This document shows, one piece after another, positions 1-49,694 of a DNA stretch of 49,694 nt. Each line of letters begins with the position of its first letter. The stretch's first letter is position 1. Position numbers and translations under genes: made by a program. Source of the DNA: Syntrophobacteraceae bacterium (lineage in GTDB: Bacteria > Desulfobacterota > Syntrophobacteria > Syntrophobacterales > Syntrophobacteraceae); assembly GCA_031292195.1 (NCBI GenBank), contig JARLHP010000241.1:1-49694 (forward strand), read 5' to 3'. Below the pieces are notes generated by a model that did not search any database, was not told the DNA's origin, and saw nothing but the letters and a program-made list of their open reading frames with translations.

Positions 1-626
1 AGAATGTGGGGGACGCCCATGATATTATGCGTTTCCTTCGTCAACCAAGGAAAGACCGAGTTCTTTCACGATCTCCTCCCCCTTCTCACGGCTCTGCTGA
101 CGGCGGACTGAGTTGTGCCTGAGCACGATGAATGAATGATGGAAAAGAGATGGAATATGTGCAAGTGGTATGGAACAGGGGTCAAGTCTCCGTTTGACCA
201 TATGTTAGAGTTCTTTGCATAAGCCGGCAACGAGTCCTCGGCATTGGGTCTGACCAGTCCTCGGCATTGCCGGCATTGGGTCTGACCCAATGCCGCTAAC
301 TTAAGGAAAATGCCAGTCCTCTTGCGCTCTTACAGATTCAGAACCGGCAGGCTTTCGCCGCATTGGGCCGAGGTTTAGGGCCTGCCGGGCAGGACAGGTG
401 GCCAAAGTGATTTGACATAACAGGAGAGCGCTCATTCGTAAGTATCCGGAATTATCGATCCGGCATTGTAGCTTCAGGCCTGTTTTCGAATTCTAGCGTT
501 GCGTCCCGTATGTTCTACGATATGAAGAAGGCCGGCAAATCCTTGCCGAACCAATTCCCTTGCCCTCGGCTGACCTGAAAGCGGGTATTTTTCTTTTCCG
601 TACGGGCGGAAAGACCGTCAATAAGT
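1..626. other. Intergenic, repeat-rich left edge
   Basis: No convincing gene is seen. A frame open from the window edge to about 109 is too short to identify. Around 176-198 lies a GGGGTCAAGTCTCC...TTTGACC stretch, and 235-295 contains two copies of TCCTCGGCATTG and two of CGGCATTGGGTCTGACC, ending in a perfect palindrome at 271-295. Such GGGTCTGACC-type repeats are often found in decaying, transposase-associated intergenic DNA; that association is general knowledge and not demonstrated here. Confidence 0.5.
271..295. repeat. Perfect inverted repeat, 11-bp arms
   Basis: CGGCATTGGGT at 271-281 and ACCCAATGCCG at 285-295 are exact reverse complements separated by CTG. The left arm repeats sequence found about 30 bases earlier. 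There is no T-run, so this is more likely a palindromic repeat unit than a terminator. Confidence 0.75.
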
Positions 627-714
627 TTGGCCAGAGATTTTACAGGCATTAAGCGCCTCCTGCACTCATTTAGAAAATTTCTTCAAACGGCTTTGACCGA
701 CCCTTCAAAAGGTT

Positions 715-742
715 GGTGGGCAACGCTGCGCTTTTGCCCACC
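715..742. repeat. GGTGGGC dispersed palindrome, copy 1
   Basis: GGTGGGCAA at 715-723 pairs exactly with TTGCCCACC at 734-742 around a CGCTGCGC-type loop. The same core, GGTGGGC...CGCTGCGCTT...GCCCACCCTAC, recurs at 7421-7447. This is a REP-like hairpin unit. It sits directly before the UPF0182 remnant and is read into its open frame. Confidence 0.75.
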
Positions 743-746
743 CTAC

Positions 747-875
747 CGGGCTGAATGGGGCCAGGCAAGAGTGCAGCTCGAAAACGCCCAAGAGGCTATG
801 CAGCAGGGCGACTGGGGGAATTTCGGCAAAGCGATGGACGAACTCAAACACCTGCTGACCAAGCCGGCACAATAG
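747..875 (+). pseudogene. UPF0182 family protein, C-terminal remnant
   Basis: The open frame runs from 627, but only its last 40 or so residues look like a real protein. They contain A-R-V-Q-L-E-N-A-Q-E-A-M, then Q-G-D-W, then a G-K-A-M-D-E-L helix, ending LTKPAQ. This resembles the extreme C-terminus of the large UPF0182 membrane proteins (normally about 900 residues), where an amphipathic helix of the type EAL..GDW..YGEAMDEL closes the chain. The preceding frame translates a palindromic repeat (715-742) and is not protein-like, so the rest of the gene is gone. The assignment is by motif recall; a profile search would decide it. Confidence 0.45.
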
Positions 876-1535
876 TTTTTAATCGGCCCTCTTGTTAAGT
901 TGCATTGAGGGGCTCACAGCGTTGTCCCGACCCGTGCGCGACAGACGAACGGTGTCTCGACCGGCTGCGCCGACCGGGACCTTCCAACATACCCGAATCG
1001 ACGTCAGGTGGCGGATGTTCGGGTCCCCATCATTTCCGATATCCGGTATCGGACATCCGGTCTCCTTTATAGCAAAGCGATGTTTCCGTTTGCGCCCCCT
1101 AACCCCAGAGACAAGGCGAGGAACTGAGGGACAGAAGAGACACACCAGCCGCCAGCCTTCGAAAAAAGCAACGAGGGTTCGGCAACGCAGACAGCTTTCT
1201 CACACCAGAAGCAGTACGTACATGGCGTCTTTTGACAACCGGTACGGTTTGGCTACCATAATATTCTAATGTTACATGACATATTCAATGAAGGGGTCCG
1301 ATTTGCAATGTCTTCCGCAATAGTCTAAAATAAACCAAATGTGGTTGGTTCTGCTTTTTACGGGCGGTCGTGCGGCCCGTATGAACCGACCCCATGAAAG
1401 AAAGATGAATTGCGGTGAAACCGCTATAGGCGCGTAGTTGAATTTATTGCCGGCGGGTCAGACCCGGGTCCGATCTTCTGAAGAAGCGGGACCCGCTAAG
1501 CGCATGGCGAAGAGAGTGTTAATGGGATAATAGCT
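876..1535. other. Intergenic, no gene recognised
   Basis: Open frames on both strands here (up to 125 codons) overlap each other, lack family resemblance and have no convincing ribosome binding site. Small palindromes are present: ACGGGC...GCCCGT near 1360-1380 and CGGGTCAGACCCG near 1455-1468, the latter echoing the GGGTCTGACCC unit at 271-295. This looks like decayed intergenic DNA. Confidence 0.5.
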
Positions 1536-1751
1536 ATGGAATCGGTCAGTCAGTTGGCTAAGAAGGCTATTGAGTTCGAACCCGTTGAACGAATCCAACT
1601 AGTCGAGGCGATTCTCCGTAGCCTTGACAAACCGGATGATGATATTGAGCAAAATTGGGTTGCCGAATCAGAAGCACGATATGCGGCTTACAGGAGGGGA
1701 GAGATCGCCTCAGCGGACTGGGAAGAAATCAAGAAGAAATACAAACGGTGA
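1536..1751 (+). CDS. Addiction module antitoxin, TIGR02574-like
   Basis: This 71-residue protein is the antitoxin half of a type II toxin-antitoxin pair. Its layout is characteristic of the putative addiction module component family: a helical start with E-P-V-E-R-I-Q-L-V-E-A-I, then L-R-S-L-D, then an acidic and aromatic tail W-V-A-E-S-E-A-R containing Y-R-R-G-E-I, then W-E-E-I-K-K-K. The tail normally wraps the RelE/ParE toxin. The stop codon overlaps a GTG start for a RelE-like toxin (GTGA at 1748-1751), the usual translational coupling. The ribosome binding site is weak. The toxin partner is frameshifted, so this antitoxin may now act alone. Confidence 0.8.
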   Translation: MESVSQLAKKAIEFEPVERIQLVEAILRSLDKPDDDIEQNWVAESEARYAAYRRGEIASADWEEIKKKYKR

Positions 1752-2042
1752 GAATTCGCTTTATTTCCCCAGCAAGCCTTGAACTGGACGAGTGCTATCC
1801 GGTTTTACGATCACCAGTTGCCAGGTTTGGGGTTTCGGCTTTTCCAGGAAGTGGAGGCGGCTGTTGACAGAATTAGATTTATGCCGCATGCATGGCCGAA
1901 AATGGGCGAGCAAACCCGTCGATGTTTAATAAAGGGCTTCCCTTACGCTCTACACTATGTGGCGGGACCCGATGAAATTTTGATAATCGCAGTGGCCCAT
2001 CTCCACAGAGACCCTGAGCATTACAGGGGAACAATCACTTGA
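1748..2042 (+). pseudogene. RelE/ParE-type toxin, frameshifted
   Basis: Reading from GTG at 1748 gives V-R-I-R-F-I-S-P-A-S-L-E-L-D-E, a normal RelE/ParE start. The rest of the family pattern lies in another frame from about 1794: A-I-R-F-Y-D-H-Q, then PGLGFRLFQEVEAAVDRI, then R-R-C-L-I-K-G-F-P-Y, then I-I-A-V-A-H-L-H-R. The two halves join if one base near 1792-1794 is removed, so the window carries an apparent single-base insertion. The whole would be about 97 residues, normal for this family of mRNA-cleaving or gyrase-blocking toxins. Either the toxin is inactivated, leaving the antitoxin, or this is a sequencing error. A downstream TTG at 1779 opens the second frame but would lose the first strand. 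Confidence 0.7.
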
Positions 2043-2168
2043 TGCCCCCTATATCGGCTCCATTGCTTCGCCCCCGCAAATCGCCCACCAGGCGGGCGCC
2101 CGCCTGTTCCATTTCCGTGGCGCAAACGATTTTTCCGCAGCCCGCAATTACACGACATGGCAGGAAGG

Positions 2169-2435
2169 TCAGCCCTTGTCCAACACTTCCCTCACTTTTC
2201 CGGCCAGAGTATTCAGGGAAAAAGGCTTTTGCAGAAAGTGCGTGGCATTCTCCAGCAATCCATTGTTTGCCACCGCGTTGGACGTGTAGCCGGACATGAA
2301 GATCGTCTTGATGCCGGGTTTTATCCCCTTGATCTTTTCCGCCATTTCCTTGCCGTTCATGATGGGCATCACCACGTCGGTGAGCAGCAGATGAATCTTG
2401 CCGGAATATTTCTCACAAAGAGCAAGGGCTTCGCC
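2169..2435 (-). pseudogene. Response regulator receiver domain, N-truncated
   Basis: The reading frame matches the C-terminal two thirds of a receiver domain of the type found at the end of hybrid histidine kinases. It shows P-G-E-A-L-A-L, then LLLTDVVMPIMNG with the phospho-acceptor Asp, then MSGYT, then FLQKPF with the conserved Lys, then a last helix VREVLD. The first 40 or so residues, including the acidic D-D pocket, are missing. Upstream residues in the same frame are not domain-like and there is no kinase. Without the acidic pair it should not be phosphorylated, so I call it a fragment. Confidence 0.65.
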
Positions 2436-2504
2436 GGGCCGATCTGGTCGGGATGAGATAGAGGTTGTGCATAAGGACAAACAGGGCGATCATCATCAGT
2501 CCAA

Positions 2505-2663
2505 ATGCACACAAGGACCAGTTGGCGCAACACCTTGCTTTTTGCCAATCTTTCGACGCTTGGCTATGTACTCCTGCTGGTGAACCTCTGGTATATGGAG
2601 CATCGCAAACTGTCGCTTCTCGCGGAATTGACGATAGTTTGCTTCATCTACGCTTCATCCTGA
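2505..2663 (+). CDS. Possible small single-TM protein
   Basis: A 52-codon frame from ATG 2505 to TGA 2661-2663 encodes a hydrophobic stretch (L-L-F-A-N-L-S-T-L-G-Y-V-L-L-L-V-N-L-W-Y), then a charged M-E-H-R-K, then a second hydrophobic run to the stop. That would suit one or two membrane segments. There is no good ribosome binding site and no family is recognised. It could be the C-terminal end of a lost membrane-protein gene or a chance frame. Confidence 0.22.
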   Translation: MHTRTSWRNTLLFANLSTLGYVLLLVNLWYMEHRKLSLLAELTIVCFIYASS

Positions 2664-2698
2664 CCAATAAAATAAAAGCGACCCATAAAAAGACACAC

Positions 2699-4075
2699 TC
2701 AACATTTCGGTTGAAACCCACTGCCCTCCCGCACATATTTTTTCACCGTTCGCCGGTCGAGGCGGGTGCGGCGGGAAACCTCCTCGTAGGCGCCATACCG
2801 TTCGTAGAGAAGCCGGCAGTATCCGGCCAGCAGTTCCCGGGCGCTCACGGCCCCGCTTGCCATAAGGGAGGCAAGATTCTCACCCCGCTCCAAGTCCGCG
2901 CCGGTTTCCACCTCCGAGGCGATTTGCCTGGTGAGAAGTATTCTTCTGACCGCCTGTTCCAGTTCCCGCACATTTCCCGGCCAGCCGTACCCGGGTCCCA
3001 GATCTCTTTTGATCACCCCCAGGACCATCTCCACCAGCGGTTGCGAATCTTCGCCCACGATGCGCTTCAGGACGTGGCCCACCACCATGGCCAGTTCGGT
3101 TGGCTCCTCGCCCAACCGCTGCCGCAGTGAGGGGACAACGATCACGTCCGAGCACAGGCGGTAGAAGAGGTCATCCCGGAAGCGCCCCTTTTTGCGCAGT
3201 TCGTCGAGTTCCCGGTTGGTGGCCGCTATGACCCGGCCGCTAAAGCGCGACGGGTCGTGGCTTCCTACGGGCGTAAAGGTCCGCTCCTGGAGCACCCGGA
3301 GGAGCTTCACCTGCACCGGAATGGAAATGTCTCCGATTTCGTCCAGAAAAATCGCCCCGCAGGGGGTGCACCGCGAAAATATGCCCTGGTGGTTCTCCAC
3401 CGCCCCGGTGAAAGCGCCTTTCCGGTGGCCGAAGAGCTCTGATTCGATCAGGGCTTCGGCAAACTGGGAGAGATTTATGGAGATGAAGTTGCGGGCAAAA
3501 CTCTCCGAAAAAGTCCCCTTCCTTTCGTCATAGGGAATATAGCCCGAACGGCCGATGGCCGCGGCCGCCGTACCTTTTCCGGTGCCGGTTTCCCCGAGAA
3601 GAAGTGTTGAGAAATCCTCCATCCGGTTCCACAGGTAGCGCTCGTAGAATCGAATATCGTGGGCAAAAACATTGTTCCATAGATGGAGCCTCAGCCGACG
3701 CATCGACGCACTCGAACCGACCAGCCCCTGGTGGATGAAGTAGAAGGCCCTGCGCATCTGGTAGAAAATGGAGAAGTAGCGGATGGATTCCGCAAGGCCG
3801 AACCCCCGTTCGGAAAACAGGGCCAGAGCTTCCCGGGCGAAGCCCACCGGGCAGGGCTCGGACCCCGCTTTGATCTGGTCTCTTATCAGCACATCGAACC
3901 GGTCCAGGACCCGGTGAAAGATATCGAACATGAAGGCCGCCTCGAGATTCGAGCGGTCCTGCGCGGGATAGAGGCGAAGATCTCCCCGGCCTTCCCCGGC
4001 CAGCCTCTCCACCCTTTGCCGCACCCTTTGGATGATCCGGGTCAGGCACTGGTCATAATCGGTGCCGGGGGGCAC
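2699..4075 (-). CDS. Sigma-54-dependent transcriptional activator
   Basis: An AAA+ enhancer-binding protein that remodels sigma-54 RNA polymerase. The N-terminal 150 or so residues are a helical sensory region that I do not recognise by name. The central domain has Walker A G-E-T-G-T-G-K-G near 172-179, the sigma-54 contact motif GAFTGA near 225, Walker B AIFLDEIGD near 245, and arginine-finger and sensor regions F-R-D-D-L-F-Y-R-L and GNVRELE. The C-terminus is a FIS-type helix-turn-helix with R-R-T-R-L-D-R-R-T-V-K-K-Y. The GTG at 4075 is probably not the true start: an in-frame-looking N-terminus continues upstream to ATG 4194 in a shifted frame (see the separate entry). The divergent neighbour at 4449 has a sigma-54 promoter candidate and is the likely target. 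Confidence 0.88.
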   Translation of the reverse strand: MPPGTDYDQCLTRIIQRVRQRVERLAGEGRGDLRLYPAQDRSNLEAAFMFDIFHRVLDRFDVLIRDQIKAGSEPCPVGFAREALALFSERGFGLAESIRYFSIFYQMRRAFYFIHQGLVGSSASMRRLRLHLWNNVFAHDIRFYERYLWNRMEDFSTLLLGETGTGKGTAAAAIGRSGYIPYDERKGTFSESFARNFISINLSQFAEALIESELFGHRKGAFTGAVENHQGIFSRCTPCGAIFLDEIGDISIPVQVKLLRVLQERTFTPVGSHDPSRFSGRVIAATNRELDELRKKGRFRDDLFYRLCSDVIVVPSLRQRLGEEPTELAMVVGHVLKRIVGEDSQPLVEMVLGVIKRDLGPGYGWPGNVRELEQAVRRILLTRQIASEVETGADLERGENLASLMASGAVSARELLAGYCRLLYERYGAYEEVSRRTRLDRRTVKKYVREGSGFQPKC

Positions 4076-4194
4076 CCGGAGATTTGGAGATCGAGCGCGG
4101 AGCGCTCTTCACTGAAGGGGTTGGCGAAAGCCGCCCGGGCCACCAGGTCGAAAAAGAATCGATCGTCGGCTGAGATTTTCGCTGTTTTGCTCAT
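4076..4194 (-). pseudogene. Frameshifted N-terminus of the sigma-54 activator
   Basis: From ATG at 4194-4192 the minus strand reads M-S-K-T-A-K-I-S-A-D-D-R-F-F-F-D-L-V-A-R and continues through A-F-A-N-P-F, E-E-R-S-A-L-D-L and Q-I-S-G. This is a well-formed protein start. It joins the main frame if one G is added to the GGG before TGCCCCCC near 4075-4080, giving Q-I-S-G-V-P-P-G-T-D-Y. The join lies beside G and C runs, a common place for both real slippage mutations and sequencing errors. The full protein would be about 498 residues. Whether the GTG at 4075 rescues a shorter activator is unknown. Confidence 0.55.
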
Positions 4195-4303
4195 GCATTA
4201 TTTGTACATGATGTATGCATAAAATGTCAATCACTGCGGACCACGGCAAAAGGCACGATACATATCCACCTGCAATGTGACCAGAAATCATCTGGCTCCC
4301 CAA

Positions 4304-4320
4304 TTGGCATGTTCCGTGCT
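4304..4320 (+). promoter_or_regulatory. Sigma-54 (-24/-12) promoter candidate
   Basis: TTGGCATGTTCCGTGCT matches the consensus YTGGCACG-N4-TTGCW with two mismatches and keeps the required GG-N10-GC spacing. It points at the DUF2339 gene at 4449 (leader of about 115 bases) and lies in the gap shared with a divergent sigma-54 activator. ATGCAT occurs at 4193-4198 and 4215-4220 flanking TGTACA and could be part of an activator site. Confidence 0.6.
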
Positions 4321-4448
4321 CTCTGAGTTACACGATGGATTGAAGGCGCCGGCCGGTAGCGGCATGCTACGAACGATCACACCCCGCGACAGGCATAACG
4401 GCCTGGAGGCGAGGGTCGGCCTTGACCGACCCCATGACGGAGAACAAA

Positions 4449-7169
4449 ATGGCCCTGTTGACAATAATTTCCCTGGTCCTGGCAATTGCCGTTCCGGCCT
4501 CGCTGATCCTTCCCTGGATCAATCGCAAAAGAATACAGGAGCTGAGACGGGAACTGGAGCAGCTGCAGTGGGATTTGGCCCTGAGGAGCGCACGATCGGG
4601 GGCGTCGTTTGCTTCGGCCGCGGCGACGCCCGAGGAGAAAAGGGGGGCGCCCGAGAGGGCGCAGGTCCCCATCGACCCCGAAAAACCGACCGGGAGGCCC
4701 GGCCCGCCACCAGGGGAGGGGATCGTGCGGCCGGATACCGGTGGGGCCAACCGCTTGGAAACCAAAGGCAAATCCGAAAGAGACGGGGCTCGCGGCGAAG
4801 CGTTCGAGCAGCCGCCGGTTCGACCGGAAAAGGAGCCCGAAGGCTTCGAAGACCGGTTTGGCGCCAGGACATTCGTGTGGCTCGGGGCGGTCGCCCTGGC
4901 GCTGGCTGGGGTATTCCTGGTCAAGTACTCGATCGAAACAGGGCTTCTTAGCCCGGCGGTGCGCGTGATCCTGGGGTTCCTCTTCGGCCTCGGGCTTCTC
5001 TATGGTGGACACCGGGTAAGCACCCGCCCGGAATTTCCAAACGGCAGCCGAATAGCCCAGGGGCTCCTGGGGGCGGGCATCGCCGTCCTGTATGCGGACT
5101 TTTACGCGGCGACCAGTCTCTACCACCTGCTGCCGGCCTTTGCCGGCTTCATGGGGATGGCCGCCGTGACCGCGGTGGCGGTGGCGCTCTCTTTGCGGCA
5201 CGGAAAACCGATGGCTTTGCTCGGGCTTTTGGGCGGCTTCCTGACGCCCGCCCTGGTCAGCTCGCCCCAGCCGCACGCGGGAGTCCTGTTCTCTTATCTA
5301 TTTTTGGTGCTCTCGGGCCTGATGGTGGTCATCCGCAAAAAGGGCTGGTGGTCCCTGGGGATTCCGGCGGTCCTTGGCGCCTACTCGTGGGTGTCGGTCT
5401 GGCTTTTTAGCCTCCACTTCGCACCGGGGGATATCCCGTGGCTCGGCCTGTTTCTTTCGGCCGCGGCCGCCTCGGTCGTTATTGGTTCGAAGGAGCAGTT
5501 CGAAAAAGACCGCAAAGACATGGCCGATTTTTCAACCTTTACTTCAGCGCTAAACAGCCTGGCCGTTGGCGGCGCCATTGTCCTGATGGGACTGACCACG
5601 GCATGCGGCGGGTTCGATATGACCGGATGGTTCCTCTACGGGCTGCTGTCCGTAGGGACCATCGTTCTTGCCCGTTACAACGAAAAGCTCTATAGCCTCG
5701 CCCCGTTCATATCGGCGGCAGTGAACGCGGTCATGCTTTCAGCGTGGAGATACGGTGAGGCGCGGGAATTTGTGCCGGTAACCGTCATTTTCGCATTGAT
5801 TCACGTGATCGGCGCCCGGGGCCTGCAGTCGCGGAGCCGGGAGCCGTTTGTTTGGGCCTGCCTTGCGGCACCAGGCGCCCTGGCCTATTACCTGATCGCA
5901 TATTTCAAGATTCACCCAAATCCACTCTATGCAAATGTCCCTTTTCTTTGGGGAGCTACGGCGCTCGCTCTTGCCGCGGGGGCGACTTATGCGCTGTTTG
6001 ACATCGTCAGGAGCGTACCGTCCGATTATGCCCGAAAGCAGCACATGCTGGCCGTCTATGCCGGCGTGGTCGCAGCGTTCGTATCCATAGCCCTTACCAT
6101 CGAACTAAAGCGCGAGTTCCTCTCGGTGGCCCTCGCCGCGGAAGTGGCGGCCCTCGCCTGGATCAACAACCGGGTGGATATCAAGGCGCTTCGCTGGATA
6201 GGGGCGCTTCTTGCCTGCGCCTTCGGCGCCCTGCTGGTCCCGCAAATCCTGCTTATCGTCCAGCTTTCGGCTTTCAGTCTTCTGGAATTGAGGATGCACC
6301 TGCAGCAAAGCGTGCCGATCGTCGCCTGGCCGGTTTTCCAACTGGGCCTTCCGTCCCTATGTTTTGCAGCCGCAAGCCGGCTGCTGGTTAAGCAAAGAGA
6401 CGACAGGCTGGTATTCTCCCTGGAAGCCGCCGCCATCGCCCTTTTGGGGCTCATGGGCTATTATCTCGTCCGCCACTTTTTCCACATGGACCACAACGTG
6501 ATGTTCGTAACGCCCGGATTTGTGGAAAGGGGCGTCATCACAAATATCTTCTTCCTCTACGGGATTTCTTGCCTGCGGGCGGGTCGAAAATTTGAAAGAA
6601 AGGCCGTTTGGCTGGGAGGACAGGTAATTTGCGGTATGGCGCTTTTCCGGATCGTCTATTTCGATCTCCTGCTTCGCAATCCGCTCTGGTCGGCCCAAAA
6701 TGTAGGCGCGCTGCCGGTAGTGAACGGGCTGCTGATAACCTACGCGTTACCCCTTTTCTGGATATGGACGGTGGCAGCAGAACTCACATGGAAGGACAAA
6801 ATCGAGTGGAGAAAATACGCCTATGGTTTCATGGTCCTGCTCGCTTTCGTGTTCGTGTCCCTGGAAGTGAGGCAGCTTTTTCAGGGGACCCGGCTCGACG
6901 GGACGCTCACGGGCAACGCCGAGATTTACACCTATTCCGCCGCATGGCTCCTTTTTGCGGCAGGCCTCCTGCTTTGGGGAACGCTTCGCCGGCAAAGGTG
7001 GATCCGGTTGGCTTCGCTACCCATCGTCCTGCTGACGGCGGCCAAAGTGTTTTTCTTTGACGCCTCGGCCCTGGTCGGACTATGGCGGGTATTTTCGTTC
7101 TTTTGCCTGTGTCTTAGCCTGCTGTGCATAAGCTGGTTCTACTCGCGGTTCGTCTTCAGGCGCCCTTGA
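4449..7169 (+). CDS. DUF2339 family large membrane protein
   Basis: A polytopic inner-membrane protein of about 906 residues. It begins with one hydrophobic segment (A-L-L-T-I-I-S-L-V-L-A-I), followed by a charged coiled-coil R-K-R-I-Q-E-L-R-R-E-L-E-Q-L and a Pro/Gly-rich linker to about residue 135. Then come twenty or more hydrophobic segments to the C-terminus, with W-L-G-A-V-A-L-A-L-A-G-V-F-L-V-K-Y at the entry of the core. This matches the DUF2339 layout, whose function is unknown. Three starts are possible (TTG 4422, ATG 4434, ATG 4449); GGAGA at 4439-4443, six bases before ATG 4449, favours the last. A sigma-54 promoter candidate lies upstream and a weak hairpin terminator at 7187-7219 follows. 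Confidence 0.85.
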   Translation: MALLTIISLVLAIAVPASLILPWINRKRIQELRRELEQLQWDLALRSARSGASFASAAATPEEKRGAPERAQVPIDPEKPTGRPGPPPGEGIVRPDTGGANRLETKGKSERDGARGEAFEQPPVRPEKEPEGFEDRFGARTFVWLGAVALALAGVFLVKYSIETGLLSPAVRVILGFLFGLGLLYGGHRVSTRPEFPNGSRIAQGLLGAGIAVLYADFYAATSLYHLLPAFAGFMGMAAVTAVAVALSLRHGKPMALLGLLGGFLTPALVSSPQPHAGVLFSYLFLVLSGLMVVIRKKGWWSLGIPAVLGAYSWVSVWLFSLHFAPGDIPWLGLFLSAAAASVVIGSKEQFEKDRKDMADFSTFTSALNSLAVGGAIVLMGLTTACGGFDMTGWFLYGLLSVGTIVLARYNEKLYSLAPFISAAVNAVMLSAWRYGEAREFVPVTVIFALIHVIGARGLQSRSREPFVWACLAAPGALAYYLIAYFKIHPNPLYANVPFLWGATALALAAGATYALFDIVRSVPSDYARKQHMLAVYAGVVAAFVSIALTIELKREFLSVALAAEVAALAWINNRVDIKALRWIGALLACAFGALLVPQILLIVQLSAFSLLELRMHLQQSVPIVAWPVFQLGLPSLCFAAASRLLVKQRDDRLVFSLEAAAIALLGLMGYYLVRHFFHMDHNVMFVTPGFVERGVITNIFFLYGISCLRAGRKFERKAVWLGGQVICGMALFRIVYFDLLLRNPLWSAQNVGALPVVNGLLITYALPLFWIWTVAAELTWKDKIEWRKYAYGFMVLLAFVFVSLEVRQLFQGTRLDGTLTGNAEIYTYSAAWLLFAAGLLLWGTLRRQRWIRLASLPIVLLTAAKVFFFDASALVGLWRVFSFFCLCLSLLCISWFYSRFVFRRP

Positions 7170-7186
7170 GTCCCACCACAGCCCGG

Positions 7187-7219
7187 AAAGCCCCCGTCAA
7201 ACCAGCCGGCGGGGCTTTT
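7187..7219 (+). terminator. Weak hairpin terminator after the DUF2339 gene
   Basis: AAAGCCCC at 7187-7194 pairs with GGGGCTTT at 7211-7218 across a 16-base loop and is followed by a short T-run (CTTTTCCC). It lies 18 bases after the stop codon. The T-run is poor, so efficiency is doubtful. Confidence 0.4.
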
Positions 7220-7420
7220 CCCGAAGTGCACTCCACACAATCCGCAGAGGTATGGCTAGCCGAACGCGCCGGCATGAAACCATCTTGCAGGACGTTTGAG
7301 GGCCACCCCCTCTTGGCGCTTCGCGCCCCGGACACCAGGTGTCCGGGCCCCCCGGGTCCTTCGTGACTTTTGGTGGTTTGAGGGTGTAAGGAGGTGAGAA
7401 GCTGTGGCGAAAGGGCGAGC

Positions 7421-7447
7421 GGTGGGCGGCGCTGCGCTTAGCCCACC
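7421..7447. repeat. GGTGGGC dispersed palindrome, copy 2
   Basis: GGTGGGC at 7421-7427 pairs with GCCCACC at 7441-7447, with GGCGCTGCGCTTA between and CTAC following. It shares the arms, the CGCTGCGCTT loop and the CCCTAC flank with the copy at 715-742, so both belong to one REP-like family. Confidence 0.75.
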
Positions 7448-7630
7448 CTACGCAGATCCACGCCCGGGCGGGCGCGGGTATCATAGACCCGGCTTCGCTC
7501 CCCCCACCGCCATAACGACACGGGTTTCCGGATGGACACTATCCACCAATTGACCGTCCCTGACTTGCGTCCAGGCCGACGACTCCCTCAGGGGCATGCA
7601 TCCCTAACAACTATCGACCTCGGCCCATCT

Positions 7631-8152
7631 TTATCCGGCCAAGCACACGCTCACAGCCTTCAACGCCGCCTCGTAATCGGGCTCCTCGGCGATTTCTTTT
7701 ACCAGCTCGAAATACCGGATTTCCCCCCCGGGATCGACCACGATTACCGCCCTGGCCAGCAGGCGCAGTTCTTTGATCAAAAGGCCGTAGGCCAACCCGA
7801 AAGCCGCCTCCCGATGATCGGAAAGCGTGGTTACGTGAGAAACCCCCGCGGCGCCGCACCACCTCTTTTGGGCAAAAGGCAGATCCATACTGACCGTCAG
7901 CACCGCGACGCGTTCGCTCAAACCGCCAGCCTCCTGATTGAATCTGCGGGTCTCCAAATCGCATACCGGCGTGTCCAGGGAGGGCACGGAAAGAATAACG
8001 ACCGCCTTGCCGGTATAGGCAGACAGACTTACCGGCGCCAGGCCATTATCCAGGAGTTTGAAATCAGGGGCCTTGTCCCCCACTTTCACCTCATTTCCAA
8101 TCAGTGTCAGAGGATTACCCCGCATGGTTACCGCATTCGCTCGCTCAGCCAT
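7631..8152 (-). CDS. tpx: Thiol peroxidase Tpx
   Basis: An atypical 2-Cys peroxiredoxin of 173 residues that reduces hydrogen peroxide and organic hydroperoxides using thioredoxin. The family start is clear: V-T-M-R-G-N-P-L-T-L-I-G, then V-G-D-K-A-P-D-F. The peroxidatic cysteine lies in S-L-D-T-P-V-C-D-L-E-T-R-R-F-N and the resolving cysteine in F-A-Q-K-R-W-C-G-A, about 35 residues later, as in Tpx. Length is normal. GGAGG stands a few bases before the ATG. It is divergent from the mla-type operon and stands alone, so oxidative-stress control is plausible but no operator was identified. Confidence 0.95.
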   Translation of the reverse strand: MAERANAVTMRGNPLTLIGNEVKVGDKAPDFKLLDNGLAPVSLSAYTGKAVVILSVPSLDTPVCDLETRRFNQEAGGLSERVAVLTVSMDLPFAQKRWCGAAGVSHVTTLSDHREAAFGLAYGLLIKELRLLARAVIVVDPGGEIRYFELVKEIAEEPDYEAALKAVSVCLAG

Positions 8153-8571
8153 AAGCCTCCTTTTCCTCAGTTTCTCGGTTGAAATATTTATTGCATGTCA
8201 AAGGGGTTGAACTTTCCTAAAATAGTTCCCGTCCTCCCCGGTTGCAACGGTCGAGGCCGGAATATATCCACAGGGAGATAGGGTGTTGCATACACCGCCC
8301 CCCGGCCATTCCCCCGGACCGGCCCGATTTTTTTAGATTTTTGTACACCCATTCCCCCACTTGCCTATTCACCTCTTGATCTGTTTTTTTCTTGCGGTAC
8401 CATGTGAAATGGATATAGAAATACGGCTATTGGACGTAGTACGGGGGTATTGCGTCCTTTGCCACCGGGAAAGAGAAAACGATTTAATGGAGTTTTCCGC
8501 CTGATTTTCACCCGGTGGCCCTGGTGATGGTTTTAACGCGGTGAGGATCGCCGGAAAAACGGCGGGAAGAT
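8153..8571. other. Divergent promoter region, tpx / mla-type operon
   Basis: This 419-base gap must hold promoters for both directions. TTGATC near 8378 followed 16 bases later by TACCAT is a poor promoter match on the plus strand. A 31-codon frame at 8409-8504, M-D-I-E-I-R-L-L with C-V-L-C-H-R-E, has no ribosome binding site worth noting. Nothing else is recognised. Confidence 0.4.
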
Positions 8572-9693
8572 ATGGATGTAAGTTTCGACCGAACAGCAGA
8601 CGATACGCTCATAATCCGTATTGAGGGCAACTGGAATATCGCCAAGGGGCTGGCTTCCACGGAAGAATTCGAAAAACGGCTGGGGACAAAACCGCTTCCA
8701 GCGCGAATCGCATTCGACGCGAGCGAACTCGGCCACTGGGACAGCAGTCTTTTGGCTTTTCTGTCAAAAGTTACGGCTTACTGCGGGTCCAAATCCATCG
8801 AGGTGGTGAGACAGGGGCTTCCTCAAGGGGTGACCAGACTCCTGGAACTCGCTTCCGCCGTTCCGGAGAAAAAAGACGCCCGAAAAGAACGCCACAGACC
8901 TCCCTTTTTGTCCAGGGTGGGCGAAGCCGTGCTGGGCCTGGGCAAATCGATCGATGAGATTCTGGCCTTTACCGGCGAAGTCGGCATTTCATTTTGCAAA
9001 TTTATACGGGGCAAAGCCCGGTTCAGAGGGTCGGACCTGGCTTTACTGATACAGGAATGCGGTGCGCAGGCCCTGCCGATCGTATCGCTTATCAGCCTCC
9101 TGGTGGGCCTCATTCTGGCCTTCGTCGGGGCGGTACAGTTGAAGCTGTTCGGAGCGCAGATCTACGTGGCCGATCTGGTGGGAATTGCTATGGCCCGGGA
9201 GATGGGCGCCATGATGACCGCCATAGTCATGGCGGGACGCACCGGTGCGGCCTTTGCGGCTCAACTCGGGACCATGGAGGTAAACGAGGAAATCGACGCG
9301 CTAAAGACTCTGGGCATCTCACCCATGGACTTTCTGGTAATGCCCAGGATGCTGGCGCTCATCCTGATGCTTCCGCTCCTGTGCCTCTATTCGAACTTGA
9401 TGGGGATTTTGGGAGGAGGCATAGTGGGCATCGGTATGCTCGGTATTTCTCCCATAAACTATTTCCATGAGACAAAGGCCGCCCTCACTCTCATGCAGTT
9501 TGTCCCCGGCCTGATCAAGGCCGTGGTCTTCGGCGTGATAGTCGCCCTTTCCGGCTGCCTTCGCGGAATGCAGTGCAAAAGAAGCGCATCGGCCGTGGGC
9601 GAGGCGGCCACCTCCGCGGTGGTAACCGCCATCGTGGCCATCATCGTCTCGGACGCCCTACTCACCGTGGTCTTCGACCGGATAGGCATTTAA
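8572..9693 (+). CDS. mlaE: STAS-MlaE fusion, lipid ABC transporter permease
   Basis: Permease of an Mla-type ABC transporter that moves phospholipids between the inner and outer membranes. Residues 1 to about 95 form a STAS domain (I-R-I-E-G-N-W-N-I, then A-F-D-A-S-E-L-G-H-W-D-S-S), the role played by the separate MlaB protein in E. coli. Residues from about 120 to 373 are the MlaE permease, with five or so membrane segments and the conserved G-A-M-M-T-A-I-V-M-A-G-R-T-G-A-A-F-A-A and E-I-D-A-L-K-T-L-G-I. It is the first gene of an operon with the ATPase starting 7 bases after its stop, then the MCE protein and a lipoprotein. No MlaC or MlaA gene is in the window. Confidence 0.92.
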   Translation: MDVSFDRTADDTLIIRIEGNWNIAKGLASTEEFEKRLGTKPLPARIAFDASELGHWDSSLLAFLSKVTAYCGSKSIEVVRQGLPQGVTRLLELASAVPEKKDARKERHRPPFLSRVGEAVLGLGKSIDEILAFTGEVGISFCKFIRGKARFRGSDLALLIQECGAQALPIVSLISLLVGLILAFVGAVQLKLFGAQIYVADLVGIAMAREMGAMMTAIVMAGRTGAAFAAQLGTMEVNEEIDALKTLGISPMDFLVMPRMLALILMLPLLCLYSNLMGILGGGIVGIGMLGISPINYFHETKAALTLMQFVPGLIKAVVFGVIVALSGCLRGMQCKRSASAVGEAATSAVVTAIVAIIVSDALLTVVFDRIGI

Positions 9694-9700
9694 GGCTCCT

Positions 9701-10465
9701 ATGGATAGTTTTCACGAACAGGAGACCTGCATCGAGGTGCGGGACCTCACCATGGCTTACGGAAGCTTCGTGATTCAGCACGATCTGAACTTCACCGTCA
9801 ACCGTGGAGATATTTTCATCATCATGGGAGGAAGCGGGTGCGGCAAGAGCACCCTGCTAAGGAACATGGTCGGTTTGCAGGCGCCCGCCAGGGGAAAGGT
9901 CCTCTATAGCGGCGAGAGCTTCTGGGATGCGGGACCCGAGGATAAAAAACAGATCATGAGGCGTTTCGGGATCCTCTACCAGAGCGGAGCGCTTTGGAGT
10001 TCCATGACCCTTGCCGAGAATGTGGCCCTTCCCCTTAGCGAATACACCAGCCTCAGCCATGCCGAAATAAAGGAACTGGTATCCCTAAAACTGTCGCTGG
10101 TCGGCCTGGCGGGGTTCGAAGAATTTTACCCCTCGGAAATAAGCGGCGGGATGTGCAAGCGGGCCGGGATCGCCCGCGCCATGGCGCTCGATCCGGACAT
10201 GCTGTTTTTCGACGAGCCTTCCGCCGGACTCGATCCCATAAGCGCACGGCGCCTCGATGAACTGATACTCGAACTGCGGGACAGCCTGGGGACGACCGTG
10301 ATTGTGGTGACCCATGAGTTGGCGAGCATTTTCGCCATTGGAAACAACTCCGTTTTTCTGGACGCCGAAACCAGGACCATGGCGGCCAGCGGAAACCCCA
10401 GGAAGTTGCTCGAAGAAAGCCGCGACCCGAAAATCAGGAAATTTCTGACCCGGGGCGAATCTTGA
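9701..10465 (+). CDS. mlaF: Mla-type lipid ABC transporter ATPase
   Basis: The 254-residue nucleotide-binding subunit that powers the MlaE permease. Walker A is G-G-S-G-C-G-K-S-T near 45-53, the signature is S-G-G-M-C-K-R-A-G-I-A-R-A, and Walker B is M-L-F-F-D-E-P-S-A-G-L-D-P with the catalytic Glu, followed by a switch histidine in V-V-T-H-E. The K-R-A-G-I-A-R-A-M-A-L-D-P signature is typical of MlaF. It starts 7 bases after the permease and has AAGG upstream, so the two are surely co-translated. An inverted repeat follows it, before the MCE gene. Confidence 0.95.
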   Translation: MDSFHEQETCIEVRDLTMAYGSFVIQHDLNFTVNRGDIFIIMGGSGCGKSTLLRNMVGLQAPARGKVLYSGESFWDAGPEDKKQIMRRFGILYQSGALWSSMTLAENVALPLSEYTSLSHAEIKELVSLKLSLVGLAGFEEFYPSEISGGMCKRAGIARAMALDPDMLFFDEPSAGLDPISARRLDELILELRDSLGTTVIVVTHELASIFAIGNNSVFLDAETRTMAASGNPRKLLEESRDPKIRKFLTRGES

Positions 10466-10497
10466 AAGGGGCGGCGCTGTCGGCAAATCAAGTTCTT

Positions 10498-10535
10498 ATA
10501 GGTCCAATAAGACCCATAAGACCTATTGGACCTAT
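10498..10535. repeat. 12-bp inverted repeat inside the mla-type operon
   Basis: ATAGGTCCAATA at 10498-10509 is the exact reverse complement of TATTGGACCTAT at 10524-10535, with AGACCCATAAGACC between. The whole reads as alternating GGTCC/GACC/GGACC steps. It lies between mlaF and mlaD and has no T-run, so it may tune mRNA stability or be an inserted repeat unit rather than a terminator. Confidence 0.7.
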
Positions 10536-10565
10536 ACTGAAAGTTACTTACAGAGGCGCCAAGAA

Positions 10566-11570
10566 ATGAGTAAGCAGGCCAATACCAAGCTGATCGGCGG
10601 GTTTGTGGTCGGGGCGGTAGCGCTGATAGTGGCGGGGTTGCTGGTATTCGGCTCCGGAAAGCTGTTCAGCAAGCACAAGACGTTCGTCCTTTTCTTTTCG
10701 GACTCGGTGAGCGGCTTAAACGTAGGCGCCCCGGTTGATTTCAGGGGCGTAAAGATTGGCACGGTCACCGAAATAAAGGTTGTTTTGGACAAAAAAGACC
10801 TTTCGCTCAAGATCCCTGTTTTTGTTGAAATCGACCCGGGAAAGGTTTCTTTTGGAAGCGGAGAGGAACTGGACATACTCCTTAAAGCCCAGGAGGGCGG
10901 GACCACCTACTATCAACTGCTTATCAAACGGGGGCTGCGGGCACAGCTCACCATGTTGAGCCTTATAACCGGCCAGCTTGGCATCCACCTGGATTTTTTT
11001 CCAGATACACCCGCCAGGTTCGTCCACTCCGAAAGCGGCTACGAGGAACTTCCCACTATCGAATCTCCCTTCTCCGCCATAGCCAAAACCGTGCAGAAAA
11101 TCCCGATGTCCCAGATTGCCGACAAACTTTTGGAGACGCTAAACGCCACGGAAAAAGTTCTGGCTTCGCCCCACCTGCAGAGCGCTCTCGTTTCGCTCGA
11201 TAAGACGGCAAAAGCGGCGAACGAGTTGCTGGTTAATTTGAACCACCAGGTGAAACCTTTGGTAAAAGGGGCACAGGGGAACCTCGACCAGTCTAAGAAA
11301 ATGTTCTCCAATGCCGCCCAGCTGGCAGCCAAACTCAATGCCGCCCTTCCACAGGTGGTGGTGCAGTTGAATGAAACCCTGAAGGCCGCAGGGGTGACCA
11401 TCAGAGGCGCCAATGAGGCCATAGACGGATTTTCTTCGGATAACTCGCCCGTACGCGTGCAGCTTTTGGCCACCTTGAACGAATTGACCTCCGCCGCTCG
11501 CTCCTTTCGGATTTTGGCCGATTACCTCGACAGCCACCCGGAAGCCCTGGTGCGGGGGAAAGCGAAGTAA
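10566..11570 (+). CDS. mlaD: MCE-domain lipid-binding protein, MlaD-like
   Basis: A membrane-anchored MCE protein of 334 residues that forms the periplasmic ring or tunnel of the transporter. One N-terminal membrane segment (residues about 9-30, G-F-V-V-G-A-V-A-L-I-V-A-G-L-L-V) is followed by an MCE domain with V-D-F-R-G-V-K-I-G-T-V-T, then a long helical tail with repeated amphipathic segments (A-T-L-N-E-L-T-S-A-A-R-S). The tail makes it longer than E. coli MlaD (about 180) and closer to PqiB-like and mycobacterial MCE proteins. It sits 100 bases after the ATPase and 21 bases before the lipoprotein start. Confidence 0.9.
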   Translation: MSKQANTKLIGGFVVGAVALIVAGLLVFGSGKLFSKHKTFVLFFSDSVSGLNVGAPVDFRGVKIGTVTEIKVVLDKKDLSLKIPVFVEIDPGKVSFGSGEELDILLKAQEGGTTYYQLLIKRGLRAQLTMLSLITGQLGIHLDFFPDTPARFVHSESGYEELPTIESPFSAIAKTVQKIPMSQIADKLLETLNATEKVLASPHLQSALVSLDKTAKAANELLVNLNHQVKPLVKGAQGNLDQSKKMFSNAAQLAAKLNAALPQVVVQLNETLKAAGVTIRGANEAIDGFSSDNSPVRVQLLATLNELTSAARSFRILADYLDSHPEALVRGKAK

Positions 11571-11591
11571 TTGTTATACAGGAAGGAAAAA

Positions 11592-12215
11592 ATGGGTAAG
11601 GTTCGGGTTTTGAGATTTGCTGTTGCCGTTATCGCTCTGACCGCGCTGGGCGGATGCGCCCGGTCGGCGCCCATCACTTATTATATTTTGCGCTCCCTGC
11701 CGGGCCCCGCGCCGGCGGCAAAGACCAGCACTCCCGGACTGTGCACGGTCGTGGCGGTTGGCCCGGTCACTATTCCCGCTTACCTGGACCGTCCGCAGAT
11801 GGTTACCCGCACCTCACCCGAGACTCTGCAGTTTGCCGAGTTCGACAGGTGGGCCGAGCCGCTGGACAAAAACCTCAGCCGGATCCTGGCCGATGACCTC
11901 TCGGCCCTTACTAGCGGCTCGCACGTGTGCGTCTTCCCCTGGCCCAGGTCCGTGGCCGTTCAATACCAGATCACGCTAAACGTCGTGCAGATGGAAAAGA
12001 TTCCCGGCGACAAGGTCATCCTGGATGCCAGCTGGAGGGTTTTTGAAAATAATGGAAAGAAGCTGCTGGTGATGAAACGCTCCAGCCTGACCGAGCCGGT
12101 CGAAGCCAACGCCGGATTCAGCGCCATCGCCTCCGCCCAGAGCCGCGCGGTCGAAGCACTGAGCCGCGAGATTGCGGCGGTGCTCGCCTCTTTGCCCGTT
12201 ACGGCAGGCAAATGA
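11592..12215 (+). CDS. PqiC-like ABC transport auxiliary lipoprotein
   Basis: A 207-residue outer-membrane lipoprotein of the ABC-type transport auxiliary (DUF330, PqiC-like) family. The signal peptide ends in a lipobox A-L-G-G-C-A with the lipidated Cys. The mature part begins with a Y-Y-I-L strand typical of the family and carries V-G-P-V-T-I-P-A-Y-L-D-R-P-Q-M-V-T-R and F-D-R-W-A-E-P-L-D-K-N, both family hallmarks. ATG 11592 is preferred over the TTG at 11571 because AGGAAGG lies just upstream and the signal peptide begins here. It closes the operon and probably docks the MCE protein at the outer membrane. Confidence 0.88.
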   Translation: MGKVRVLRFAVAVIALTALGGCARSAPITYYILRSLPGPAPAAKTSTPGLCTVVAVGPVTIPAYLDRPQMVTRTSPETLQFAEFDRWAEPLDKNLSRILADDLSALTSGSHVCVFPWPRSVAVQYQITLNVVQMEKIPGDKVILDASWRVFENNGKKLLVMKRSSLTEPVEANAGFSAIASAQSRAVEALSREIAAVLASLPVTAGK

Positions 12216-12560
12216 AGGATTCTCTCCCGCCAGTTCAATTCCGAGGTGTTCAACAGAACCTTCATTGACTCTAAACAAGTTCAGTGGAAAGCCTTTTGGA
12301 AACGGCTCCACCAGGATCATATTCCAGCCTTATTCAGAACATTTGCGTATAATACTTCGCGTATGCGGGTTCTACCCGCATATGAATTAGTGACGTGATA
12401 ATCGGACTAAACAATGCTTTTGTGCCCCCGAGGCTGCCGCTCAATTTTTCGATCTGAGCATCAAAGGCATTCTTTATAAACGGCAAAAGAACCGGACAGT
12501 CATTTCACTCAGGTTGGGTTTACCATCGCTTGATTAGAGCGCGAGTTTGGGAGCAGAGAC
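12216..12560. other. Intergenic gap before the defence-like island
   Basis: This 345-base gap separates the lipid transport operon from the first island gene. It contains a strong hairpin at 12360-12384. I saw no clear promoter, though TTTATAAAC near 12473 could serve as part of a -10 region. The gap is more AT-rich than the operon before it. Short frames here are not credible. Confidence 0.4.
12360..12384. repeat. Hairpin, TATGCGGGT-TCT-ACCCGCATA
   Basis: TATGCGGGT at 12362-12370 and ACCCGCATA at 12374-12382 are exact reverse complements with a three-base loop. In RNA the stem extends by a G-U and a C-G pair. No T-run follows, so it could be an operator, a processing site or a weak end of the mla-type transcript. 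It is about 180 bases before the island. Confidence 0.6.
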
Positions 12561-15500
12561 ATGAATGTTTTTGAGCTCCGGGATCATCTGGTTAACGACT
12601 ACTCCAGCTATACACGTAGTTTCATCAAAATCGCGGACCCTCGTATTTCCCACAAGGTCGATACCGATCTGACGGCAGGGGCGTTCTGGCCGGAACCGCT
12701 GCTCCAGCTCAATCCGTCCTTTCTTGCAGGAGGGACAATCAATCAACTTGTGGAGCAAGGAATGCTTCATCGAGAGTGCGCCAAGATTTTCCAGATTGAC
12801 AAGTCCGACGCCGATCACACCGGCAAACCCTTACTGCTTCATGCCCATCAGCGCGACGCAATCCTCAAGAGCAGGGAACGAAGATCGTACGTATTGACGA
12901 GCGGTACTGGGTCAGGGAAGAGCCTCACATATATCATCCCAATTGTAGACCATGTTTTGCGAAATGGTTCGGGCCGGGGCATACAGGCCATTGTCGTTTA
13001 TCCAATGAACGCTCTGGCAAACAGCCAAAAAGAAGAACTCGCCAAATTTCTGGAGAAGGGCTATCCGGAAGGAAAGCCACCCGTTAGTTTTGCACGTTAT
13101 ACAGGGCAGGAAAAAGGCGCCGAGCGTGAGGCGATCAGGAGCAACCCGCCGGATATCCTGCTGACCAACTATATGATGCTTGAGTTAATGCTTACACGCA
13201 GCGAGGACCGCGAACTTGTCCGGGCCGCTCAGGGGTTGCGCTTCCTTGTTTTTGACGAACTCCATACCTACCGAGGGCGTCAAGGAGCCGATATCGCGTT
13301 GCTGATTCGGCGCTGCCGTCTCGCCCTCGGCGGCCACGAAATTACCTGTATCGGTACTTCAGCCACGATGGTCAGTGGAGGTTCCGTCGAGGAGCAGAAA
13401 GACGAAGTTGCAAAGGTGGCCGAGACGCTTTTTGGTGTTTCGTTCGTTGCTTCCCAAGTAATTGGGGAGACGTTGGAACGTGCGACACCGGAAAAGGATT
13501 TCGGGGTGCAAGAAGTAATACAGACGCTTCGCGAGTCGGTTGAAGCTGACGAGGTTCCACCCGATAACTACGATGACTTCCGCCTTCACCCGCTGGCTTC
13601 CTGGATTGAATCCACCTTTGGCGTGCGAGCCGAAGAAGGCTCCGACCGGCTCGTAAGGCAGGCCCCACGTCGCTTGCAGGGTACGGGAAGCGCTGCGGAA
13701 GCGCTCGCTCACCTCACTTCGACAGATCCAAATCGATGTGCGGCGGTGCTGCGGCGTTTCCTGCTCAAAGGATGCGAACTGCGGCGAAGCGAATCCAGCC
13801 GCTTTCCAATTTTCGCTTTCAGACTCCACCAATTCTTCACGCGGGGCGACACGGTTTGGGCAACCATTGAACCCGAGGACGTGCGTCACCTGGACATGTC
13901 CAAGAAGGGCGCGAAACCCGAAGAGCCGCACAAGCCACTCTTTCCATTGGTATTCTGCCGCCAGTGCGGTGCAGCTTATTACCGAGTAAAGGTGGTTTCC
14001 GATGAACACGGAAAATTCCTTCTTCCACGGGAAGACCGCCGTGAAGAAGACGATGACGTCAACGACAACGCCTACCTCTACATTTCCGAATCTGCACCGT
14101 GGCCGCGAACAGAGGGGCCGGAGTTATTGGAGCGACTTCCTTTCTTCATGAAAGATACCAGCCCGAAAGGCGAGGAGCGCATTCGTCCCGATAGCCGAAA
14201 TGATCGTCCAGAGCCAATCTTTGTTGACGCGACCGGCCGACTCGTATCCGAGGGGCAAGGCATTCCCTCCGCGCTGATCCGCAAGAATTTCCTGTTTTGC
14301 CTCAATTCCTCATGCGGGGTCGCCTATACAAAAAGCCAACGCTCCGAACGCCCCAAACTGGCGACTCTCGGTGTCGATAACAGGAGTACTGCGACCACGA
14401 TCATGGCAGTGCGATCTCTTATCGAATTGCAGGGAGACCGTGATCTTCAGCGCGAGGCTCGCAAGCTTCTGAGTTTCACGGACAACCGGCAGGATGCCTC
14501 TTTGCAGGCAGGCCATTTCAACGATTTTTCGCAGGTGGCTCTTTTACGGTCCGCGCTTCACAAAGCGGCCCAGGACAAAGGTGAGGGTGGACTGAGCCAT
14601 GGCGAACTCTCACGCAGTGTCTTCGATGCCATGCAGCTTGGGTTCGAAGAGTACGCAGCGGACGCTGATGTTCGCGGCCCGGCTAGAAACGCCACCAAAG
14701 ATGCATTTCGCCGCGTCCTCGATTATCATCTTTACCGCGATTTGCAGCGTGGCTGGCGAGTGACAGCGCCAAATCTTGAAGACTGTGGGCTGCTTGCCTT
14801 CGACTATGAAGGGCTAAGCGGTGAAGATGGGCTGCTGGGTGAGGCTGAGCTTTGGGAATCCGGCTTTTCCATTCGTTCTGGTCGAGATACCGAAGAATTC
14901 ATCGAGGCGCCCGAAGCGCTACGGATTTGCCCTCCGGAATTGCGCGAGGAATTGCTCCGCACCTTACTGGACGTTTTGCGTCGGTCTCTGGCAGTTAAAA
15001 TTGATGTCTTGGACCCACAAAAGCAACTCGACCTCGTCGAGCAGACTAAGCCGCGTCTGCTTGAGGACACGGTGTGGTATCTCGAAGATGTGCGTGAGCT
15101 TGTAAAGTCCGTAATCGCCTATCCCCGCCCCAGGAGACCAGAGGATCGCACCGGGTTTTTCATTTCATCCTATGGCGGTTACGGGCGCTATTTGAAGCGC
15201 TCGCTGACTCCTTACGTATCGCCAGGGCAGAACCTTGGACGCGATCAGGTTGATCGAGTTATCCGCTTTCTCCTCCTCTCATTGAGGCGTTACGGCATTG
15301 TCGAGCAGGTGCGCCCCGGAGATGTGGCCGGTTACCAGATCAATCCTGATGCACTGCGCTGGATGCCGGGAGACGGTGAGGTTCGCCCATTGGACCGGAC
15401 CCGTCTTCTAGCGGCGGGAGAGATTTTACCGGAGGTCAACCGCTACTTTGTTGAGTGTTACCGCAGATTCGTTGATCTCAAATGTGTGCTCGAAGCGCGT

Positions 15501-18308
15501 GAGCATACCGCGCAGGTGGCCTCGGAAGACCGAGAAGAGCGCGAGGACCGGTTCCGCACCGGCGATTTGCCTCTCCTTTTCTGCTCACCGACTATGGAAC
15601 TGGGCGTGGATATAGCTCAATTGAACCTGGTAAATCTGCGCAATGTTCCACCGACTCCGGCCAACTACGCTCAGCGTAGCGGTCGCGCCGGTCGCGGAGG
15701 CCAGCCGGCCCTGGTATACACCTATTGCGCGGGGCGCAGCCCTCACGACCAATATTATTTCCGAGAGCCGATCCAGATGGTTGCTGGTGCGGTGGCCCCT
15801 CCGCGTATCGATATTCGTAACCGCGATCTCGTGCGCTCCCATGTTCATGCAATATGGATGGAGGTGGTCAAACCCGATCTCGGTAAGACACTCGCCACTA
15901 TTCTCGATCTTACAAGGGAAGACGGAAAACTGCCGCTCCTGATAAGGGATGCTATAACGCAGGAACTGCGAAACTCCGCGTACCGTTCCTCTGCTCTTGT
16001 CAAAGCAAATCAGCTTGTTGATAGTATTCGGAAAGAGCTGTCAAATGCGGCGTGGTTCCATGAGAACTGGACCAGGGAAATCCTCGACAAGATTGAGCGT
16101 GCGTTCGATGCATCCTGCGAGCGCTGGCGCAGTCTTTACCGGGCCGCCGTTCGCCAGCGGGAATTGCACCACAAGATCATCGGTGATCATTCGCGTCCAG
16201 AAGCCGAGCGCAATCAATCCCGACGGCTGCGCGCCCAGGCGGAAAGCCAGATTCGCCTTCTCACCGAAGCCGAAGGCATCTATGAGGGAGATTTCTATTC
16301 CTACCGCTATTTTGCCGCAGAGGGCTTTCTACCCGGTTATAACTTCCCACGTCTGCCCCTTTCGGCCTATGTCCCAGGCCGTCGTCAGCGCAAGGGCCGC
16401 GATGAGTTTGTCTCACGCCCACGATTCCTGGCCATCTCCGAATTTGGACCGCGTGCCCTGATCTATCACGAAGGGGCCAGATACCGAGTCTACAAGGTAA
16501 ACCTCGATTTTGAAACCGACGATATAGAGGCAACGCACAATTTGGTCACGGCCACGATGAAACGTTGCTCCAAATGTGGCTACGCGCACTTGGAACAAGG
16601 GAACAATCTGGCCGAGATCTGCGACCGTTGCGGTGATGCCTTGGACGTAACCGCACGAATTGAAAACCTCGTCCACATGCAGAACGTCAGCCTCAAGCTC
16701 GCACAGCGTATCACCTGCGACGAAGAGGAGCGCCAGCGTTTCGGCTATAAGCTCCTCACCTCATATCGATTTCCGGAGATTGGGGGCAAGCTCGACCGCA
16801 AGGACGCCGAGGTCTATTGTGGCGGCGTACTAGTCATGCGTCTCAGCTATGGCGACGCCACCGACCTTTACCGCATAAACATGGGTTGGGCCAACCAGCG
16901 GAATCAGTCACCGGGTTTCAAAATTGATCTGGAACGCGGTTACTGGTCGCGCAACAAGGCCGATGAGGAGGACGAGGATGATGCCACCGCCCAGGGAAGG
17001 CTCCAGTCCGTTGTGCCGTACGTCAAAGATACAAAGAATGCCCTGGTAATCGGATTTGAGCCTCCGCGTTCTGGTCCGGAGATGGCGAGTCTGCAATCTG
17101 CGTTTAAGGAAGCCATCCAGAAACACTTTCAACTGGAGCCACGCGAACTCGCTTGTGAGCCGATGCCTTCAGCTCAAGATCGCCAAGAAATACTTTTTTA
17201 TGAGGCATCCGAAGGCGGTGCCGGTGTCCTCCGGCAAATTGTCGAAGATCCGGCAGTATTGCCGCTGCTGGTCCGGCGTGCCTTAGAGATTTGCCACTTC
17301 GACCCGGATACCATTCAGGACAATAGTCTACAGACGTGCGGAAAAGCATGTTACGAGTGTCTCCTCGATTATGGTAACCAGCCTGATCACAAGGACCTCG
17401 ACCGCCATCTCATACGCGATTTACTGACTGAGTTGCGTGGCGCCGAGTGTCGCCCCGCCGGCGGCGCGGGATCTCGTGCAGAGAGGATGGCTGCCCTACG
17501 CAAGCGTTGCGACAGCACGTTAGAAAAGCGATGGCTTGATCGCGTTGATGAACTTATGCTCCGCCCCCCAAGTGATGCCCAGTTCCTAATCGAACCCGGC
17601 CACACACGTCCGGACTTTTACTACCGGGAGCACAATGCCGCTATTTACATTGACGGTCCTCCACACGATACCCCGGACCAAATCCGTGAGGACGAGTCCA
17701 TCACACATCGACTTATGGAGATGGGCTACATCGTCATCCGTTTCCACCACCATGTAGACTGGAACGAAATATTTCGTTGGCATCCGGACATTTTTGGTGT
17801 TGCGGCGCGGCAGGAAGAACAGGAACAAGAGCTTGCGGTATTGACGTTGCGATTCGCTAAACTTGACGGCACAACCTTCACCGATAACGAACGGAAACAG
17901 TGCCGCAGGGAAGGAGATGCTGCGCTGGAGTCCGTTATTGGAGCGATTGCTTCCCCTGATGGAGTCCGTTTGGGAATCCGCTTTGCTGGTGATGGGACTT
18001 CTTCTTATTGGTATGAAATCGCCATAATCGCCGTGGGTCTTATCGCTGGAATCCCCATCGTCCTCCATCTCCTCGGGGAGGCGCTGGAGGCAGGCGGCGA
18101 TCTTACATCCTTACTTGCGACCTCGATGACTGTTAGTGGTGCATCACTTAAATCCATCGCCTGGCGTATGAGTCCCAAAGATCCTAATCACACCTCAGCC
18201 CAAAGACCCGGTTGTTTTGGCCTAAAAGACCAACTCGACCGCAGATTCAAAAGATGCAGAGACTGTGGCTTCCTCCAAGAGTGCCTGAACATCGTAGAGG
18301 CTTTATAG
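12561..18308 (+). CDS. DEAD helicase-DUF1998-nuclease-like fusion (DrmA/DrmB or DruE-like)
   Basis: A 1915-residue protein. The N-terminal superfamily 2 helicase has Walker A S-G-T-G-S-G-K-S at about 114-121, DELH at 232-235 and G-T-S-A-T-M at about 265-270. A zinc-type insert has C-R-Q-C near 465 and C-L-N-S-S-C near 578; S-F-T-D-N-R-Q-D-A-S lies near 637. The second helicase half has G-V-D-I and Q-R-S-G-R-A-G-R-G-G near 1010-1050. Then come a C-S-K-C...C-D-R-C knuckle near 1335-1360 and a DUF1998 region near 1540-1615 with CGKACYECLLDYGNQ. Near 1683-1703 there is a DUF559/Vsr-like fold, R-P-D-F...A-I-Y-I-D-G-P-P-H-D. The tail has C-R-D-C and a further Cys. DISARM DrmA plus DrmB, or Druantia DruE, have matching parts. 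ATG follows GGGAG by 7 bases. Start of a tight four-gene operon. Confidence 0.85.
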   Translation: MNVFELRDHLVNDYSSYTRSFIKIADPRISHKVDTDLTAGAFWPEPLLQLNPSFLAGGTINQLVEQGMLHRECAKIFQIDKSDADHTGKPLLLHAHQRDAILKSRERRSYVLTSGTGSGKSLTYIIPIVDHVLRNGSGRGIQAIVVYPMNALANSQKEELAKFLEKGYPEGKPPVSFARYTGQEKGAEREAIRSNPPDILLTNYMMLELMLTRSEDRELVRAAQGLRFLVFDELHTYRGRQGADIALLIRRCRLALGGHEITCIGTSATMVSGGSVEEQKDEVAKVAETLFGVSFVASQVIGETLERATPEKDFGVQEVIQTLRESVEADEVPPDNYDDFRLHPLASWIESTFGVRAEEGSDRLVRQAPRRLQGTGSAAEALAHLTSTDPNRCAAVLRRFLLKGCELRRSESSRFPIFAFRLHQFFTRGDTVWATIEPEDVRHLDMSKKGAKPEEPHKPLFPLVFCRQCGAAYYRVKVVSDEHGKFLLPREDRREEDDDVNDNAYLYISESAPWPRTEGPELLERLPFFMKDTSPKGEERIRPDSRNDRPEPIFVDATGRLVSEGQGIPSALIRKNFLFCLNSSCGVAYTKSQRSERPKLATLGVDNRSTATTIMAVRSLIELQGDRDLQREARKLLSFTDNRQDASLQAGHFNDFSQVALLRSALHKAAQDKGEGGLSHGELSRSVFDAMQLGFEEYAADADVRGPARNATKDAFRRVLDYHLYRDLQRGWRVTAPNLEDCGLLAFDYEGLSGEDGLLGEAELWESGFSIRSGRDTEEFIEAPEALRICPPELREELLRTLLDVLRRSLAVKIDVLDPQKQLDLVEQTKPRLLEDTVWYLEDVRELVKSVIAYPRPRRPEDRTGFFISSYGGYGRYLKRSLTPYVSPGQNLGRDQVDRVIRFLLLSLRRYGIVEQVRPGDVAGYQINPDALRWMPGDGEVRPLDRTRLLAAGEILPEVNRYFVECYRRFVDLKCVLEAREHTAQVASEDREEREDRFRTGDLPLLFCSPTMELGVDIAQLNLVNLRNVPPTPANYAQRSGRAGRGGQPALVYTYCAGRSPHDQYYFREPIQMVAGAVAPPRIDIRNRDLVRSHVHAIWMEVVKPDLGKTLATILDLTREDGKLPLLIRDAITQELRNSAYRSSALVKANQLVDSIRKELSNAAWFHENWTREILDKIERAFDASCERWRSLYRAAVRQRELHHKIIGDHSRPEAERNQSRRLRAQAESQIRLLTEAEGIYEGDFYSYRYFAAEGFLPGYNFPRLPLSAYVPGRRQRKGRDEFVSRPRFLAISEFGPRALIYHEGARYRVYKVNLDFETDDIEATHNLVTATMKRCSKCGYAHLEQGNNLAEICDRCGDALDVTARIENLVHMQNVSLKLAQRITCDEEERQRFGYKLLTSYRFPEIGGKLDRKDAEVYCGGVLVMRLSYGDATDLYRINMGWANQRNQSPGFKIDLERGYWSRNKADEEDEDDATAQGRLQSVVPYVKDTKNALVIGFEPPRSGPEMASLQSAFKEAIQKHFQLEPRELACEPMPSAQDRQEILFYEASEGGAGVLRQIVEDPAVLPLLVRRALEICHFDPDTIQDNSLQTCGKACYECLLDYGNQPDHKDLDRHLIRDLLTELRGAECRPAGGAGSRAERMAALRKRCDSTLEKRWLDRVDELMLRPPSDAQFLIEPGHTRPDFYYREHNAAIYIDGPPHDTPDQIREDESITHRLMEMGYIVIRFHHHVDWNEIFRWHPDIFGVAARQEEQEQELAVLTLRFAKLDGTTFTDNERKQCRREGDAALESVIGAIASPDGVRLGIRFAGDGTSSYWYEIAIIAVGLIAGIPIVLHLLGEALEAGGDLTSLLATSMTVSGASLKSIAWRMSPKDPNHTSAQRPGCFGLKDQLDRRFKRCRDCGFLQECLNIVEAL

Positions 18309-18312
18309 AATC

Positions 18313-21144
18313 ATGAATGCCAATCTTTCCAAACCCGGCACTCTTATCAACGCGCGCGGTCGCGAATGGTTGGTGTTGCCCGAATCTTCAGATTCGCTCC
18401 TCATCGTGAGACCGGTGGGCGGACTCGATGAAGAAGTCACCGGGATCTTGCCCGCCATCGAGCCTGTCGAATCAACCGCGTTTCAATTGCCTACAAGAGA
18501 CGACTTGGGCGATTTTGCTTCAGGCAAACTCTTGCGCGAAGCCGCACGCCTCTCAACCCGCGCCGCCGCAGGTCCTTTTCGCAGCTTCGGGCGCATTGCC
18601 GCCGAGCCGCGACCCTATCAGCTCGTACCGCTTATGATGGCGCTGAGAATGGACCCCGTGCGCCTTTTGATCGCTGACGACGTCGGAATCGGCAAGACTA
18701 TCGAGGCCGCCACCATCGCCCGCGAACTCCTGGACCGTGGCGAAATTCGGCGGTTGGCCGTGCTGTGCCCGCCACACTTGGCGGAACAATGGCAGCGCGA
18801 ACTGGCCGAGAAGTTTCATATTGAGGCAGAGCTGGTCCTGAGCAGTACTATCCAGCGGCTGGAACGCGATCTGCCAGTGGGCGTTTCAGTTTTCGACCGC
18901 CATCGTTTCACCATCGTCTCTACGGACTTCATCAAGACCCCACCTAGGGCTGCGGATTTCATTATTAAATGCCCCGAGTTCGTGATTGTTGACGAGGCTC
19001 ATGGCTGCACCCTGGCTGGAGGCGTTGGGCGCGGACGCCAACAGCGTTTTGACCTGCTTCGGCGTGTTGCGCAATCTAGATCGCGCCATCTGGTGCTAGT
19101 CACCGCCACGCCCCATAGCGGCAACGAGGAAGCGTTTCGTTCTTTATTGAGCTTGCTCGATGAGGAGTTTGCAAACCTGCCGCCCGATCTCGACAAAGCG
19201 GGGAGAGAGGGAATACGCCGAAAGCTTGCTCAGCATCTTGTGCAACGTCGTCGGAAGGATATTGAGCACTACCTTCAGACCGATACATCCTTCCCTTCGC
19301 GATTAGATAAGAAGCCTGAGCTAACTTACACGTTTAGCAAGGAGTACCGCGCCCTCTTCCACGACATACTCGACTTCGCGCGCGAGTTCGTTTCGGAAAG
19401 CGATGAGAGCCAAAGACGACGGCGCGTACGATACTGGTCGGCTTTAGCCCTGCTGCGCTGCGTTTCATCCAGCCCGGCAGCGGCTGCCGCGACGCTTCGC
19501 AGCCGCGCCGCAGTGGATGAGGCCTCTGATAACGAAGTGGACGAAGTGGGGCGGCGCACGGTGCTCGATCTGGACGATACCGACGATGTTGTCACGCTCG
19601 ATTTTAGCCCTGGTTCCGATACGGAAACCGGGGCTGATAGCATTCGTCGTAAACTGCTGGAGTTTGCACGGAGGGCCGAGGCGATCTCACCTGCTACCGA
19701 TAATAAGTTGCAGGGCGCGATTGGCGAGATCAAGGCCCTGCTAAAGGACGGCTTTCTGCCCATTGTTTTTTGCCGGTTCGTGGATACTGCCCACTACGTG
19801 GCCCGTCAGCTTCGCGAGGCGCTGCCTGCCAAGGTGCAGGTTGAGTCGGTGACCGGGCTGCTGCCTCCTGCCGAGCGCGAAGTCCGAATAGCTACACTGG
19901 TTTCCGGATCGGGTCAATATGTACTCGTATGCACCGATTGCCTGGCGGAGGGTGTCAATCTTCAGCAGCATTTCAACGCTGTGTTGCATTACGATTTGGC
20001 CTGGAATCCTACCCGTCACGAGCAGCGCGAAGGCCGGGTGGACCGCTTCGGTCAAGACAGATCTGTGGTGCGCGTCGTCACGTACTATGGGACTGACAAC
20101 CCAATAGACGGTATGATCCTCGAAGTTCTAATCCGCAAACATAAAAACATTAAGAGTGACCTCGGTGTCACCGTCGCGGTGCCAGGCTCCAGTGAGCAGA
20201 TCGCGGAGGCGCTTTTCCAGGGCGCATTGTTCCGGAAGAAGACCAGCGCACATCCTCAGCAATTATTACTTTTTGACAAGGTCGAGCAGAAGAAGAGGGC
20301 CCTTCATGCCGAGTGGGAGAACGCCCGCGACCGCGAAAAGGTGAGCCGCTCCCGCTTCGCCCAGCATACGTTAAGCCCCGAAGCCGTGGCTGCGGAGTTG
20401 GAAAGTGTCCGCGCCGCCATCGGACGTAATGAGGATGTGGCTCGCTTCTTCGACACTATTCTGCAGTCGGCTAACATTCCGGTGCAAGGAAATGGCAAGG
20501 CCGTCACCGTGCATCTCAGCAATGAAGCGCCGCGTGCGCTACGCCAAGCGATTGGCCGTGATGATCCGTTTACCGGGCGTTTTGAGCTTCCACTTGGGAA
20601 AAACGAGGTATATCTTGGCCGCACCAGTCCGGTAATCGAAGGTCTTGCGAGCTGGACACTTGACCAGGCACTCGACCCAGTTGCCCGCGACGCCAAGGCC
20701 GTGGCTGCCCGTTGTGGATTCATCTCCACTTCGGCGGTGAGTGTCCGAACCACGTTAGTAGTGGCCCGCTTCCGCTACCACCTGCAGATCACTGGCGCCG
20801 ATACGGAAACAATCTTATGCGAGGAGATAATTCCGCTCGCCTGCACAGGGCCGGCGGATACGCCCAAGTGGCTCACACCTGAAGAGGGCGAATGCCTGCT
20901 AACCGCCAGGCCCGAGCGCAACCTTCTCCCCACTGCCATTGACCAGCAACTCGGCCTGCTGCTTGCAGCCCTCCCAATACTCCGAGAGGCACTTGAACCT
21001 GTTGCTCTGGAACGTGCCGCCCTCCAACTCGCAGCCCACGAACGCGTGCGCGACGCCGCTCGCACCAAGGGCCGCCTCACCATCCAGCCCGTTCTCCCGG
21101 TGGACGTGCTGGGAGCCTATGTCCTTTTGCCGAGGCTAAACTGA
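18313..21144 (+). CDS. SNF2/RapA-type helicase, DrmD-like
   Basis: A 943-residue Swi2/Snf2 ATPase, predicted to translocate on double-stranded DNA. Walker A is A-D-D-V-G-I-G-K-T near 119-127, the DEAH box is V-D-E-A-H-G near 225, and motif III is T-A-T-P-H-S-G-N near 263. The second lobe has P-I-V-F-C-R-F near 482 and motif VI Q-R-E-G-R-V-D-R-F-G-Q near 573-583, with N-P-I-D-G-M-I-L-E-V-L downstream. The last 350 residues are not recognised. This layout matches the SNF2 helicase that marks class 1 DISARM (DrmD). It starts 4 bases after the 1915-residue helicase and ends 1 base before the methylase ATG, so the three are translated together. A RapA-like housekeeping role is unlikely in this context. 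Confidence 0.85.
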   Translation: MNANLSKPGTLINARGREWLVLPESSDSLLIVRPVGGLDEEVTGILPAIEPVESTAFQLPTRDDLGDFASGKLLREAARLSTRAAAGPFRSFGRIAAEPRPYQLVPLMMALRMDPVRLLIADDVGIGKTIEAATIARELLDRGEIRRLAVLCPPHLAEQWQRELAEKFHIEAELVLSSTIQRLERDLPVGVSVFDRHRFTIVSTDFIKTPPRAADFIIKCPEFVIVDEAHGCTLAGGVGRGRQQRFDLLRRVAQSRSRHLVLVTATPHSGNEEAFRSLLSLLDEEFANLPPDLDKAGREGIRRKLAQHLVQRRRKDIEHYLQTDTSFPSRLDKKPELTYTFSKEYRALFHDILDFAREFVSESDESQRRRRVRYWSALALLRCVSSSPAAAAATLRSRAAVDEASDNEVDEVGRRTVLDLDDTDDVVTLDFSPGSDTETGADSIRRKLLEFARRAEAISPATDNKLQGAIGEIKALLKDGFLPIVFCRFVDTAHYVARQLREALPAKVQVESVTGLLPPAEREVRIATLVSGSGQYVLVCTDCLAEGVNLQQHFNAVLHYDLAWNPTRHEQREGRVDRFGQDRSVVRVVTYYGTDNPIDGMILEVLIRKHKNIKSDLGVTVAVPGSSEQIAEALFQGALFRKKTSAHPQQLLLFDKVEQKKRALHAEWENARDREKVSRSRFAQHTLSPEAVAAELESVRAAIGRNEDVARFFDTILQSANIPVQGNGKAVTVHLSNEAPRALRQAIGRDDPFTGRFELPLGKNEVYLGRTSPVIEGLASWTLDQALDPVARDAKAVAARCGFISTSAVSVRTTLVVARFRYHLQITGADTETILCEEIIPLACTGPADTPKWLTPEEGECLLTARPERNLLPTAIDQQLGLLLAALPILREALEPVALERAALQLAAHERVRDAARTKGRLTIQPVLPVDVLGAYVLLPRLN

Positions 21145-21145
21145 T

Positions 21146-24100
21146 ATGAGCCGCCGAAGTAACGCTTTCCAGACCATCCGATCCGAGGGCGGCTTGCTGC
21201 CACCCGACCTGCTGCGGCGAGTGCTCGAACCCAAAGAGAAACTCCCCGGGACCCGCCCGGAGGACTATGGTCTGCCGGTTGGCGAACGTCTCAACGAAGT
21301 CATCACCCAGTCATGGAATCGCCTGCGCAAACATTGGATGGAGTTCCAGAGTGTCGCCGCGAATCTACCGGATGGCGAACCAGCCACCGGCCTCACGAAC
21401 GAAAAATGGAGCCTGCCGCTCCTGCGTGAGCTGGGTTTCGGCCTGCTTCCCACCAGCGCCGGCCCCGAAGTCGGCGGCCGTACCTACGCCATTAACCGAT
21501 TGTTCGGCTCTGTGCCTGTTCATCTGGTTGGCTGCGGCCTGAGCCTCGACCGCCGTGCCGCTGGAGTGCGCGGAGCTGCAGCCGCAAATCCGCACGGCCT
21601 GGTTCAGGAATTCTTAAATAGAAGTTCCGGTCACCTTTGGGGCATTGTATCGAACGGCCTTCAATTGCGTGTTCTGCGAGACAGTCAAGCCTTGTCGCGC
21701 CAATCATTCCTTGAGTTCGACCTTGAGACCATATTCGCTGGAGAGGTCTATTCCGACTTTGTACTGCTTTGGCTAATGGCCCATGCAACGCGCTTCGCCC
21801 CGCGTAAAGGGGACCGGCCTGAGACCTGCTGGCTGGAAGAATGGACAAAGCTTGCCAATGAACAGGGAACCCGCGCTCTTGGGGATTTGCGCACAGGTGT
21901 GGAAAAAGCCCTCAAAATCCTGGGCGAAGGGTTTACCAGTCACCCGAAGAACATTGCCTTGCGTAACGATCTGCGCACCGGCCAGATACCGCTTGCCGAC
22001 TTTCACGGCCAACTATTGCGTCTGGTGTACCGTTTGATCTTCCTTTTTGTTGCCGAGGACCGTACGATTGAGGGGCAGTCTATGCTCCATCCGAGCGACG
22101 AATCCGACACAGCCCGGCTCGCTCGGGAACGCTATGCGGCTCACTACAGCACAGGCCGCCTGCGTGAATTGGCATCAAGAATTAAGGGTAGCCGCCATGG
22201 CGATCTGTGGAAGCAGTTTCAGCTTCTTGTCGGCGCGTTTTCCGGTAGTGACGATTTCGTATCGGTACGCAAGCATCTGGCCCTCCCTGTATTGGGCGGC
22301 TTCCTTTGGGACCCGGCCTCTACTGCCGCTCTTAATAGTGCCGAACTGATCAATCACGACTTCCTTGAAGCCCTGCGCCATCTCGCTTTCACCCGCCAGG
22401 GCAAGGTGTTGCGGCCCGTGGACTATAAAAATCTTGGCGCTGAGGAGTTGGGCGGAGTTTATGAAAGCTTGCTGGCCCTCACCCCACAGATTAGCGCGGA
22501 CGGCGCCCGCTTCACTTTCGCTGAATTCGCCGGAAACGAACGTAAGACTTCCGGGTCCTACTACACACCGGATTCTCTCGTACAATGCCTCCTGGACTCA
22601 GCACTGGACCCGGTGGTGGAGGAGGTGATCAAGGGTAAGACCGGCGCTGATGCCGAAAGGGCCATTCTCTCTCTCAAGGTTTGCGACCCGGCTGTTGGTT
22701 CCGGCCACTTTCTTGTCGGCGCGGCACACAGGCTGGCACGGCATCTTGCCCGAGTGCGGGCGTTGGGACAGGGTGAAAGCGAGCCCTCTCCGCTCCTCTA
22801 CCAACGCGCCTTGCGCGACATAATAGGCCGCTGTCTCTACGGCGTGGACGTGAATCCCATGGCCGCCGAGCTGTGCCGTGTGAGCCTCTGGCTCGAAGCA
22901 CTTGAACCCGGCAAACCACTCTCTTTTCTAGACCATCACATACGCGTCGGCAACAGTCTTCTGGGAGCTACGCCTGAACTAATTGCCGCCGGACTGCCTG
23001 ATGACGCCTTTAAACCCATCGAAGGCGACGACAGAGCGGCCTGTGCTGAACTGAAGAAGCGCAACAGGGCCAAGCGCAAGGGATGGGGGCCGCTCTTCGC
23101 GCGGCAGGACGCCGAGACTCAGGCCCACCTGCAACAGGCCTCCGCCGCTCTTGAAGAGATTTCCGATGACCGGCCGGACGATATTCATGCTAAAGAACTG
23201 GCCTTCCGCCGTCACGAACAGACCGAGGAATACCGCCAAAAGAAAAAGCTTGCTGATGTATGGTGCGCCGCCTTCGTCATCCAGAAACACTTTCTGACTG
23301 ATTCCAACGACCCTGGATTGCCTTCAAACCAGCCTTTCGGTATCACCCAGGGCCACCTCAACGGGTTGGCGAGTGGCTGGCCGCTAACCAGCGAACTCAG
23401 TGCTGAGATTGACTGCCTCTCACTCCGATACCAGTTCTTCCATTGGCACTTGGCTTTCCCGGATGTCTTTGCCAGCGGCGGATTCCACTGTGTGCTTGCA
23501 AACCCTCCGTGGGAGCGGGTGAAGATCCAGGAAAAGGAATGGTTCGCCGAGCGCTGCCCCGAAATCGCTAACGCGCCCAATTCGGCTGCTCGCAAGAGGC
23601 TAATTGAGACGCTAAAGGTAAGCGACCCCGACCTCTACCAGCAGTTCCTCGACGACTTACGCAAGGCCGATGGTGAAGCCCATCTCATGCGCAATAGCGG
23701 CTGTTATCCACTCTGTGGCCGGGGCGATATCAACCTCTACACTATTTTCGCCGAAAGGATGCGGAATCTGCTCAACGACGACGGTCGCGTCGGCTGTGTG
23801 TTGCCCACCGGAATAGCAACAGACGACACCACTAAGTTCTTTTTTCAGGACATAATTAGAAAAAAGTCCCTCGCCAGCCTTTACAGCTTCGAGAACGAGG
23901 AGTTTGTGTTTCCAGAGATTCATCACGCCACAAGATTTTGCCTCTTCACCATCGGCAGCAGAGCAAGAACGCTTCCTGCTGTTCCCGAGTTCGTATTCTT
24001 TGCCCGCAAGGTTGATCAACTACGCGAAGCAGAACGCCATTTCACGCTCTCTAGTGATGAGATCGGGCTACTTAACCCCAACACGCTCACTTGCCCGATC

Positions 24101-25873
24101 TTCCGGAGCCGTGCCGACGCGGAACTTACCAAAGCCATTTACAGACGTATCCCGGTACTTGTCCGCGAGGCCCAGATAGACCACCCTGAGGAAAACCAAT
24201 GGGGTGCCCGCTTCAGCACAATGTTCCACATGTCGAATGACTCCCACCTCTTCCGCACACGGGTACAATTGAAGATCGACGGCTGGCTGTTGGAGGGCAA
24301 CATCTTCCGCAAGGACGGTGCAGAGTATCTGCCACTCTATGAGGCGAAGATGATCCACCACTTCGATCATCGTTGGGGGACATATGAAGGGCAAACAAAG
24401 GCACAGGCAAACCAGGGCAAGCTACCCGAGCTAGATGAAACACAGCATGCAGATCCGAATCTCCTTGCTTTCCCAAGATATTGGGTGAAAGATGAAGATG
24501 TCCGTGGGCAACTTGCTGCCGTTTGGAACCGTATGTGGTTGACCGGATTTCGTGACATTACTGGTGCGACTGTCTTCCGAACTGTCATCCTGTCCATAAT
24601 CCCAAGAGTCGCTGTCGGTCATACTTGCCCGGTTATACTGCCTTGTAGAAACGCGTCGGACGTCTCTTTGCTAGTTGCCGTGCTCAGTTCCTTTGCTATC
24701 GACTTCACCGCTCGGCAGAAGGTCGGCGGAACCCACCTTACTTATGGCTACTTTAACCAACTCCCTGTTCCGTCACTCTCCACTTTTAGTAATGCCTGCA
24801 TGTGGTCCAATAACATACAATTCTTGCGAGATTGGTTTCTGCCGCGGATCATGGAAATGACTTACACGGCCTGGGACTTGGAGCCGTTTGCGCATGACTG
24901 TCATTATTCCGGCCCACCTTTCCGCTGGGACGAAGAACGCCGCTTTCTCATTCGCTGCGAACTTGACGCCGCCTTTTTCCACCTCTACCTGCCTACCGAA
25001 CCGGACGGCAACTGGCGCCAAGCCGAAAACGAAACTGCTGAAGACTTGCTGCTCCTCAAGGCCAGCTTTCATACCCCTCGAGACGCGGTGGCTTACATAA
25101 TGGAAACTTTCCCTATTGTGAAGCGTAAGGATGAGGCACGATGGGGAACATACCGCACCAAGGACACAATTCTCGAAATCTACGACGCCATGGCGGTAGC
25201 GATCCGCACCGGCGTTCCTTTCAAGACCAGCCTCGTCCCTCTTCCTGGTCCGCCCACGGACGCAACTGAAAACTTTATACCCATGGACCAGTGGGATCTC
25301 ACTGAATGGCCTTCCCACATTCATCCGCCTAGGCAGAGACCAATCGAGAGGCCCAAAGAGGTTCCATTGGAGGAGTTCGCTTACCCCATTTCCAACACGG
25401 ACAAAGCCATTTGTGCAGCATCCCTGGCCATTGTGGAACAATCCCAAAGCATTTCCAGCGCTGATCACCTCGACTGCCTGCTGCTCGCCACGCACCCGGA
25501 ATGGTGCAAAATCTTTCTGGACCAGAACGAGATTCGTGCTTTTGAGATCGCCAGGAATTCCGCTCCGAATTCACTTTTTGTTGCCGGCAATCAATCGATC
25601 CGATGGAAAGAGTGCAGGGACTACCTTGAGCATCGGCATGCCATCATTGTCCAGCGCAAGGATAGTAAGCGACAACCGGTCAGTCCAGGAATCACCCTTG
25701 AGTCTGTCCGAAATGGTCTGCCCGACGGTGTTGATGAGATTGCCGGGTTTGCTCTCAAAGCTATGAGGCGTATCGAAGTACTGCGTAAGAACCTGTCCTC
25801 AGCCCTGAGCGAACAGCGCAGGATTATTCATGTATTAGAAAAACAGAATACGCTTTATCGGCTTGCCGCATAG
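21146..25873 (+). CDS. Eco57I-type N6-adenine DNA methylase, DrmMI-like
   Basis: A 1575-residue protein of the large PglX/type IIG methylase class. Residues 1 to about 460 look like a nuclease-fold N-terminus (L-W-G-I-V-S-N-G-L-Q-L-R-V-L), but I cannot find a P-D...E-x-K catalytic set where one would expect it. The methylase core has S-G-S-Y-Y-T-P near 470, the SAM motif V-C-D-P-A-V-G-S-G-H-F near 511-521 and the catalytic N-P-P-W at 786-789, giving N6-methyladenine. A target-recognition-like region follows, with Y-F-N-Q-L-P-V-P near 1205 and P-F-R-W-D-E-E-R-R near 1255. In DISARM the equivalent methylase marks self DNA. If the N-terminus is inactive, cutting must come from another subunit. 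Confidence 0.85.
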   Translation: MSRRSNAFQTIRSEGGLLPPDLLRRVLEPKEKLPGTRPEDYGLPVGERLNEVITQSWNRLRKHWMEFQSVAANLPDGEPATGLTNEKWSLPLLRELGFGLLPTSAGPEVGGRTYAINRLFGSVPVHLVGCGLSLDRRAAGVRGAAAANPHGLVQEFLNRSSGHLWGIVSNGLQLRVLRDSQALSRQSFLEFDLETIFAGEVYSDFVLLWLMAHATRFAPRKGDRPETCWLEEWTKLANEQGTRALGDLRTGVEKALKILGEGFTSHPKNIALRNDLRTGQIPLADFHGQLLRLVYRLIFLFVAEDRTIEGQSMLHPSDESDTARLARERYAAHYSTGRLRELASRIKGSRHGDLWKQFQLLVGAFSGSDDFVSVRKHLALPVLGGFLWDPASTAALNSAELINHDFLEALRHLAFTRQGKVLRPVDYKNLGAEELGGVYESLLALTPQISADGARFTFAEFAGNERKTSGSYYTPDSLVQCLLDSALDPVVEEVIKGKTGADAERAILSLKVCDPAVGSGHFLVGAAHRLARHLARVRALGQGESEPSPLLYQRALRDIIGRCLYGVDVNPMAAELCRVSLWLEALEPGKPLSFLDHHIRVGNSLLGATPELIAAGLPDDAFKPIEGDDRAACAELKKRNRAKRKGWGPLFARQDAETQAHLQQASAALEEISDDRPDDIHAKELAFRRHEQTEEYRQKKKLADVWCAAFVIQKHFLTDSNDPGLPSNQPFGITQGHLNGLASGWPLTSELSAEIDCLSLRYQFFHWHLAFPDVFASGGFHCVLANPPWERVKIQEKEWFAERCPEIANAPNSAARKRLIETLKVSDPDLYQQFLDDLRKADGEAHLMRNSGCYPLCGRGDINLYTIFAERMRNLLNDDGRVGCVLPTGIATDDTTKFFFQDIIRKKSLASLYSFENEEFVFPEIHHATRFCLFTIGSRARTLPAVPEFVFFARKVDQLREAERHFTLSSDEIGLLNPNTLTCPIFRSRADAELTKAIYRRIPVLVREAQIDHPEENQWGARFSTMFHMSNDSHLFRTRVQLKIDGWLLEGNIFRKDGAEYLPLYEAKMIHHFDHRWGTYEGQTKAQANQGKLPELDETQHADPNLLAFPRYWVKDEDVRGQLAAVWNRMWLTGFRDITGATVFRTVILSIIPRVAVGHTCPVILPCRNASDVSLLVAVLSSFAIDFTARQKVGGTHLTYGYFNQLPVPSLSTFSNACMWSNNIQFLRDWFLPRIMEMTYTAWDLEPFAHDCHYSGPPFRWDEERRFLIRCELDAAFFHLYLPTEPDGNWRQAENETAEDLLLLKASFHTPRDAVAYIMETFPIVKRKDEARWGTYRTKDTILEIYDAMAVAIRTGVPFKTSLVPLPGPPTDATENFIPMDQWDLTEWPSHIHPPRQRPIERPKEVPLEEFAYPISNTDKAICAASLAIVEQSQSISSADHLDCLLLATHPEWCKIFLDQNEIRAFEIARNSAPNSLFVAGNQSIRWKECRDYLEHRHAIIVQRKDSKRQPVSPGITLESVRNGLPDGVDEIAGFALKAMRRIEVLRKNLSSALSEQRRIIHVLEKQNTLYRLAA

Positions 25874-25885
25874 GAGTTGGTAAAA

Positions 25886-27940
25886 ATGGACCTATACAAT
25901 GAATTGAACTTAGTTCAGGTCCGATCCGAACCGGATGTATGGGTGAATCGAATCGTCATCCTTGAGCGGATCACACCCAAACCGGTCTTCATCAGGAATA
26001 TTGCCTTAACTTGCGGCCTGAACATCATCTGGGCGGAAGATGCTGAGGACGGCAACTCGGAACCCAACATCACAGGTCACAGCGCCGGCAAGACGACATT
26101 CTGTAGGCTATTCCGATATATTCTGGGAGAAAGGACCTTCGGCACAAAGGGTTCAATTGAGCTTATCCGAAAAGCGTTTCCAGAGGGTTACGTCGCTGCC
26201 GAGATCCATGTTCGTGGCCGAAAATGGGCAGTTCGCCGTCCATTCGGAAACGGGCGAATGTCGTATATCGAAGAAGATGCAACTATTGAGGAGCTTCTTG
26301 AACTTGGCGGGCGAAAGGCAAATCAGGCCCTGTACCCTAAAGAGATAGGTTTGGAAGGCCTACCAGACGAACTTGCGACAGGCGAAGTTGTTGGCAAAGG
26401 GGAATCAATTCGATGGTCTCATGTCCTTGCCTGGTGCACTAGGGACCAGGAATCACGTTTTCAAAACATCCACAGCTGGCGCTCTCCTCGAAGTGAAGCA
26501 GGTACACCCTCCTTAGGATCTCCAAAGGCTGGCCCGCTGTTCATCATGCGAGCGGTGCTGGGCCTCTTTCTGCCTGACGAGCTCAAAGCGGAAGAAGGGC
26601 TTTCGGAACTGGAAGGGGATAGAGATAAGGTACGCAAGGAAATTGAGGAGAAGCGGCGAGAGCCTCAGTTCCGAGTGAACCATTATGAAGAGCAGCTTCG
26701 GCGATGTCTGAAATCCGTTTTGCCGGACGAACCCGACATTGACTCGCGGCACTTCCGCTCCGGGAACCTATTCACAAAAGATTTGGAACGTCTGACTGTC
26801 AAAGCACGAAATGCACTCCATGAGCTTATAAGCAAAGGCGAACGGGAGCGCCAAACCCTGCAAACCCGGATTGATGAACTCGGCGCAGAAGCTAAGCGCC
26901 TAAAGAATGAGCTCGATGAACAGGAAAAACATTTTGCATTGGGTGATGCAGCTGGCCAGGAGTTCTGTGCCGGACTGTCCGGAGCAGATGAACAACTCAA
27001 AAAAATCGAAGAAATTAAGAATAGCAAATGCATATTGGGCGATATTTTTTTCCGGGAATGCAGCCATATTAAGTCCCGCAAAGGCATTCTGCAAATCACA
27101 GAGGTTCTAGATGCCCGAGCTATGAAGGAGGCGGAAGCTGCACGAGCCAAGCTGTTAGAAAAAATCACCGTGCAGAAAGCTTCTCTCCAAAACGAAATCG
27201 ACCTCATCACAGCAGAGAAACTAAAGGCACTTAAAAGACGTGAGGCTTTAGCGGCTCACATCCCGGAACAACAGGGCTTGAAGCGGGATCTTGAGGCCTC
27301 ATATAAGGAGCTTGTGACCTGGATAAATCGAAGGGACAAACCTGGAAGTTATGAAGAGCTTGATCGATTAAAGGGAAAACTTAACTCTGTAGAACAGAAT
27401 ATCTCAAAAATCGAGAAGCAACTGGGAGCAGCAATCCGGCAGCATAATCAGGATCTGAAACGGCTGACCGGGATTTTCTCCAAGGCTGTAAGATCAGTGC
27501 TGTTGTCTGAGCAGTATGGCGGGAAGGTGAGCCTTGAGAACCGCGAACTGGATTTTCGAATCACCCACGGGCCGAATATGAGCGGTGAGGCAGTCGACAC
27601 GCTCTCCGTTCTCCTTGCTGACGTTTGCTCACTAATCTATAACACAGTCTCTCAAAAGTGCCATTTGCCCGGCTTCCTCCTGCATGACAGCCCCCGCGAG
27701 GCTGACCTCGGTATAGGAATCTACAAGAGCTTCATCAGGTTCGTCGCGTCCATTCAGGAGCACTTTGGCGGGGCTCAAAGTTGCCCGTTTCAGTACCTGA
27801 TCACGACCACGACCGCGCCCCCGACGGAACTGCGGAATGATAAATATCTCAAGCTGCTGCTGAATGCCTCTACTCCTGAAGGGCTTCTGCTTGGTCGTAA
27901 CATAGGGGCCGAGATACCTCAACAAAGGTCAATCTTTTGA
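25886..27940 (+). CDS. SMC/Rad50-like ATPase of the island
   Basis: A protein of about 684 residues built like a small SMC or Rad50: an N-terminal P-loop, a long charged helical middle (about residues 235-535, e.g. L-Q-T-R-I-D-E-L-G-A-E-A-K-R-L) and a C-terminal ATPase half. The P-loop reads T-G-H-S-A-G-K-T-T-F-C-R-L-F-R-Y, with Thr where the first Gly of the usual G-x-x-x-x-G-K-T stands. The C-terminal half has M-S-G-E-A-V-D-T-L-S, which could be the ABC signature, and F-L-L-H-D-S-P-R-E, a Walker-B-like strand as in DUF2326-type ATPases. ATG 25886 is chosen because AGGAG at 25872-25876 precedes it by nine bases and overlaps the methylase stop. It is not a named DISARM gene. Its position suggests a DNA-end or conformation sensor, which is inference. 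Confidence 0.75.
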   Translation: MDLYNELNLVQVRSEPDVWVNRIVILERITPKPVFIRNIALTCGLNIIWAEDAEDGNSEPNITGHSAGKTTFCRLFRYILGERTFGTKGSIELIRKAFPEGYVAAEIHVRGRKWAVRRPFGNGRMSYIEEDATIEELLELGGRKANQALYPKEIGLEGLPDELATGEVVGKGESIRWSHVLAWCTRDQESRFQNIHSWRSPRSEAGTPSLGSPKAGPLFIMRAVLGLFLPDELKAEEGLSELEGDRDKVRKEIEEKRREPQFRVNHYEEQLRRCLKSVLPDEPDIDSRHFRSGNLFTKDLERLTVKARNALHELISKGERERQTLQTRIDELGAEAKRLKNELDEQEKHFALGDAAGQEFCAGLSGADEQLKKIEEIKNSKCILGDIFFRECSHIKSRKGILQITEVLDARAMKEAEAARAKLLEKITVQKASLQNEIDLITAEKLKALKRREALAAHIPEQQGLKRDLEASYKELVTWINRRDKPGSYEELDRLKGKLNSVEQNISKIEKQLGAAIRQHNQDLKRLTGIFSKAVRSVLLSEQYGGKVSLENRELDFRITHGPNMSGEAVDTLSVLLADVCSLIYNTVSQKCHLPGFLLHDSPREADLGIGIYKSFIRFVASIQEHFGGAQSCPFQYLITTTTAPPTELRNDKYLKLLLNASTPEGLLLGRNIGAEIPQQRSIF

Positions 27941-28096
27941 TCGCTTGGGCGCGACGACACACTTCAACAGATCGAGGAAATTTTTAACTGTAAGTTTCTA
28001 CCTCTGTTACGTCATGCCCTCTGCCCTCCATTGCCTTTTCCGGGGTAAGGGCACGGGGCCGGCAGGGTGGTCCATCCCACTGCGCGGTTGCACCGC

Positions 28097-29224
28097 CTAA
28101 AAATGGCGCCTCACACCGGGGCGCGAAGCGATTCTTTTAAAAGCTCCGGCGTTCTGGCTCCACTCACTGGCCTGCCAGTTGTCCGTCGCGTCGGAACCCG
28201 CGACCCAGGAGGGAAGCGCCAGGCCGAAATATTCCGACAGGGCGAAAAGATATGGTTCATACATGGACCGCAGTTCGCCAAGCTTGGCGTCGGCTTCCTT
28301 GTCGGCGCGGGGACGCAAACCCGCGGCGGAAAGATTCGATCTCAGGCCGAGAAGCGTTTCGGGCAAAAGACGGTCGGCGGTGCGCGAAACGGGCCGCAGT
28401 CTGAAAATGAGGCACAGGTCCACTACAGCGTGCCGAGCCATGGCGAAAGTCAACTGCGCCTGGCGGGTGCACGCCCCCTCCAGGCCCACCATCACGAAGG
28501 CGCCGGCGTCAAGAACGCAAGCGAGCGCAGCCAGCCAGGACTGGTTTTCGTGCTGCGAGCGAAAATAGGCCAGCACCGGGTAAGACAGATGGCTTTCGAG
28601 CAGTTCGGCCGACCAGCGCTCCCAATCATGGAGAAGTTCGCGGATCGAGTCCATGCCGTATTCATCGCTGTGCCTTCGAAGCATCTCTTCGGCCGTGGGC
28701 GGTGAACCGGCCCGCGAGTCCAATAGAGAGATATTTACCTCCCGCCGGGAAAACGACTGGTTCAGGGCCGGCAGGTAGCCGATGACGATCGCCAGAAAGC
28801 CCAGGCCCGTCCCGGCCTCGGCAACAGCCATAAACCCGGTGAAAAGCGATAGCGGCCCGCGGCCGCCCAACCCCAGTGTGAAAAAAATCGAACCGCTGGA
28901 ATAGAGGCATGCTGCAAAGCCCAGACTCCCCCCCGTCAGTCCCCAGCAAAGAAGGCCGAAGCTTACAATCAGCATGGAGGCCCACAGAATCAGCCATAAA
29001 AGCAGGGAAAGCGGCCCGTATATGCTCAGCATGTTTTCGCGGCGGCTTTCGGGGAGCATTCGAGCAATCCGCTTCCACCCACTCCACGTCACTTGGAAAA
29101 AAAGGCGCGTCAGGCGGACTCGCCTGGTCACCCGGCGGGGAAAGACGATCGTTTCAAATGCCTCCCAAAGCACCACAAAAATAAGGAGAGCACCCAAAAT
29201 AGAAAAAAAAAGTGGAAGCGCCAT
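28097..29224 (-). CDS. Potassium-channel-like membrane protein
   Basis: A 375-residue inner-membrane protein. Hydrophobic segments lie at about 2-24, 68-95 and 120-150. Between the second and third is a pore-loop-like stretch S-S-G-S-I-F-F-T-L-G-L-G-G near 104-116; T-L-G-L-G resembles the T-x-G-x-G selectivity filter of two-helix K+ channels. The remaining 220 residues are cytoplasmic and helical, with W-E-R-W-S-A-E-L-L-E-S-H and Y-P-V-L-A-Y-F-R-S-Q-H, a pattern I have seen in proteins annotated as two-pore-domain-type potassium channel family. AAGGTGG precedes the ATG closely. Ion selectivity is inferred. It points towards the end of the defence-like island and shares no operon with it. Confidence 0.65.
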   Translation of the reverse strand: MALPLFFSILGALLIFVVLWEAFETIVFPRRVTRRVRLTRLFFQVTWSGWKRIARMLPESRRENMLSIYGPLSLLLWLILWASMLIVSFGLLCWGLTGGSLGFAACLYSSGSIFFTLGLGGRGPLSLFTGFMAVAEAGTGLGFLAIVIGYLPALNQSFSRREVNISLLDSRAGSPPTAEEMLRRHSDEYGMDSIRELLHDWERWSAELLESHLSYPVLAYFRSQHENQSWLAALACVLDAGAFVMVGLEGACTRQAQLTFAMARHAVVDLCLIFRLRPVSRTADRLLPETLLGLRSNLSAAGLRPRADKEADAKLGELRSMYEPYLFALSEYFGLALPSWVAGSDATDNWQASEWSQNAGAFKRIASRPGVRRHF

Positions 29225-29344
29225 CCACCTTTTTTAAGAAAGACCGAACGCCGGGTCAAGTCTATCCGGGGCCTGGCCCAATTTGGAATGCCCGACGCGC
29301 GGAAGGCCAGGCCACTGCCGGGGCTGCACAGACAAATAGTTGAT

Positions 29345-29806
29345 TTATATTCGAAATCCAGGAAACAGGTGCAGGAAAGCCAACATGACAAAAAGCGCCG
29401 TCACCATGTATTCCGCCGGATCTCCTGTGCGAAAAAGCCCCAAACCTATTTTCCCACCGGCGATCCGTATGCCTCCCGGAGTGAGGAAATCCCCGGCTAG
29501 GTGAAGCACTCCGGGCATGAAAAATACCCAGGTTCTGAAATGAAGGGGGAGGAGCATGCGATCCAAAAGCATAGACAGGGAGGATCGCGGGACGTAATCT
29601 GAAAAGAACATCAGAAACAGAAGCGGGGCCCCCCACAGCAGCAGGTCGTGAGTCACGGTCCGGTGGGCGACCAGCCGCACCCCGCCCGGCGCTTCCAATC
29701 GATCGGGCAGGGCTGCCGCCGCCGTACAGTAAATGATCTCCGCGGGGTGCATACCTAGAAGCGTAGCGCACGATCCCGCCATGAGCATGTGGTTATGCCA
29801 TTTCAA
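29345..29806 (-). CDS. DUF457 / YdjM-like membrane metal-dependent hydrolase family
   Basis: A 153-residue membrane protein. The pattern A-L-P-D-R, then A-H-R-T-V-T-H-D-L-L-L-W, then L-H-L-A-G-D-F-L-T-P-G-G-I reproduces the three conserved Asp/His clusters of the DUF457 family (LexA-regulated, membrane-bound predicted metal-dependent hydrolases such as YdjM). Four hydrophobic segments are likely. The start used is TTG at 29806 because M-K-W-H-N-H-M-L-M-A-G aligns with the family start and its first His; ATG at 29788 is the alternative. The substrate is unknown for the family. It is the middle of three minus-strand genes, separated from both neighbours by more than 100 bases. Confidence 0.7.
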   Translation of the reverse strand: MKWHNHMLMAGSCATLLGMHPAEIIYCTAAAALPDRLEAPGGVRLVAHRTVTHDLLLWGAPLLFLMFFSDYVPRSSLSMLLDRMLLPLHFRTWVFFMPGVLHLAGDFLTPGGIRIAGGKIGLGLFRTGDPAEYMVTALFVMLAFLHLFPGFRI

Positions 29807-29958
29807 AGTGATTGTTCCGTCCTGCGATCATGCCCGTGAACAGGGCTCGGGGGTTATCCTTGTCGGTGACCATGGGGGGCGAGGAAGGCTTGCCCCAAGC
29901 CGGCCGGAGCCATACTCCGGCCGGCGAGTTCGGGCAAGGGAATGCCGCAAATCCAAAA

Positions 29959-30159
29959 TTAATAATAATAGTAATAGTGGTGATGGCGATAGTGCCTGTG
30001 GCTCCAGTGGTGATGATGCCAGGGCCCGGCGTGCCAACGATGGCCGTAGTAATAGTAGCCATGATGATGATGGTAATAGGCTGAGGCCGGAACTACCGGA
30101 GCTATCCAGATCGTGACCGCTGCCAGCAGCAAAAACAAAAATCCAAGCACTTTTTTCAT
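29959..30159 (-). CDS. Small secreted His/Tyr-rich protein
   Basis: A 66-residue protein with a clear signal peptide (K-K-V-L-G-F-L-F-L-L-L-A-A, cleavage after P-A-S-A at 27). The mature 39 residues contain 15 His and 12 Tyr in clusters (HHHH, YYYY, HHHH, HHH, YYYYY) with Trp, Gly and Arg between. AGGAG/GAGG precedes the ATG. Small secreted His-rich proteins occur in many Gram-negatives without a named family. Binding of Ni, Zn, Cu or haem in the periplasm is plausible from composition alone. The repetitive codons create false open frames on the other strand. Confidence 0.7.
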   Translation of the reverse strand: MKKVLGFLFLLLAAVTIWIAPVVPASAYYHHHHGYYYYGHRWHAGPWHHHHWSHRHYRHHHYYYYY

Positions 30160-30612
30160 TAGGATTTCCTCTCCTGAAATCAGTTCTATTAATTTCTCAC
30201 GCTTCTCCGCCTTGACGCCGCAGCATCCCCTTCCGAGTTTTGGTCACCTGAGCGGCAATGTAGGGCCCTCACCGTAAATTTGGGACATCTCCGGCCCGGT
30301 GTCAATTGGAATCAGTAAAGAATGAGGGGTGAACAGTAATGAATGATAAGATAAATAGCGCGGCGAGGCCGGGCCCCCCGCACCCCCTCGCCGCTTCGCG
30401 ACTTTGTTTGGCGTTTCGGAGGCGGCCTTCGGCCAAAGCGGGCCGGATCCCGGGGCGCGCGGGGAGGCGCTCCCCCGCTCTTTTTATCTCCTTTTATTTG
30501 CCTTCAAGGGCTGCCCCCCTCTCGGGGAGACCGTCCGTTTTCTTGTTTCTTTTCCATGCTGCTTTGGTATTATTTCACCAACTTTGCTGACTCCACGGGA
30601 AAGGTTTCGCCA
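30160..30612. other. Intergenic, divergent promoter region
   Basis: This 453-base gap separates the His/Tyr-rich gene (minus) from the response regulator (plus) and must carry both promoters. Short GC-rich frames at 30339-30661 are not protein-like. Nothing definite was identified; GGGAAAGG at 30597-30604 is the probable ribosome binding region for the regulator. Confidence 0.4.
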
Positions 30613-31287
30613 ATGCGAATACTGCTGGTCGAAGACGATCCGAAAATCGCCGCCTATATAACAAACGGGCTAAAACAGGCCGGCTTTGTCGTCGATCATG
30701 CCGTCGATGGTTCAGACGGGAGGGACTTCGCACTCACTGGTCTCTATGATGCGGCAATCATTGACATCATGCTGCCCAAAATGGATGGCCTCAGCTTGAT
30801 AGAGGAGATCAGGAGCCAGAATATTTCCACACCGGTAATTATTCTGAGCGCCAAGAAATCAGTTAATGATCGAATCAGGGGACTTCAGACCGGGAGCGAC
30901 GATTACCTCACCAAACCTTTTGCCTTCGGCGAACTGCTGGCCCGTGTACAAGCCCTCATAAGAAGGGGCGCCACCCCGGTTCAACCAAACCGCATCAGCG
31001 TCGGGGACCTCACTCTTGACCCTGTCAGCCGGGAAGTCTCGCGAGCAGGCGCTCCCATCGATCTGCAGCCGAGGGAATTCACCTTGCTCGAATACTTCAT
31101 GCGCAATGCCGGTCGAGTAGTCTCTAAAACCCTCGTCCTGGACCAGGTATGGAACTATAAATTCGACCCGCATACGAATTCGGTCGATGTGCTGGTTTGC
31201 CGATTGCGAAACAAGCTGGACAAGGGCTTTGAAAAGAAGATGCTTCACACCATCCGGGGCGTCGGGTACATTCTGAAAGGATCCTGA
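30613..31287 (+). CDS. OmpR/PhoB-family response regulator
   Basis: A 224-residue two-component regulator. The receiver starts M-R-I-L-L-V-E-D-D-P with the acidic pair at 8-9, phospho-acceptor Asp51 in I-I-D-I-M-L-P-K-M-D-G and the conserved Lys in Y-L-T-K-P-F. The C-terminal half is a winged helix (L-T-L-D-P-V-S-R-E-V, then L-Q-P-R-E-F-T-L-L-E-Y, then D-V-L-V-C-R-L-R-N-K-L-D), most like CusR/CopR-type metal or envelope-stress regulators. ATG 30613 is chosen because the receiver begins there; an upstream ATG at 30556 would add 19 non-domain residues. No kinase is adjacent. The nearest is the sensor at 37445 on the same strand, after a block of transporters. Confidence 0.9.
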   Translation: MRILLVEDDPKIAAYITNGLKQAGFVVDHAVDGSDGRDFALTGLYDAAIIDIMLPKMDGLSLIEEIRSQNISTPVIILSAKKSVNDRIRGLQTGSDDYLTKPFAFGELLARVQALIRRGATPVQPNRISVGDLTLDPVSREVSRAGAPIDLQPREFTLLEYFMRNAGRVVSKTLVLDQVWNYKFDPHTNSVDVLVCRLRNKLDKGFEKKMLHTIRGVGYILKGS

Positions 31288-31617
31288 TTTCCGCTGGATT
31301 GTTTTAACCCGCAACCCCTCCTCGCACATACCGCAAAACCATCCACAAAGCACACGAAGAATCACCAAGCAGCAGCCCAAGGCCTCTTTATCTTCATTCG
31401 CCATCCTTCGTGTGCTTCGTGGATAAATCGTCAACTCACTTGTACTAGCTTTCACATAATCCTTTCCAAAAATTAATGATCCGGACAGGCTCCGTTAAGC
31501 TTCCGGTCAGGACACGGTAAAGTTGAACCCAATATACTGCGGACCTGTTGAGCAAAGACAGTGCGCACCAGGATTTGGAACGTGGTCCAGCCAAATCTTT
31601 ACTAAGGGGGGTTCAGC
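31288..31617. other. Intergenic with long inverted repeat
   Basis: This 330-base gap separates the regulator from the first TSUP permease. It holds a near-perfect 18-bp inverted repeat (31342-31359 with 31406-31423). AAGGGGGG just before 31618 is the ribosome binding site of the permease. No gene is seen. Confidence 0.5.
31342..31423. repeat. 18-bp inverted repeat, 46-base spacer
   Basis: TCCACAAAGCACACGAAG at 31342-31359 is the reverse complement of CTTCGTGTGCTTCGTGGA at 31406-31423 except for one base, which would still form a G-U pair in RNA. CTTCGTGTGCTTCGTGG units are common intergenic repeats in this kind of genome, so two head-to-head repeat copies are more likely than a terminator. 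Confidence 0.7.
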
Positions 31618-32472
31618 ATGCTTCACATGATTTCATTATCCTATTTCGGTCTGAGTGCGTTGGGGTTCGGCGTGGCGGCTTACGGCACGCTTATCGGCGC
31701 GGGCGGGGGGTTCATGCTGATGCCGATGCTGCTGCTGCTCTACCCTCACCACAACCCGAGCGAACTCGGGGCCGTTTCGCTGGGTTGCATTCTTCTCAAT
31801 ACCGCCTCGGGCGCCGCTGCTTATGCCAGGATGCAGCAGGTCGACTATAAATCCGCACTCCTTTTTTCCGCCGCCACCGTCCCCGCCTCCATCCTGGGCG
31901 CCATGACCACGGCATACATCTCCCGTCAATGTTTTGAGGCGGTCTTTGCTCTGTTCATCCTATGCCTGGCTCTGTTCCTTATTATGTATCCCAAAGCGGT
32001 CCCCCGCGGAATGCGAAAACAAAACGACGCGGATGCCGGTCCGGCCGGCCCGGGTATAGTGCCGATATCAAAGTCCGTAAATGGAATCATCTTTGAGTAC
32101 GAATACAACCTCACTACGGCAATGGCAATTTTCTTCGTTCTGGGCTTCATTGTCAGCTTCCTCGGCATCGGTGGCGGCAGCCTCATGGTTCCAGCCTTGA
32201 TCTGTCTTCTGAATTTCCCTGTATTCCTGGCCGGCGGCACCACTCAATTGATTGTGGCCCTCGTGTGCCTCGCGGGCATTATCACCCATAGCGGGATCGG
32301 TTCGATTCACGCATGGGGTTTGAATCACATAGCGGCCATTGGAATCGGGATGCTGATTGGTGCGCAAATGGGAGCCTTTCTTTCCGTCAGGATCAAGGGG
32401 GTTTGGGTCCTCCGCAGCCTGGCGGCGGCACTCGCGGCGGCCGGAATCCGGATGGTTTTCGCGGCCCTGTGA
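31618..32472 (+). CDS. TSUP (TauE/SafE) family permease 1
   Basis: A 284-residue polytopic permease of the sulfite exporter TauE/SafE family, which moves sulfur oxyanions, sulfoacetate-type organics or other small anions. It shows the internal repeat typical of the family: G-T-L-I-G-A-G-G-G-F-M near residues 21-31 in the first half and F-L-G-I-G-G-G-S-L-M-V-P-A-L near 180 in the second. Seven to eight hydrophobic segments are evident. AAGGGGGG precedes the ATG. It is followed 45 bases later by a cytidylate-kinase-like gene, a pairing that recurs with ClC downstream. The substrate cannot be read from the sequence. Confidence 0.85.
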   Translation: MLHMISLSYFGLSALGFGVAAYGTLIGAGGGFMLMPMLLLLYPHHNPSELGAVSLGCILLNTASGAAAYARMQQVDYKSALLFSAATVPASILGAMTTAYISRQCFEAVFALFILCLALFLIMYPKAVPRGMRKQNDADAGPAGPGIVPISKSVNGIIFEYEYNLTTAMAIFFVLGFIVSFLGIGGGSLMVPALICLLNFPVFLAGGTTQLIVALVCLAGIITHSGIGSIHAWGLNHIAAIGIGMLIGAQMGAFLSVRIKGVWVLRSLAAALAAAGIRMVFAAL

Positions 32473-32517
32473 CAGGCGCCGCGCCAAGAACTGCTTCAAA
32501 GGGAGCATTGAGGAATC

Positions 32518-33306
32518 ATGCCCATAATAACCATCTCGAGAGGTTCCTATAGCCACGGAAAACAAGTGGCCGAAAAGCTCAGCGCGAAGCTTGGCTACGA
32601 GTGCGTTTCCCGGGAAATAATCCTGAAGGCCTCCAAGCATTTCAACACTTCGGAGATCAAGCTGGTACGAGCGCTTCACGACGCCCCATCGAGCCTGGAC
32701 CGCATCACCTACGGCAGAGACAGGTACATGGCTTTTTTTCGAGAAGCCTTACTCCGCTACCTGCTGAAAGATAACGTCATCTACCACGGCCTGGCGGGAC
32801 ACTTTTTTGTAAAGGACGTCTCGCACGCCCTCAAGGTCAGGATCGTGGCCGATCTTGAGGACCGTCTGGCCACCGAAATGAAGCGGGACAATGTGAGTAG
32901 AGACAAAGCGTTGCGCCTTTTGAAAAGCGACGATGAGCAGCGAAGGAAATGGAGCCTGGACCTGTACGGAATAGATACCAACGACACCAGTTGGTACGAC
33001 CTGGTCGTTCATATCGGCAACATGAGTCCCGAAGACGCTGTGGAGCTGATTGCAAAGACGGCGACCCAACCTTCCTTCCAGGCAACTCCCGAATCCCGAA
33101 AGACTATCGAAACCCGGATGATGGCCGCCCGGGTGCAAGTACTCCTGCTGGGAACCATTCCTTCGGCCAAAGTCAGCATCGAAGAGGGGGAAATCCTTGT
33201 TTCAGGTGGGGGATACTGGGGGGATGGAAAGAAGCTCATTGCCAGAGTGGACGAGGCTATGGACAGTGAGAAAGCGGGACTTCAACTCAAATTGCGATTT
33301 AGGTAA
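32518..33306 (+). CDS. Cytidylate-kinase-like protein 1 with BON-like tail
   Basis: A 262-residue protein. The first 200 or so residues resemble the cytidylate-kinase-like family: M-P-I-I-T-I-S-R-G-S-Y-S-H-G-K-Q-V-A-E-K-L, then L-G-Y-E-C-V-S-R-E, then Y-H-G-L-A-G-H-F-F-V and H-A-L-K-V-R-I. The loop after ISRG keeps a Lys (G-S-Y-S-H-G-K), unlike its two paralogues. The last 60 residues form a helix-strand-strand-helix-strand pattern (V-S-I-E-E-G-E-I-L-V-S-G) like a BON domain, which suggests a ligand- or membrane-binding tail. It lies between two TSUP permeases. A true nucleotide kinase is doubtful because these copies associate with transporters and not with nucleotide genes. Its substrate is unknown. 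Confidence 0.75.
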   Translation: MPIITISRGSYSHGKQVAEKLSAKLGYECVSREIILKASKHFNTSEIKLVRALHDAPSSLDRITYGRDRYMAFFREALLRYLLKDNVIYHGLAGHFFVKDVSHALKVRIVADLEDRLATEMKRDNVSRDKALRLLKSDDEQRRKWSLDLYGIDTNDTSWYDLVVHIGNMSPEDAVELIAKTATQPSFQATPESRKTIETRMMAARVQVLLLGTIPSAKVSIEEGEILVSGGGYWGDGKKLIARVDEAMDSEKAGLQLKLRFR

Positions 33307-33345
33307 TCGTTCGTACTTAACCAAATTAACCCTGGAGGTGGAGTG

Positions 33346-34296
33346 ATGGCTCTAAGTTGGATGTTTTTACTATCCTGTAGCTTACTCGGCTCTTTCTTAT
33401 CAAGTCTTTTGGGCATAGGAGGCGCCATAATCCTTATACCTATCATTTTATTCTTTCAGAAGAGCGTAAATCTGAGCCTGGGAATGCATGGAATCACGGC
33501 GCTTACCACTCTTTTCGTTTTTGTGGCCGGAGTCATTGGTTTTTGGGCCCATGGCAGACACTATAAGATAGATAAAAAGCTGGTGCTCTTGACGGGCGCC
33601 GGTGCATCCATCGGAGCATTGGCGGGAGGAATGGTCCAGTTCTATTTGCCACAAAATATAATTTTAACAACCTTTATCTTCCTGTTGTTCCTGGTCGGCG
33701 GTTTGATGCTTTGGCCGATTAAGAACGAGAATACGGAAATGCCTCAATATTCCCTGACTCAAGCAATTCTGGGCTGCATGACGGGAGGTTTCCTGGCCGG
33801 GATGTGCGGCATCGGGGGAGGCACGATACTGGTCCCGTTCATGATCGTTTTTCTCAGAATTCCTACCAGATCGGCTATCTCCACCGGTTTGGCCCTGGTG
33901 ATGCTGGCCGGCTTTTTCGGATTGAGCGGACGCTTGGAACACGCTTCCTCCGTTCACTGGATACTTGGCATCCCCTTGGTGCTCGGCATATTGCCTGGCA
34001 GTTTGTTCGGCACCTACATTAACAAAATGATGCCTACGGCCATTTTGCGCAAGAGCTTCGGGGTGATGATTCTGGCATTGGCATTCGAGCAACTCATGAG
34101 TCACTGGACAGGTCCCCAAAAAGACAAGCTCCTGGCCTTTTTCTCGGGCGCCTCCATCTCGACCGTGCTGTGGATAGTTTGCCTTGTCAGTATTGCCTTG
34201 AATGTGTCCTTGCTGATCAAGAGGTCGCCCTTGTCGATCGGCGGTTCCATCTCCCGGATGAGAGAGGGTCAAACCGCTGTCGCAATCGAAGAGTGA
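33346..34296 (+). CDS. TSUP permease 2 with ClC-like C-terminal segment
   Basis: A 316-residue TauE/SafE-type permease. The first 250 or so residues are normal, with L-L-G-I-G-G-A-I-I-L-I-P near residue 23 and M-C-G-I-G-G-G-T-I-L-V-P-F near 160. The family usually ends there. Here another 65 residues follow. Their sequence G-P-Q-K-D-K-L-L-A-F-F-S, then L-W-I-V-C-L-V, then L-L-I-K-R-S-P-L-S-I-G-G-S-I matches G-P-Q-R-D-K-L-F-A-F-L-S, L-W-L-G-C-L-I, L-I-K-K-A-P-M-S-T-G-S-G-I of the ClC protein encoded next. The permease thus carries a ClC N-terminal helix region by partial duplication or fusion. GGAGG at 33334-33338 stands 7 bases before ATG 33346; GTG 33343 is the other start. Confidence 0.82.
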   Translation: MALSWMFLLSCSLLGSFLSSLLGIGGAIILIPIILFFQKSVNLSLGMHGITALTTLFVFVAGVIGFWAHGRHYKIDKKLVLLTGAGASIGALAGGMVQFYLPQNIILTTFIFLLFLVGGLMLWPIKNENTEMPQYSLTQAILGCMTGGFLAGMCGIGGGTILVPFMIVFLRIPTRSAISTGLALVMLAGFFGLSGRLEHASSVHWILGIPLVLGILPGSLFGTYINKMMPTAILRKSFGVMILALAFEQLMSHWTGPQKDKLLAFFSGASISTVLWIVCLVSIALNVSLLIKRSPLSIGGSISRMREGQTAVAIEE

Positions 34297-34413
34297 TGGC
34301 CAAAATCTTAGGCCTCGGTCGTTTTACACAAGAACTTCGGGTAATGATTTTCGCATGGACGGTTCGGCAACTCATTCAAGTTGTTTCATGAATTCCAATG
34401 GGGATACATAAGA

Positions 34414-36030
34414 ATGTTCAAGAACGGAAATGGATCGAACACTTCCTATACCCGAAAAGTGCTGCAGCACTGGCATGATTTCCGCCTAAAGCTTTTTTTC
34501 GAAGGGATATTGACCGGAGCGCTCGCCGGAGCGGTAGTGGTCTGTTTCCGACTCGCCCTGGCCTGGATAGGACCCCAAAGAGACAAACTCTTCGCTTTTT
34601 TGAGTTCGAGCGCCTTCGCCTGGACCGCTCTCTGGCTTGGTTGCCTGATAGGTATTGGATCGATCCTGGCCTGGCTGATCAAGAAGGCGCCGATGTCAAC
34701 CGGCAGCGGTATTCCCCAGGTGAAGGGCATTCTGGCCGGATTGTTGCCGGCGCCGAACTGGTTGAAGGTAATCGGGGCGAAGTTTGTCGGCGGCGTATTG
34801 GGAATCGGGGCGGGCCTTTCCTTAGGCCGGGAAGGTCCGTCCGTGCAGTTGGGAGCCGCCGCGGGCCAGGGGGTTAGCCGGATGCTCAGACGCCCCGGCA
34901 TAGAGGAGAAATATTTACTTTCGTGCGGGGCGAGCGCGGGGCTCTCGGCGGCCTTTAACGCTCCCCTGGCCGGCGTGGTGTTTGCCCTGGAGGAGTTGCA
35001 TAAGAACTTTTCCCCGGTGGTTCTGGCCTCTACCGTGGCCGCCTCGGTTACCGCGAACTTTATCAGCCGCATTTTTTGCGGACAGGAGACGGTATTCGCC
35101 TTTCACAAATTGCCGGTGCTGCCCTTTCAGTATTACCTCTATGTCCTGGTCCTGGGGGTTATGGTCGGAATTTCGGGGATATTGTTCAACTCCGGTCTGA
35201 TCAAATCCCAGGAATTTTACGGCAAACTACACTGGATGCCTGAACGGTTAAAGCCGGCCCTGCCGCTGTTGTGCGCCGGATTCCTGGGATTTTTTCTGCC
35301 CCAGGTATTGGGCGGCGGCGCCCGGCTGATCAATTCGTTGTCCCAGATGCATTATGCTGTCGTTGTTCTGCTGGTTATTTTTGCGGTTAAATTTGTATTT
35401 ACCTTGCTGAGCTACGGAACGGGCGTTCCGGGCGGTATTTTCATGCCGCTTTTGGCCATCGGCGCGGTCCTGGGGAATGTGTACGGCAGCATTCTGGCCA
35501 CGTACCTGCACATTGACCCCATCTATGTCAGCAACTTCATCATCCTGGCCATGGCAGCTCATTTCGCCGCGATCGTCCGGGCGCCGATTACCGCAAGCAT
35601 TCTCATAGTGGAAATGACGGGCTCCATGGAGCAGCTTTTGCCTTTGATCATGGTCTGCGTGTCCGCTTATGTGGCCAGCGATCTGTTCGGCGAAGGCAAA
35701 CCGATTTATGACCTCCTGCTCAGTCGCATGCTGCACAAGGCAAAGGGGACCCCGTTGGCGGCTCACCATGGCTATGGCGAGGAAAAGCATATCATAGAAA
35801 AGGTGGTCGGCCTGGAAGCCCCGGTTTGCGACAGCATGGTATGTCAGGTGAAATGGCCCGAAAACAGTCTTTTGGTGGGCATCAGACGGGGAGACGTCGA
35901 GTTGATCCCCGCCAGCCACACCATCATCTATCAGGGCGATTATTTGATCGTCATGTCCGCGGCGGAGAAGCTTTCCCATGTGCTCTCGCATCTCCAGGTA
36001 CTGACCGGTGAGGAGTTGGTCGAAGCCTAA
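34414..36030 (+). CDS. ClC-family chloride channel/antiporter with TrkA-C-like domain
   Basis: A 538-residue ClC protein. The three anion-site motifs are present: G-S-G-I-P near residue 97, G-R-E-G-P-S-V-Q-L near 135 with the gating Glu, and G-I-F-M-P-L near 345 (usually G-x-F-x-P). The retained Glu suggests a proton-coupled exchanger is possible. After the membrane domain comes a cytoplasmic tail with L-L-V-G-I-R-R-G-D, I-I-Y-Q-G-D-Y-L-I-V-M, typical of a TrkA-C (RCK-C) ligand domain, which would allow gating by a nucleotide or ion. ATG 34414 is preferred to the TTG at 34381 but neither has a strong ribosome binding site. A cytidylate-kinase-like gene follows 31 bases later. Confidence 0.9.
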   Translation: MFKNGNGSNTSYTRKVLQHWHDFRLKLFFEGILTGALAGAVVVCFRLALAWIGPQRDKLFAFLSSSAFAWTALWLGCLIGIGSILAWLIKKAPMSTGSGIPQVKGILAGLLPAPNWLKVIGAKFVGGVLGIGAGLSLGREGPSVQLGAAAGQGVSRMLRRPGIEEKYLLSCGASAGLSAAFNAPLAGVVFALEELHKNFSPVVLASTVAASVTANFISRIFCGQETVFAFHKLPVLPFQYYLYVLVLGVMVGISGILFNSGLIKSQEFYGKLHWMPERLKPALPLLCAGFLGFFLPQVLGGGARLINSLSQMHYAVVVLLVIFAVKFVFTLLSYGTGVPGGIFMPLLAIGAVLGNVYGSILATYLHIDPIYVSNFIILAMAAHFAAIVRAPITASILIVEMTGSMEQLLPLIMVCVSAYVASDLFGEGKPIYDLLLSRMLHKAKGTPLAAHHGYGEEKHIIEKVVGLEAPVCDSMVCQVKWPENSLLVGIRRGDVELIPASHTIIYQGDYLIVMSAAEKLSHVLSHLQVLTGEELVEA

Positions 36031-36061
36031 GGTGGGGTCCCATGGGGGAAAGGAGCGTTTC

Positions 36062-36859
36062 ATGCCCTTGATCATCATCTCAAGGGGATCGGAAAGTCAC
36101 GGGGAGAAGGTGGCCGGAAAATTGGCCCTCAAGTTGGGATACCAATGCCTTTGCCGCGAATCCGTGCTTAAGGAATCGGTCCGTGGCGACGGTCCCCGGG
36201 CCGATCTATTCCGGGCTGCGGCCGAAGGCCCCCCGGCCCTTGACCGAATGGATAACGGTAAGGAAAAATATCTGGCATATGTGCGTAAAGCGCTCCTGGA
36301 CAGCCTCGAAAAGGACAATGCTGTTTATCATGGGTTGGCTGCCCATACTTTCGTCCAGGGGGTCTCCCATGCGCTCAAGGTCAGAATCAATCCCGACAGG
36401 GACCAGCGGTTGGCAGGGAAAACGAGCCTCGAAGGATTCGGCGCCGAACAGGCCCTGAAAAGCTTGCGGCGCAGGCAGGCATCACACCGCGACTGGTACA
36501 GCTATCTCCTTGGAATCGATTTGGCCGACCCCGGCCACTACGATCTGGTCATCTCCATGCACACCATGACAGTGGACGAGGCCGTGGAAGTTATCACCGA
36601 GGCCGCGCAAAGAGCCTGTTTTCAGCCTACCGAGACGTCCAGGAATAGAATGCGGATGCTCTGCCTGGCGGCCCGGGTACAATTGTTGCTGGCCGAGGAG
36701 ACACCATTTGTCAAAGTTGCGGTGGAAGATGATGATATTACTGTCAGCACCGAGGGTTATTGGAAAGAAGCCATGAAAGTGATGAACCGGGTTGAACAAA
36801 TAATCGGTCAGGATAGGTACGTGGGGATCAAGGTGATACTGAAAGCTCCGCGGAACTGA
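36062..36859 (+). CDS. Cytidylate-kinase-like protein 2 with BON-like tail
   Basis: A 265-residue paralogue of the proteins at 32518 and 38901. It starts M-P-L-I-I-I-S-R-G-S-E-S-H-G-E-K-V-A and shares L-G-Y-Q-C-L-C-R-E, Y-H-G-L-A-A-H-T-F-V-Q-G-V-S-H-A-L-K-V-R-I, Y-D-L-V and the A-A-R-V-Q helix before the BON-like tail. The position held by Lys in copy 1 is Glu here, and the middle of the protein is the most diverged of the three, so catalysis may be lost. AAAGGAG precedes ATG 36062; an earlier in-frame start at 36008 overlaps the ClC gene and adds residues without family match. It is likely co-transcribed with the ClC gene. Confidence 0.75.
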   Translation: MPLIIISRGSESHGEKVAGKLALKLGYQCLCRESVLKESVRGDGPRADLFRAAAEGPPALDRMDNGKEKYLAYVRKALLDSLEKDNAVYHGLAAHTFVQGVSHALKVRINPDRDQRLAGKTSLEGFGAEQALKSLRRRQASHRDWYSYLLGIDLADPGHYDLVISMHTMTVDEAVEVITEAAQRACFQPTETSRNRMRMLCLAARVQLLLAEETPFVKVAVEDDDITVSTEGYWKEAMKVMNRVEQIIGQDRYVGIKVILKAPRN

Positions 36860-37444
36860 GAAAGCCTGAGGATATTTCCAGCCGTTTCGAGGGAAGTCGC
36901 CGAATTAAATGTTGAGCCCATGGTACAAATAACCCGGAGGGTGTTGCCACCAATGGACATGTCCGCTTTGGAGCGGCGCAGCGGGCCGAGGTCCCAAAAG
37001 GTTTCTTGCTCCCGACCTCTTAAGCTGGTGGTTTAAGAGGTTGCGTTCAAGATTTGCCTGATGGGTTGCGCTTCGCTCCTCCCGTCCCACGGCCCGTCCA
37101 GAGCCGCTGCAGGATGGGTGAAACCCATCTGTTTGACGCGTCTTGAACGCAACTCTGTCTAAGGGTCCATCCCTTCGCCGTCAGCCCTGAGTCCAACCAG
37201 CCGTAGCGAAACGACCCCGTCAAGGCTACGAAGCGGCCCGCAAAGGCCCGGCCCCGGCGGTGCTGCTGCTCATGCCCCTTTGGCTCGGGCAGCGGCGCTT
37301 TGCGCATCGGCTCTTTTGTCTCCAATAACCAGGAGCGTTTTCAAAAAGCCGGAATTATGCTTTAATGCAGTGAGAATCAGAACTCCCGGCCAGTTCAATA
37401 ACTTGACCGACGAGGAATGATCTGCTCTTTTCGTTGGAGTTGCC
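36860..37444. other. Intergenic with nested inverted repeats
   Basis: This 585-base gap before the sensor kinase has no credible gene. It holds a 112-base element (37041-37152) bounded by perfect 12-bp inverted repeats with a smaller hairpin inside. A probable ribosome binding site GGAG lies just before 37445. Confidence 0.5.
37041..37152. repeat. Element bounded by 12-bp inverted repeats
   Basis: TTGCGTTCAAGA at 37041-37052 is the exact reverse complement of TCTTGAACGCAA at 37141-37152, and AGAG outside the left arm meets CTCT outside the right. Inside, GATGGGT at 37113-37119 pairs with ACCCATC at 37123-37129. TGATGGGTTGCGCTTCGCTC near 37059 belongs to another common dispersed repeat type. 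This could be a small MITE-like element or a structured RNA. Confidence 0.55.
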
Positions 37445-38839
37445 ATGCGGTTTAGATCACTCTATCGCCTGCGGGGTTCCATCGCCTTCCGCATAACGAT
37501 CTGGTATTCGATTATCTTCCCTTTGAGTTCAGCCCTTTCTTTCGGCATCATGTATTATTCTCTGTCCTCGTATGTGAACCGTAAAGACCGGGAGATTCTG
37601 CGGGCCAAGATCGCGGAATACGTTGGCGACTACCAGGCGGGGGGGACCAAATTGCTTGACGCGGGAATCCGCACGGACAGGAAGACGGACAAAAGGATCT
37701 CATTTTTTGTGCGTATCTCGGGTCCTGACAACAAAACACTTTTCTTGAGCGTGCCCGATGCCGAAGCAGCTTTTGATTACCAAAACCTGGACCGCAAACC
37801 GCCTCGCCCCAGTTTTTTCGACCTGATAACGGGTAGATACTTCCCGACCGAGGTGTTGTCGACCGGTCTGCCCCATGGCCTCCTGCTTCAGGTGGGAAAG
37901 AGTATGAAAGGCCGGCAGTTGGTCCTTCAAAACTTCCGGCAGACTTTCCTCGCGGTCCTGATACCAGTCGTTCTCCTGGGCTTTGCCGGAGGGGCTTTCC
38001 TTTCCTATCGCGCCCTCCGGCCCATTCACTCGCTGGTCGAAATAGTCGATCTCATTATAGATACCGGAAAGGTGCGCGACCGGGTCCCGGAAAATGACGA
38101 ACTCGAGGACCTGATCGTACTTTTTAACAGATTGCTGGAAAGAATCGAGACCCTCATTAGCGGAATGCGCGGTTGCCTTGACAATGTCGCCCACGACCTG
38201 CGCACTCCCCTTACCAGGATGAGGGGCGCGATCGAGGAAGCACTGCAGAGCGATCAGGGTAAAGAGGGGCTCCAGGAGGCCCTCATGGATTGTGCTGAAG
38301 AATCGGAGCGGATCCTGACTCTGCTCGACACTTTGATGGATATATCGGAAGCCGAAACAGGGGTAATGCCGCTCTTTGTGGAAGAGGTCAACCTGTTGGA
38401 GATGTTCGAGGATACTGTCCAGCTCTTTGATTACGCCGCCGATGACAAGAAAATTGCAATATCGATCGACTGCGCTCCGGATATCATTATCCGCGTGGAC
38501 CCCATTCGGATGGGCCAGGTTTTGGCAAATCTGATCGATAACGCAGTCAAATACACGCCGCGCGAAGGAAAAGTAATTGTCAGAGGAGACCGCGCGGACT
38601 GCGACGTGGAAATCAGCGTGCAAGACACAGGAGACGGCATTCCGATTCAGGAGATACCAAAAATCTGGCGCCGCCTCTACCGGATCGACAAGAGCCGGTC
38701 CCAGCGGGGGCTCGGGTTGGGACTCAGTCTGGTGAAGGCCATAGTACATGCGCATGGAGCGGAAATCGAGGTCTTTAGTGAGCCGGACAAGGGCTCCCGG
38801 TTCACCATCCATATACCGGAGAAGTCTCACCCGTGTTGA
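37445..38839 (+). CDS. Sensor histidine kinase
   Basis: A 464-residue membrane sensor kinase. Membrane segments lie at about 15-37 and 160-182, with a periplasmic sensor of about 120 residues between them. A HAMP linker follows, then the phospho-acceptor His250 in V-A-H-D-L-R-T-P-L. The catalytic domain has the N box [12 protein letters not shown]1 box D-T-G-D-G-I-P and G2 box [10 protein letters not shown]. The architecture and the E-x-R-P-type transmembrane edge (R-A-L-R-P-I) fit the CusS-like heavy-metal or envelope-stress sensors. GGAGT precedes the ATG. It has no adjacent regulator; the OmpR-type regulator at 30613 is the best partner. A kinase-like paralogue follows 61 bases later. Confidence 0.92.
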
Positions 38840-38900
38840 TTTTGGTATTATTTGCGATTATACAAAATAGATTCGATTGGAAACGGGAAAAAGAAAGCAC

Positions 38901-39695
38901 ATGTCGATAATCACCATCTCACGGGGCGCCTACAGCCAAGGCAGGGAAGTTGCGGAGAAGCTCGCGGCGAAGTTGGGATATGGCTGCCTCTCCCGGGAGA
39001 TTCTCCTGGATGCTTCGAAACACTTCAACATTCCCGAGATGACCCTGGTGCGCGCCGTTCATGACGCCCCTACCGCCTTCGACCGCTTTACGCATGGAAA
39101 GCAAAGGTATGTGTCATACTTCCGTGAGGCCATATTGAGCGTTCTTCAGAGGGACGGGATTGTCTATCACGGACTCGGCGGCCACTATTTTGTAAACGGT
39201 GTTTCTCACGTCATTAAAGTCAGAATTCTGGCCGATATGGACGACCGGGTGGCCGAAGAGATGCGGTGCGAATATCTTTCGGCCGAAGAGGCCAAAAAGG
39301 CCCTGGTAAAGGACGACGAAGCACGGATTCGCTGGGGCTATCATTTATTCGGCCTCGATACGACCGACTCGTTGCTGTATGATCTGGTGCTTAATGTCAG
39401 CGCTCTGGGACTTGACGAAGCCGTGGAGAGCCTCGAGATCGCGGCAAAACTGCCCTGCTTCCAGCCTACAGCCCAATCGCGCAAAGATATGCGCCTTTGC
39501 TATCTTGCAGCCCGCTTGCAGAATGCGCTGATGGACGAAATTCCATCCGTGGAGGTAAGCCCCCTTAATCATGAGTTCCTGGTGGTGACCGGGGGGCACT
39601 GGTCGGAAGGCAGGAAGCTGCTCGCAAGAATCGGCGAGTTGATTGATGCCGAAAAAGAACAGGTAAGGATCAAGCTCAAACTGTCGAATCGCTGA
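38901..39695 (+). CDS. Cytidylate-kinase-like protein 3 with BON-like tail
   Basis: A 264-residue paralogue, closest to copy 1. M-S-I-I-T-I-S-R-G-A-Y-S-Q-G-R-E-V-A-E-K-L, then L-G-Y-G-C-L-S-R-E-I-L-L-D-A-S-K-H-F-N, then V-H-D-A-P, then Y-H-G-L-G-G-H-Y-F-V are shared with it almost residue for residue. Arg replaces Lys in the loop. The C-terminal 60 residues again form a BON-like fold (V-E-V-S-P-L-N-H-E-F-L-V-V-T-G-G). The ATG at 38901 is chosen because the family begins M-x-I-I-T-I-S-R; a TTG at 38877 would add eight residues. It follows the sensor kinase by 61 bases and may be its functional partner. Confidence 0.75.
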   Translation: MSIITISRGAYSQGREVAEKLAAKLGYGCLSREILLDASKHFNIPEMTLVRAVHDAPTAFDRFTHGKQRYVSYFREAILSVLQRDGIVYHGLGGHYFVNGVSHVIKVRILADMDDRVAEEMRCEYLSAEEAKKALVKDDEARIRWGYHLFGLDTTDSLLYDLVLNVSALGLDEAVESLEIAAKLPCFQPTAQSRKDMRLCYLAARLQNALMDEIPSVEVSPLNHEFLVVTGGHWSEGRKLLARIGELIDAEKEQVRIKLKLSNR

Positions 39696-39858
39696 ACCCT
39701 CACCTGGCAACCTGAGTCAGGCAACAGCCCGCCCCTTTTTACCACATCGCCCCGCCCGGACGATGAGCTTTTCAGCCCCCCTATGGAATCCCTGTGGATA
39801 TAGGTTGCCCGCCTGCCCCCTCGAAGCTGTTTGACGGTCCGGCTTGCGGGGCCGGCGT

Positions 39859-39919
39859 CCGGGGCGCGTCCGGCGGACAAGTCGGACCGGACAAGTCCGA
39901 ATTGATTTGGAGTCTGTGT
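39859..39919 (+). repeat. 61-bp dispersed repeat, copy 1
   Basis: The stretch from CCGGGGCGCGTCCGGCGG to GATTTGGAGTCTGTGT matches 41631-41691 in the same orientation with 4 differences in 61 bases and no gap. The two copies flank the CopG/RelE-type toxin-antitoxin pair and the STI1-like gene. An internal palindrome GTCCGGC...GGACAAGTC gives some dyad character. Confidence 0.8.
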
Positions 39920-39954
39920 GGCGCGGTATGTCATATATGTCACACTTATGTCAC

Positions 39955-40005
39955 AGAAGTTCCAGTGTGGTAACTGGGGGCTGCGGCATCCCAGGTGGTT
40001 TCGAT
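39955..40005 (-). repeat. 51-bp dispersed repeat, copy A
   Basis: On the minus strand this reads ATCGAAACCACCTGGGATGC and ends ACTGGAACTTCT. It matches 43774-43824 (plus strand) at 43 of 51 positions. Both copies translate in the same frame to I-E-T-T-x-x-A-A-x-S-x-H-T-G-T-S, so a coding origin is possible. Confidence 0.65.
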
Positions 40006-40087
40006 GATACTGGACATTTCATTGGGAAAAGCAAACCGCCGCAACCTCTTATTTCCGCCTTCTCGGAGAATAAGCGTGGAATAAGGA

Positions 40088-40127
40088 TTGAAAATCCGCA
40101 TGAATGAATTAGAATTATTTAGAATTA
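40088..40127 (+). promoter_or_regulatory. Promoter and direct-repeat operator of the CopG/RelE pair
   Basis: TTGAAA at 40088-40093, a 16-base spacer, then TAGAAT at 40110-40115 is a good sigma-70-type promoter. TAGAATTA occurs twice, at 40110-40117 and 40120-40127, one helical turn apart and overlapping the -10, as expected of an autoregulatory antitoxin operator. AAGGAG at 40137-40142 is the ribosome binding site. Confidence 0.55.
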
Positions 40128-40149
40128 ATCTGAATGAAGGAGCATACAA

Positions 40150-40392
40150 ATGCCTAAGACGATAACTCTGCGGCTCAGTGATGAGATCTATGACAAATTT
40201 AATCGCGCTGCCATTGAGGACAAGCGCAGCATCGCCAATCTGATAGAGGCCTTGGCTTTGAGAAAACTCGATGAAGAAAGCTTAGCCGACGATTTCGAAA
40301 TGCAGGAAATATTCTCGAATGCTCAACTTCTTAAGAAGCTCGAACAAGGCCATAACGATGCAACCATGAAAAAAGGCAGGATGGTTGGATAA
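40150..40392 (+). CDS. Antitoxin, CopG/RHH-like
   Basis: An 80-residue antitoxin. The start M-P-K-T-I-T-L-R-L-S-D-E-I-Y is a ribbon-helix-helix strand, followed by helices R-A-A-I-E-D-K-R-S-I-A-N-L-I-E. The acidic tail (E-E-S-L-A-D-D-F-E-M) and L-L-K-K-L-E-Q-G-H-N-D should bind the toxin. AAGGAG lies seven bases before the ATG, with a clear promoter and operator-like repeats upstream. Its last codons overlap the toxin start by 8 bases, giving translational coupling. Confidence 0.85.
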   Translation: MPKTITLRLSDEIYDKFNRAAIEDKRSIANLIEALALRKLDEESLADDFEMQEIFSNAQLLKKLEQGHNDATMKKGRMVG

Positions 40393-40666
40393 ATTCAAGA
40401 TATTCGAGACCGATCAATTTATTCAGGATCTGTCACAGGATTTCAAGGGACAGAGCGAAAGGATCGCCAATAGACTTAGGGAGTACGTCTACCCTCAACT
40501 CAGGGAAAATCCTTTTTTCGGAAAGAACATCAAGAAGCTGAAGAACTACCAACCCGAAACGTGGCGGTACCGGATCGGGAGTTATCGTTTCTTCTATAAA
40601 ATCGATTCAAAAGCACGTATCGTCTACATGCTGGCTGTAGATTCCCGCAAAGACAGCTATAGATGA
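40385..40666 (+). CDS. RelE/ParE-superfamily toxin
   Basis: A 93-residue toxin, normal in length for the RelE/YafQ/YoeB-type fold. The pattern F-K-I-F-E-T-D-Q-F-I-Q-D-L at the start, N-P-F-F-G-K-N-I-K-K-L-K in the middle and W-R-Y-R-I-G-S-Y-R-F-F-Y-K-I-D, then I-V-Y-M-L-A-V-D-S-R-K-D-S-Y-R at the end is that of ribosome-dependent mRNA interferases; the basic residues near the end are candidate catalytic ones. The start is TTG, overlapping the antitoxin stop (TTGGATAA), so expression depends on the antitoxin being translated. The gene is intact. Confidence 0.85.
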   Translation: MDKFKIFETDQFIQDLSQDFKGQSERIANRLREYVYPQLRENPFFGKNIKKLKNYQPETWRYRIGSYRFFYKIDSKARIVYMLAVDSRKDSYR

Positions 40667-41039
40667 CTTTGCACTCCCCTCCCGTGGCCGTAGCCACTTC
40701 CCCCTATGCACCGCCACCCAGTGAAGGTCTCCTCCATCCACATTCGTAGGAAGGCTCCCAAATGATCTCAATCAGGTAGTATCCCCAGTGGCATCCATCT
40801 AACCTGCAGTACGTTCTTTGAAGCCGCTTTAGCAGCAAAACTGATTACGCACTTAGCTTGGCCGGACCCAAGGCCGTTGTTTAAGGTCTAGCGGGGCATC
40901 GGCTGACGGAGGCGGATGTGCCGCGTCGAAATCCGAAAAAATTATGTCACATTATGGCTTGAATATCCGATCTGAAAGCCTTAAGGTTTCACAGGATTCA
41001 GGATCGTACCGGACTTTTTCTGGACAAAATGTAACCAAT
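40667..41039. other. Intergenic, no gene recognised
   Basis: A 373-base gap between the toxin and the STI1-like gene. No hairpin, promoter or gene stands out. A frame open from 40944 runs into the next gene but its first 32 codons are not protein-like. Confidence 0.4.
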
Positions 41040-41558
41040 ATGAAGATAACTGTATTAGTAACACTTTTATTATTGATTTTTGCCGGACAGGGATTCGCAG
41101 CAGAACCCGCTGTGATCGTTCTACGTGACGGGAGCGTCATCCGTGCCGAGATTACCTCAATTCATGATGGTTTATATACCCTGAAATCCGAAAGCCTTGG
41201 AACGATCATCATCCCGCAATCTCTGATCGCCAGCATCAAAATAGGGCCGGGCGGTCCGGCAGGCAACCACGGGAGCACCCCTTCCCCGATAACGCCGAAC
41301 CCGGCCCCCCAGAAGGCGGAGCCCAATGTCACCGCACAGATAAACACGCTACGTGAAGCCATGATGGGCGATAAAGGTGTCATGGATAAGATCTCGGCCC
41401 TCAGTAATGACCCCGACGTAATGCGGGCCATTCAAGATCCTGAAATTATGAAAGATGTAGTCTCAGGCGATGTCGCGGCGCTCATGTCCAACTCAAAATT
41501 TAAGGAACTTCTAAATGATCCAAAGATCCAGGAAATTATCAAGAAAGTCTCGCATTGA
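41040..41558 (+). CDS. Secreted protein with STI1-like tail
   Basis: A 172-residue exported protein of unknown role. ATG 41040 opens a signal peptide (K-I-T-V-L-V-T-L-L-L-L-I-F-A, cleavage near Q-G-F-A-A). A small beta module follows (V-L-R-D-G-S-V-I-R-A-E-I, then G-T-I-I-I-P-Q-S-L-I), of the kind that forms an SH3- or Sm-like barrel. After a Pro-rich linker, the tail D-P-D-V-M-R-A-I-Q-D-P-E-I-M, then L-L-N-D-P-K-I-Q-E-I repeats the D-P-x-(V/I) pattern of STI1/HOP domains, which bind chaperone clients or hydrophobic helices. The upstream start at 40944 is rejected because it would bury the signal peptide. It lies between the two 61-bp repeat copies. Confidence 0.7.
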   Translation: MKITVLVTLLLLIFAGQGFAAEPAVIVLRDGSVIRAEITSIHDGLYTLKSESLGTIIIPQSLIASIKIGPGGPAGNHGSTPSPITPNPAPQKAEPNVTAQINTLREAMMGDKGVMDKISALSNDPDVMRAIQDPEIMKDVVSGDVAALMSNSKFKELLNDPKIQEIIKKVSH

Positions 41559-41905
41559 AGGGGGGCGGCGCTTCCGGGGTCCGCGTCCGGGGTCTGACCA
41601 AATCACCGGGCGGTGTCCGACCGGCGGCTTCCGGGGCACGTCCGGCGGACAAGTCTGACCGGACGAGGCCGAATTGATTTGGAGTCTGTGTCGCCGGAAC
41701 AGGAGCGGTTATCGCTAATCGATCCATATATTCCCTGATTCTTGCCCTTGATATCGCATTTGGAGCACAAAAATGTGTCTTAAATTCGAGACAATCTATT
41801 TCCCTTAAATGGGAATCACGGATTCAGGATCTAGAAAAGTGATCCAGTATTCACGCTGGTTTGCGGGCAATGACCAAGCAGTCACTGTGGAAGAAAAGTG
41901 ATGAA
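41559..41905. other. Intergenic with 61-bp repeat copy
   Basis: This 347-base gap between convergent genes holds the second 61-bp repeat (41631-41691), preceded by a GGGGTCTGACC unit related to the palindromes near the left edge of the window. No gene is seen. Confidence 0.5.
41631..41691 (+). repeat. 61-bp dispersed repeat, copy 2
   Basis: Matches 39859-39919 with 57 of 61 bases identical and the same orientation. Both copies include CGTCCGGCGGACAAGTC and GAATTGATTTGGAGTCTGTG. The flanking GGTCCGCGTCCGGGG at the left suggests the repeat is longer and degenerate. Confidence 0.8.
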
Positions 41906-42361
41906 TTAGGCGGCTTTTAACTCAACCGGGCAGAGGTCATCAGGTAATGACACAATTTCACACCAGTATTTGCTTACTGTATCAATTATATATGACAATT
42001 TGTCGAATGAATTGGGCTTTCTTATAAATGAATTGGCGCCGTCACAATAGCTTTCACGTACGATCTTTTTATCGCCGCTTGTTGTGAAAATTATTATGGG
42101 AATATTGGTAAGTTTTGGGTCACTTTTAATGTGCTTTAAAGCCTCAAGCCCGCCCATTCTAGGCATATTGGCGTCTAATAAAATCAGACCGGGAAGAATC
42201 GCCGCACCTACGCTCAAATAGTCCATGAGTTCTTGGCCATCGTTCACGGTTTGCAGGTCGATGCACGGGCAATTGTTGGCAAAGGCTTCTTTCACTAAGT
42301 ATTGGTCATCAGGGTCATCATCAGCCAGTATTATTTTGACTGGAATTTTGCAGCTATTCAT
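41906..42361 (-). CDS. Single-domain response regulator, Rcp1-like
   Basis: A 151-residue receiver without an output domain. Acidic pocket I-L-A-D-D-D-P-D-D at 11-19, phospho-acceptor Asp63 in L-I-L-L-D-A-N-M-P-R-M-G-G, T-T-S-G with the conserved Thr and I-R-K-P-N with the conserved Lys. The D-D-D-P-D-D start and L-D-A-N-M-P are typical of the Rcp1/CheY-like group that works with phytochrome-type or other hybrid kinases. ATG 42361 follows AAAGGG by about nine bases; an in-frame extension to 42406 adds 15 residues without domain match. No kinase is nearby. The gene faces away from the MazF-type pair. Confidence 0.88.
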   Translation of the reverse strand: MNSCKIPVKIILADDDPDDQYLVKEAFANNCPCIDLQTVNDGQELMDYLSVGAAILPGLILLDANMPRMGGLEALKHIKSDPKLTNIPIIIFTTSGDKKIVRESYCDGANSFIRKPNSFDKLSYIIDTVSKYWCEIVSLPDDLCPVELKAA

Positions 42362-42608
42362 TTCATTTGCCCTTTCAGTAGAAAATGCCCTGCACCAATA
42401 ATCCACTTCTTTGCGAAAATAATCATTCTCGGTTGTCTCGCAATGGGTAAGAACTTGACGGAAGAAGCGGAGATGAAGGATATTTGGTCGTTATCAAGTC
42501 AGGTGCCGGCGATATTGCCTACCTCCCGCGCCCCCACCGGTCTGTTTTTTACGGGGTAGGCAACCACAGTCACGGCGGGTCAAATTTGTCGTGTGCCTAC
42601 GGGCAGTA

Positions 42609-42637
42609 TTGATCCTGGCTAAATTATGGGTTATTAT
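42609..42637 (+). promoter_or_regulatory. Sigma-70-type promoter of the RHH/MazF pair
   Basis: TTGATC at 42609-42614, a 17-base spacer, then TATTAT at 42632-42637. The -10 matches the consensus in five of six bases and the -35 in four. The palindromic operator begins at the last bases of the -10. Confidence 0.6.
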
Positions 42638-42655
42638 GTGGATGGTTATCCACAT
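42636..42655 (+). promoter_or_regulatory. Palindromic operator upstream of the RHH/MazF pair
   Basis: ATGTGGAT at 42636-42643 and ATCCACAT at 42648-42655 are exact reverse complements around GGTT. The site overlaps the -10 and the expected transcription start and abuts the ribosome binding site GGAGGG (42657-42662). This is the expected position for autorepression by the RHH antitoxin. Confidence 0.65.
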
Positions 42656-42667
42656 TGGAGGGCTTGT

Positions 42668-42901
42668 ATGAAGGTAATTCAAATGACCATAGATGAACCA
42701 CTGCTGGACGAAGTCGATCGAGTCGCACAAGACCTTAAAACCACCCGCTCGGCTTTCATCCGCTCTGCCCTGCAACTGGCGCTGAGGCGGCATGTCGTCG
42801 CTGAACTGGAACTGCGGCATGCGGAAGGCTACACGCGACAGCCCGTGACGCCGGGTGAGTTCGACACGTGGGAATCGGAGCAGGCGTGGGGGGAGCAGTG
42901 A
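42668..42901 (+). CDS. Ribbon-helix-helix antitoxin (MazE-like partner)
   Basis: A 77-residue antitoxin. M-K-V-I-Q-M-T-I-D-E-P-L-L-D-E-V-D-R-V-A is a ribbon-helix-helix strand and first helix, then T-R-S-A-F-I-R-S-A-L is the second helix; the tail G-E-F-D-T-W-E-S-E-Q-A-W should occupy the toxin. ATG 42668 is chosen because GGAGGG is six bases upstream and the RHH strand begins there. The stop overlaps the GTG start of the toxin (GTGA). A promoter and a perfect palindrome lie immediately upstream, so autoregulation is likely. Confidence 0.88.
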   Translation: MKVIQMTIDEPLLDEVDRVAQDLKTTRSAFIRSALQLALRRHVVAELELRHAEGYTRQPVTPGEFDTWESEQAWGEQ

Positions 42902-43221
42902 ACCAAGGGGATGTTTTCTGGTATACATTTAAAGAACCCGACAAACGCCGTCCCATTCTCATCTTAACGCGCAATTCGGCCATCCCGGTTTTATCTGCGG
43001 TCACCATCGCACCAATTACGAGCGTGATTCGCTCGATTCCGACCGAAGTCAGGCTTGATCGCGCAGACGGCCTCCCGATGGATTGCGCGGTGAACCTGGA
43101 CAATATTCAAACCGTTCAGAAATCAAAGATGGGTGCTTTAATAACTCATCTCTCATTTTTCCATATGCGTGCGGTCAAAAAGGCCATTGAATTCGCACTC
43201 GGCTTCGACGCCTTGCTGTGA
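42898..43221 (+). CDS. MazF/PemK-family toxin
   Basis: A 107-residue mRNA endonuclease-type toxin. N-Q-G-D-V-F-W-Y-T-F is the usual first strand, followed by R-R-P-I-L-I-L-T-R-N and V-T-I-A-P-I-T-S-V-I-R, then G-L-P-M-D-C-A-V-N-L-D-N-I-Q-T-V and the family end V-K-K-A-I-E-F-A-L-G-F. Three in-frame GTG starts exist (42868, 42886, 42898). The last overlaps the antitoxin stop and gives the normal MazF length. The gene appears intact. Confidence 0.88.
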   Translation: MNQGDVFWYTFKEPDKRRPILILTRNSAIPVLSAVTIAPITSVIRSIPTEVRLDRADGLPMDCAVNLDNIQTVQKSKMGALITHLSFFHMRAVKKAIEFALGFDALL

Positions 43222-43300
43222 CCGACATTCCACCCTTAGGGCGCCCCCATGATGGAGAGGATAGTTTGGTTTTAATTGTGGAAAGCGCGTTTCATTCGAT

Positions 43301-43319
43301 GGCGAGCACAAACCTCGCC
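43301..43319. repeat. GGCGAG palindrome at the end of an orphan antitoxin
   Basis: GGCGAG at 43301-43306 pairs with CTCGCC at 43314-43319. On the minus strand the unit reads GTAGGGGCGAGGTTTGTGCTCGCC, a familiar type of dispersed palindrome. Its TAG supplies the stop codon of the antitoxin-like gene that ends at 43321. Confidence 0.6.
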
Positions 43320-43320
43320 C

Positions 43321-43554
43321 CTACGCATGAAAATCCTCGCCGTCGAGAACGGAAAACGCCCTCAGTTCGTCATCCGCCGTATAGTCCGCAAAGAGAGCCT
43401 CCGCTGCGAACTCGCGTTGCTTTTTTTCGTTCTCGCGGGCAGGTTCAGTCCGCTCCAAATCCCCGCGCAGTTGCGGCAAAGCGGTCTCAATCACGCTCAG
43501 CCGCTCTGCGGGCGCTAATTTCTTCAGTTCTTCAAGGATTTCGGTCTTAGACAT
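43321..43554 (-). CDS. Orphan antitoxin-like protein, probably 3'-truncated
   Basis: A 77-residue protein M-S-K-T-E-I-L-E-E-L-K-K-L-A-P-A-E-R-L-S-V-I-E. It has a charged middle and the end Y-T-A-D-D-E-L-R-A-F-S-V-L-D-G-E-D-F-H-A. That layout, with the D-x-E-L-x-A-F...L-D-x-E-D-F tail, is common in antitoxin-like proteins whose gene is followed at once by a MazF/PemK toxin. GGAAGG upstream of the ATG is a good ribosome binding site. Here no toxin follows on the same strand: the coding frame ends in a palindromic repeat (43301-43319) whose TAG gives the stop. The last residues may therefore be repeat-derived. Confidence 0.55.
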   Translation of the reverse strand: MSKTEILEELKKLAPAERLSVIETALPQLRGDLERTEPARENEKKQREFAAEALFADYTADDELRAFSVLDGEDFHA

Positions 43555-44153
43555 TGGCTTTTCACCTTCCCAAAAAAGAATGGGACCCGTATCAACCCCG
43601 ACCTCATCGCCCCCTGTTCCTCAATTTGAAATCTCATAAAGAAGAATAGGCCATCTTCAGGGAAATCATACCCCAGTTTGGGATGATTGTCATGAACAGC
43701 AAGGATTGCAGCGGTGGAGTTCCGCAAATACATTCTCATTCCGGCACGGCTCCACGCCAAGGCCTACCCCATGATCGAGACTACCGGGGAGGCCGCAGCT
43801 ACCAGTTTCCACACTGGAACCTCTGGGGGATACTCCGTGATCCGGAACCATGTGGGCAGGATCGGAAGGGCGGAGTGGCGTGGATCGGGAAAATCATATT
43901 ATCTGGCCCATATCTATAAGTACCCGAAATCATTGAAACGCCATCTCCACTTTACCGCCATTTTCGCGCCCGCTGCCGCTACGGGAGCGCCTCCAGTGAT
44001 TGGAGCGCCGGCAGGCTTTATCTGCGATGGCAGATAAACGGCACAACTTTGTTACCGCTGTTACTGCCGTTACTGCCAAAAAACCAGAGTTCAACACGTC
44101 TCATTCCGGTCTTGCTCTTCCCACCACTGCGAACCACTCAAAATCCCCCCAAC
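43555..44153. other. Intergenic with 51-bp repeat copy
   Basis: A 599-base gap. It contains copy B of the 51-bp repeat (43774-43824). A 107-codon frame at 43714-44037 reads through the repeat but has no recognisable fold. Tandem GTTACCGCTGTTACTGCCGTTACTGCC near 44050-44077 is simple sequence. No gene is supported. Confidence 0.45.
43774..43824 (+). repeat. 51-bp dispersed repeat, copy B
   Basis: Starts ATCGAGACTACCGGGGAGG and ends ACTGGAACCTCT; 43 of 51 bases match the reverse complement of 39955-40005. Four of the eight differences are at third codon positions in the shared frame. Confidence 0.65.
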
Positions 44154-47100
44154 TCACTCCTGCTTGATCAACCGGACCAGTTCCTCGGCACTGATTTTTG
44201 CGCTGATATCGGTCCCATCGAGCAGACTTCCGGCAAGGTCCCTTTTTTCCTGGTGGAGCTTAACGATCTTCTCCTCGATGGTGCCTTTGGTCACCAGCCG
44301 GTAGATCGTCACCGGGCGCTGTTGGCCGATGCGATGGGCGCGGTCGGATGCCTGGTCCTCGACCGCCGGGTTCCACCAGGGGTCCATGTGGATGACGTAG
44401 TCCGCGGCGGTAAGATTTAGCCCCAGTCCACCGGCTTTAAGGCTAATGAGAAAAAGCTCTCCCTGTCCCGATTGAAAACCGTCGACCTCCTCTTTGCGCT
44501 CTTTAGCTGGTGTGCTCCCATCGATATAACGGTAGCTGGTTTTTCGATTATCCAGGTATTCACGAATAAGGTTGAGATGTCCGACGAACTGGCTGAAGAC
44601 CAGCGCTTTGTGCCGATTTTCCAGGAGTTCCGAGACAATCTCTCCGAAAACTTCAAGTTTTGAACTGGGTAGCGCACTATCGGCCATGACCAGTCTCGGA
44701 TTGCAGGCGGCCTGCCTCAACTTTGTAATTTCGGCCAGGATTCTGAAATGTTGCTGGGCGACGGGCGCGCCATCGCTTTCGATCTTTTCCAGGGCTTTTC
44801 GCCTTAAGGCTTCATAAAATGCGGTTTCCTCGGCGCTCATCTCCACCTGCAGGACAACCTCCGTTCGGGGAGGCAGTTCTTCGAGGACCTGAGACTTCAG
44901 CCGCCGCAACATAAAAGGCTGGATCAGCCTTTTTAAGCGTTTCCTGGCATCCCGGTTGTTGAACTTCTCTATCGGCACGGCAAACCTGGCATTGAACCTT
45001 TGCAGGGAACCCAGAAGACCCGGATTGATGAAATTAAACAGGGTCCACAGTTCACCCAGATGATTCTCGATGGGCGTGCCCGTGGTGGCGATCCTGAAGT
45101 TTCCCTGGAGCCCCATCGCTGCCTGGGATCGTTTGGTCAAGACGTTCTTGATCGCCTGCGCCTCATCTAAAACGATGGTGTTCCACTCGATGGCGGACAG
45201 AAGCTCGGTTTCCTGAATCAGCAGTCCATAGCTGGTAACGAGCACGTCGTGGTCTTTGAGACTATTTGCCAGTTCTTGCCTGTTGTTGCCGTTAAACTGG
45301 ACAGGGTTGAGCGTGGGGGCAAATCGGTTCATTTCGCTCACCCAGTTCCAGCAGACCGAAGTCGGGGCGACAACCAGGCTTGGTCCTTGAGCGGCGCGCT
45401 CCAGCATGACGGCAATGGCCTGTATGGTCTTGCCAAGCCCCATGTCATCGGCAAGGCATCCGCCTATTCCCATGTGAGCCAGGCGAGACAGCCACGTGTA
45501 GCCTTCCACCTGGTAATCGCGCAGCTCCGCCCGAAGTGTGGACGGCACACGCGGCACGATCTCCTGTCCGGCCCTGATGCGCCCCAGCCTCGCGTTCCAG
45601 GCTTCATCCACCTCAACGTTCGGGATCGATTCTATGAGATCCGATACGCTCATGGCAGCCAGGGGATGGAGCCGGATCTCCTTTCCCTTCCTTTCAGCAT
45701 AGGCATCCAGCTCTTCGAGCCTTTTTCGCAATTCCTTCGTAAGGGCCAGGAAGCGGCCGTCCTCCAAGGGGATGAAGCGCTTGTTTGTGGTATTGAGAAT
45801 TTCTAAAAGACGCTTCATGTCGAGCACAAGGTCATCATCAACTGTCAGCTTGCCGCTCACTTCGAACCAATCCGTCTTTCCGCGTACCTTCATGCGGAAC
45901 TGATCGAATCCGACCTCGGCGGTGACTTTCAGGCTTTCTCCCTCGGGCCACTCAACGATAACCTGGCCCTTTGCCTGCATAGCTTTGAGGTCGAGCAGCA
46001 TCTGCAGACAATCCTCGGGGTCTTCCACCAGCCACTGCCGGGCCGAATCCGCCAGCCGGGCGAGAGCGGGGGAAGCCGCCTCCACCGCATCGGCCATCGT
46101 CTTTTCGGCTCGGAGGTCTCTTTGGGTCTGCATCTTCTTCCCGCCCACTTCAGCCATGACGTTGGCCGCCCCCACGCCGGGCCGCAGGTATGGGCCTCCT
46201 TCTTCTTTGAAGGGCTTCACGAAAACTTCGGCGCGAATACCCGGTCCCGACGGGACAAGTTGCACGTGAGGCGTCGGATCGGATTCGACGTCCACCACGT
46301 CTTTGGATTTGCCCCCTATATCGGAATGAACGAGCACGTGAGAGGAGAGCATCGAGATGGCGCCAAGAACATCCTGTGTGGCCGTGGCCGGTACGGTGAG
46401 ACCTTTGCTGCCCAGGACCCGCGCGATACGCCTGTGCTTTTCGGAGAGTTCGATCACCTTGAACCGGGTGGGCGTCTCCTGCATGACCACCACCCGCTTT
46501 TCATGAAGTTCGACTGCGAACTTGATCTTGAGCTTCGATCCGGATTTGGCCACCCGGATTTCCGGATCCCCCTTGACAAATTCCACCTGGGTGAAAGGAG
46601 ACTCTTCCAGGAAAAGAAGCGGATGGCCCACCAGGGCGGGCAGAAGCTTATCCATGTCGAAAGAATACTCTTGATAATAGTATGGATCCTGCCTCGCCGC
46701 GGAACAGACCGCATGGTCCTGCTGACAGATGTAGTCGAGCTTATTGCGATTGAAAAGGCGGCTCATGGACACCGGGCGCCCTTTGCTCCAAGTCCCTCTG
46801 GCCGTACGCTTCTGCTCGATGGGCCGTAGCGTTACCGTGCCCCGGTCATAGTCGACCAGCCAGATCAGCCTCATTCCGGGCTCCGGCCTTTGGCCGGCCG
46901 GCCCCTCGGGTTCGCTCCCAATTTGGATGAGCGCCCGCAATCCCTTCTCCCAGGGCTCTTCGACTACGAGCGACAAGACCAGCGACTGCATTCCGCTCTC
47001 TTTGACCACCTCGTCCAGGAATTTAGTGCAAACCGGGACCTCCCTGCCGGACCGCACCAGCAGCGCGCCACTTTCCATCGCCACCCAGTTCATTTTAACT

Positions 47101-49106
47101 TCTTTGGCCGCATGGAATATCTGCTGGACCCGCGCGGTCATCTCCGCGGAAAGCCCCCCGTTTACCCAATAGGCCGCAATGGCGTTAAAAAGCGCGGGGA
47201 GGGTGCCGGCCGCCGCGGATTCAGCCGCTATGGTCCCGGACGCACCATTGAACTCGGTCTGCTGCGCCTGGATGATTCCTTTCAACGATCGGAATACGGA
47301 TGATCTAAAATCCTGTTCGCCTTTTGTGGAAAGGCTCGAGCTCACCAGTTGATCGGCTTTTTTCAGAAGCTCTTCATTTTGGGACCTTATAAGGGCAAGT
47401 ACGTGGAAGAAACCCGACAAGCCCCGAAAGTTTATATTCCTTTTGCCCGCTCGGCGCCGTAATTCCTTGATATCGCCTTCAAAAGATTCGACAGCCTCGC
47501 TGTTCCCGCCCTCGACAAAAAAGCTCCATCCCATTAGACCGAGCTTGAAATCAGGTTCTTCGATTTCAGCCAGGATCTTGCGCGCCTCCTTCAGCCTGCC
47601 GCCCATGATCAGTCGGCTTGACAGGTGGTAAAGCAACTGGTCCTTGGCGGGTCGAGACGCCGACCTCAAAAGGCTGTTATCCATGGCGTAAGATAAAGCC
47701 TCTCCATCCGGCCACGGCTCTAACGTTGCTCGATTGAAAATTAAGGAGAGCGCATACGTCTGGTCTTCGCCGGGCAGGGTGGCAAACCATTCCGGATCAA
47801 AGGGATCATTGAATATCCCAATGAAATTATTGAGATAATTGGGATACGTGCCGCACAGGGCAATGAACTCATCCAGCCGTTTGTGGAAAAAGTTCCGGTC
47901 CCGGGAATGGATTCCGATGCGAACGTCCCGCAGTATCCGAGGACACAACGGGGTGCTGTATGAACGGAACTGAGGATGGACTGAGGGCAATTCCTCTTGA
48001 ATCGCCCGCACTAAAGGACCGAATCGGATGGTCGTCCCAAGAGGTGTGGCGGGCATCGCCATAGCTCCCCCGCGGGGCGAATAAAACTTCAATTGCTTCT
48101 TTTTCCATGCGGCAAGGGTCCTCCTCGCCATTTCGCTCACTATCTTGTCCTGGTCATTGCTCAGCTTCGAAACGGTTGCAATAGCCCATGCAGGAGCTCC
48201 TTCACTCAAAACGGTCAATACACGTCGGCGTATCTCCGGATTCGGGTCTGCGGATGCCGCGATCAATATGTCTTTAACATCGCCTCTTTCCGGCGCGATA
48301 GACCCCGCAACCGCCAGGACGTTGGCATAGAATTGCCAAGGTTCTCTTCGTATCATCTTGAGCAGCAAGGGCAAGAGAGGGCGCCCCATTCGTGTGCATG
48401 CCGCAAGAGCGGCCTGCCTGATCGCGGAAGCCAGGGGATGAGATTGAACGTATCCCAGATTTTGCACCAGCAAATTCAGGAAATTGCCTGCATCTTTGTT
48501 TCCGGTGGAAAATGTCTGCAGAGCTTCATCGACCTTCCAGAGTACAATCAGCCGGCTCTTTACGTCGCCTTCGGGCGAGACTGCCTGCAGGACTTGCTTG
48601 GCGGACCAATTCTCCAGGTTCACATCGACCGAGAGTATCTTTAGCTCCGCTTCGGCGCACGAGGTGCAAAGTGGCCCCGGCGCCGCCTTGAACGCATAGC
48701 CCTGGACGGGCTTGGCGCAGGAAATACAATGTTTGCTGCTCGGCAGCTTGTCCGTCCAGGCCTGCTCTGATTCGATACCTCCCAACAGATCGCCCGCGTT
48801 AAAAATCAATCCGGCGGTTACTGCCCGCCGGGTGACAATCTCGATGATTTCCCTCGGGACTTGGTTATCGTCACTGAGAAGCTTATATGCCTTTAGTCTC
48901 TTCACATGCAATTCAAGGGCTTTTTGCGAACCAATCTTTTCCCCTGGAAGACGCAAATCGGCCTTGCAAAATATCTTGTAAAGCACTGGAGCAACCACAG
49001 CCTCGCTTATTACCGAACAAAGCTGCAGCACGGTTTGTTCGGCCGGCGACAAGCTCTCGTAGGCTTGTAGCAGCTCATTACGCAGCTTTTCTCTTGTTTG
49101 CGCCAT
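44154..49106 (-). CDS. Very large SNF2-family helicase
   Basis: A 1650-residue protein with a Swi2/Snf2 ATPase in its last 450 residues. Walker A L-A-D-D-M-G-L-G-K-T is near 1220, the box is L-D-E-A-Q-A-I near 1315, motif III G-T-P-I-E-N-H-L-G-E-L-W near 1345, and motif VI is in S-D-R-A-H-R-I-G-Q-Q near 1590. The N-terminal 1200 residues have a C-x2-C...C-x2-C zinc knuckle at 127-150, a HEAT-like helical stretch around 230-340 and long unassigned helical and beta regions. Bacterial HepA-type SNF2 proteins with SWIM or unknown N-termini are usually 900-1100 residues. The GTG at 49109 directly precedes ATG 49106. It stands alone beside the toxin-antitoxin zone and may be another defence or repair translocase. 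Confidence 0.85.
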   Translation of the reverse strand: MAQTREKLRNELLQAYESLSPAEQTVLQLCSVISEAVVAPVLYKIFCKADLRLPGEKIGSQKALELHVKRLKAYKLLSDDNQVPREIIEIVTRRAVTAGLIFNAGDLLGGIESEQAWTDKLPSSKHCISCAKPVQGYAFKAAPGPLCTSCAEAELKILSVDVNLENWSAKQVLQAVSPEGDVKSRLIVLWKVDEALQTFSTGNKDAGNFLNLLVQNLGYVQSHPLASAIRQAALAACTRMGRPLLPLLLKMIRREPWQFYANVLAVAGSIAPERGDVKDILIAASADPNPEIRRRVLTVLSEGAPAWAIATVSKLSNDQDKIVSEMARRTLAAWKKKQLKFYSPRGGAMAMPATPLGTTIRFGPLVRAIQEELPSVHPQFRSYSTPLCPRILRDVRIGIHSRDRNFFHKRLDEFIALCGTYPNYLNNFIGIFNDPFDPEWFATLPGEDQTYALSLIFNRATLEPWPDGEALSYAMDNSLLRSASRPAKDQLLYHLSSRLIMGGRLKEARKILAEIEEPDFKLGLMGWSFFVEGGNSEAVESFEGDIKELRRRAGKRNINFRGLSGFFHVLALIRSQNEELLKKADQLVSSSLSTKGEQDFRSSVFRSLKGIIQAQQTEFNGASGTIAAESAAAGTLPALFNAIAAYWVNGGLSAEMTARVQQIFHAAKEVKMNWVAMESGALLVRSGREVPVCTKFLDEVVKESGMQSLVLSLVVEEPWEKGLRALIQIGSEPEGPAGQRPEPGMRLIWLVDYDRGTVTLRPIEQKRTARGTWSKGRPVSMSRLFNRNKLDYICQQDHAVCSAARQDPYYYQEYSFDMDKLLPALVGHPLLFLEESPFTQVEFVKGDPEIRVAKSGSKLKIKFAVELHEKRVVVMQETPTRFKVIELSEKHRRIARVLGSKGLTVPATATQDVLGAISMLSSHVLVHSDIGGKSKDVVDVESDPTPHVQLVPSGPGIRAEVFVKPFKEEGGPYLRPGVGAANVMAEVGGKKMQTQRDLRAEKTMADAVEAASPALARLADSARQWLVEDPEDCLQMLLDLKAMQAKGQVIVEWPEGESLKVTAEVGFDQFRMKVRGKTDWFEVSGKLTVDDDLVLDMKRLLEILNTTNKRFIPLEDGRFLALTKELRKRLEELDAYAERKGKEIRLHPLAAMSVSDLIESIPNVEVDEAWNARLGRIRAGQEIVPRVPSTLRAELRDYQVEGYTWLSRLAHMGIGGCLADDMGLGKTIQAIAVMLERAAQGPSLVVAPTSVCWNWVSEMNRFAPTLNPVQFNGNNRQELANSLKDHDVLVTSYGLLIQETELLSAIEWNTIVLDEAQAIKNVLTKRSQAAMGLQGNFRIATTGTPIENHLGELWTLFNFINPGLLGSLQRFNARFAVPIEKFNNRDARKRLKRLIQPFMLRRLKSQVLEELPPRTEVVLQVEMSAEETAFYEALRRKALEKIESDGAPVAQQHFRILAEITKLRQAACNPRLVMADSALPSSKLEVFGEIVSELLENRHKALVFSQFVGHLNLIREYLDNRKTSYRYIDGSTPAKERKEEVDGFQSGQGELFLISLKAGGLGLNLTAADYVIHMDPWWNPAVEDQASDRAHRIGQQRPVTIYRLVTKGTIEEKIVKLHQEKRDLAGSLLDGTDISAKISAEELVRLIKQE

Positions 49107-49694
49107 CACCCTTTAAGTATCCTTCGCCCTCTCGGCCCGGTTGATCACAGCCCCCTGTCCGGGCCGGTCGCGGTGCGTGGTTGACAATTCCCGGAACGGA
49201 AGCCAACCGTATATATGCTATAGCTCCGGCTATTTTGCCGGAGGAACATGAACCCCTACTTATAGCATATCAACGCATCCCTCCACAATTATGCCCTGGA
49301 ATCCAACCGGAGTTCGATCGAAGAAAGCGAAGAAGAACGCGATTATCGGGGTCCGCCGAACTGCGGACAATCCGTGGAGTTGTGCCCGTTGCTCCAACAA
49401 ACGACGGCGGGAGGGGAGTGCTTGGCGGAACATGGCGGTTGATTGCGCAATCCCCAATCAAGTCCGCCGAAAGGCGGCAATGTTGAGTTAAGCGACTCAA
49501 CTGGAATTGGTGCTGCTCTTTTTGAGCGACGATCATGATCCCGGAGGGATCACAGCCATTTGTATGAAAATGCCGATGTTTTGACGTGAATTCAAAGTGT
49601 TAGTAATCGGAGCGGAAGTGATCAAGCATTTTGTGCATACCAATCCGCTCATGCCGGCAAAAGCCGACACACCGGATTTTGATCTGTTGCCGGA
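49107..49694. other. Intergenic right edge
   Basis: No recognised gene. A GGCTATTTTGCCGGAGG-type stretch lies near 49226, and GATCCC-GGA-GGGATC forms a small palindrome at about 49537-49551. A frame open from GTG 49597 to the window end (V-L-V-I-G-A-E-V-I-K-H-F) could begin a gene that continues outside, but 32 codons without a ribosome binding site are not enough to call it. Confidence 0.4.

Follow-up and report, generated by a model that had tools for sequence, protein, structure and literature searches.

A probable ARMADA type I operon with a methylase tail domain and an SMC-like ATPase gene, a pair found on several classes of restriction systems

Closest described systems

Restriction enzymes and SMC complexes are usually viewed as separate arms of bacterial immunity. 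Druantia consists of DruE and type-specific partners; Lamassu (ABC-3C) combines LmuA, LmuC and LmuB, of which the middle component, LmuC, is missing in some systems. DISARM class 1 has separate drmA and drmB genes and the drmC nuclease. ARMADA type I, described in a preprint (Bell et al. 2025, PMC12458937), comprises a YprA-like helicase, a BrxHII-like helicase and a PglX-like methylase, encoded in that order, and passages of the same source group ARMADA-type helicases with Druantia. In ARMADA type II, the fourth gene encodes a GajB-like helicase with a RelE domain, and the BrxHII-PglX pair precedes YprA.

Here we analyzed a stretch of 49,694 nt (hereafter, the window) from a Syntrophobacteraceae bacterium (GCA_031292195.1, contig JARLHP010000241.1), with a four-gene operon at positions 12,561-27,940. 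Genes 1-3 of this operon have the same parts and the same order as ARMADA type I, with the helicase and DUF1998 in a single chain, but the window adds a C-terminal tail to the methylase as well as an SMC gene. Type II does not fit, given that the fourth gene of the window encodes an SMC ATPase and the order is different. The main text of PMC12458937 contains none of the terms 'SMC', 'Lamassu' and 'Rad50', and a literature search of incomplete coverage found no account of an SMC protein joined to ARMADA or of the tail. The sequence-only reading knew no named system with this exact gene set; genes 1-3 match an already named system, ARMADA type I. What is new here is that the SMC gene travels with a domain of ~180 residues that forms a C-terminal extension of the methylase. 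The operon is very likely ARMADA type I with this additional cassette. As an explanation of the whole, we favor, with moderate confidence, ARMADA type I combined with a portable cassette of tail and SMC that would function as an ATP-gated clamp.

Operon organization and gene identities

The four genes lie on the + strand, to which all coordinates below refer. The gaps between the ORFs are 4, 1, and then either 3 or 12 bases, depending on whether gene 4 starts from TTG or from ATG 25886; the 12-base gap is the better reading because the counterpart in a congener (G002) starts at the equivalent of this ATG. The ORF coordinates and the G002 start confirm this arrangement of co-directional genes, including the spacing of 4, 1 and 12 bases. 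The arrangement exceeds what chance would produce, since the same four genes in the same order were found in one congener and in 7 plasmid records. Genes 2, 3 and 4 occur together in 50 of the 80 genome loci retrieved with the SMC gene alone, and 49 of these 50 also contain part or all of gene 1; these loci are the best 80 of 234 relatives ranked by match to the SMC protein of the window, a ranking that favors loci resembling the window's own kind.

Sequence comparison identified each of the four products. Gene 1 (12561..18308, 1915 aa) encodes a YprA/DruE-like DEAD helicase, the homolog of the ARMADA type I YprA, with DEAD (2e-25), Helicase_C (4.7e-12) and MZB (1.1e-10) matches in Pfam, all in one ORF; MZB is the DUF1998/MrfA zinc domain. 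In PADLOC, the protein matches DruE3 (2.8e-114) far better than any DrmA model (best 9.7e-17), and in searches of PDB sequences it matches 9tu7_Y (1.9e-50) and YprA (6znp_A, 1e-23). Residues 1640-1746, approximately (17478..17798), probably form a Vsr/DUF559-type nuclease region, as suggested by a weak DUF559 match (E 0.023, under the Pfam cut-off) and by candidate nuclease residues conserved in part of the 74 aligned rows (D1685 in 48, D1698 in 43, H1702 in 42). A Vsr assignment has been reported for the C-terminus of the ARMADA helicase (PMC12458937); a BrxA-like insertion is a further character of the type I helicase. The C-terminal extension that follows (residues 1760-1915, 17838..18305) is peculiar to the window's copy, with 1 of the 74 rows occupied.

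Gene 2 (18313..21144, 943 aa) encodes a SNF2/BrxHII-like helicase with the SNF2 and Helicase_C domains in Pfam. Its PADLOC matches are PDLC02853, labelled DpdE (1.2e-238 over residues 8-940), DrmD (1.5e-79) and BrxHI (3e-58). Despite the top label, a Dpd system was rejected, as no 7-deazaguanine modification gene was detected with Pfam among the 20 neighboring ORFs; we infer that the PDLC02853 model describes an ARMADA-type helicase. Gene 3 (21146..25873, 1575 aa) encodes a PglX/DrmMI-like adenine methylase with an NPPW motif, matching Eco57I/N6_Mtase in Pfam (Eco57I 2.9e-17) and DrmMI in PADLOC (1.8e-63); NPP[WFY] is retained in all 81 gene 3 homologs over 1200 aa. The SMC-associated tail occupies the end of this protein (residues 1397-1575, approximately; 25334..25870).

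Relationship to DISARM and Druantia

The sequence-only reading had presented the locus as a defence-like operon derived from DISARM class 1 by rearrangement, with drmA and drmB fused and drmC swapped for the SMC gene. The defence-like character and the DISARM kinship hold: gene 2 and gene 3 belong to families shared with DISARM class 1, as their DrmD and DrmMI matches show, and three DISARM-type loci (L029, L050, L064) carry the tail and SMC cassette. The rearrangement does not. In the window, neither separate drmA and drmB genes nor a drmC gene were seen, and no PLD-type Pfam match was found among the 20 neighboring ORFs. Because gene 1 is closest to DruE of Druantia and conforms to the ARMADA type I layout, its fused architecture is normal for the group rather than the product of a DrmA-DrmB fusion, in line with the passages of PMC12458937 that group such helicases with Druantia. 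Nor is a replacement of drmC by the SMC gene supported: the annotation of 12 gene 2 regions lacking SMC shows no DrmC next to the methylase (plasmid annotation being incomplete), and L064 is a complete DISARM locus with the SMC cassette in which DrmC is retained. On these grounds, we reject the rearranged DISARM as extremely unlikely. Druantia itself shares a DruE-like gene with the window, but among the best 25 PADLOC matches of each protein, the Druantia match is confined to gene 1, no Druantia partner gene was seen among the neighbors (by Pfam only), and a methylase and a SNF2 helicase are present.

The SMC-like ATPase

Gene 4 (25886..27940, 684 aa from the ATG; a TTG start at 25877, giving 687 aa, is possible) encodes an LmuB/Rad50-like SMC ATPase. 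The protein matches no Pfam family above the cut-off; its closest PADLOC family is LmuB (2.2e-17), and its AlphaFold model (mean pLDDT 89.4) matches YydD, LmuB, Rad50 and SMC structures, with modest TM-scores of 0.51 and below on the query. These matches, together with the recurrent co-occurrence described below, bear out the early assignment of the fourth protein as an SMC/Rad50-like member of the operon. The protein consists of Rad50-like heads and a short coiled coil, as in LmuB of Lamassu, with no effector domain recognized by Pfam or in the predicted structure. The CxxC hook is present in 16 of 62 relatives and absent in the window, where two nearly invariant cysteines are retained.

The Walker A motif, GHSAGKTT (26075..26098), includes G71 and K72, which are conserved in all 62 aligned rows. 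In the Walker B region, HDSPREAD (27683..27706), H603, D604, P606, R607, E608 and D610 are equally invariant, and position 605, which directly follows the Walker B aspartate, carries Ser in the window; across the rows it is Ser in 51, Cys in 10 and Gly in 1. In SMC ATPases, this position normally holds the catalytic glutamate. The substitution, although at a single position, makes a fast motor less likely than a clamp or sensor that is gated by ATP and works slowly.

The small LmuB-like ATPase with the altered Walker B position is the feature that the window has in common with Lamassu, whereas the partner of the SMC protein is here a whole restriction system and the protein lacks the CxxC hook. 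No match to LmuA or LmuC was found for the four proteins (best 25 PADLOC matches each) or for the tails, with neighboring genes compared by Pfam only, and membership in Lamassu was rejected. Nevertheless, Lamassu parts could be reused: the SMC protein would be an LmuB-type sensor of DNA ends or hairpins, the restriction enzyme would replace LmuA, and the tail would be the counterpart of the C-terminal docking domain of the effector. LmuB being the closest PADLOC family, and Lamassu entries being among the top folds, agree with such reuse, as do passages of PMC10586767 in which the variable C-terminal domains of LmuA effectors are thought to dock other components; if docking holds, the principle would be the same. 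We consider this reading fairly unlikely, given the missing LmuA and LmuC matches, the tail comparisons presented below, and the fact that a full restriction system has its own target recognition.

The tail domain and its coupling to the SMC protein

The tail is C-terminal to the methylase and comprises ~180 residues. It is absent from the tail-less methylase of locus L139, which stops just past WPPHIHPPK, the point at which the methylase of the window continues. The monomer model of the tail has a pLDDT of 91.3; structure prediction for the tail and the SMC protein was performed on monomers only. No Pfam or PADLOC family is common to the 71 tails compared, and a Foldseek search returned 493 matches at E<=10 (best E 0.09), none of them at E<=0.001 and no Lamassu chain among the best 50. 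Identification of the tail as LmuC is thus unsupported by either sequence or fold.

Among the 77 ARMADA type I loci placed on the tree, the tail is found in 57 of the 58 with SMC and in none of the 19 without it. The residues past the core methylase model number 97-236 in SMC-containing loci (median 182; 45 measurable, from 44 contigs) and 2-47 in loci lacking SMC (n=16). With the window and its seven near relatives left out of its construction, a tail profile recovered the window at 2.9e-25, although this stricter held-out profile missed L032 and L029. The iterated profile, which is partly circular, matched 85 of 6,908 ORFs at E<1e-3; each of the 85 lies directly 5' of an SMC gene, 83 of them within 50 bases of it. 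No tail was detected in five SMC loci with at least 1.5 kb of upstream sequence (L008, L015, L047, L082, L092).

Tail divergence tracks the SMC protein and not the methylase that carries the tail: over 56 loci, tail distances correlate with SMC distances at r 0.924 (partial 0.911) and with those of the N-terminal part of their own methylase at r 0.369, and none of 2000 permutations gave as high a correlation. Joint gain or loss of tail and SMC was detected in 9 independent supported pairs, 8-9 with changes in the same direction and 0 in the opposite direction (p 0.004-0.008). On the gene 2 tree, the SMC label changes 12 times, compared to 17.2 in shuffles, with at least 9 changes on supported branches; the label is therefore clustered, and the coupling is partly owed to shared descent.

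The alignment of tails was also compared with 395 genomes of the phylum. At E<=0.001, it matched four of them, namely those of the window, G301, G196 and G150. The G196 match is a 219-aa ORF (2.5e-7; 2.8e-10 with a profile built from ARMADA tails only) and that in G150 is weak (1.6e-4) and not reproduced by the ARMADA-only profile; both lack SMC and neither is on a known restriction protein. Because two of the four matches in this genome-wide control lack SMC, we lowered our confidence slightly, and still regard the tail as quite likely to be the partner of the SMC protein.

Spread of the cassette over restriction systems

Upstream of the SMC gene, genes 2 and 3 are present in 58 of 93 loci and gene 3 only in 9 more, in agreement with the expectation of the sequence-only reading that the ATPase co-occurs with the other genes. 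Conversely, the gene 2 family was detected in 24 of the 395 phylum genomes and is adjoined by SMC only in that of the window, so that the ATPase is an optional part of ARMADA type I.

On sequence evidence, the cassette is used by at least five restriction classes besides ARMADA type I. The ARMADA-only tail profile matched, each time directly 5' of an SMC gene, DISARM methylases (1e-12, 2e-7, 2e-4), an IIG-like enzyme (1e-26), type III Res subunits (1e-15, 1e-13) and HsdS (3e-13), and a type ISP enzyme from a locus used in no profile carries the tail (1.4e-10) 7 bases 5' of the SMC gene. The carriers thus represent six classes: ARMADA type I, DISARM class 1 (on the methylase), type I (HsdS), type ISP, type III (Res) and IIG-like. 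Type III systems carry the tail on Res instead of on the methylase; this counts against a fixed functional partner and suggests use of the last gene of the operon. We consider it moderately probable that the docking tail and the SMC protein are a portable, general upgrade for ATP-driven restriction systems, which would be moved as a unit and become fused, with the reading frame kept, to the last gene upstream, adding an SMC clamp that acts on DNA judged foreign.

A plain neighborhood effect would be an alternative, in which SMC and tail were ordinary in ARMADA type I lineages and the other cases were rare recombinants with no functional meaning. ARMADA systems do make up the majority of the SMC loci with sufficient sequence (58 of 93 in all), the choice of the best 80 of 234 loci by the SMC protein of the window favors this kind, and the SMC label is clustered. 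However, the repeated label changes on supported branches, the tail distances that barely follow the methylase, and the occurrence on six restriction classes render this explanation very unlikely.

The breadth of carriers is also expected of a guard. An ABC/SMC-like ATPase is linked to restriction systems in PrrC and PARIS, and RloC resembles Rad50; passages of PMC12707154 (for PARIS, also of PMC12839542) describe PrrC and PARIS as guards sensing restriction inhibition. By analogy, the tail-seated SMC protein would monitor the restriction complex, and a phage anti-restriction protein would trigger suicide or a back-up nuclease, for which an HNH gene, found within 200 bases after SMC in 23 of 58 ARMADA loci, would be a candidate. 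At this frequency, HNH was rejected as an obligate partner. The SMC protein differs from PrrC, RloC and PARIS in that it has no toxic effector domain and that its attachment would use a dedicated tail of the restriction protein; no candidate effector was seen beside SMC in the window (Pfam on neighboring ORFs), and the activity of ARMADA type II did not involve abortive infection (PMC12458937). A guard function is accordingly unlikely, slightly more so than the reuse of Lamassu parts.

Proposed mode of action

Under the favored clamp explanation, the tail on the last restriction-modification protein and the SMC protein encoded just downstream would be the two parts of the cassette, the tail docking the SMC protein, presumably dimeric as LmuB is, onto the restriction enzyme. 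Self DNA would be marked by the methylase, unmethylated foreign DNA would be bound and then translocated by the SNF2 and YprA motors, and the tethered SMC would clamp the foreign DNA or an end made on it. The clamp might license or focus the nuclease, that is, the Vsr-like C-terminal domain of YprA or, elsewhere, often an added HNH, and the damage would thereby be shielded from reversal by repair or recombination. We propose this end- or target-clamp mechanism tentatively, with a little more doubt than conviction. If true, an SMC clamp has been repeatedly wired to differing restriction systems by one tail, combining the two arms of immunity and joining the restriction-modification and SMC (Lamassu/Wadjet) worlds in one machine, and a tail on the last restriction protein followed by an SMC gene becomes a rule for annotation. 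Natural close pairs with and without the cassette, such as the window and L139, would make the contribution of SMC to a restriction enzyme directly testable.

Genomic context

Five congeners retain the Mla genes, and neither the operon genes nor the TauE, CLC and kinase genes to the right were found in the congener stretches read. Further SMC queries against plasmids added no records, and there was no match in phage records. A single-protein scan of viral contigs detected no SMC relatives; a scan with a 10-sequence alignment found three, two of them cut at the contig end.

Identity of the operon

All four genes of the operon lie on the + strand of the window. Gene 1 (12561-18308) encodes a YprA/DruE-like helicase with an MZB domain, gene 2 (18313-21144) an SNF2 helicase, and gene 3 (21146-25873) an Eco57I/DrmMI-like adenine methylase, each identified with Pfam and PADLOC profiles; gene 4 (25877/25886-27940) encodes a coiled-coil ATPase, LmuB-like by PADLOC (hereafter, SMC). 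In parts and gene order, genes 1-3 fit the ARMADA type I defence system as described in the preprint PMC12458937. The putative Vsr domain of gene 1 was detected weakly (DUF559, E 0.023), and gene 1 residues D1685, D1698 and H1702 are present in 42-48 of 74 aligned rows. The terms SMC, Lamassu and Rad50 do not occur in the main text of PMC12458937. We read the window operon as a novel form of ARMADA type I.

Gene 1 carries a C-terminal extension of 156 residues (17838-18305) that is missing in the 73 other aligned homologues, among them the one from the congener G002 (~84% identical). The PADLOC model PDLC02853, labelled DpdE, matches ARMADA-type helicases from nearly end to end, and loci called Dpd automatically on the strength of this model may therefore be ARMADA.

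Gene 4 is an optional member of ARMADA type I operons

Gene 4 belongs to the operon. Genes 1-4 occur in the same order in the congener (loci L004 with L005) and in seven fetched plasmid records (L007, L009-L014); the tblastn search of plasmids with gene 4 returned 10 records, nine of which were fetched, including plasmid L008, where SMC is present without ARMADA genes, and L015, a distant relative. Scanning genome contigs with the SMC alignment yielded 234 relatives, and genes 2, 3 and 4 are found together in 50 of the best 80 of these loci. Upstream of SMC in 93 loci (the window, G002, plasmids, genome contigs and viral contigs, with L016 removed as a duplicate), genes 2 and 3 are present in 58, gene 3 only in 9, and other genes or too little sequence in 26. 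Among 196 relatives, gene 4 was matched in three genomes: that of the window, with a single match, G002 (61% identity) and, weakly, G076.

The SMC gene is, however, optional for ARMADA type I. The gene 2 family is represented in 24 of 395 genomes from the window's phylum at E<=1e-100, the window's among them, and the SMC family in two at E<=1e-30, adjoining gene 2 only in the window's genome. Of the 23 other gene 2 loci in the phylum, nine retain the end of the methylase gene plus 2.5 kb of following sequence and could be scored; none of the nine has an SMC gene. On plasmids, gene 2 relatives were detected in 65 records at E<=1e-60, many of them near copies, and the four-gene set in seven. The 12 gene 2 regions fetched for comparison had no match to the SMC profile, and contain three-gene ARMADA or are followed by McrBC-like, HNH or other genes.

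In the SMC-less ARMADA type I operons L099, L100 and L102, McrB/McrC-like or EVE/DUF2357 genes are located downstream, as though alternative add-ons shared one position. Of the 58 ARMADA loci with SMC, 23 have an HNH_2 endonuclease gene no more than 200 bases past the SMC gene (L009:14711-15487, L013:19884-20627 and L014:19911-20684, among others), and this family also adjoins SMC-less ARMADA (L106, L108). In the congener, two further genes lie past the SMC gene (L004:4290-8904): one encodes another SNF2 helicase, of 1048 aa, and the other a protein of 484 aa that matched no Pfam family.

A C-terminal tail of the methylase accompanies SMC

Methylases with a downstream SMC gene are longer (median 1497 aa; 59 rows from 58 contigs) than those without (1358 aa; 17 rows; p 7e-9). 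Beyond the core profile, which was built from ten SMC-less methylases, 97-236 C-terminal residues remain in the 45 measurable SMC+ rows. For SMC- the figure is 2-47 (16 rows, including eight seeds of the profile); rows with an early-ending core match (14 SMC+, 1 SMC-) were omitted. In the tail-less relative L139, the methylase ends at the point where the window methylase continues into the tail.

A held-out tail profile, from whose training set the window and seven close relatives had been excluded, matched the window methylase at 2.9e-25 and part of a divergent methylase class (L007, L010, L049, L059 and L078) at <=1e-37; its best SMC-less match was L138, at 0.1, and L032 and L029 were not among its matches. 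The iterated tail profile, partly circular because earlier matches were included, gave 85 matches at E<1e-3 in 6,908 ORFs, of which 1,903 came from 59 SMC-less loci with some overlapping stretches. All 85 directly precede an SMC gene, 83 of them within 50 bases.

No tail was detected in ten SMC loci. Five of these (L062, L089, L091, L097 and L098) have just 0-106 bases upstream; L008, L015, L047, L082 and L092, with more upstream sequence, are for now regarded as real exceptions. The tail-less SMC relative at L008:16267-20692 is carried by a Paracoccus plasmid, where an HNH gene follows it, and that at L082:8779-14157 lies among hydrolase and planctomycete cytochrome-type genes.

The tail and SMC behave as one unit

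A quick tree of gene 2 (SH-aLRT support only) covers 77 loci, 58 SMC+ and 19 SMC-. The SMC label switches 12 times along it, with nine or more of the switches on supported branches; when the labels are shuffled, the mean is 17.2. With the iterated profile, the tail was detected in 57 of the 58 SMC+ loci (the exception is L092) and in none of the 19 SMC- loci. Nine pairs are independent and supported; tail and SMC agree in 8-9 of them and disagree in none (p 0.004-0.008). Over 56 loci, tail distances track those of SMC (r 0.924) far more closely than those of the N-terminal region in the very methylase that carries the tail (r 0.369); the tail-SMC partial correlation is 0.911, a value reached in 0 of 2000 permutations. 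The sample is biased, in that SMC+ loci were collected by searching for SMC and SMC- loci by searching for gene 2.

A tail-alignment search of the 395 phylum genomes produced four matches at E<=0.001. Two, in the window and in genome G301, adjoin an SMC gene. The G196 match, a 219-aa ORF (L182:6767-7426; 2.5e-7, and 2.8e-10 with the ARMADA-only profile), sits among many small ORFs with no SMC nearby; the weak G150 match (1.6e-4), also without SMC, was not repeated by the ARMADA-only profile. Therefore, the coupling between tail and SMC is not absolute. Both proteins identified as tail-bearing restriction proteins in this sample have SMC.

The cassette is shared with other restriction systems

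A profile built from ARMADA tails only placed the tail at the C-terminal end of several other proteins: IIG-like enzymes encoded next to an SNF2 helicase gene (L024 and L025; the host family search was run for L024), type III Res (L046, L096), type I HsdS with adjoining HsdR and HsdM (L032), and DISARM class 1 methylases (L050, 1.1e-12; L029, 1.9e-7; L064, 2e-4). DrmA and DrmB were confirmed in all three DISARM loci, and DrmD, DrmMI and DrmC were assigned by profiles for L064. The tail was also found in short ORFs (L035, L037 and, at a contig end, L030). The host model stops before the tail start in the Res and L064 proteins, and overlaps it by 12 residues in HsdS. One new locus from the phylum SMC search, G301, used in no profile, encodes a type ISP restriction enzyme upstream of SMC (Type_ISP_C in Pfam, 5.6e-108). 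This enzyme has a tail match at 1610-1724 (E 1.4e-10), and the SMC gene follows after seven bases. No description of the tail-SMC cassette or of its reuse across systems was found in the searchable papers.

Predicted structures and possible function

The tail model, predicted with confidence (pLDDT 91.3, pTM 0.78), is helical with two short strands. Nothing in the PDB matches it at E<=0.001; ORC and MarR-type proteins, which have winged-helix folds, are numerous among its weaker matches. Comparison of 71 tails with Pfam and PADLOC revealed no family common to more than one tail and none matching the tail of the window.

The SMC model (pLDDT 89.4) has 47 structure matches at E<=0.001, with modest TM-scores (<=0.51 on the query), led by a YydD-YydB model (1.9e-18) and followed by Lamassu (4.6e-14), Rad50, MukB, Wadjet JetABC and SMC heads. 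All 62 SMC rows have an intact Walker A. ATPases of the SMC kind usually have Glu after the Walker B aspartate; in these rows Ser stands there 51 times, Cys 10 times and Gly once. Lamassu LmuB generally has Gln at this position, according to PMC10586767. Two Cys positions near the apex of the coiled coil hardly vary (59/62 and 60/62), although CxxC is present in only 16 of 62 rows, the window's not among them.

Each host class identified is a restriction system in which recognition of a site or of methylation is coupled to an SF2 motor, the IIG-like case only via the neighbouring SNF2 gene. An LmuB-like clamp tethered to a restriction machine would sit on DNA already judged foreign. The tethered SMC might clamp the target or the cut ends and so let the nuclease complete its work, a tentative proposal. 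One live if rather unlikely rival is a Lamassu-like sensor employing the restriction enzyme as its effector; another, a guard against anti-restriction proteins, appears improbable. With less than even confidence, we favour clamping of the target or cut ends over the sensor and guard readings.

Surroundings of the operon

An Mla transport cluster lies upstream of the operon. Past the operon, positions 28001-30000 show an AT skew of 0.20, and none of the three ORFs scanned there has a Pfam match. The cluster further downstream (30556-39695) encodes a response regulator, a histidine kinase, two TauE exporters, a CLC channel and three Cytidylate_kin2-like proteins. A large SNF2 helicase (1651 aa) with HEAT and SNF2_assoc regions is encoded at 44154-49109 on the - strand.
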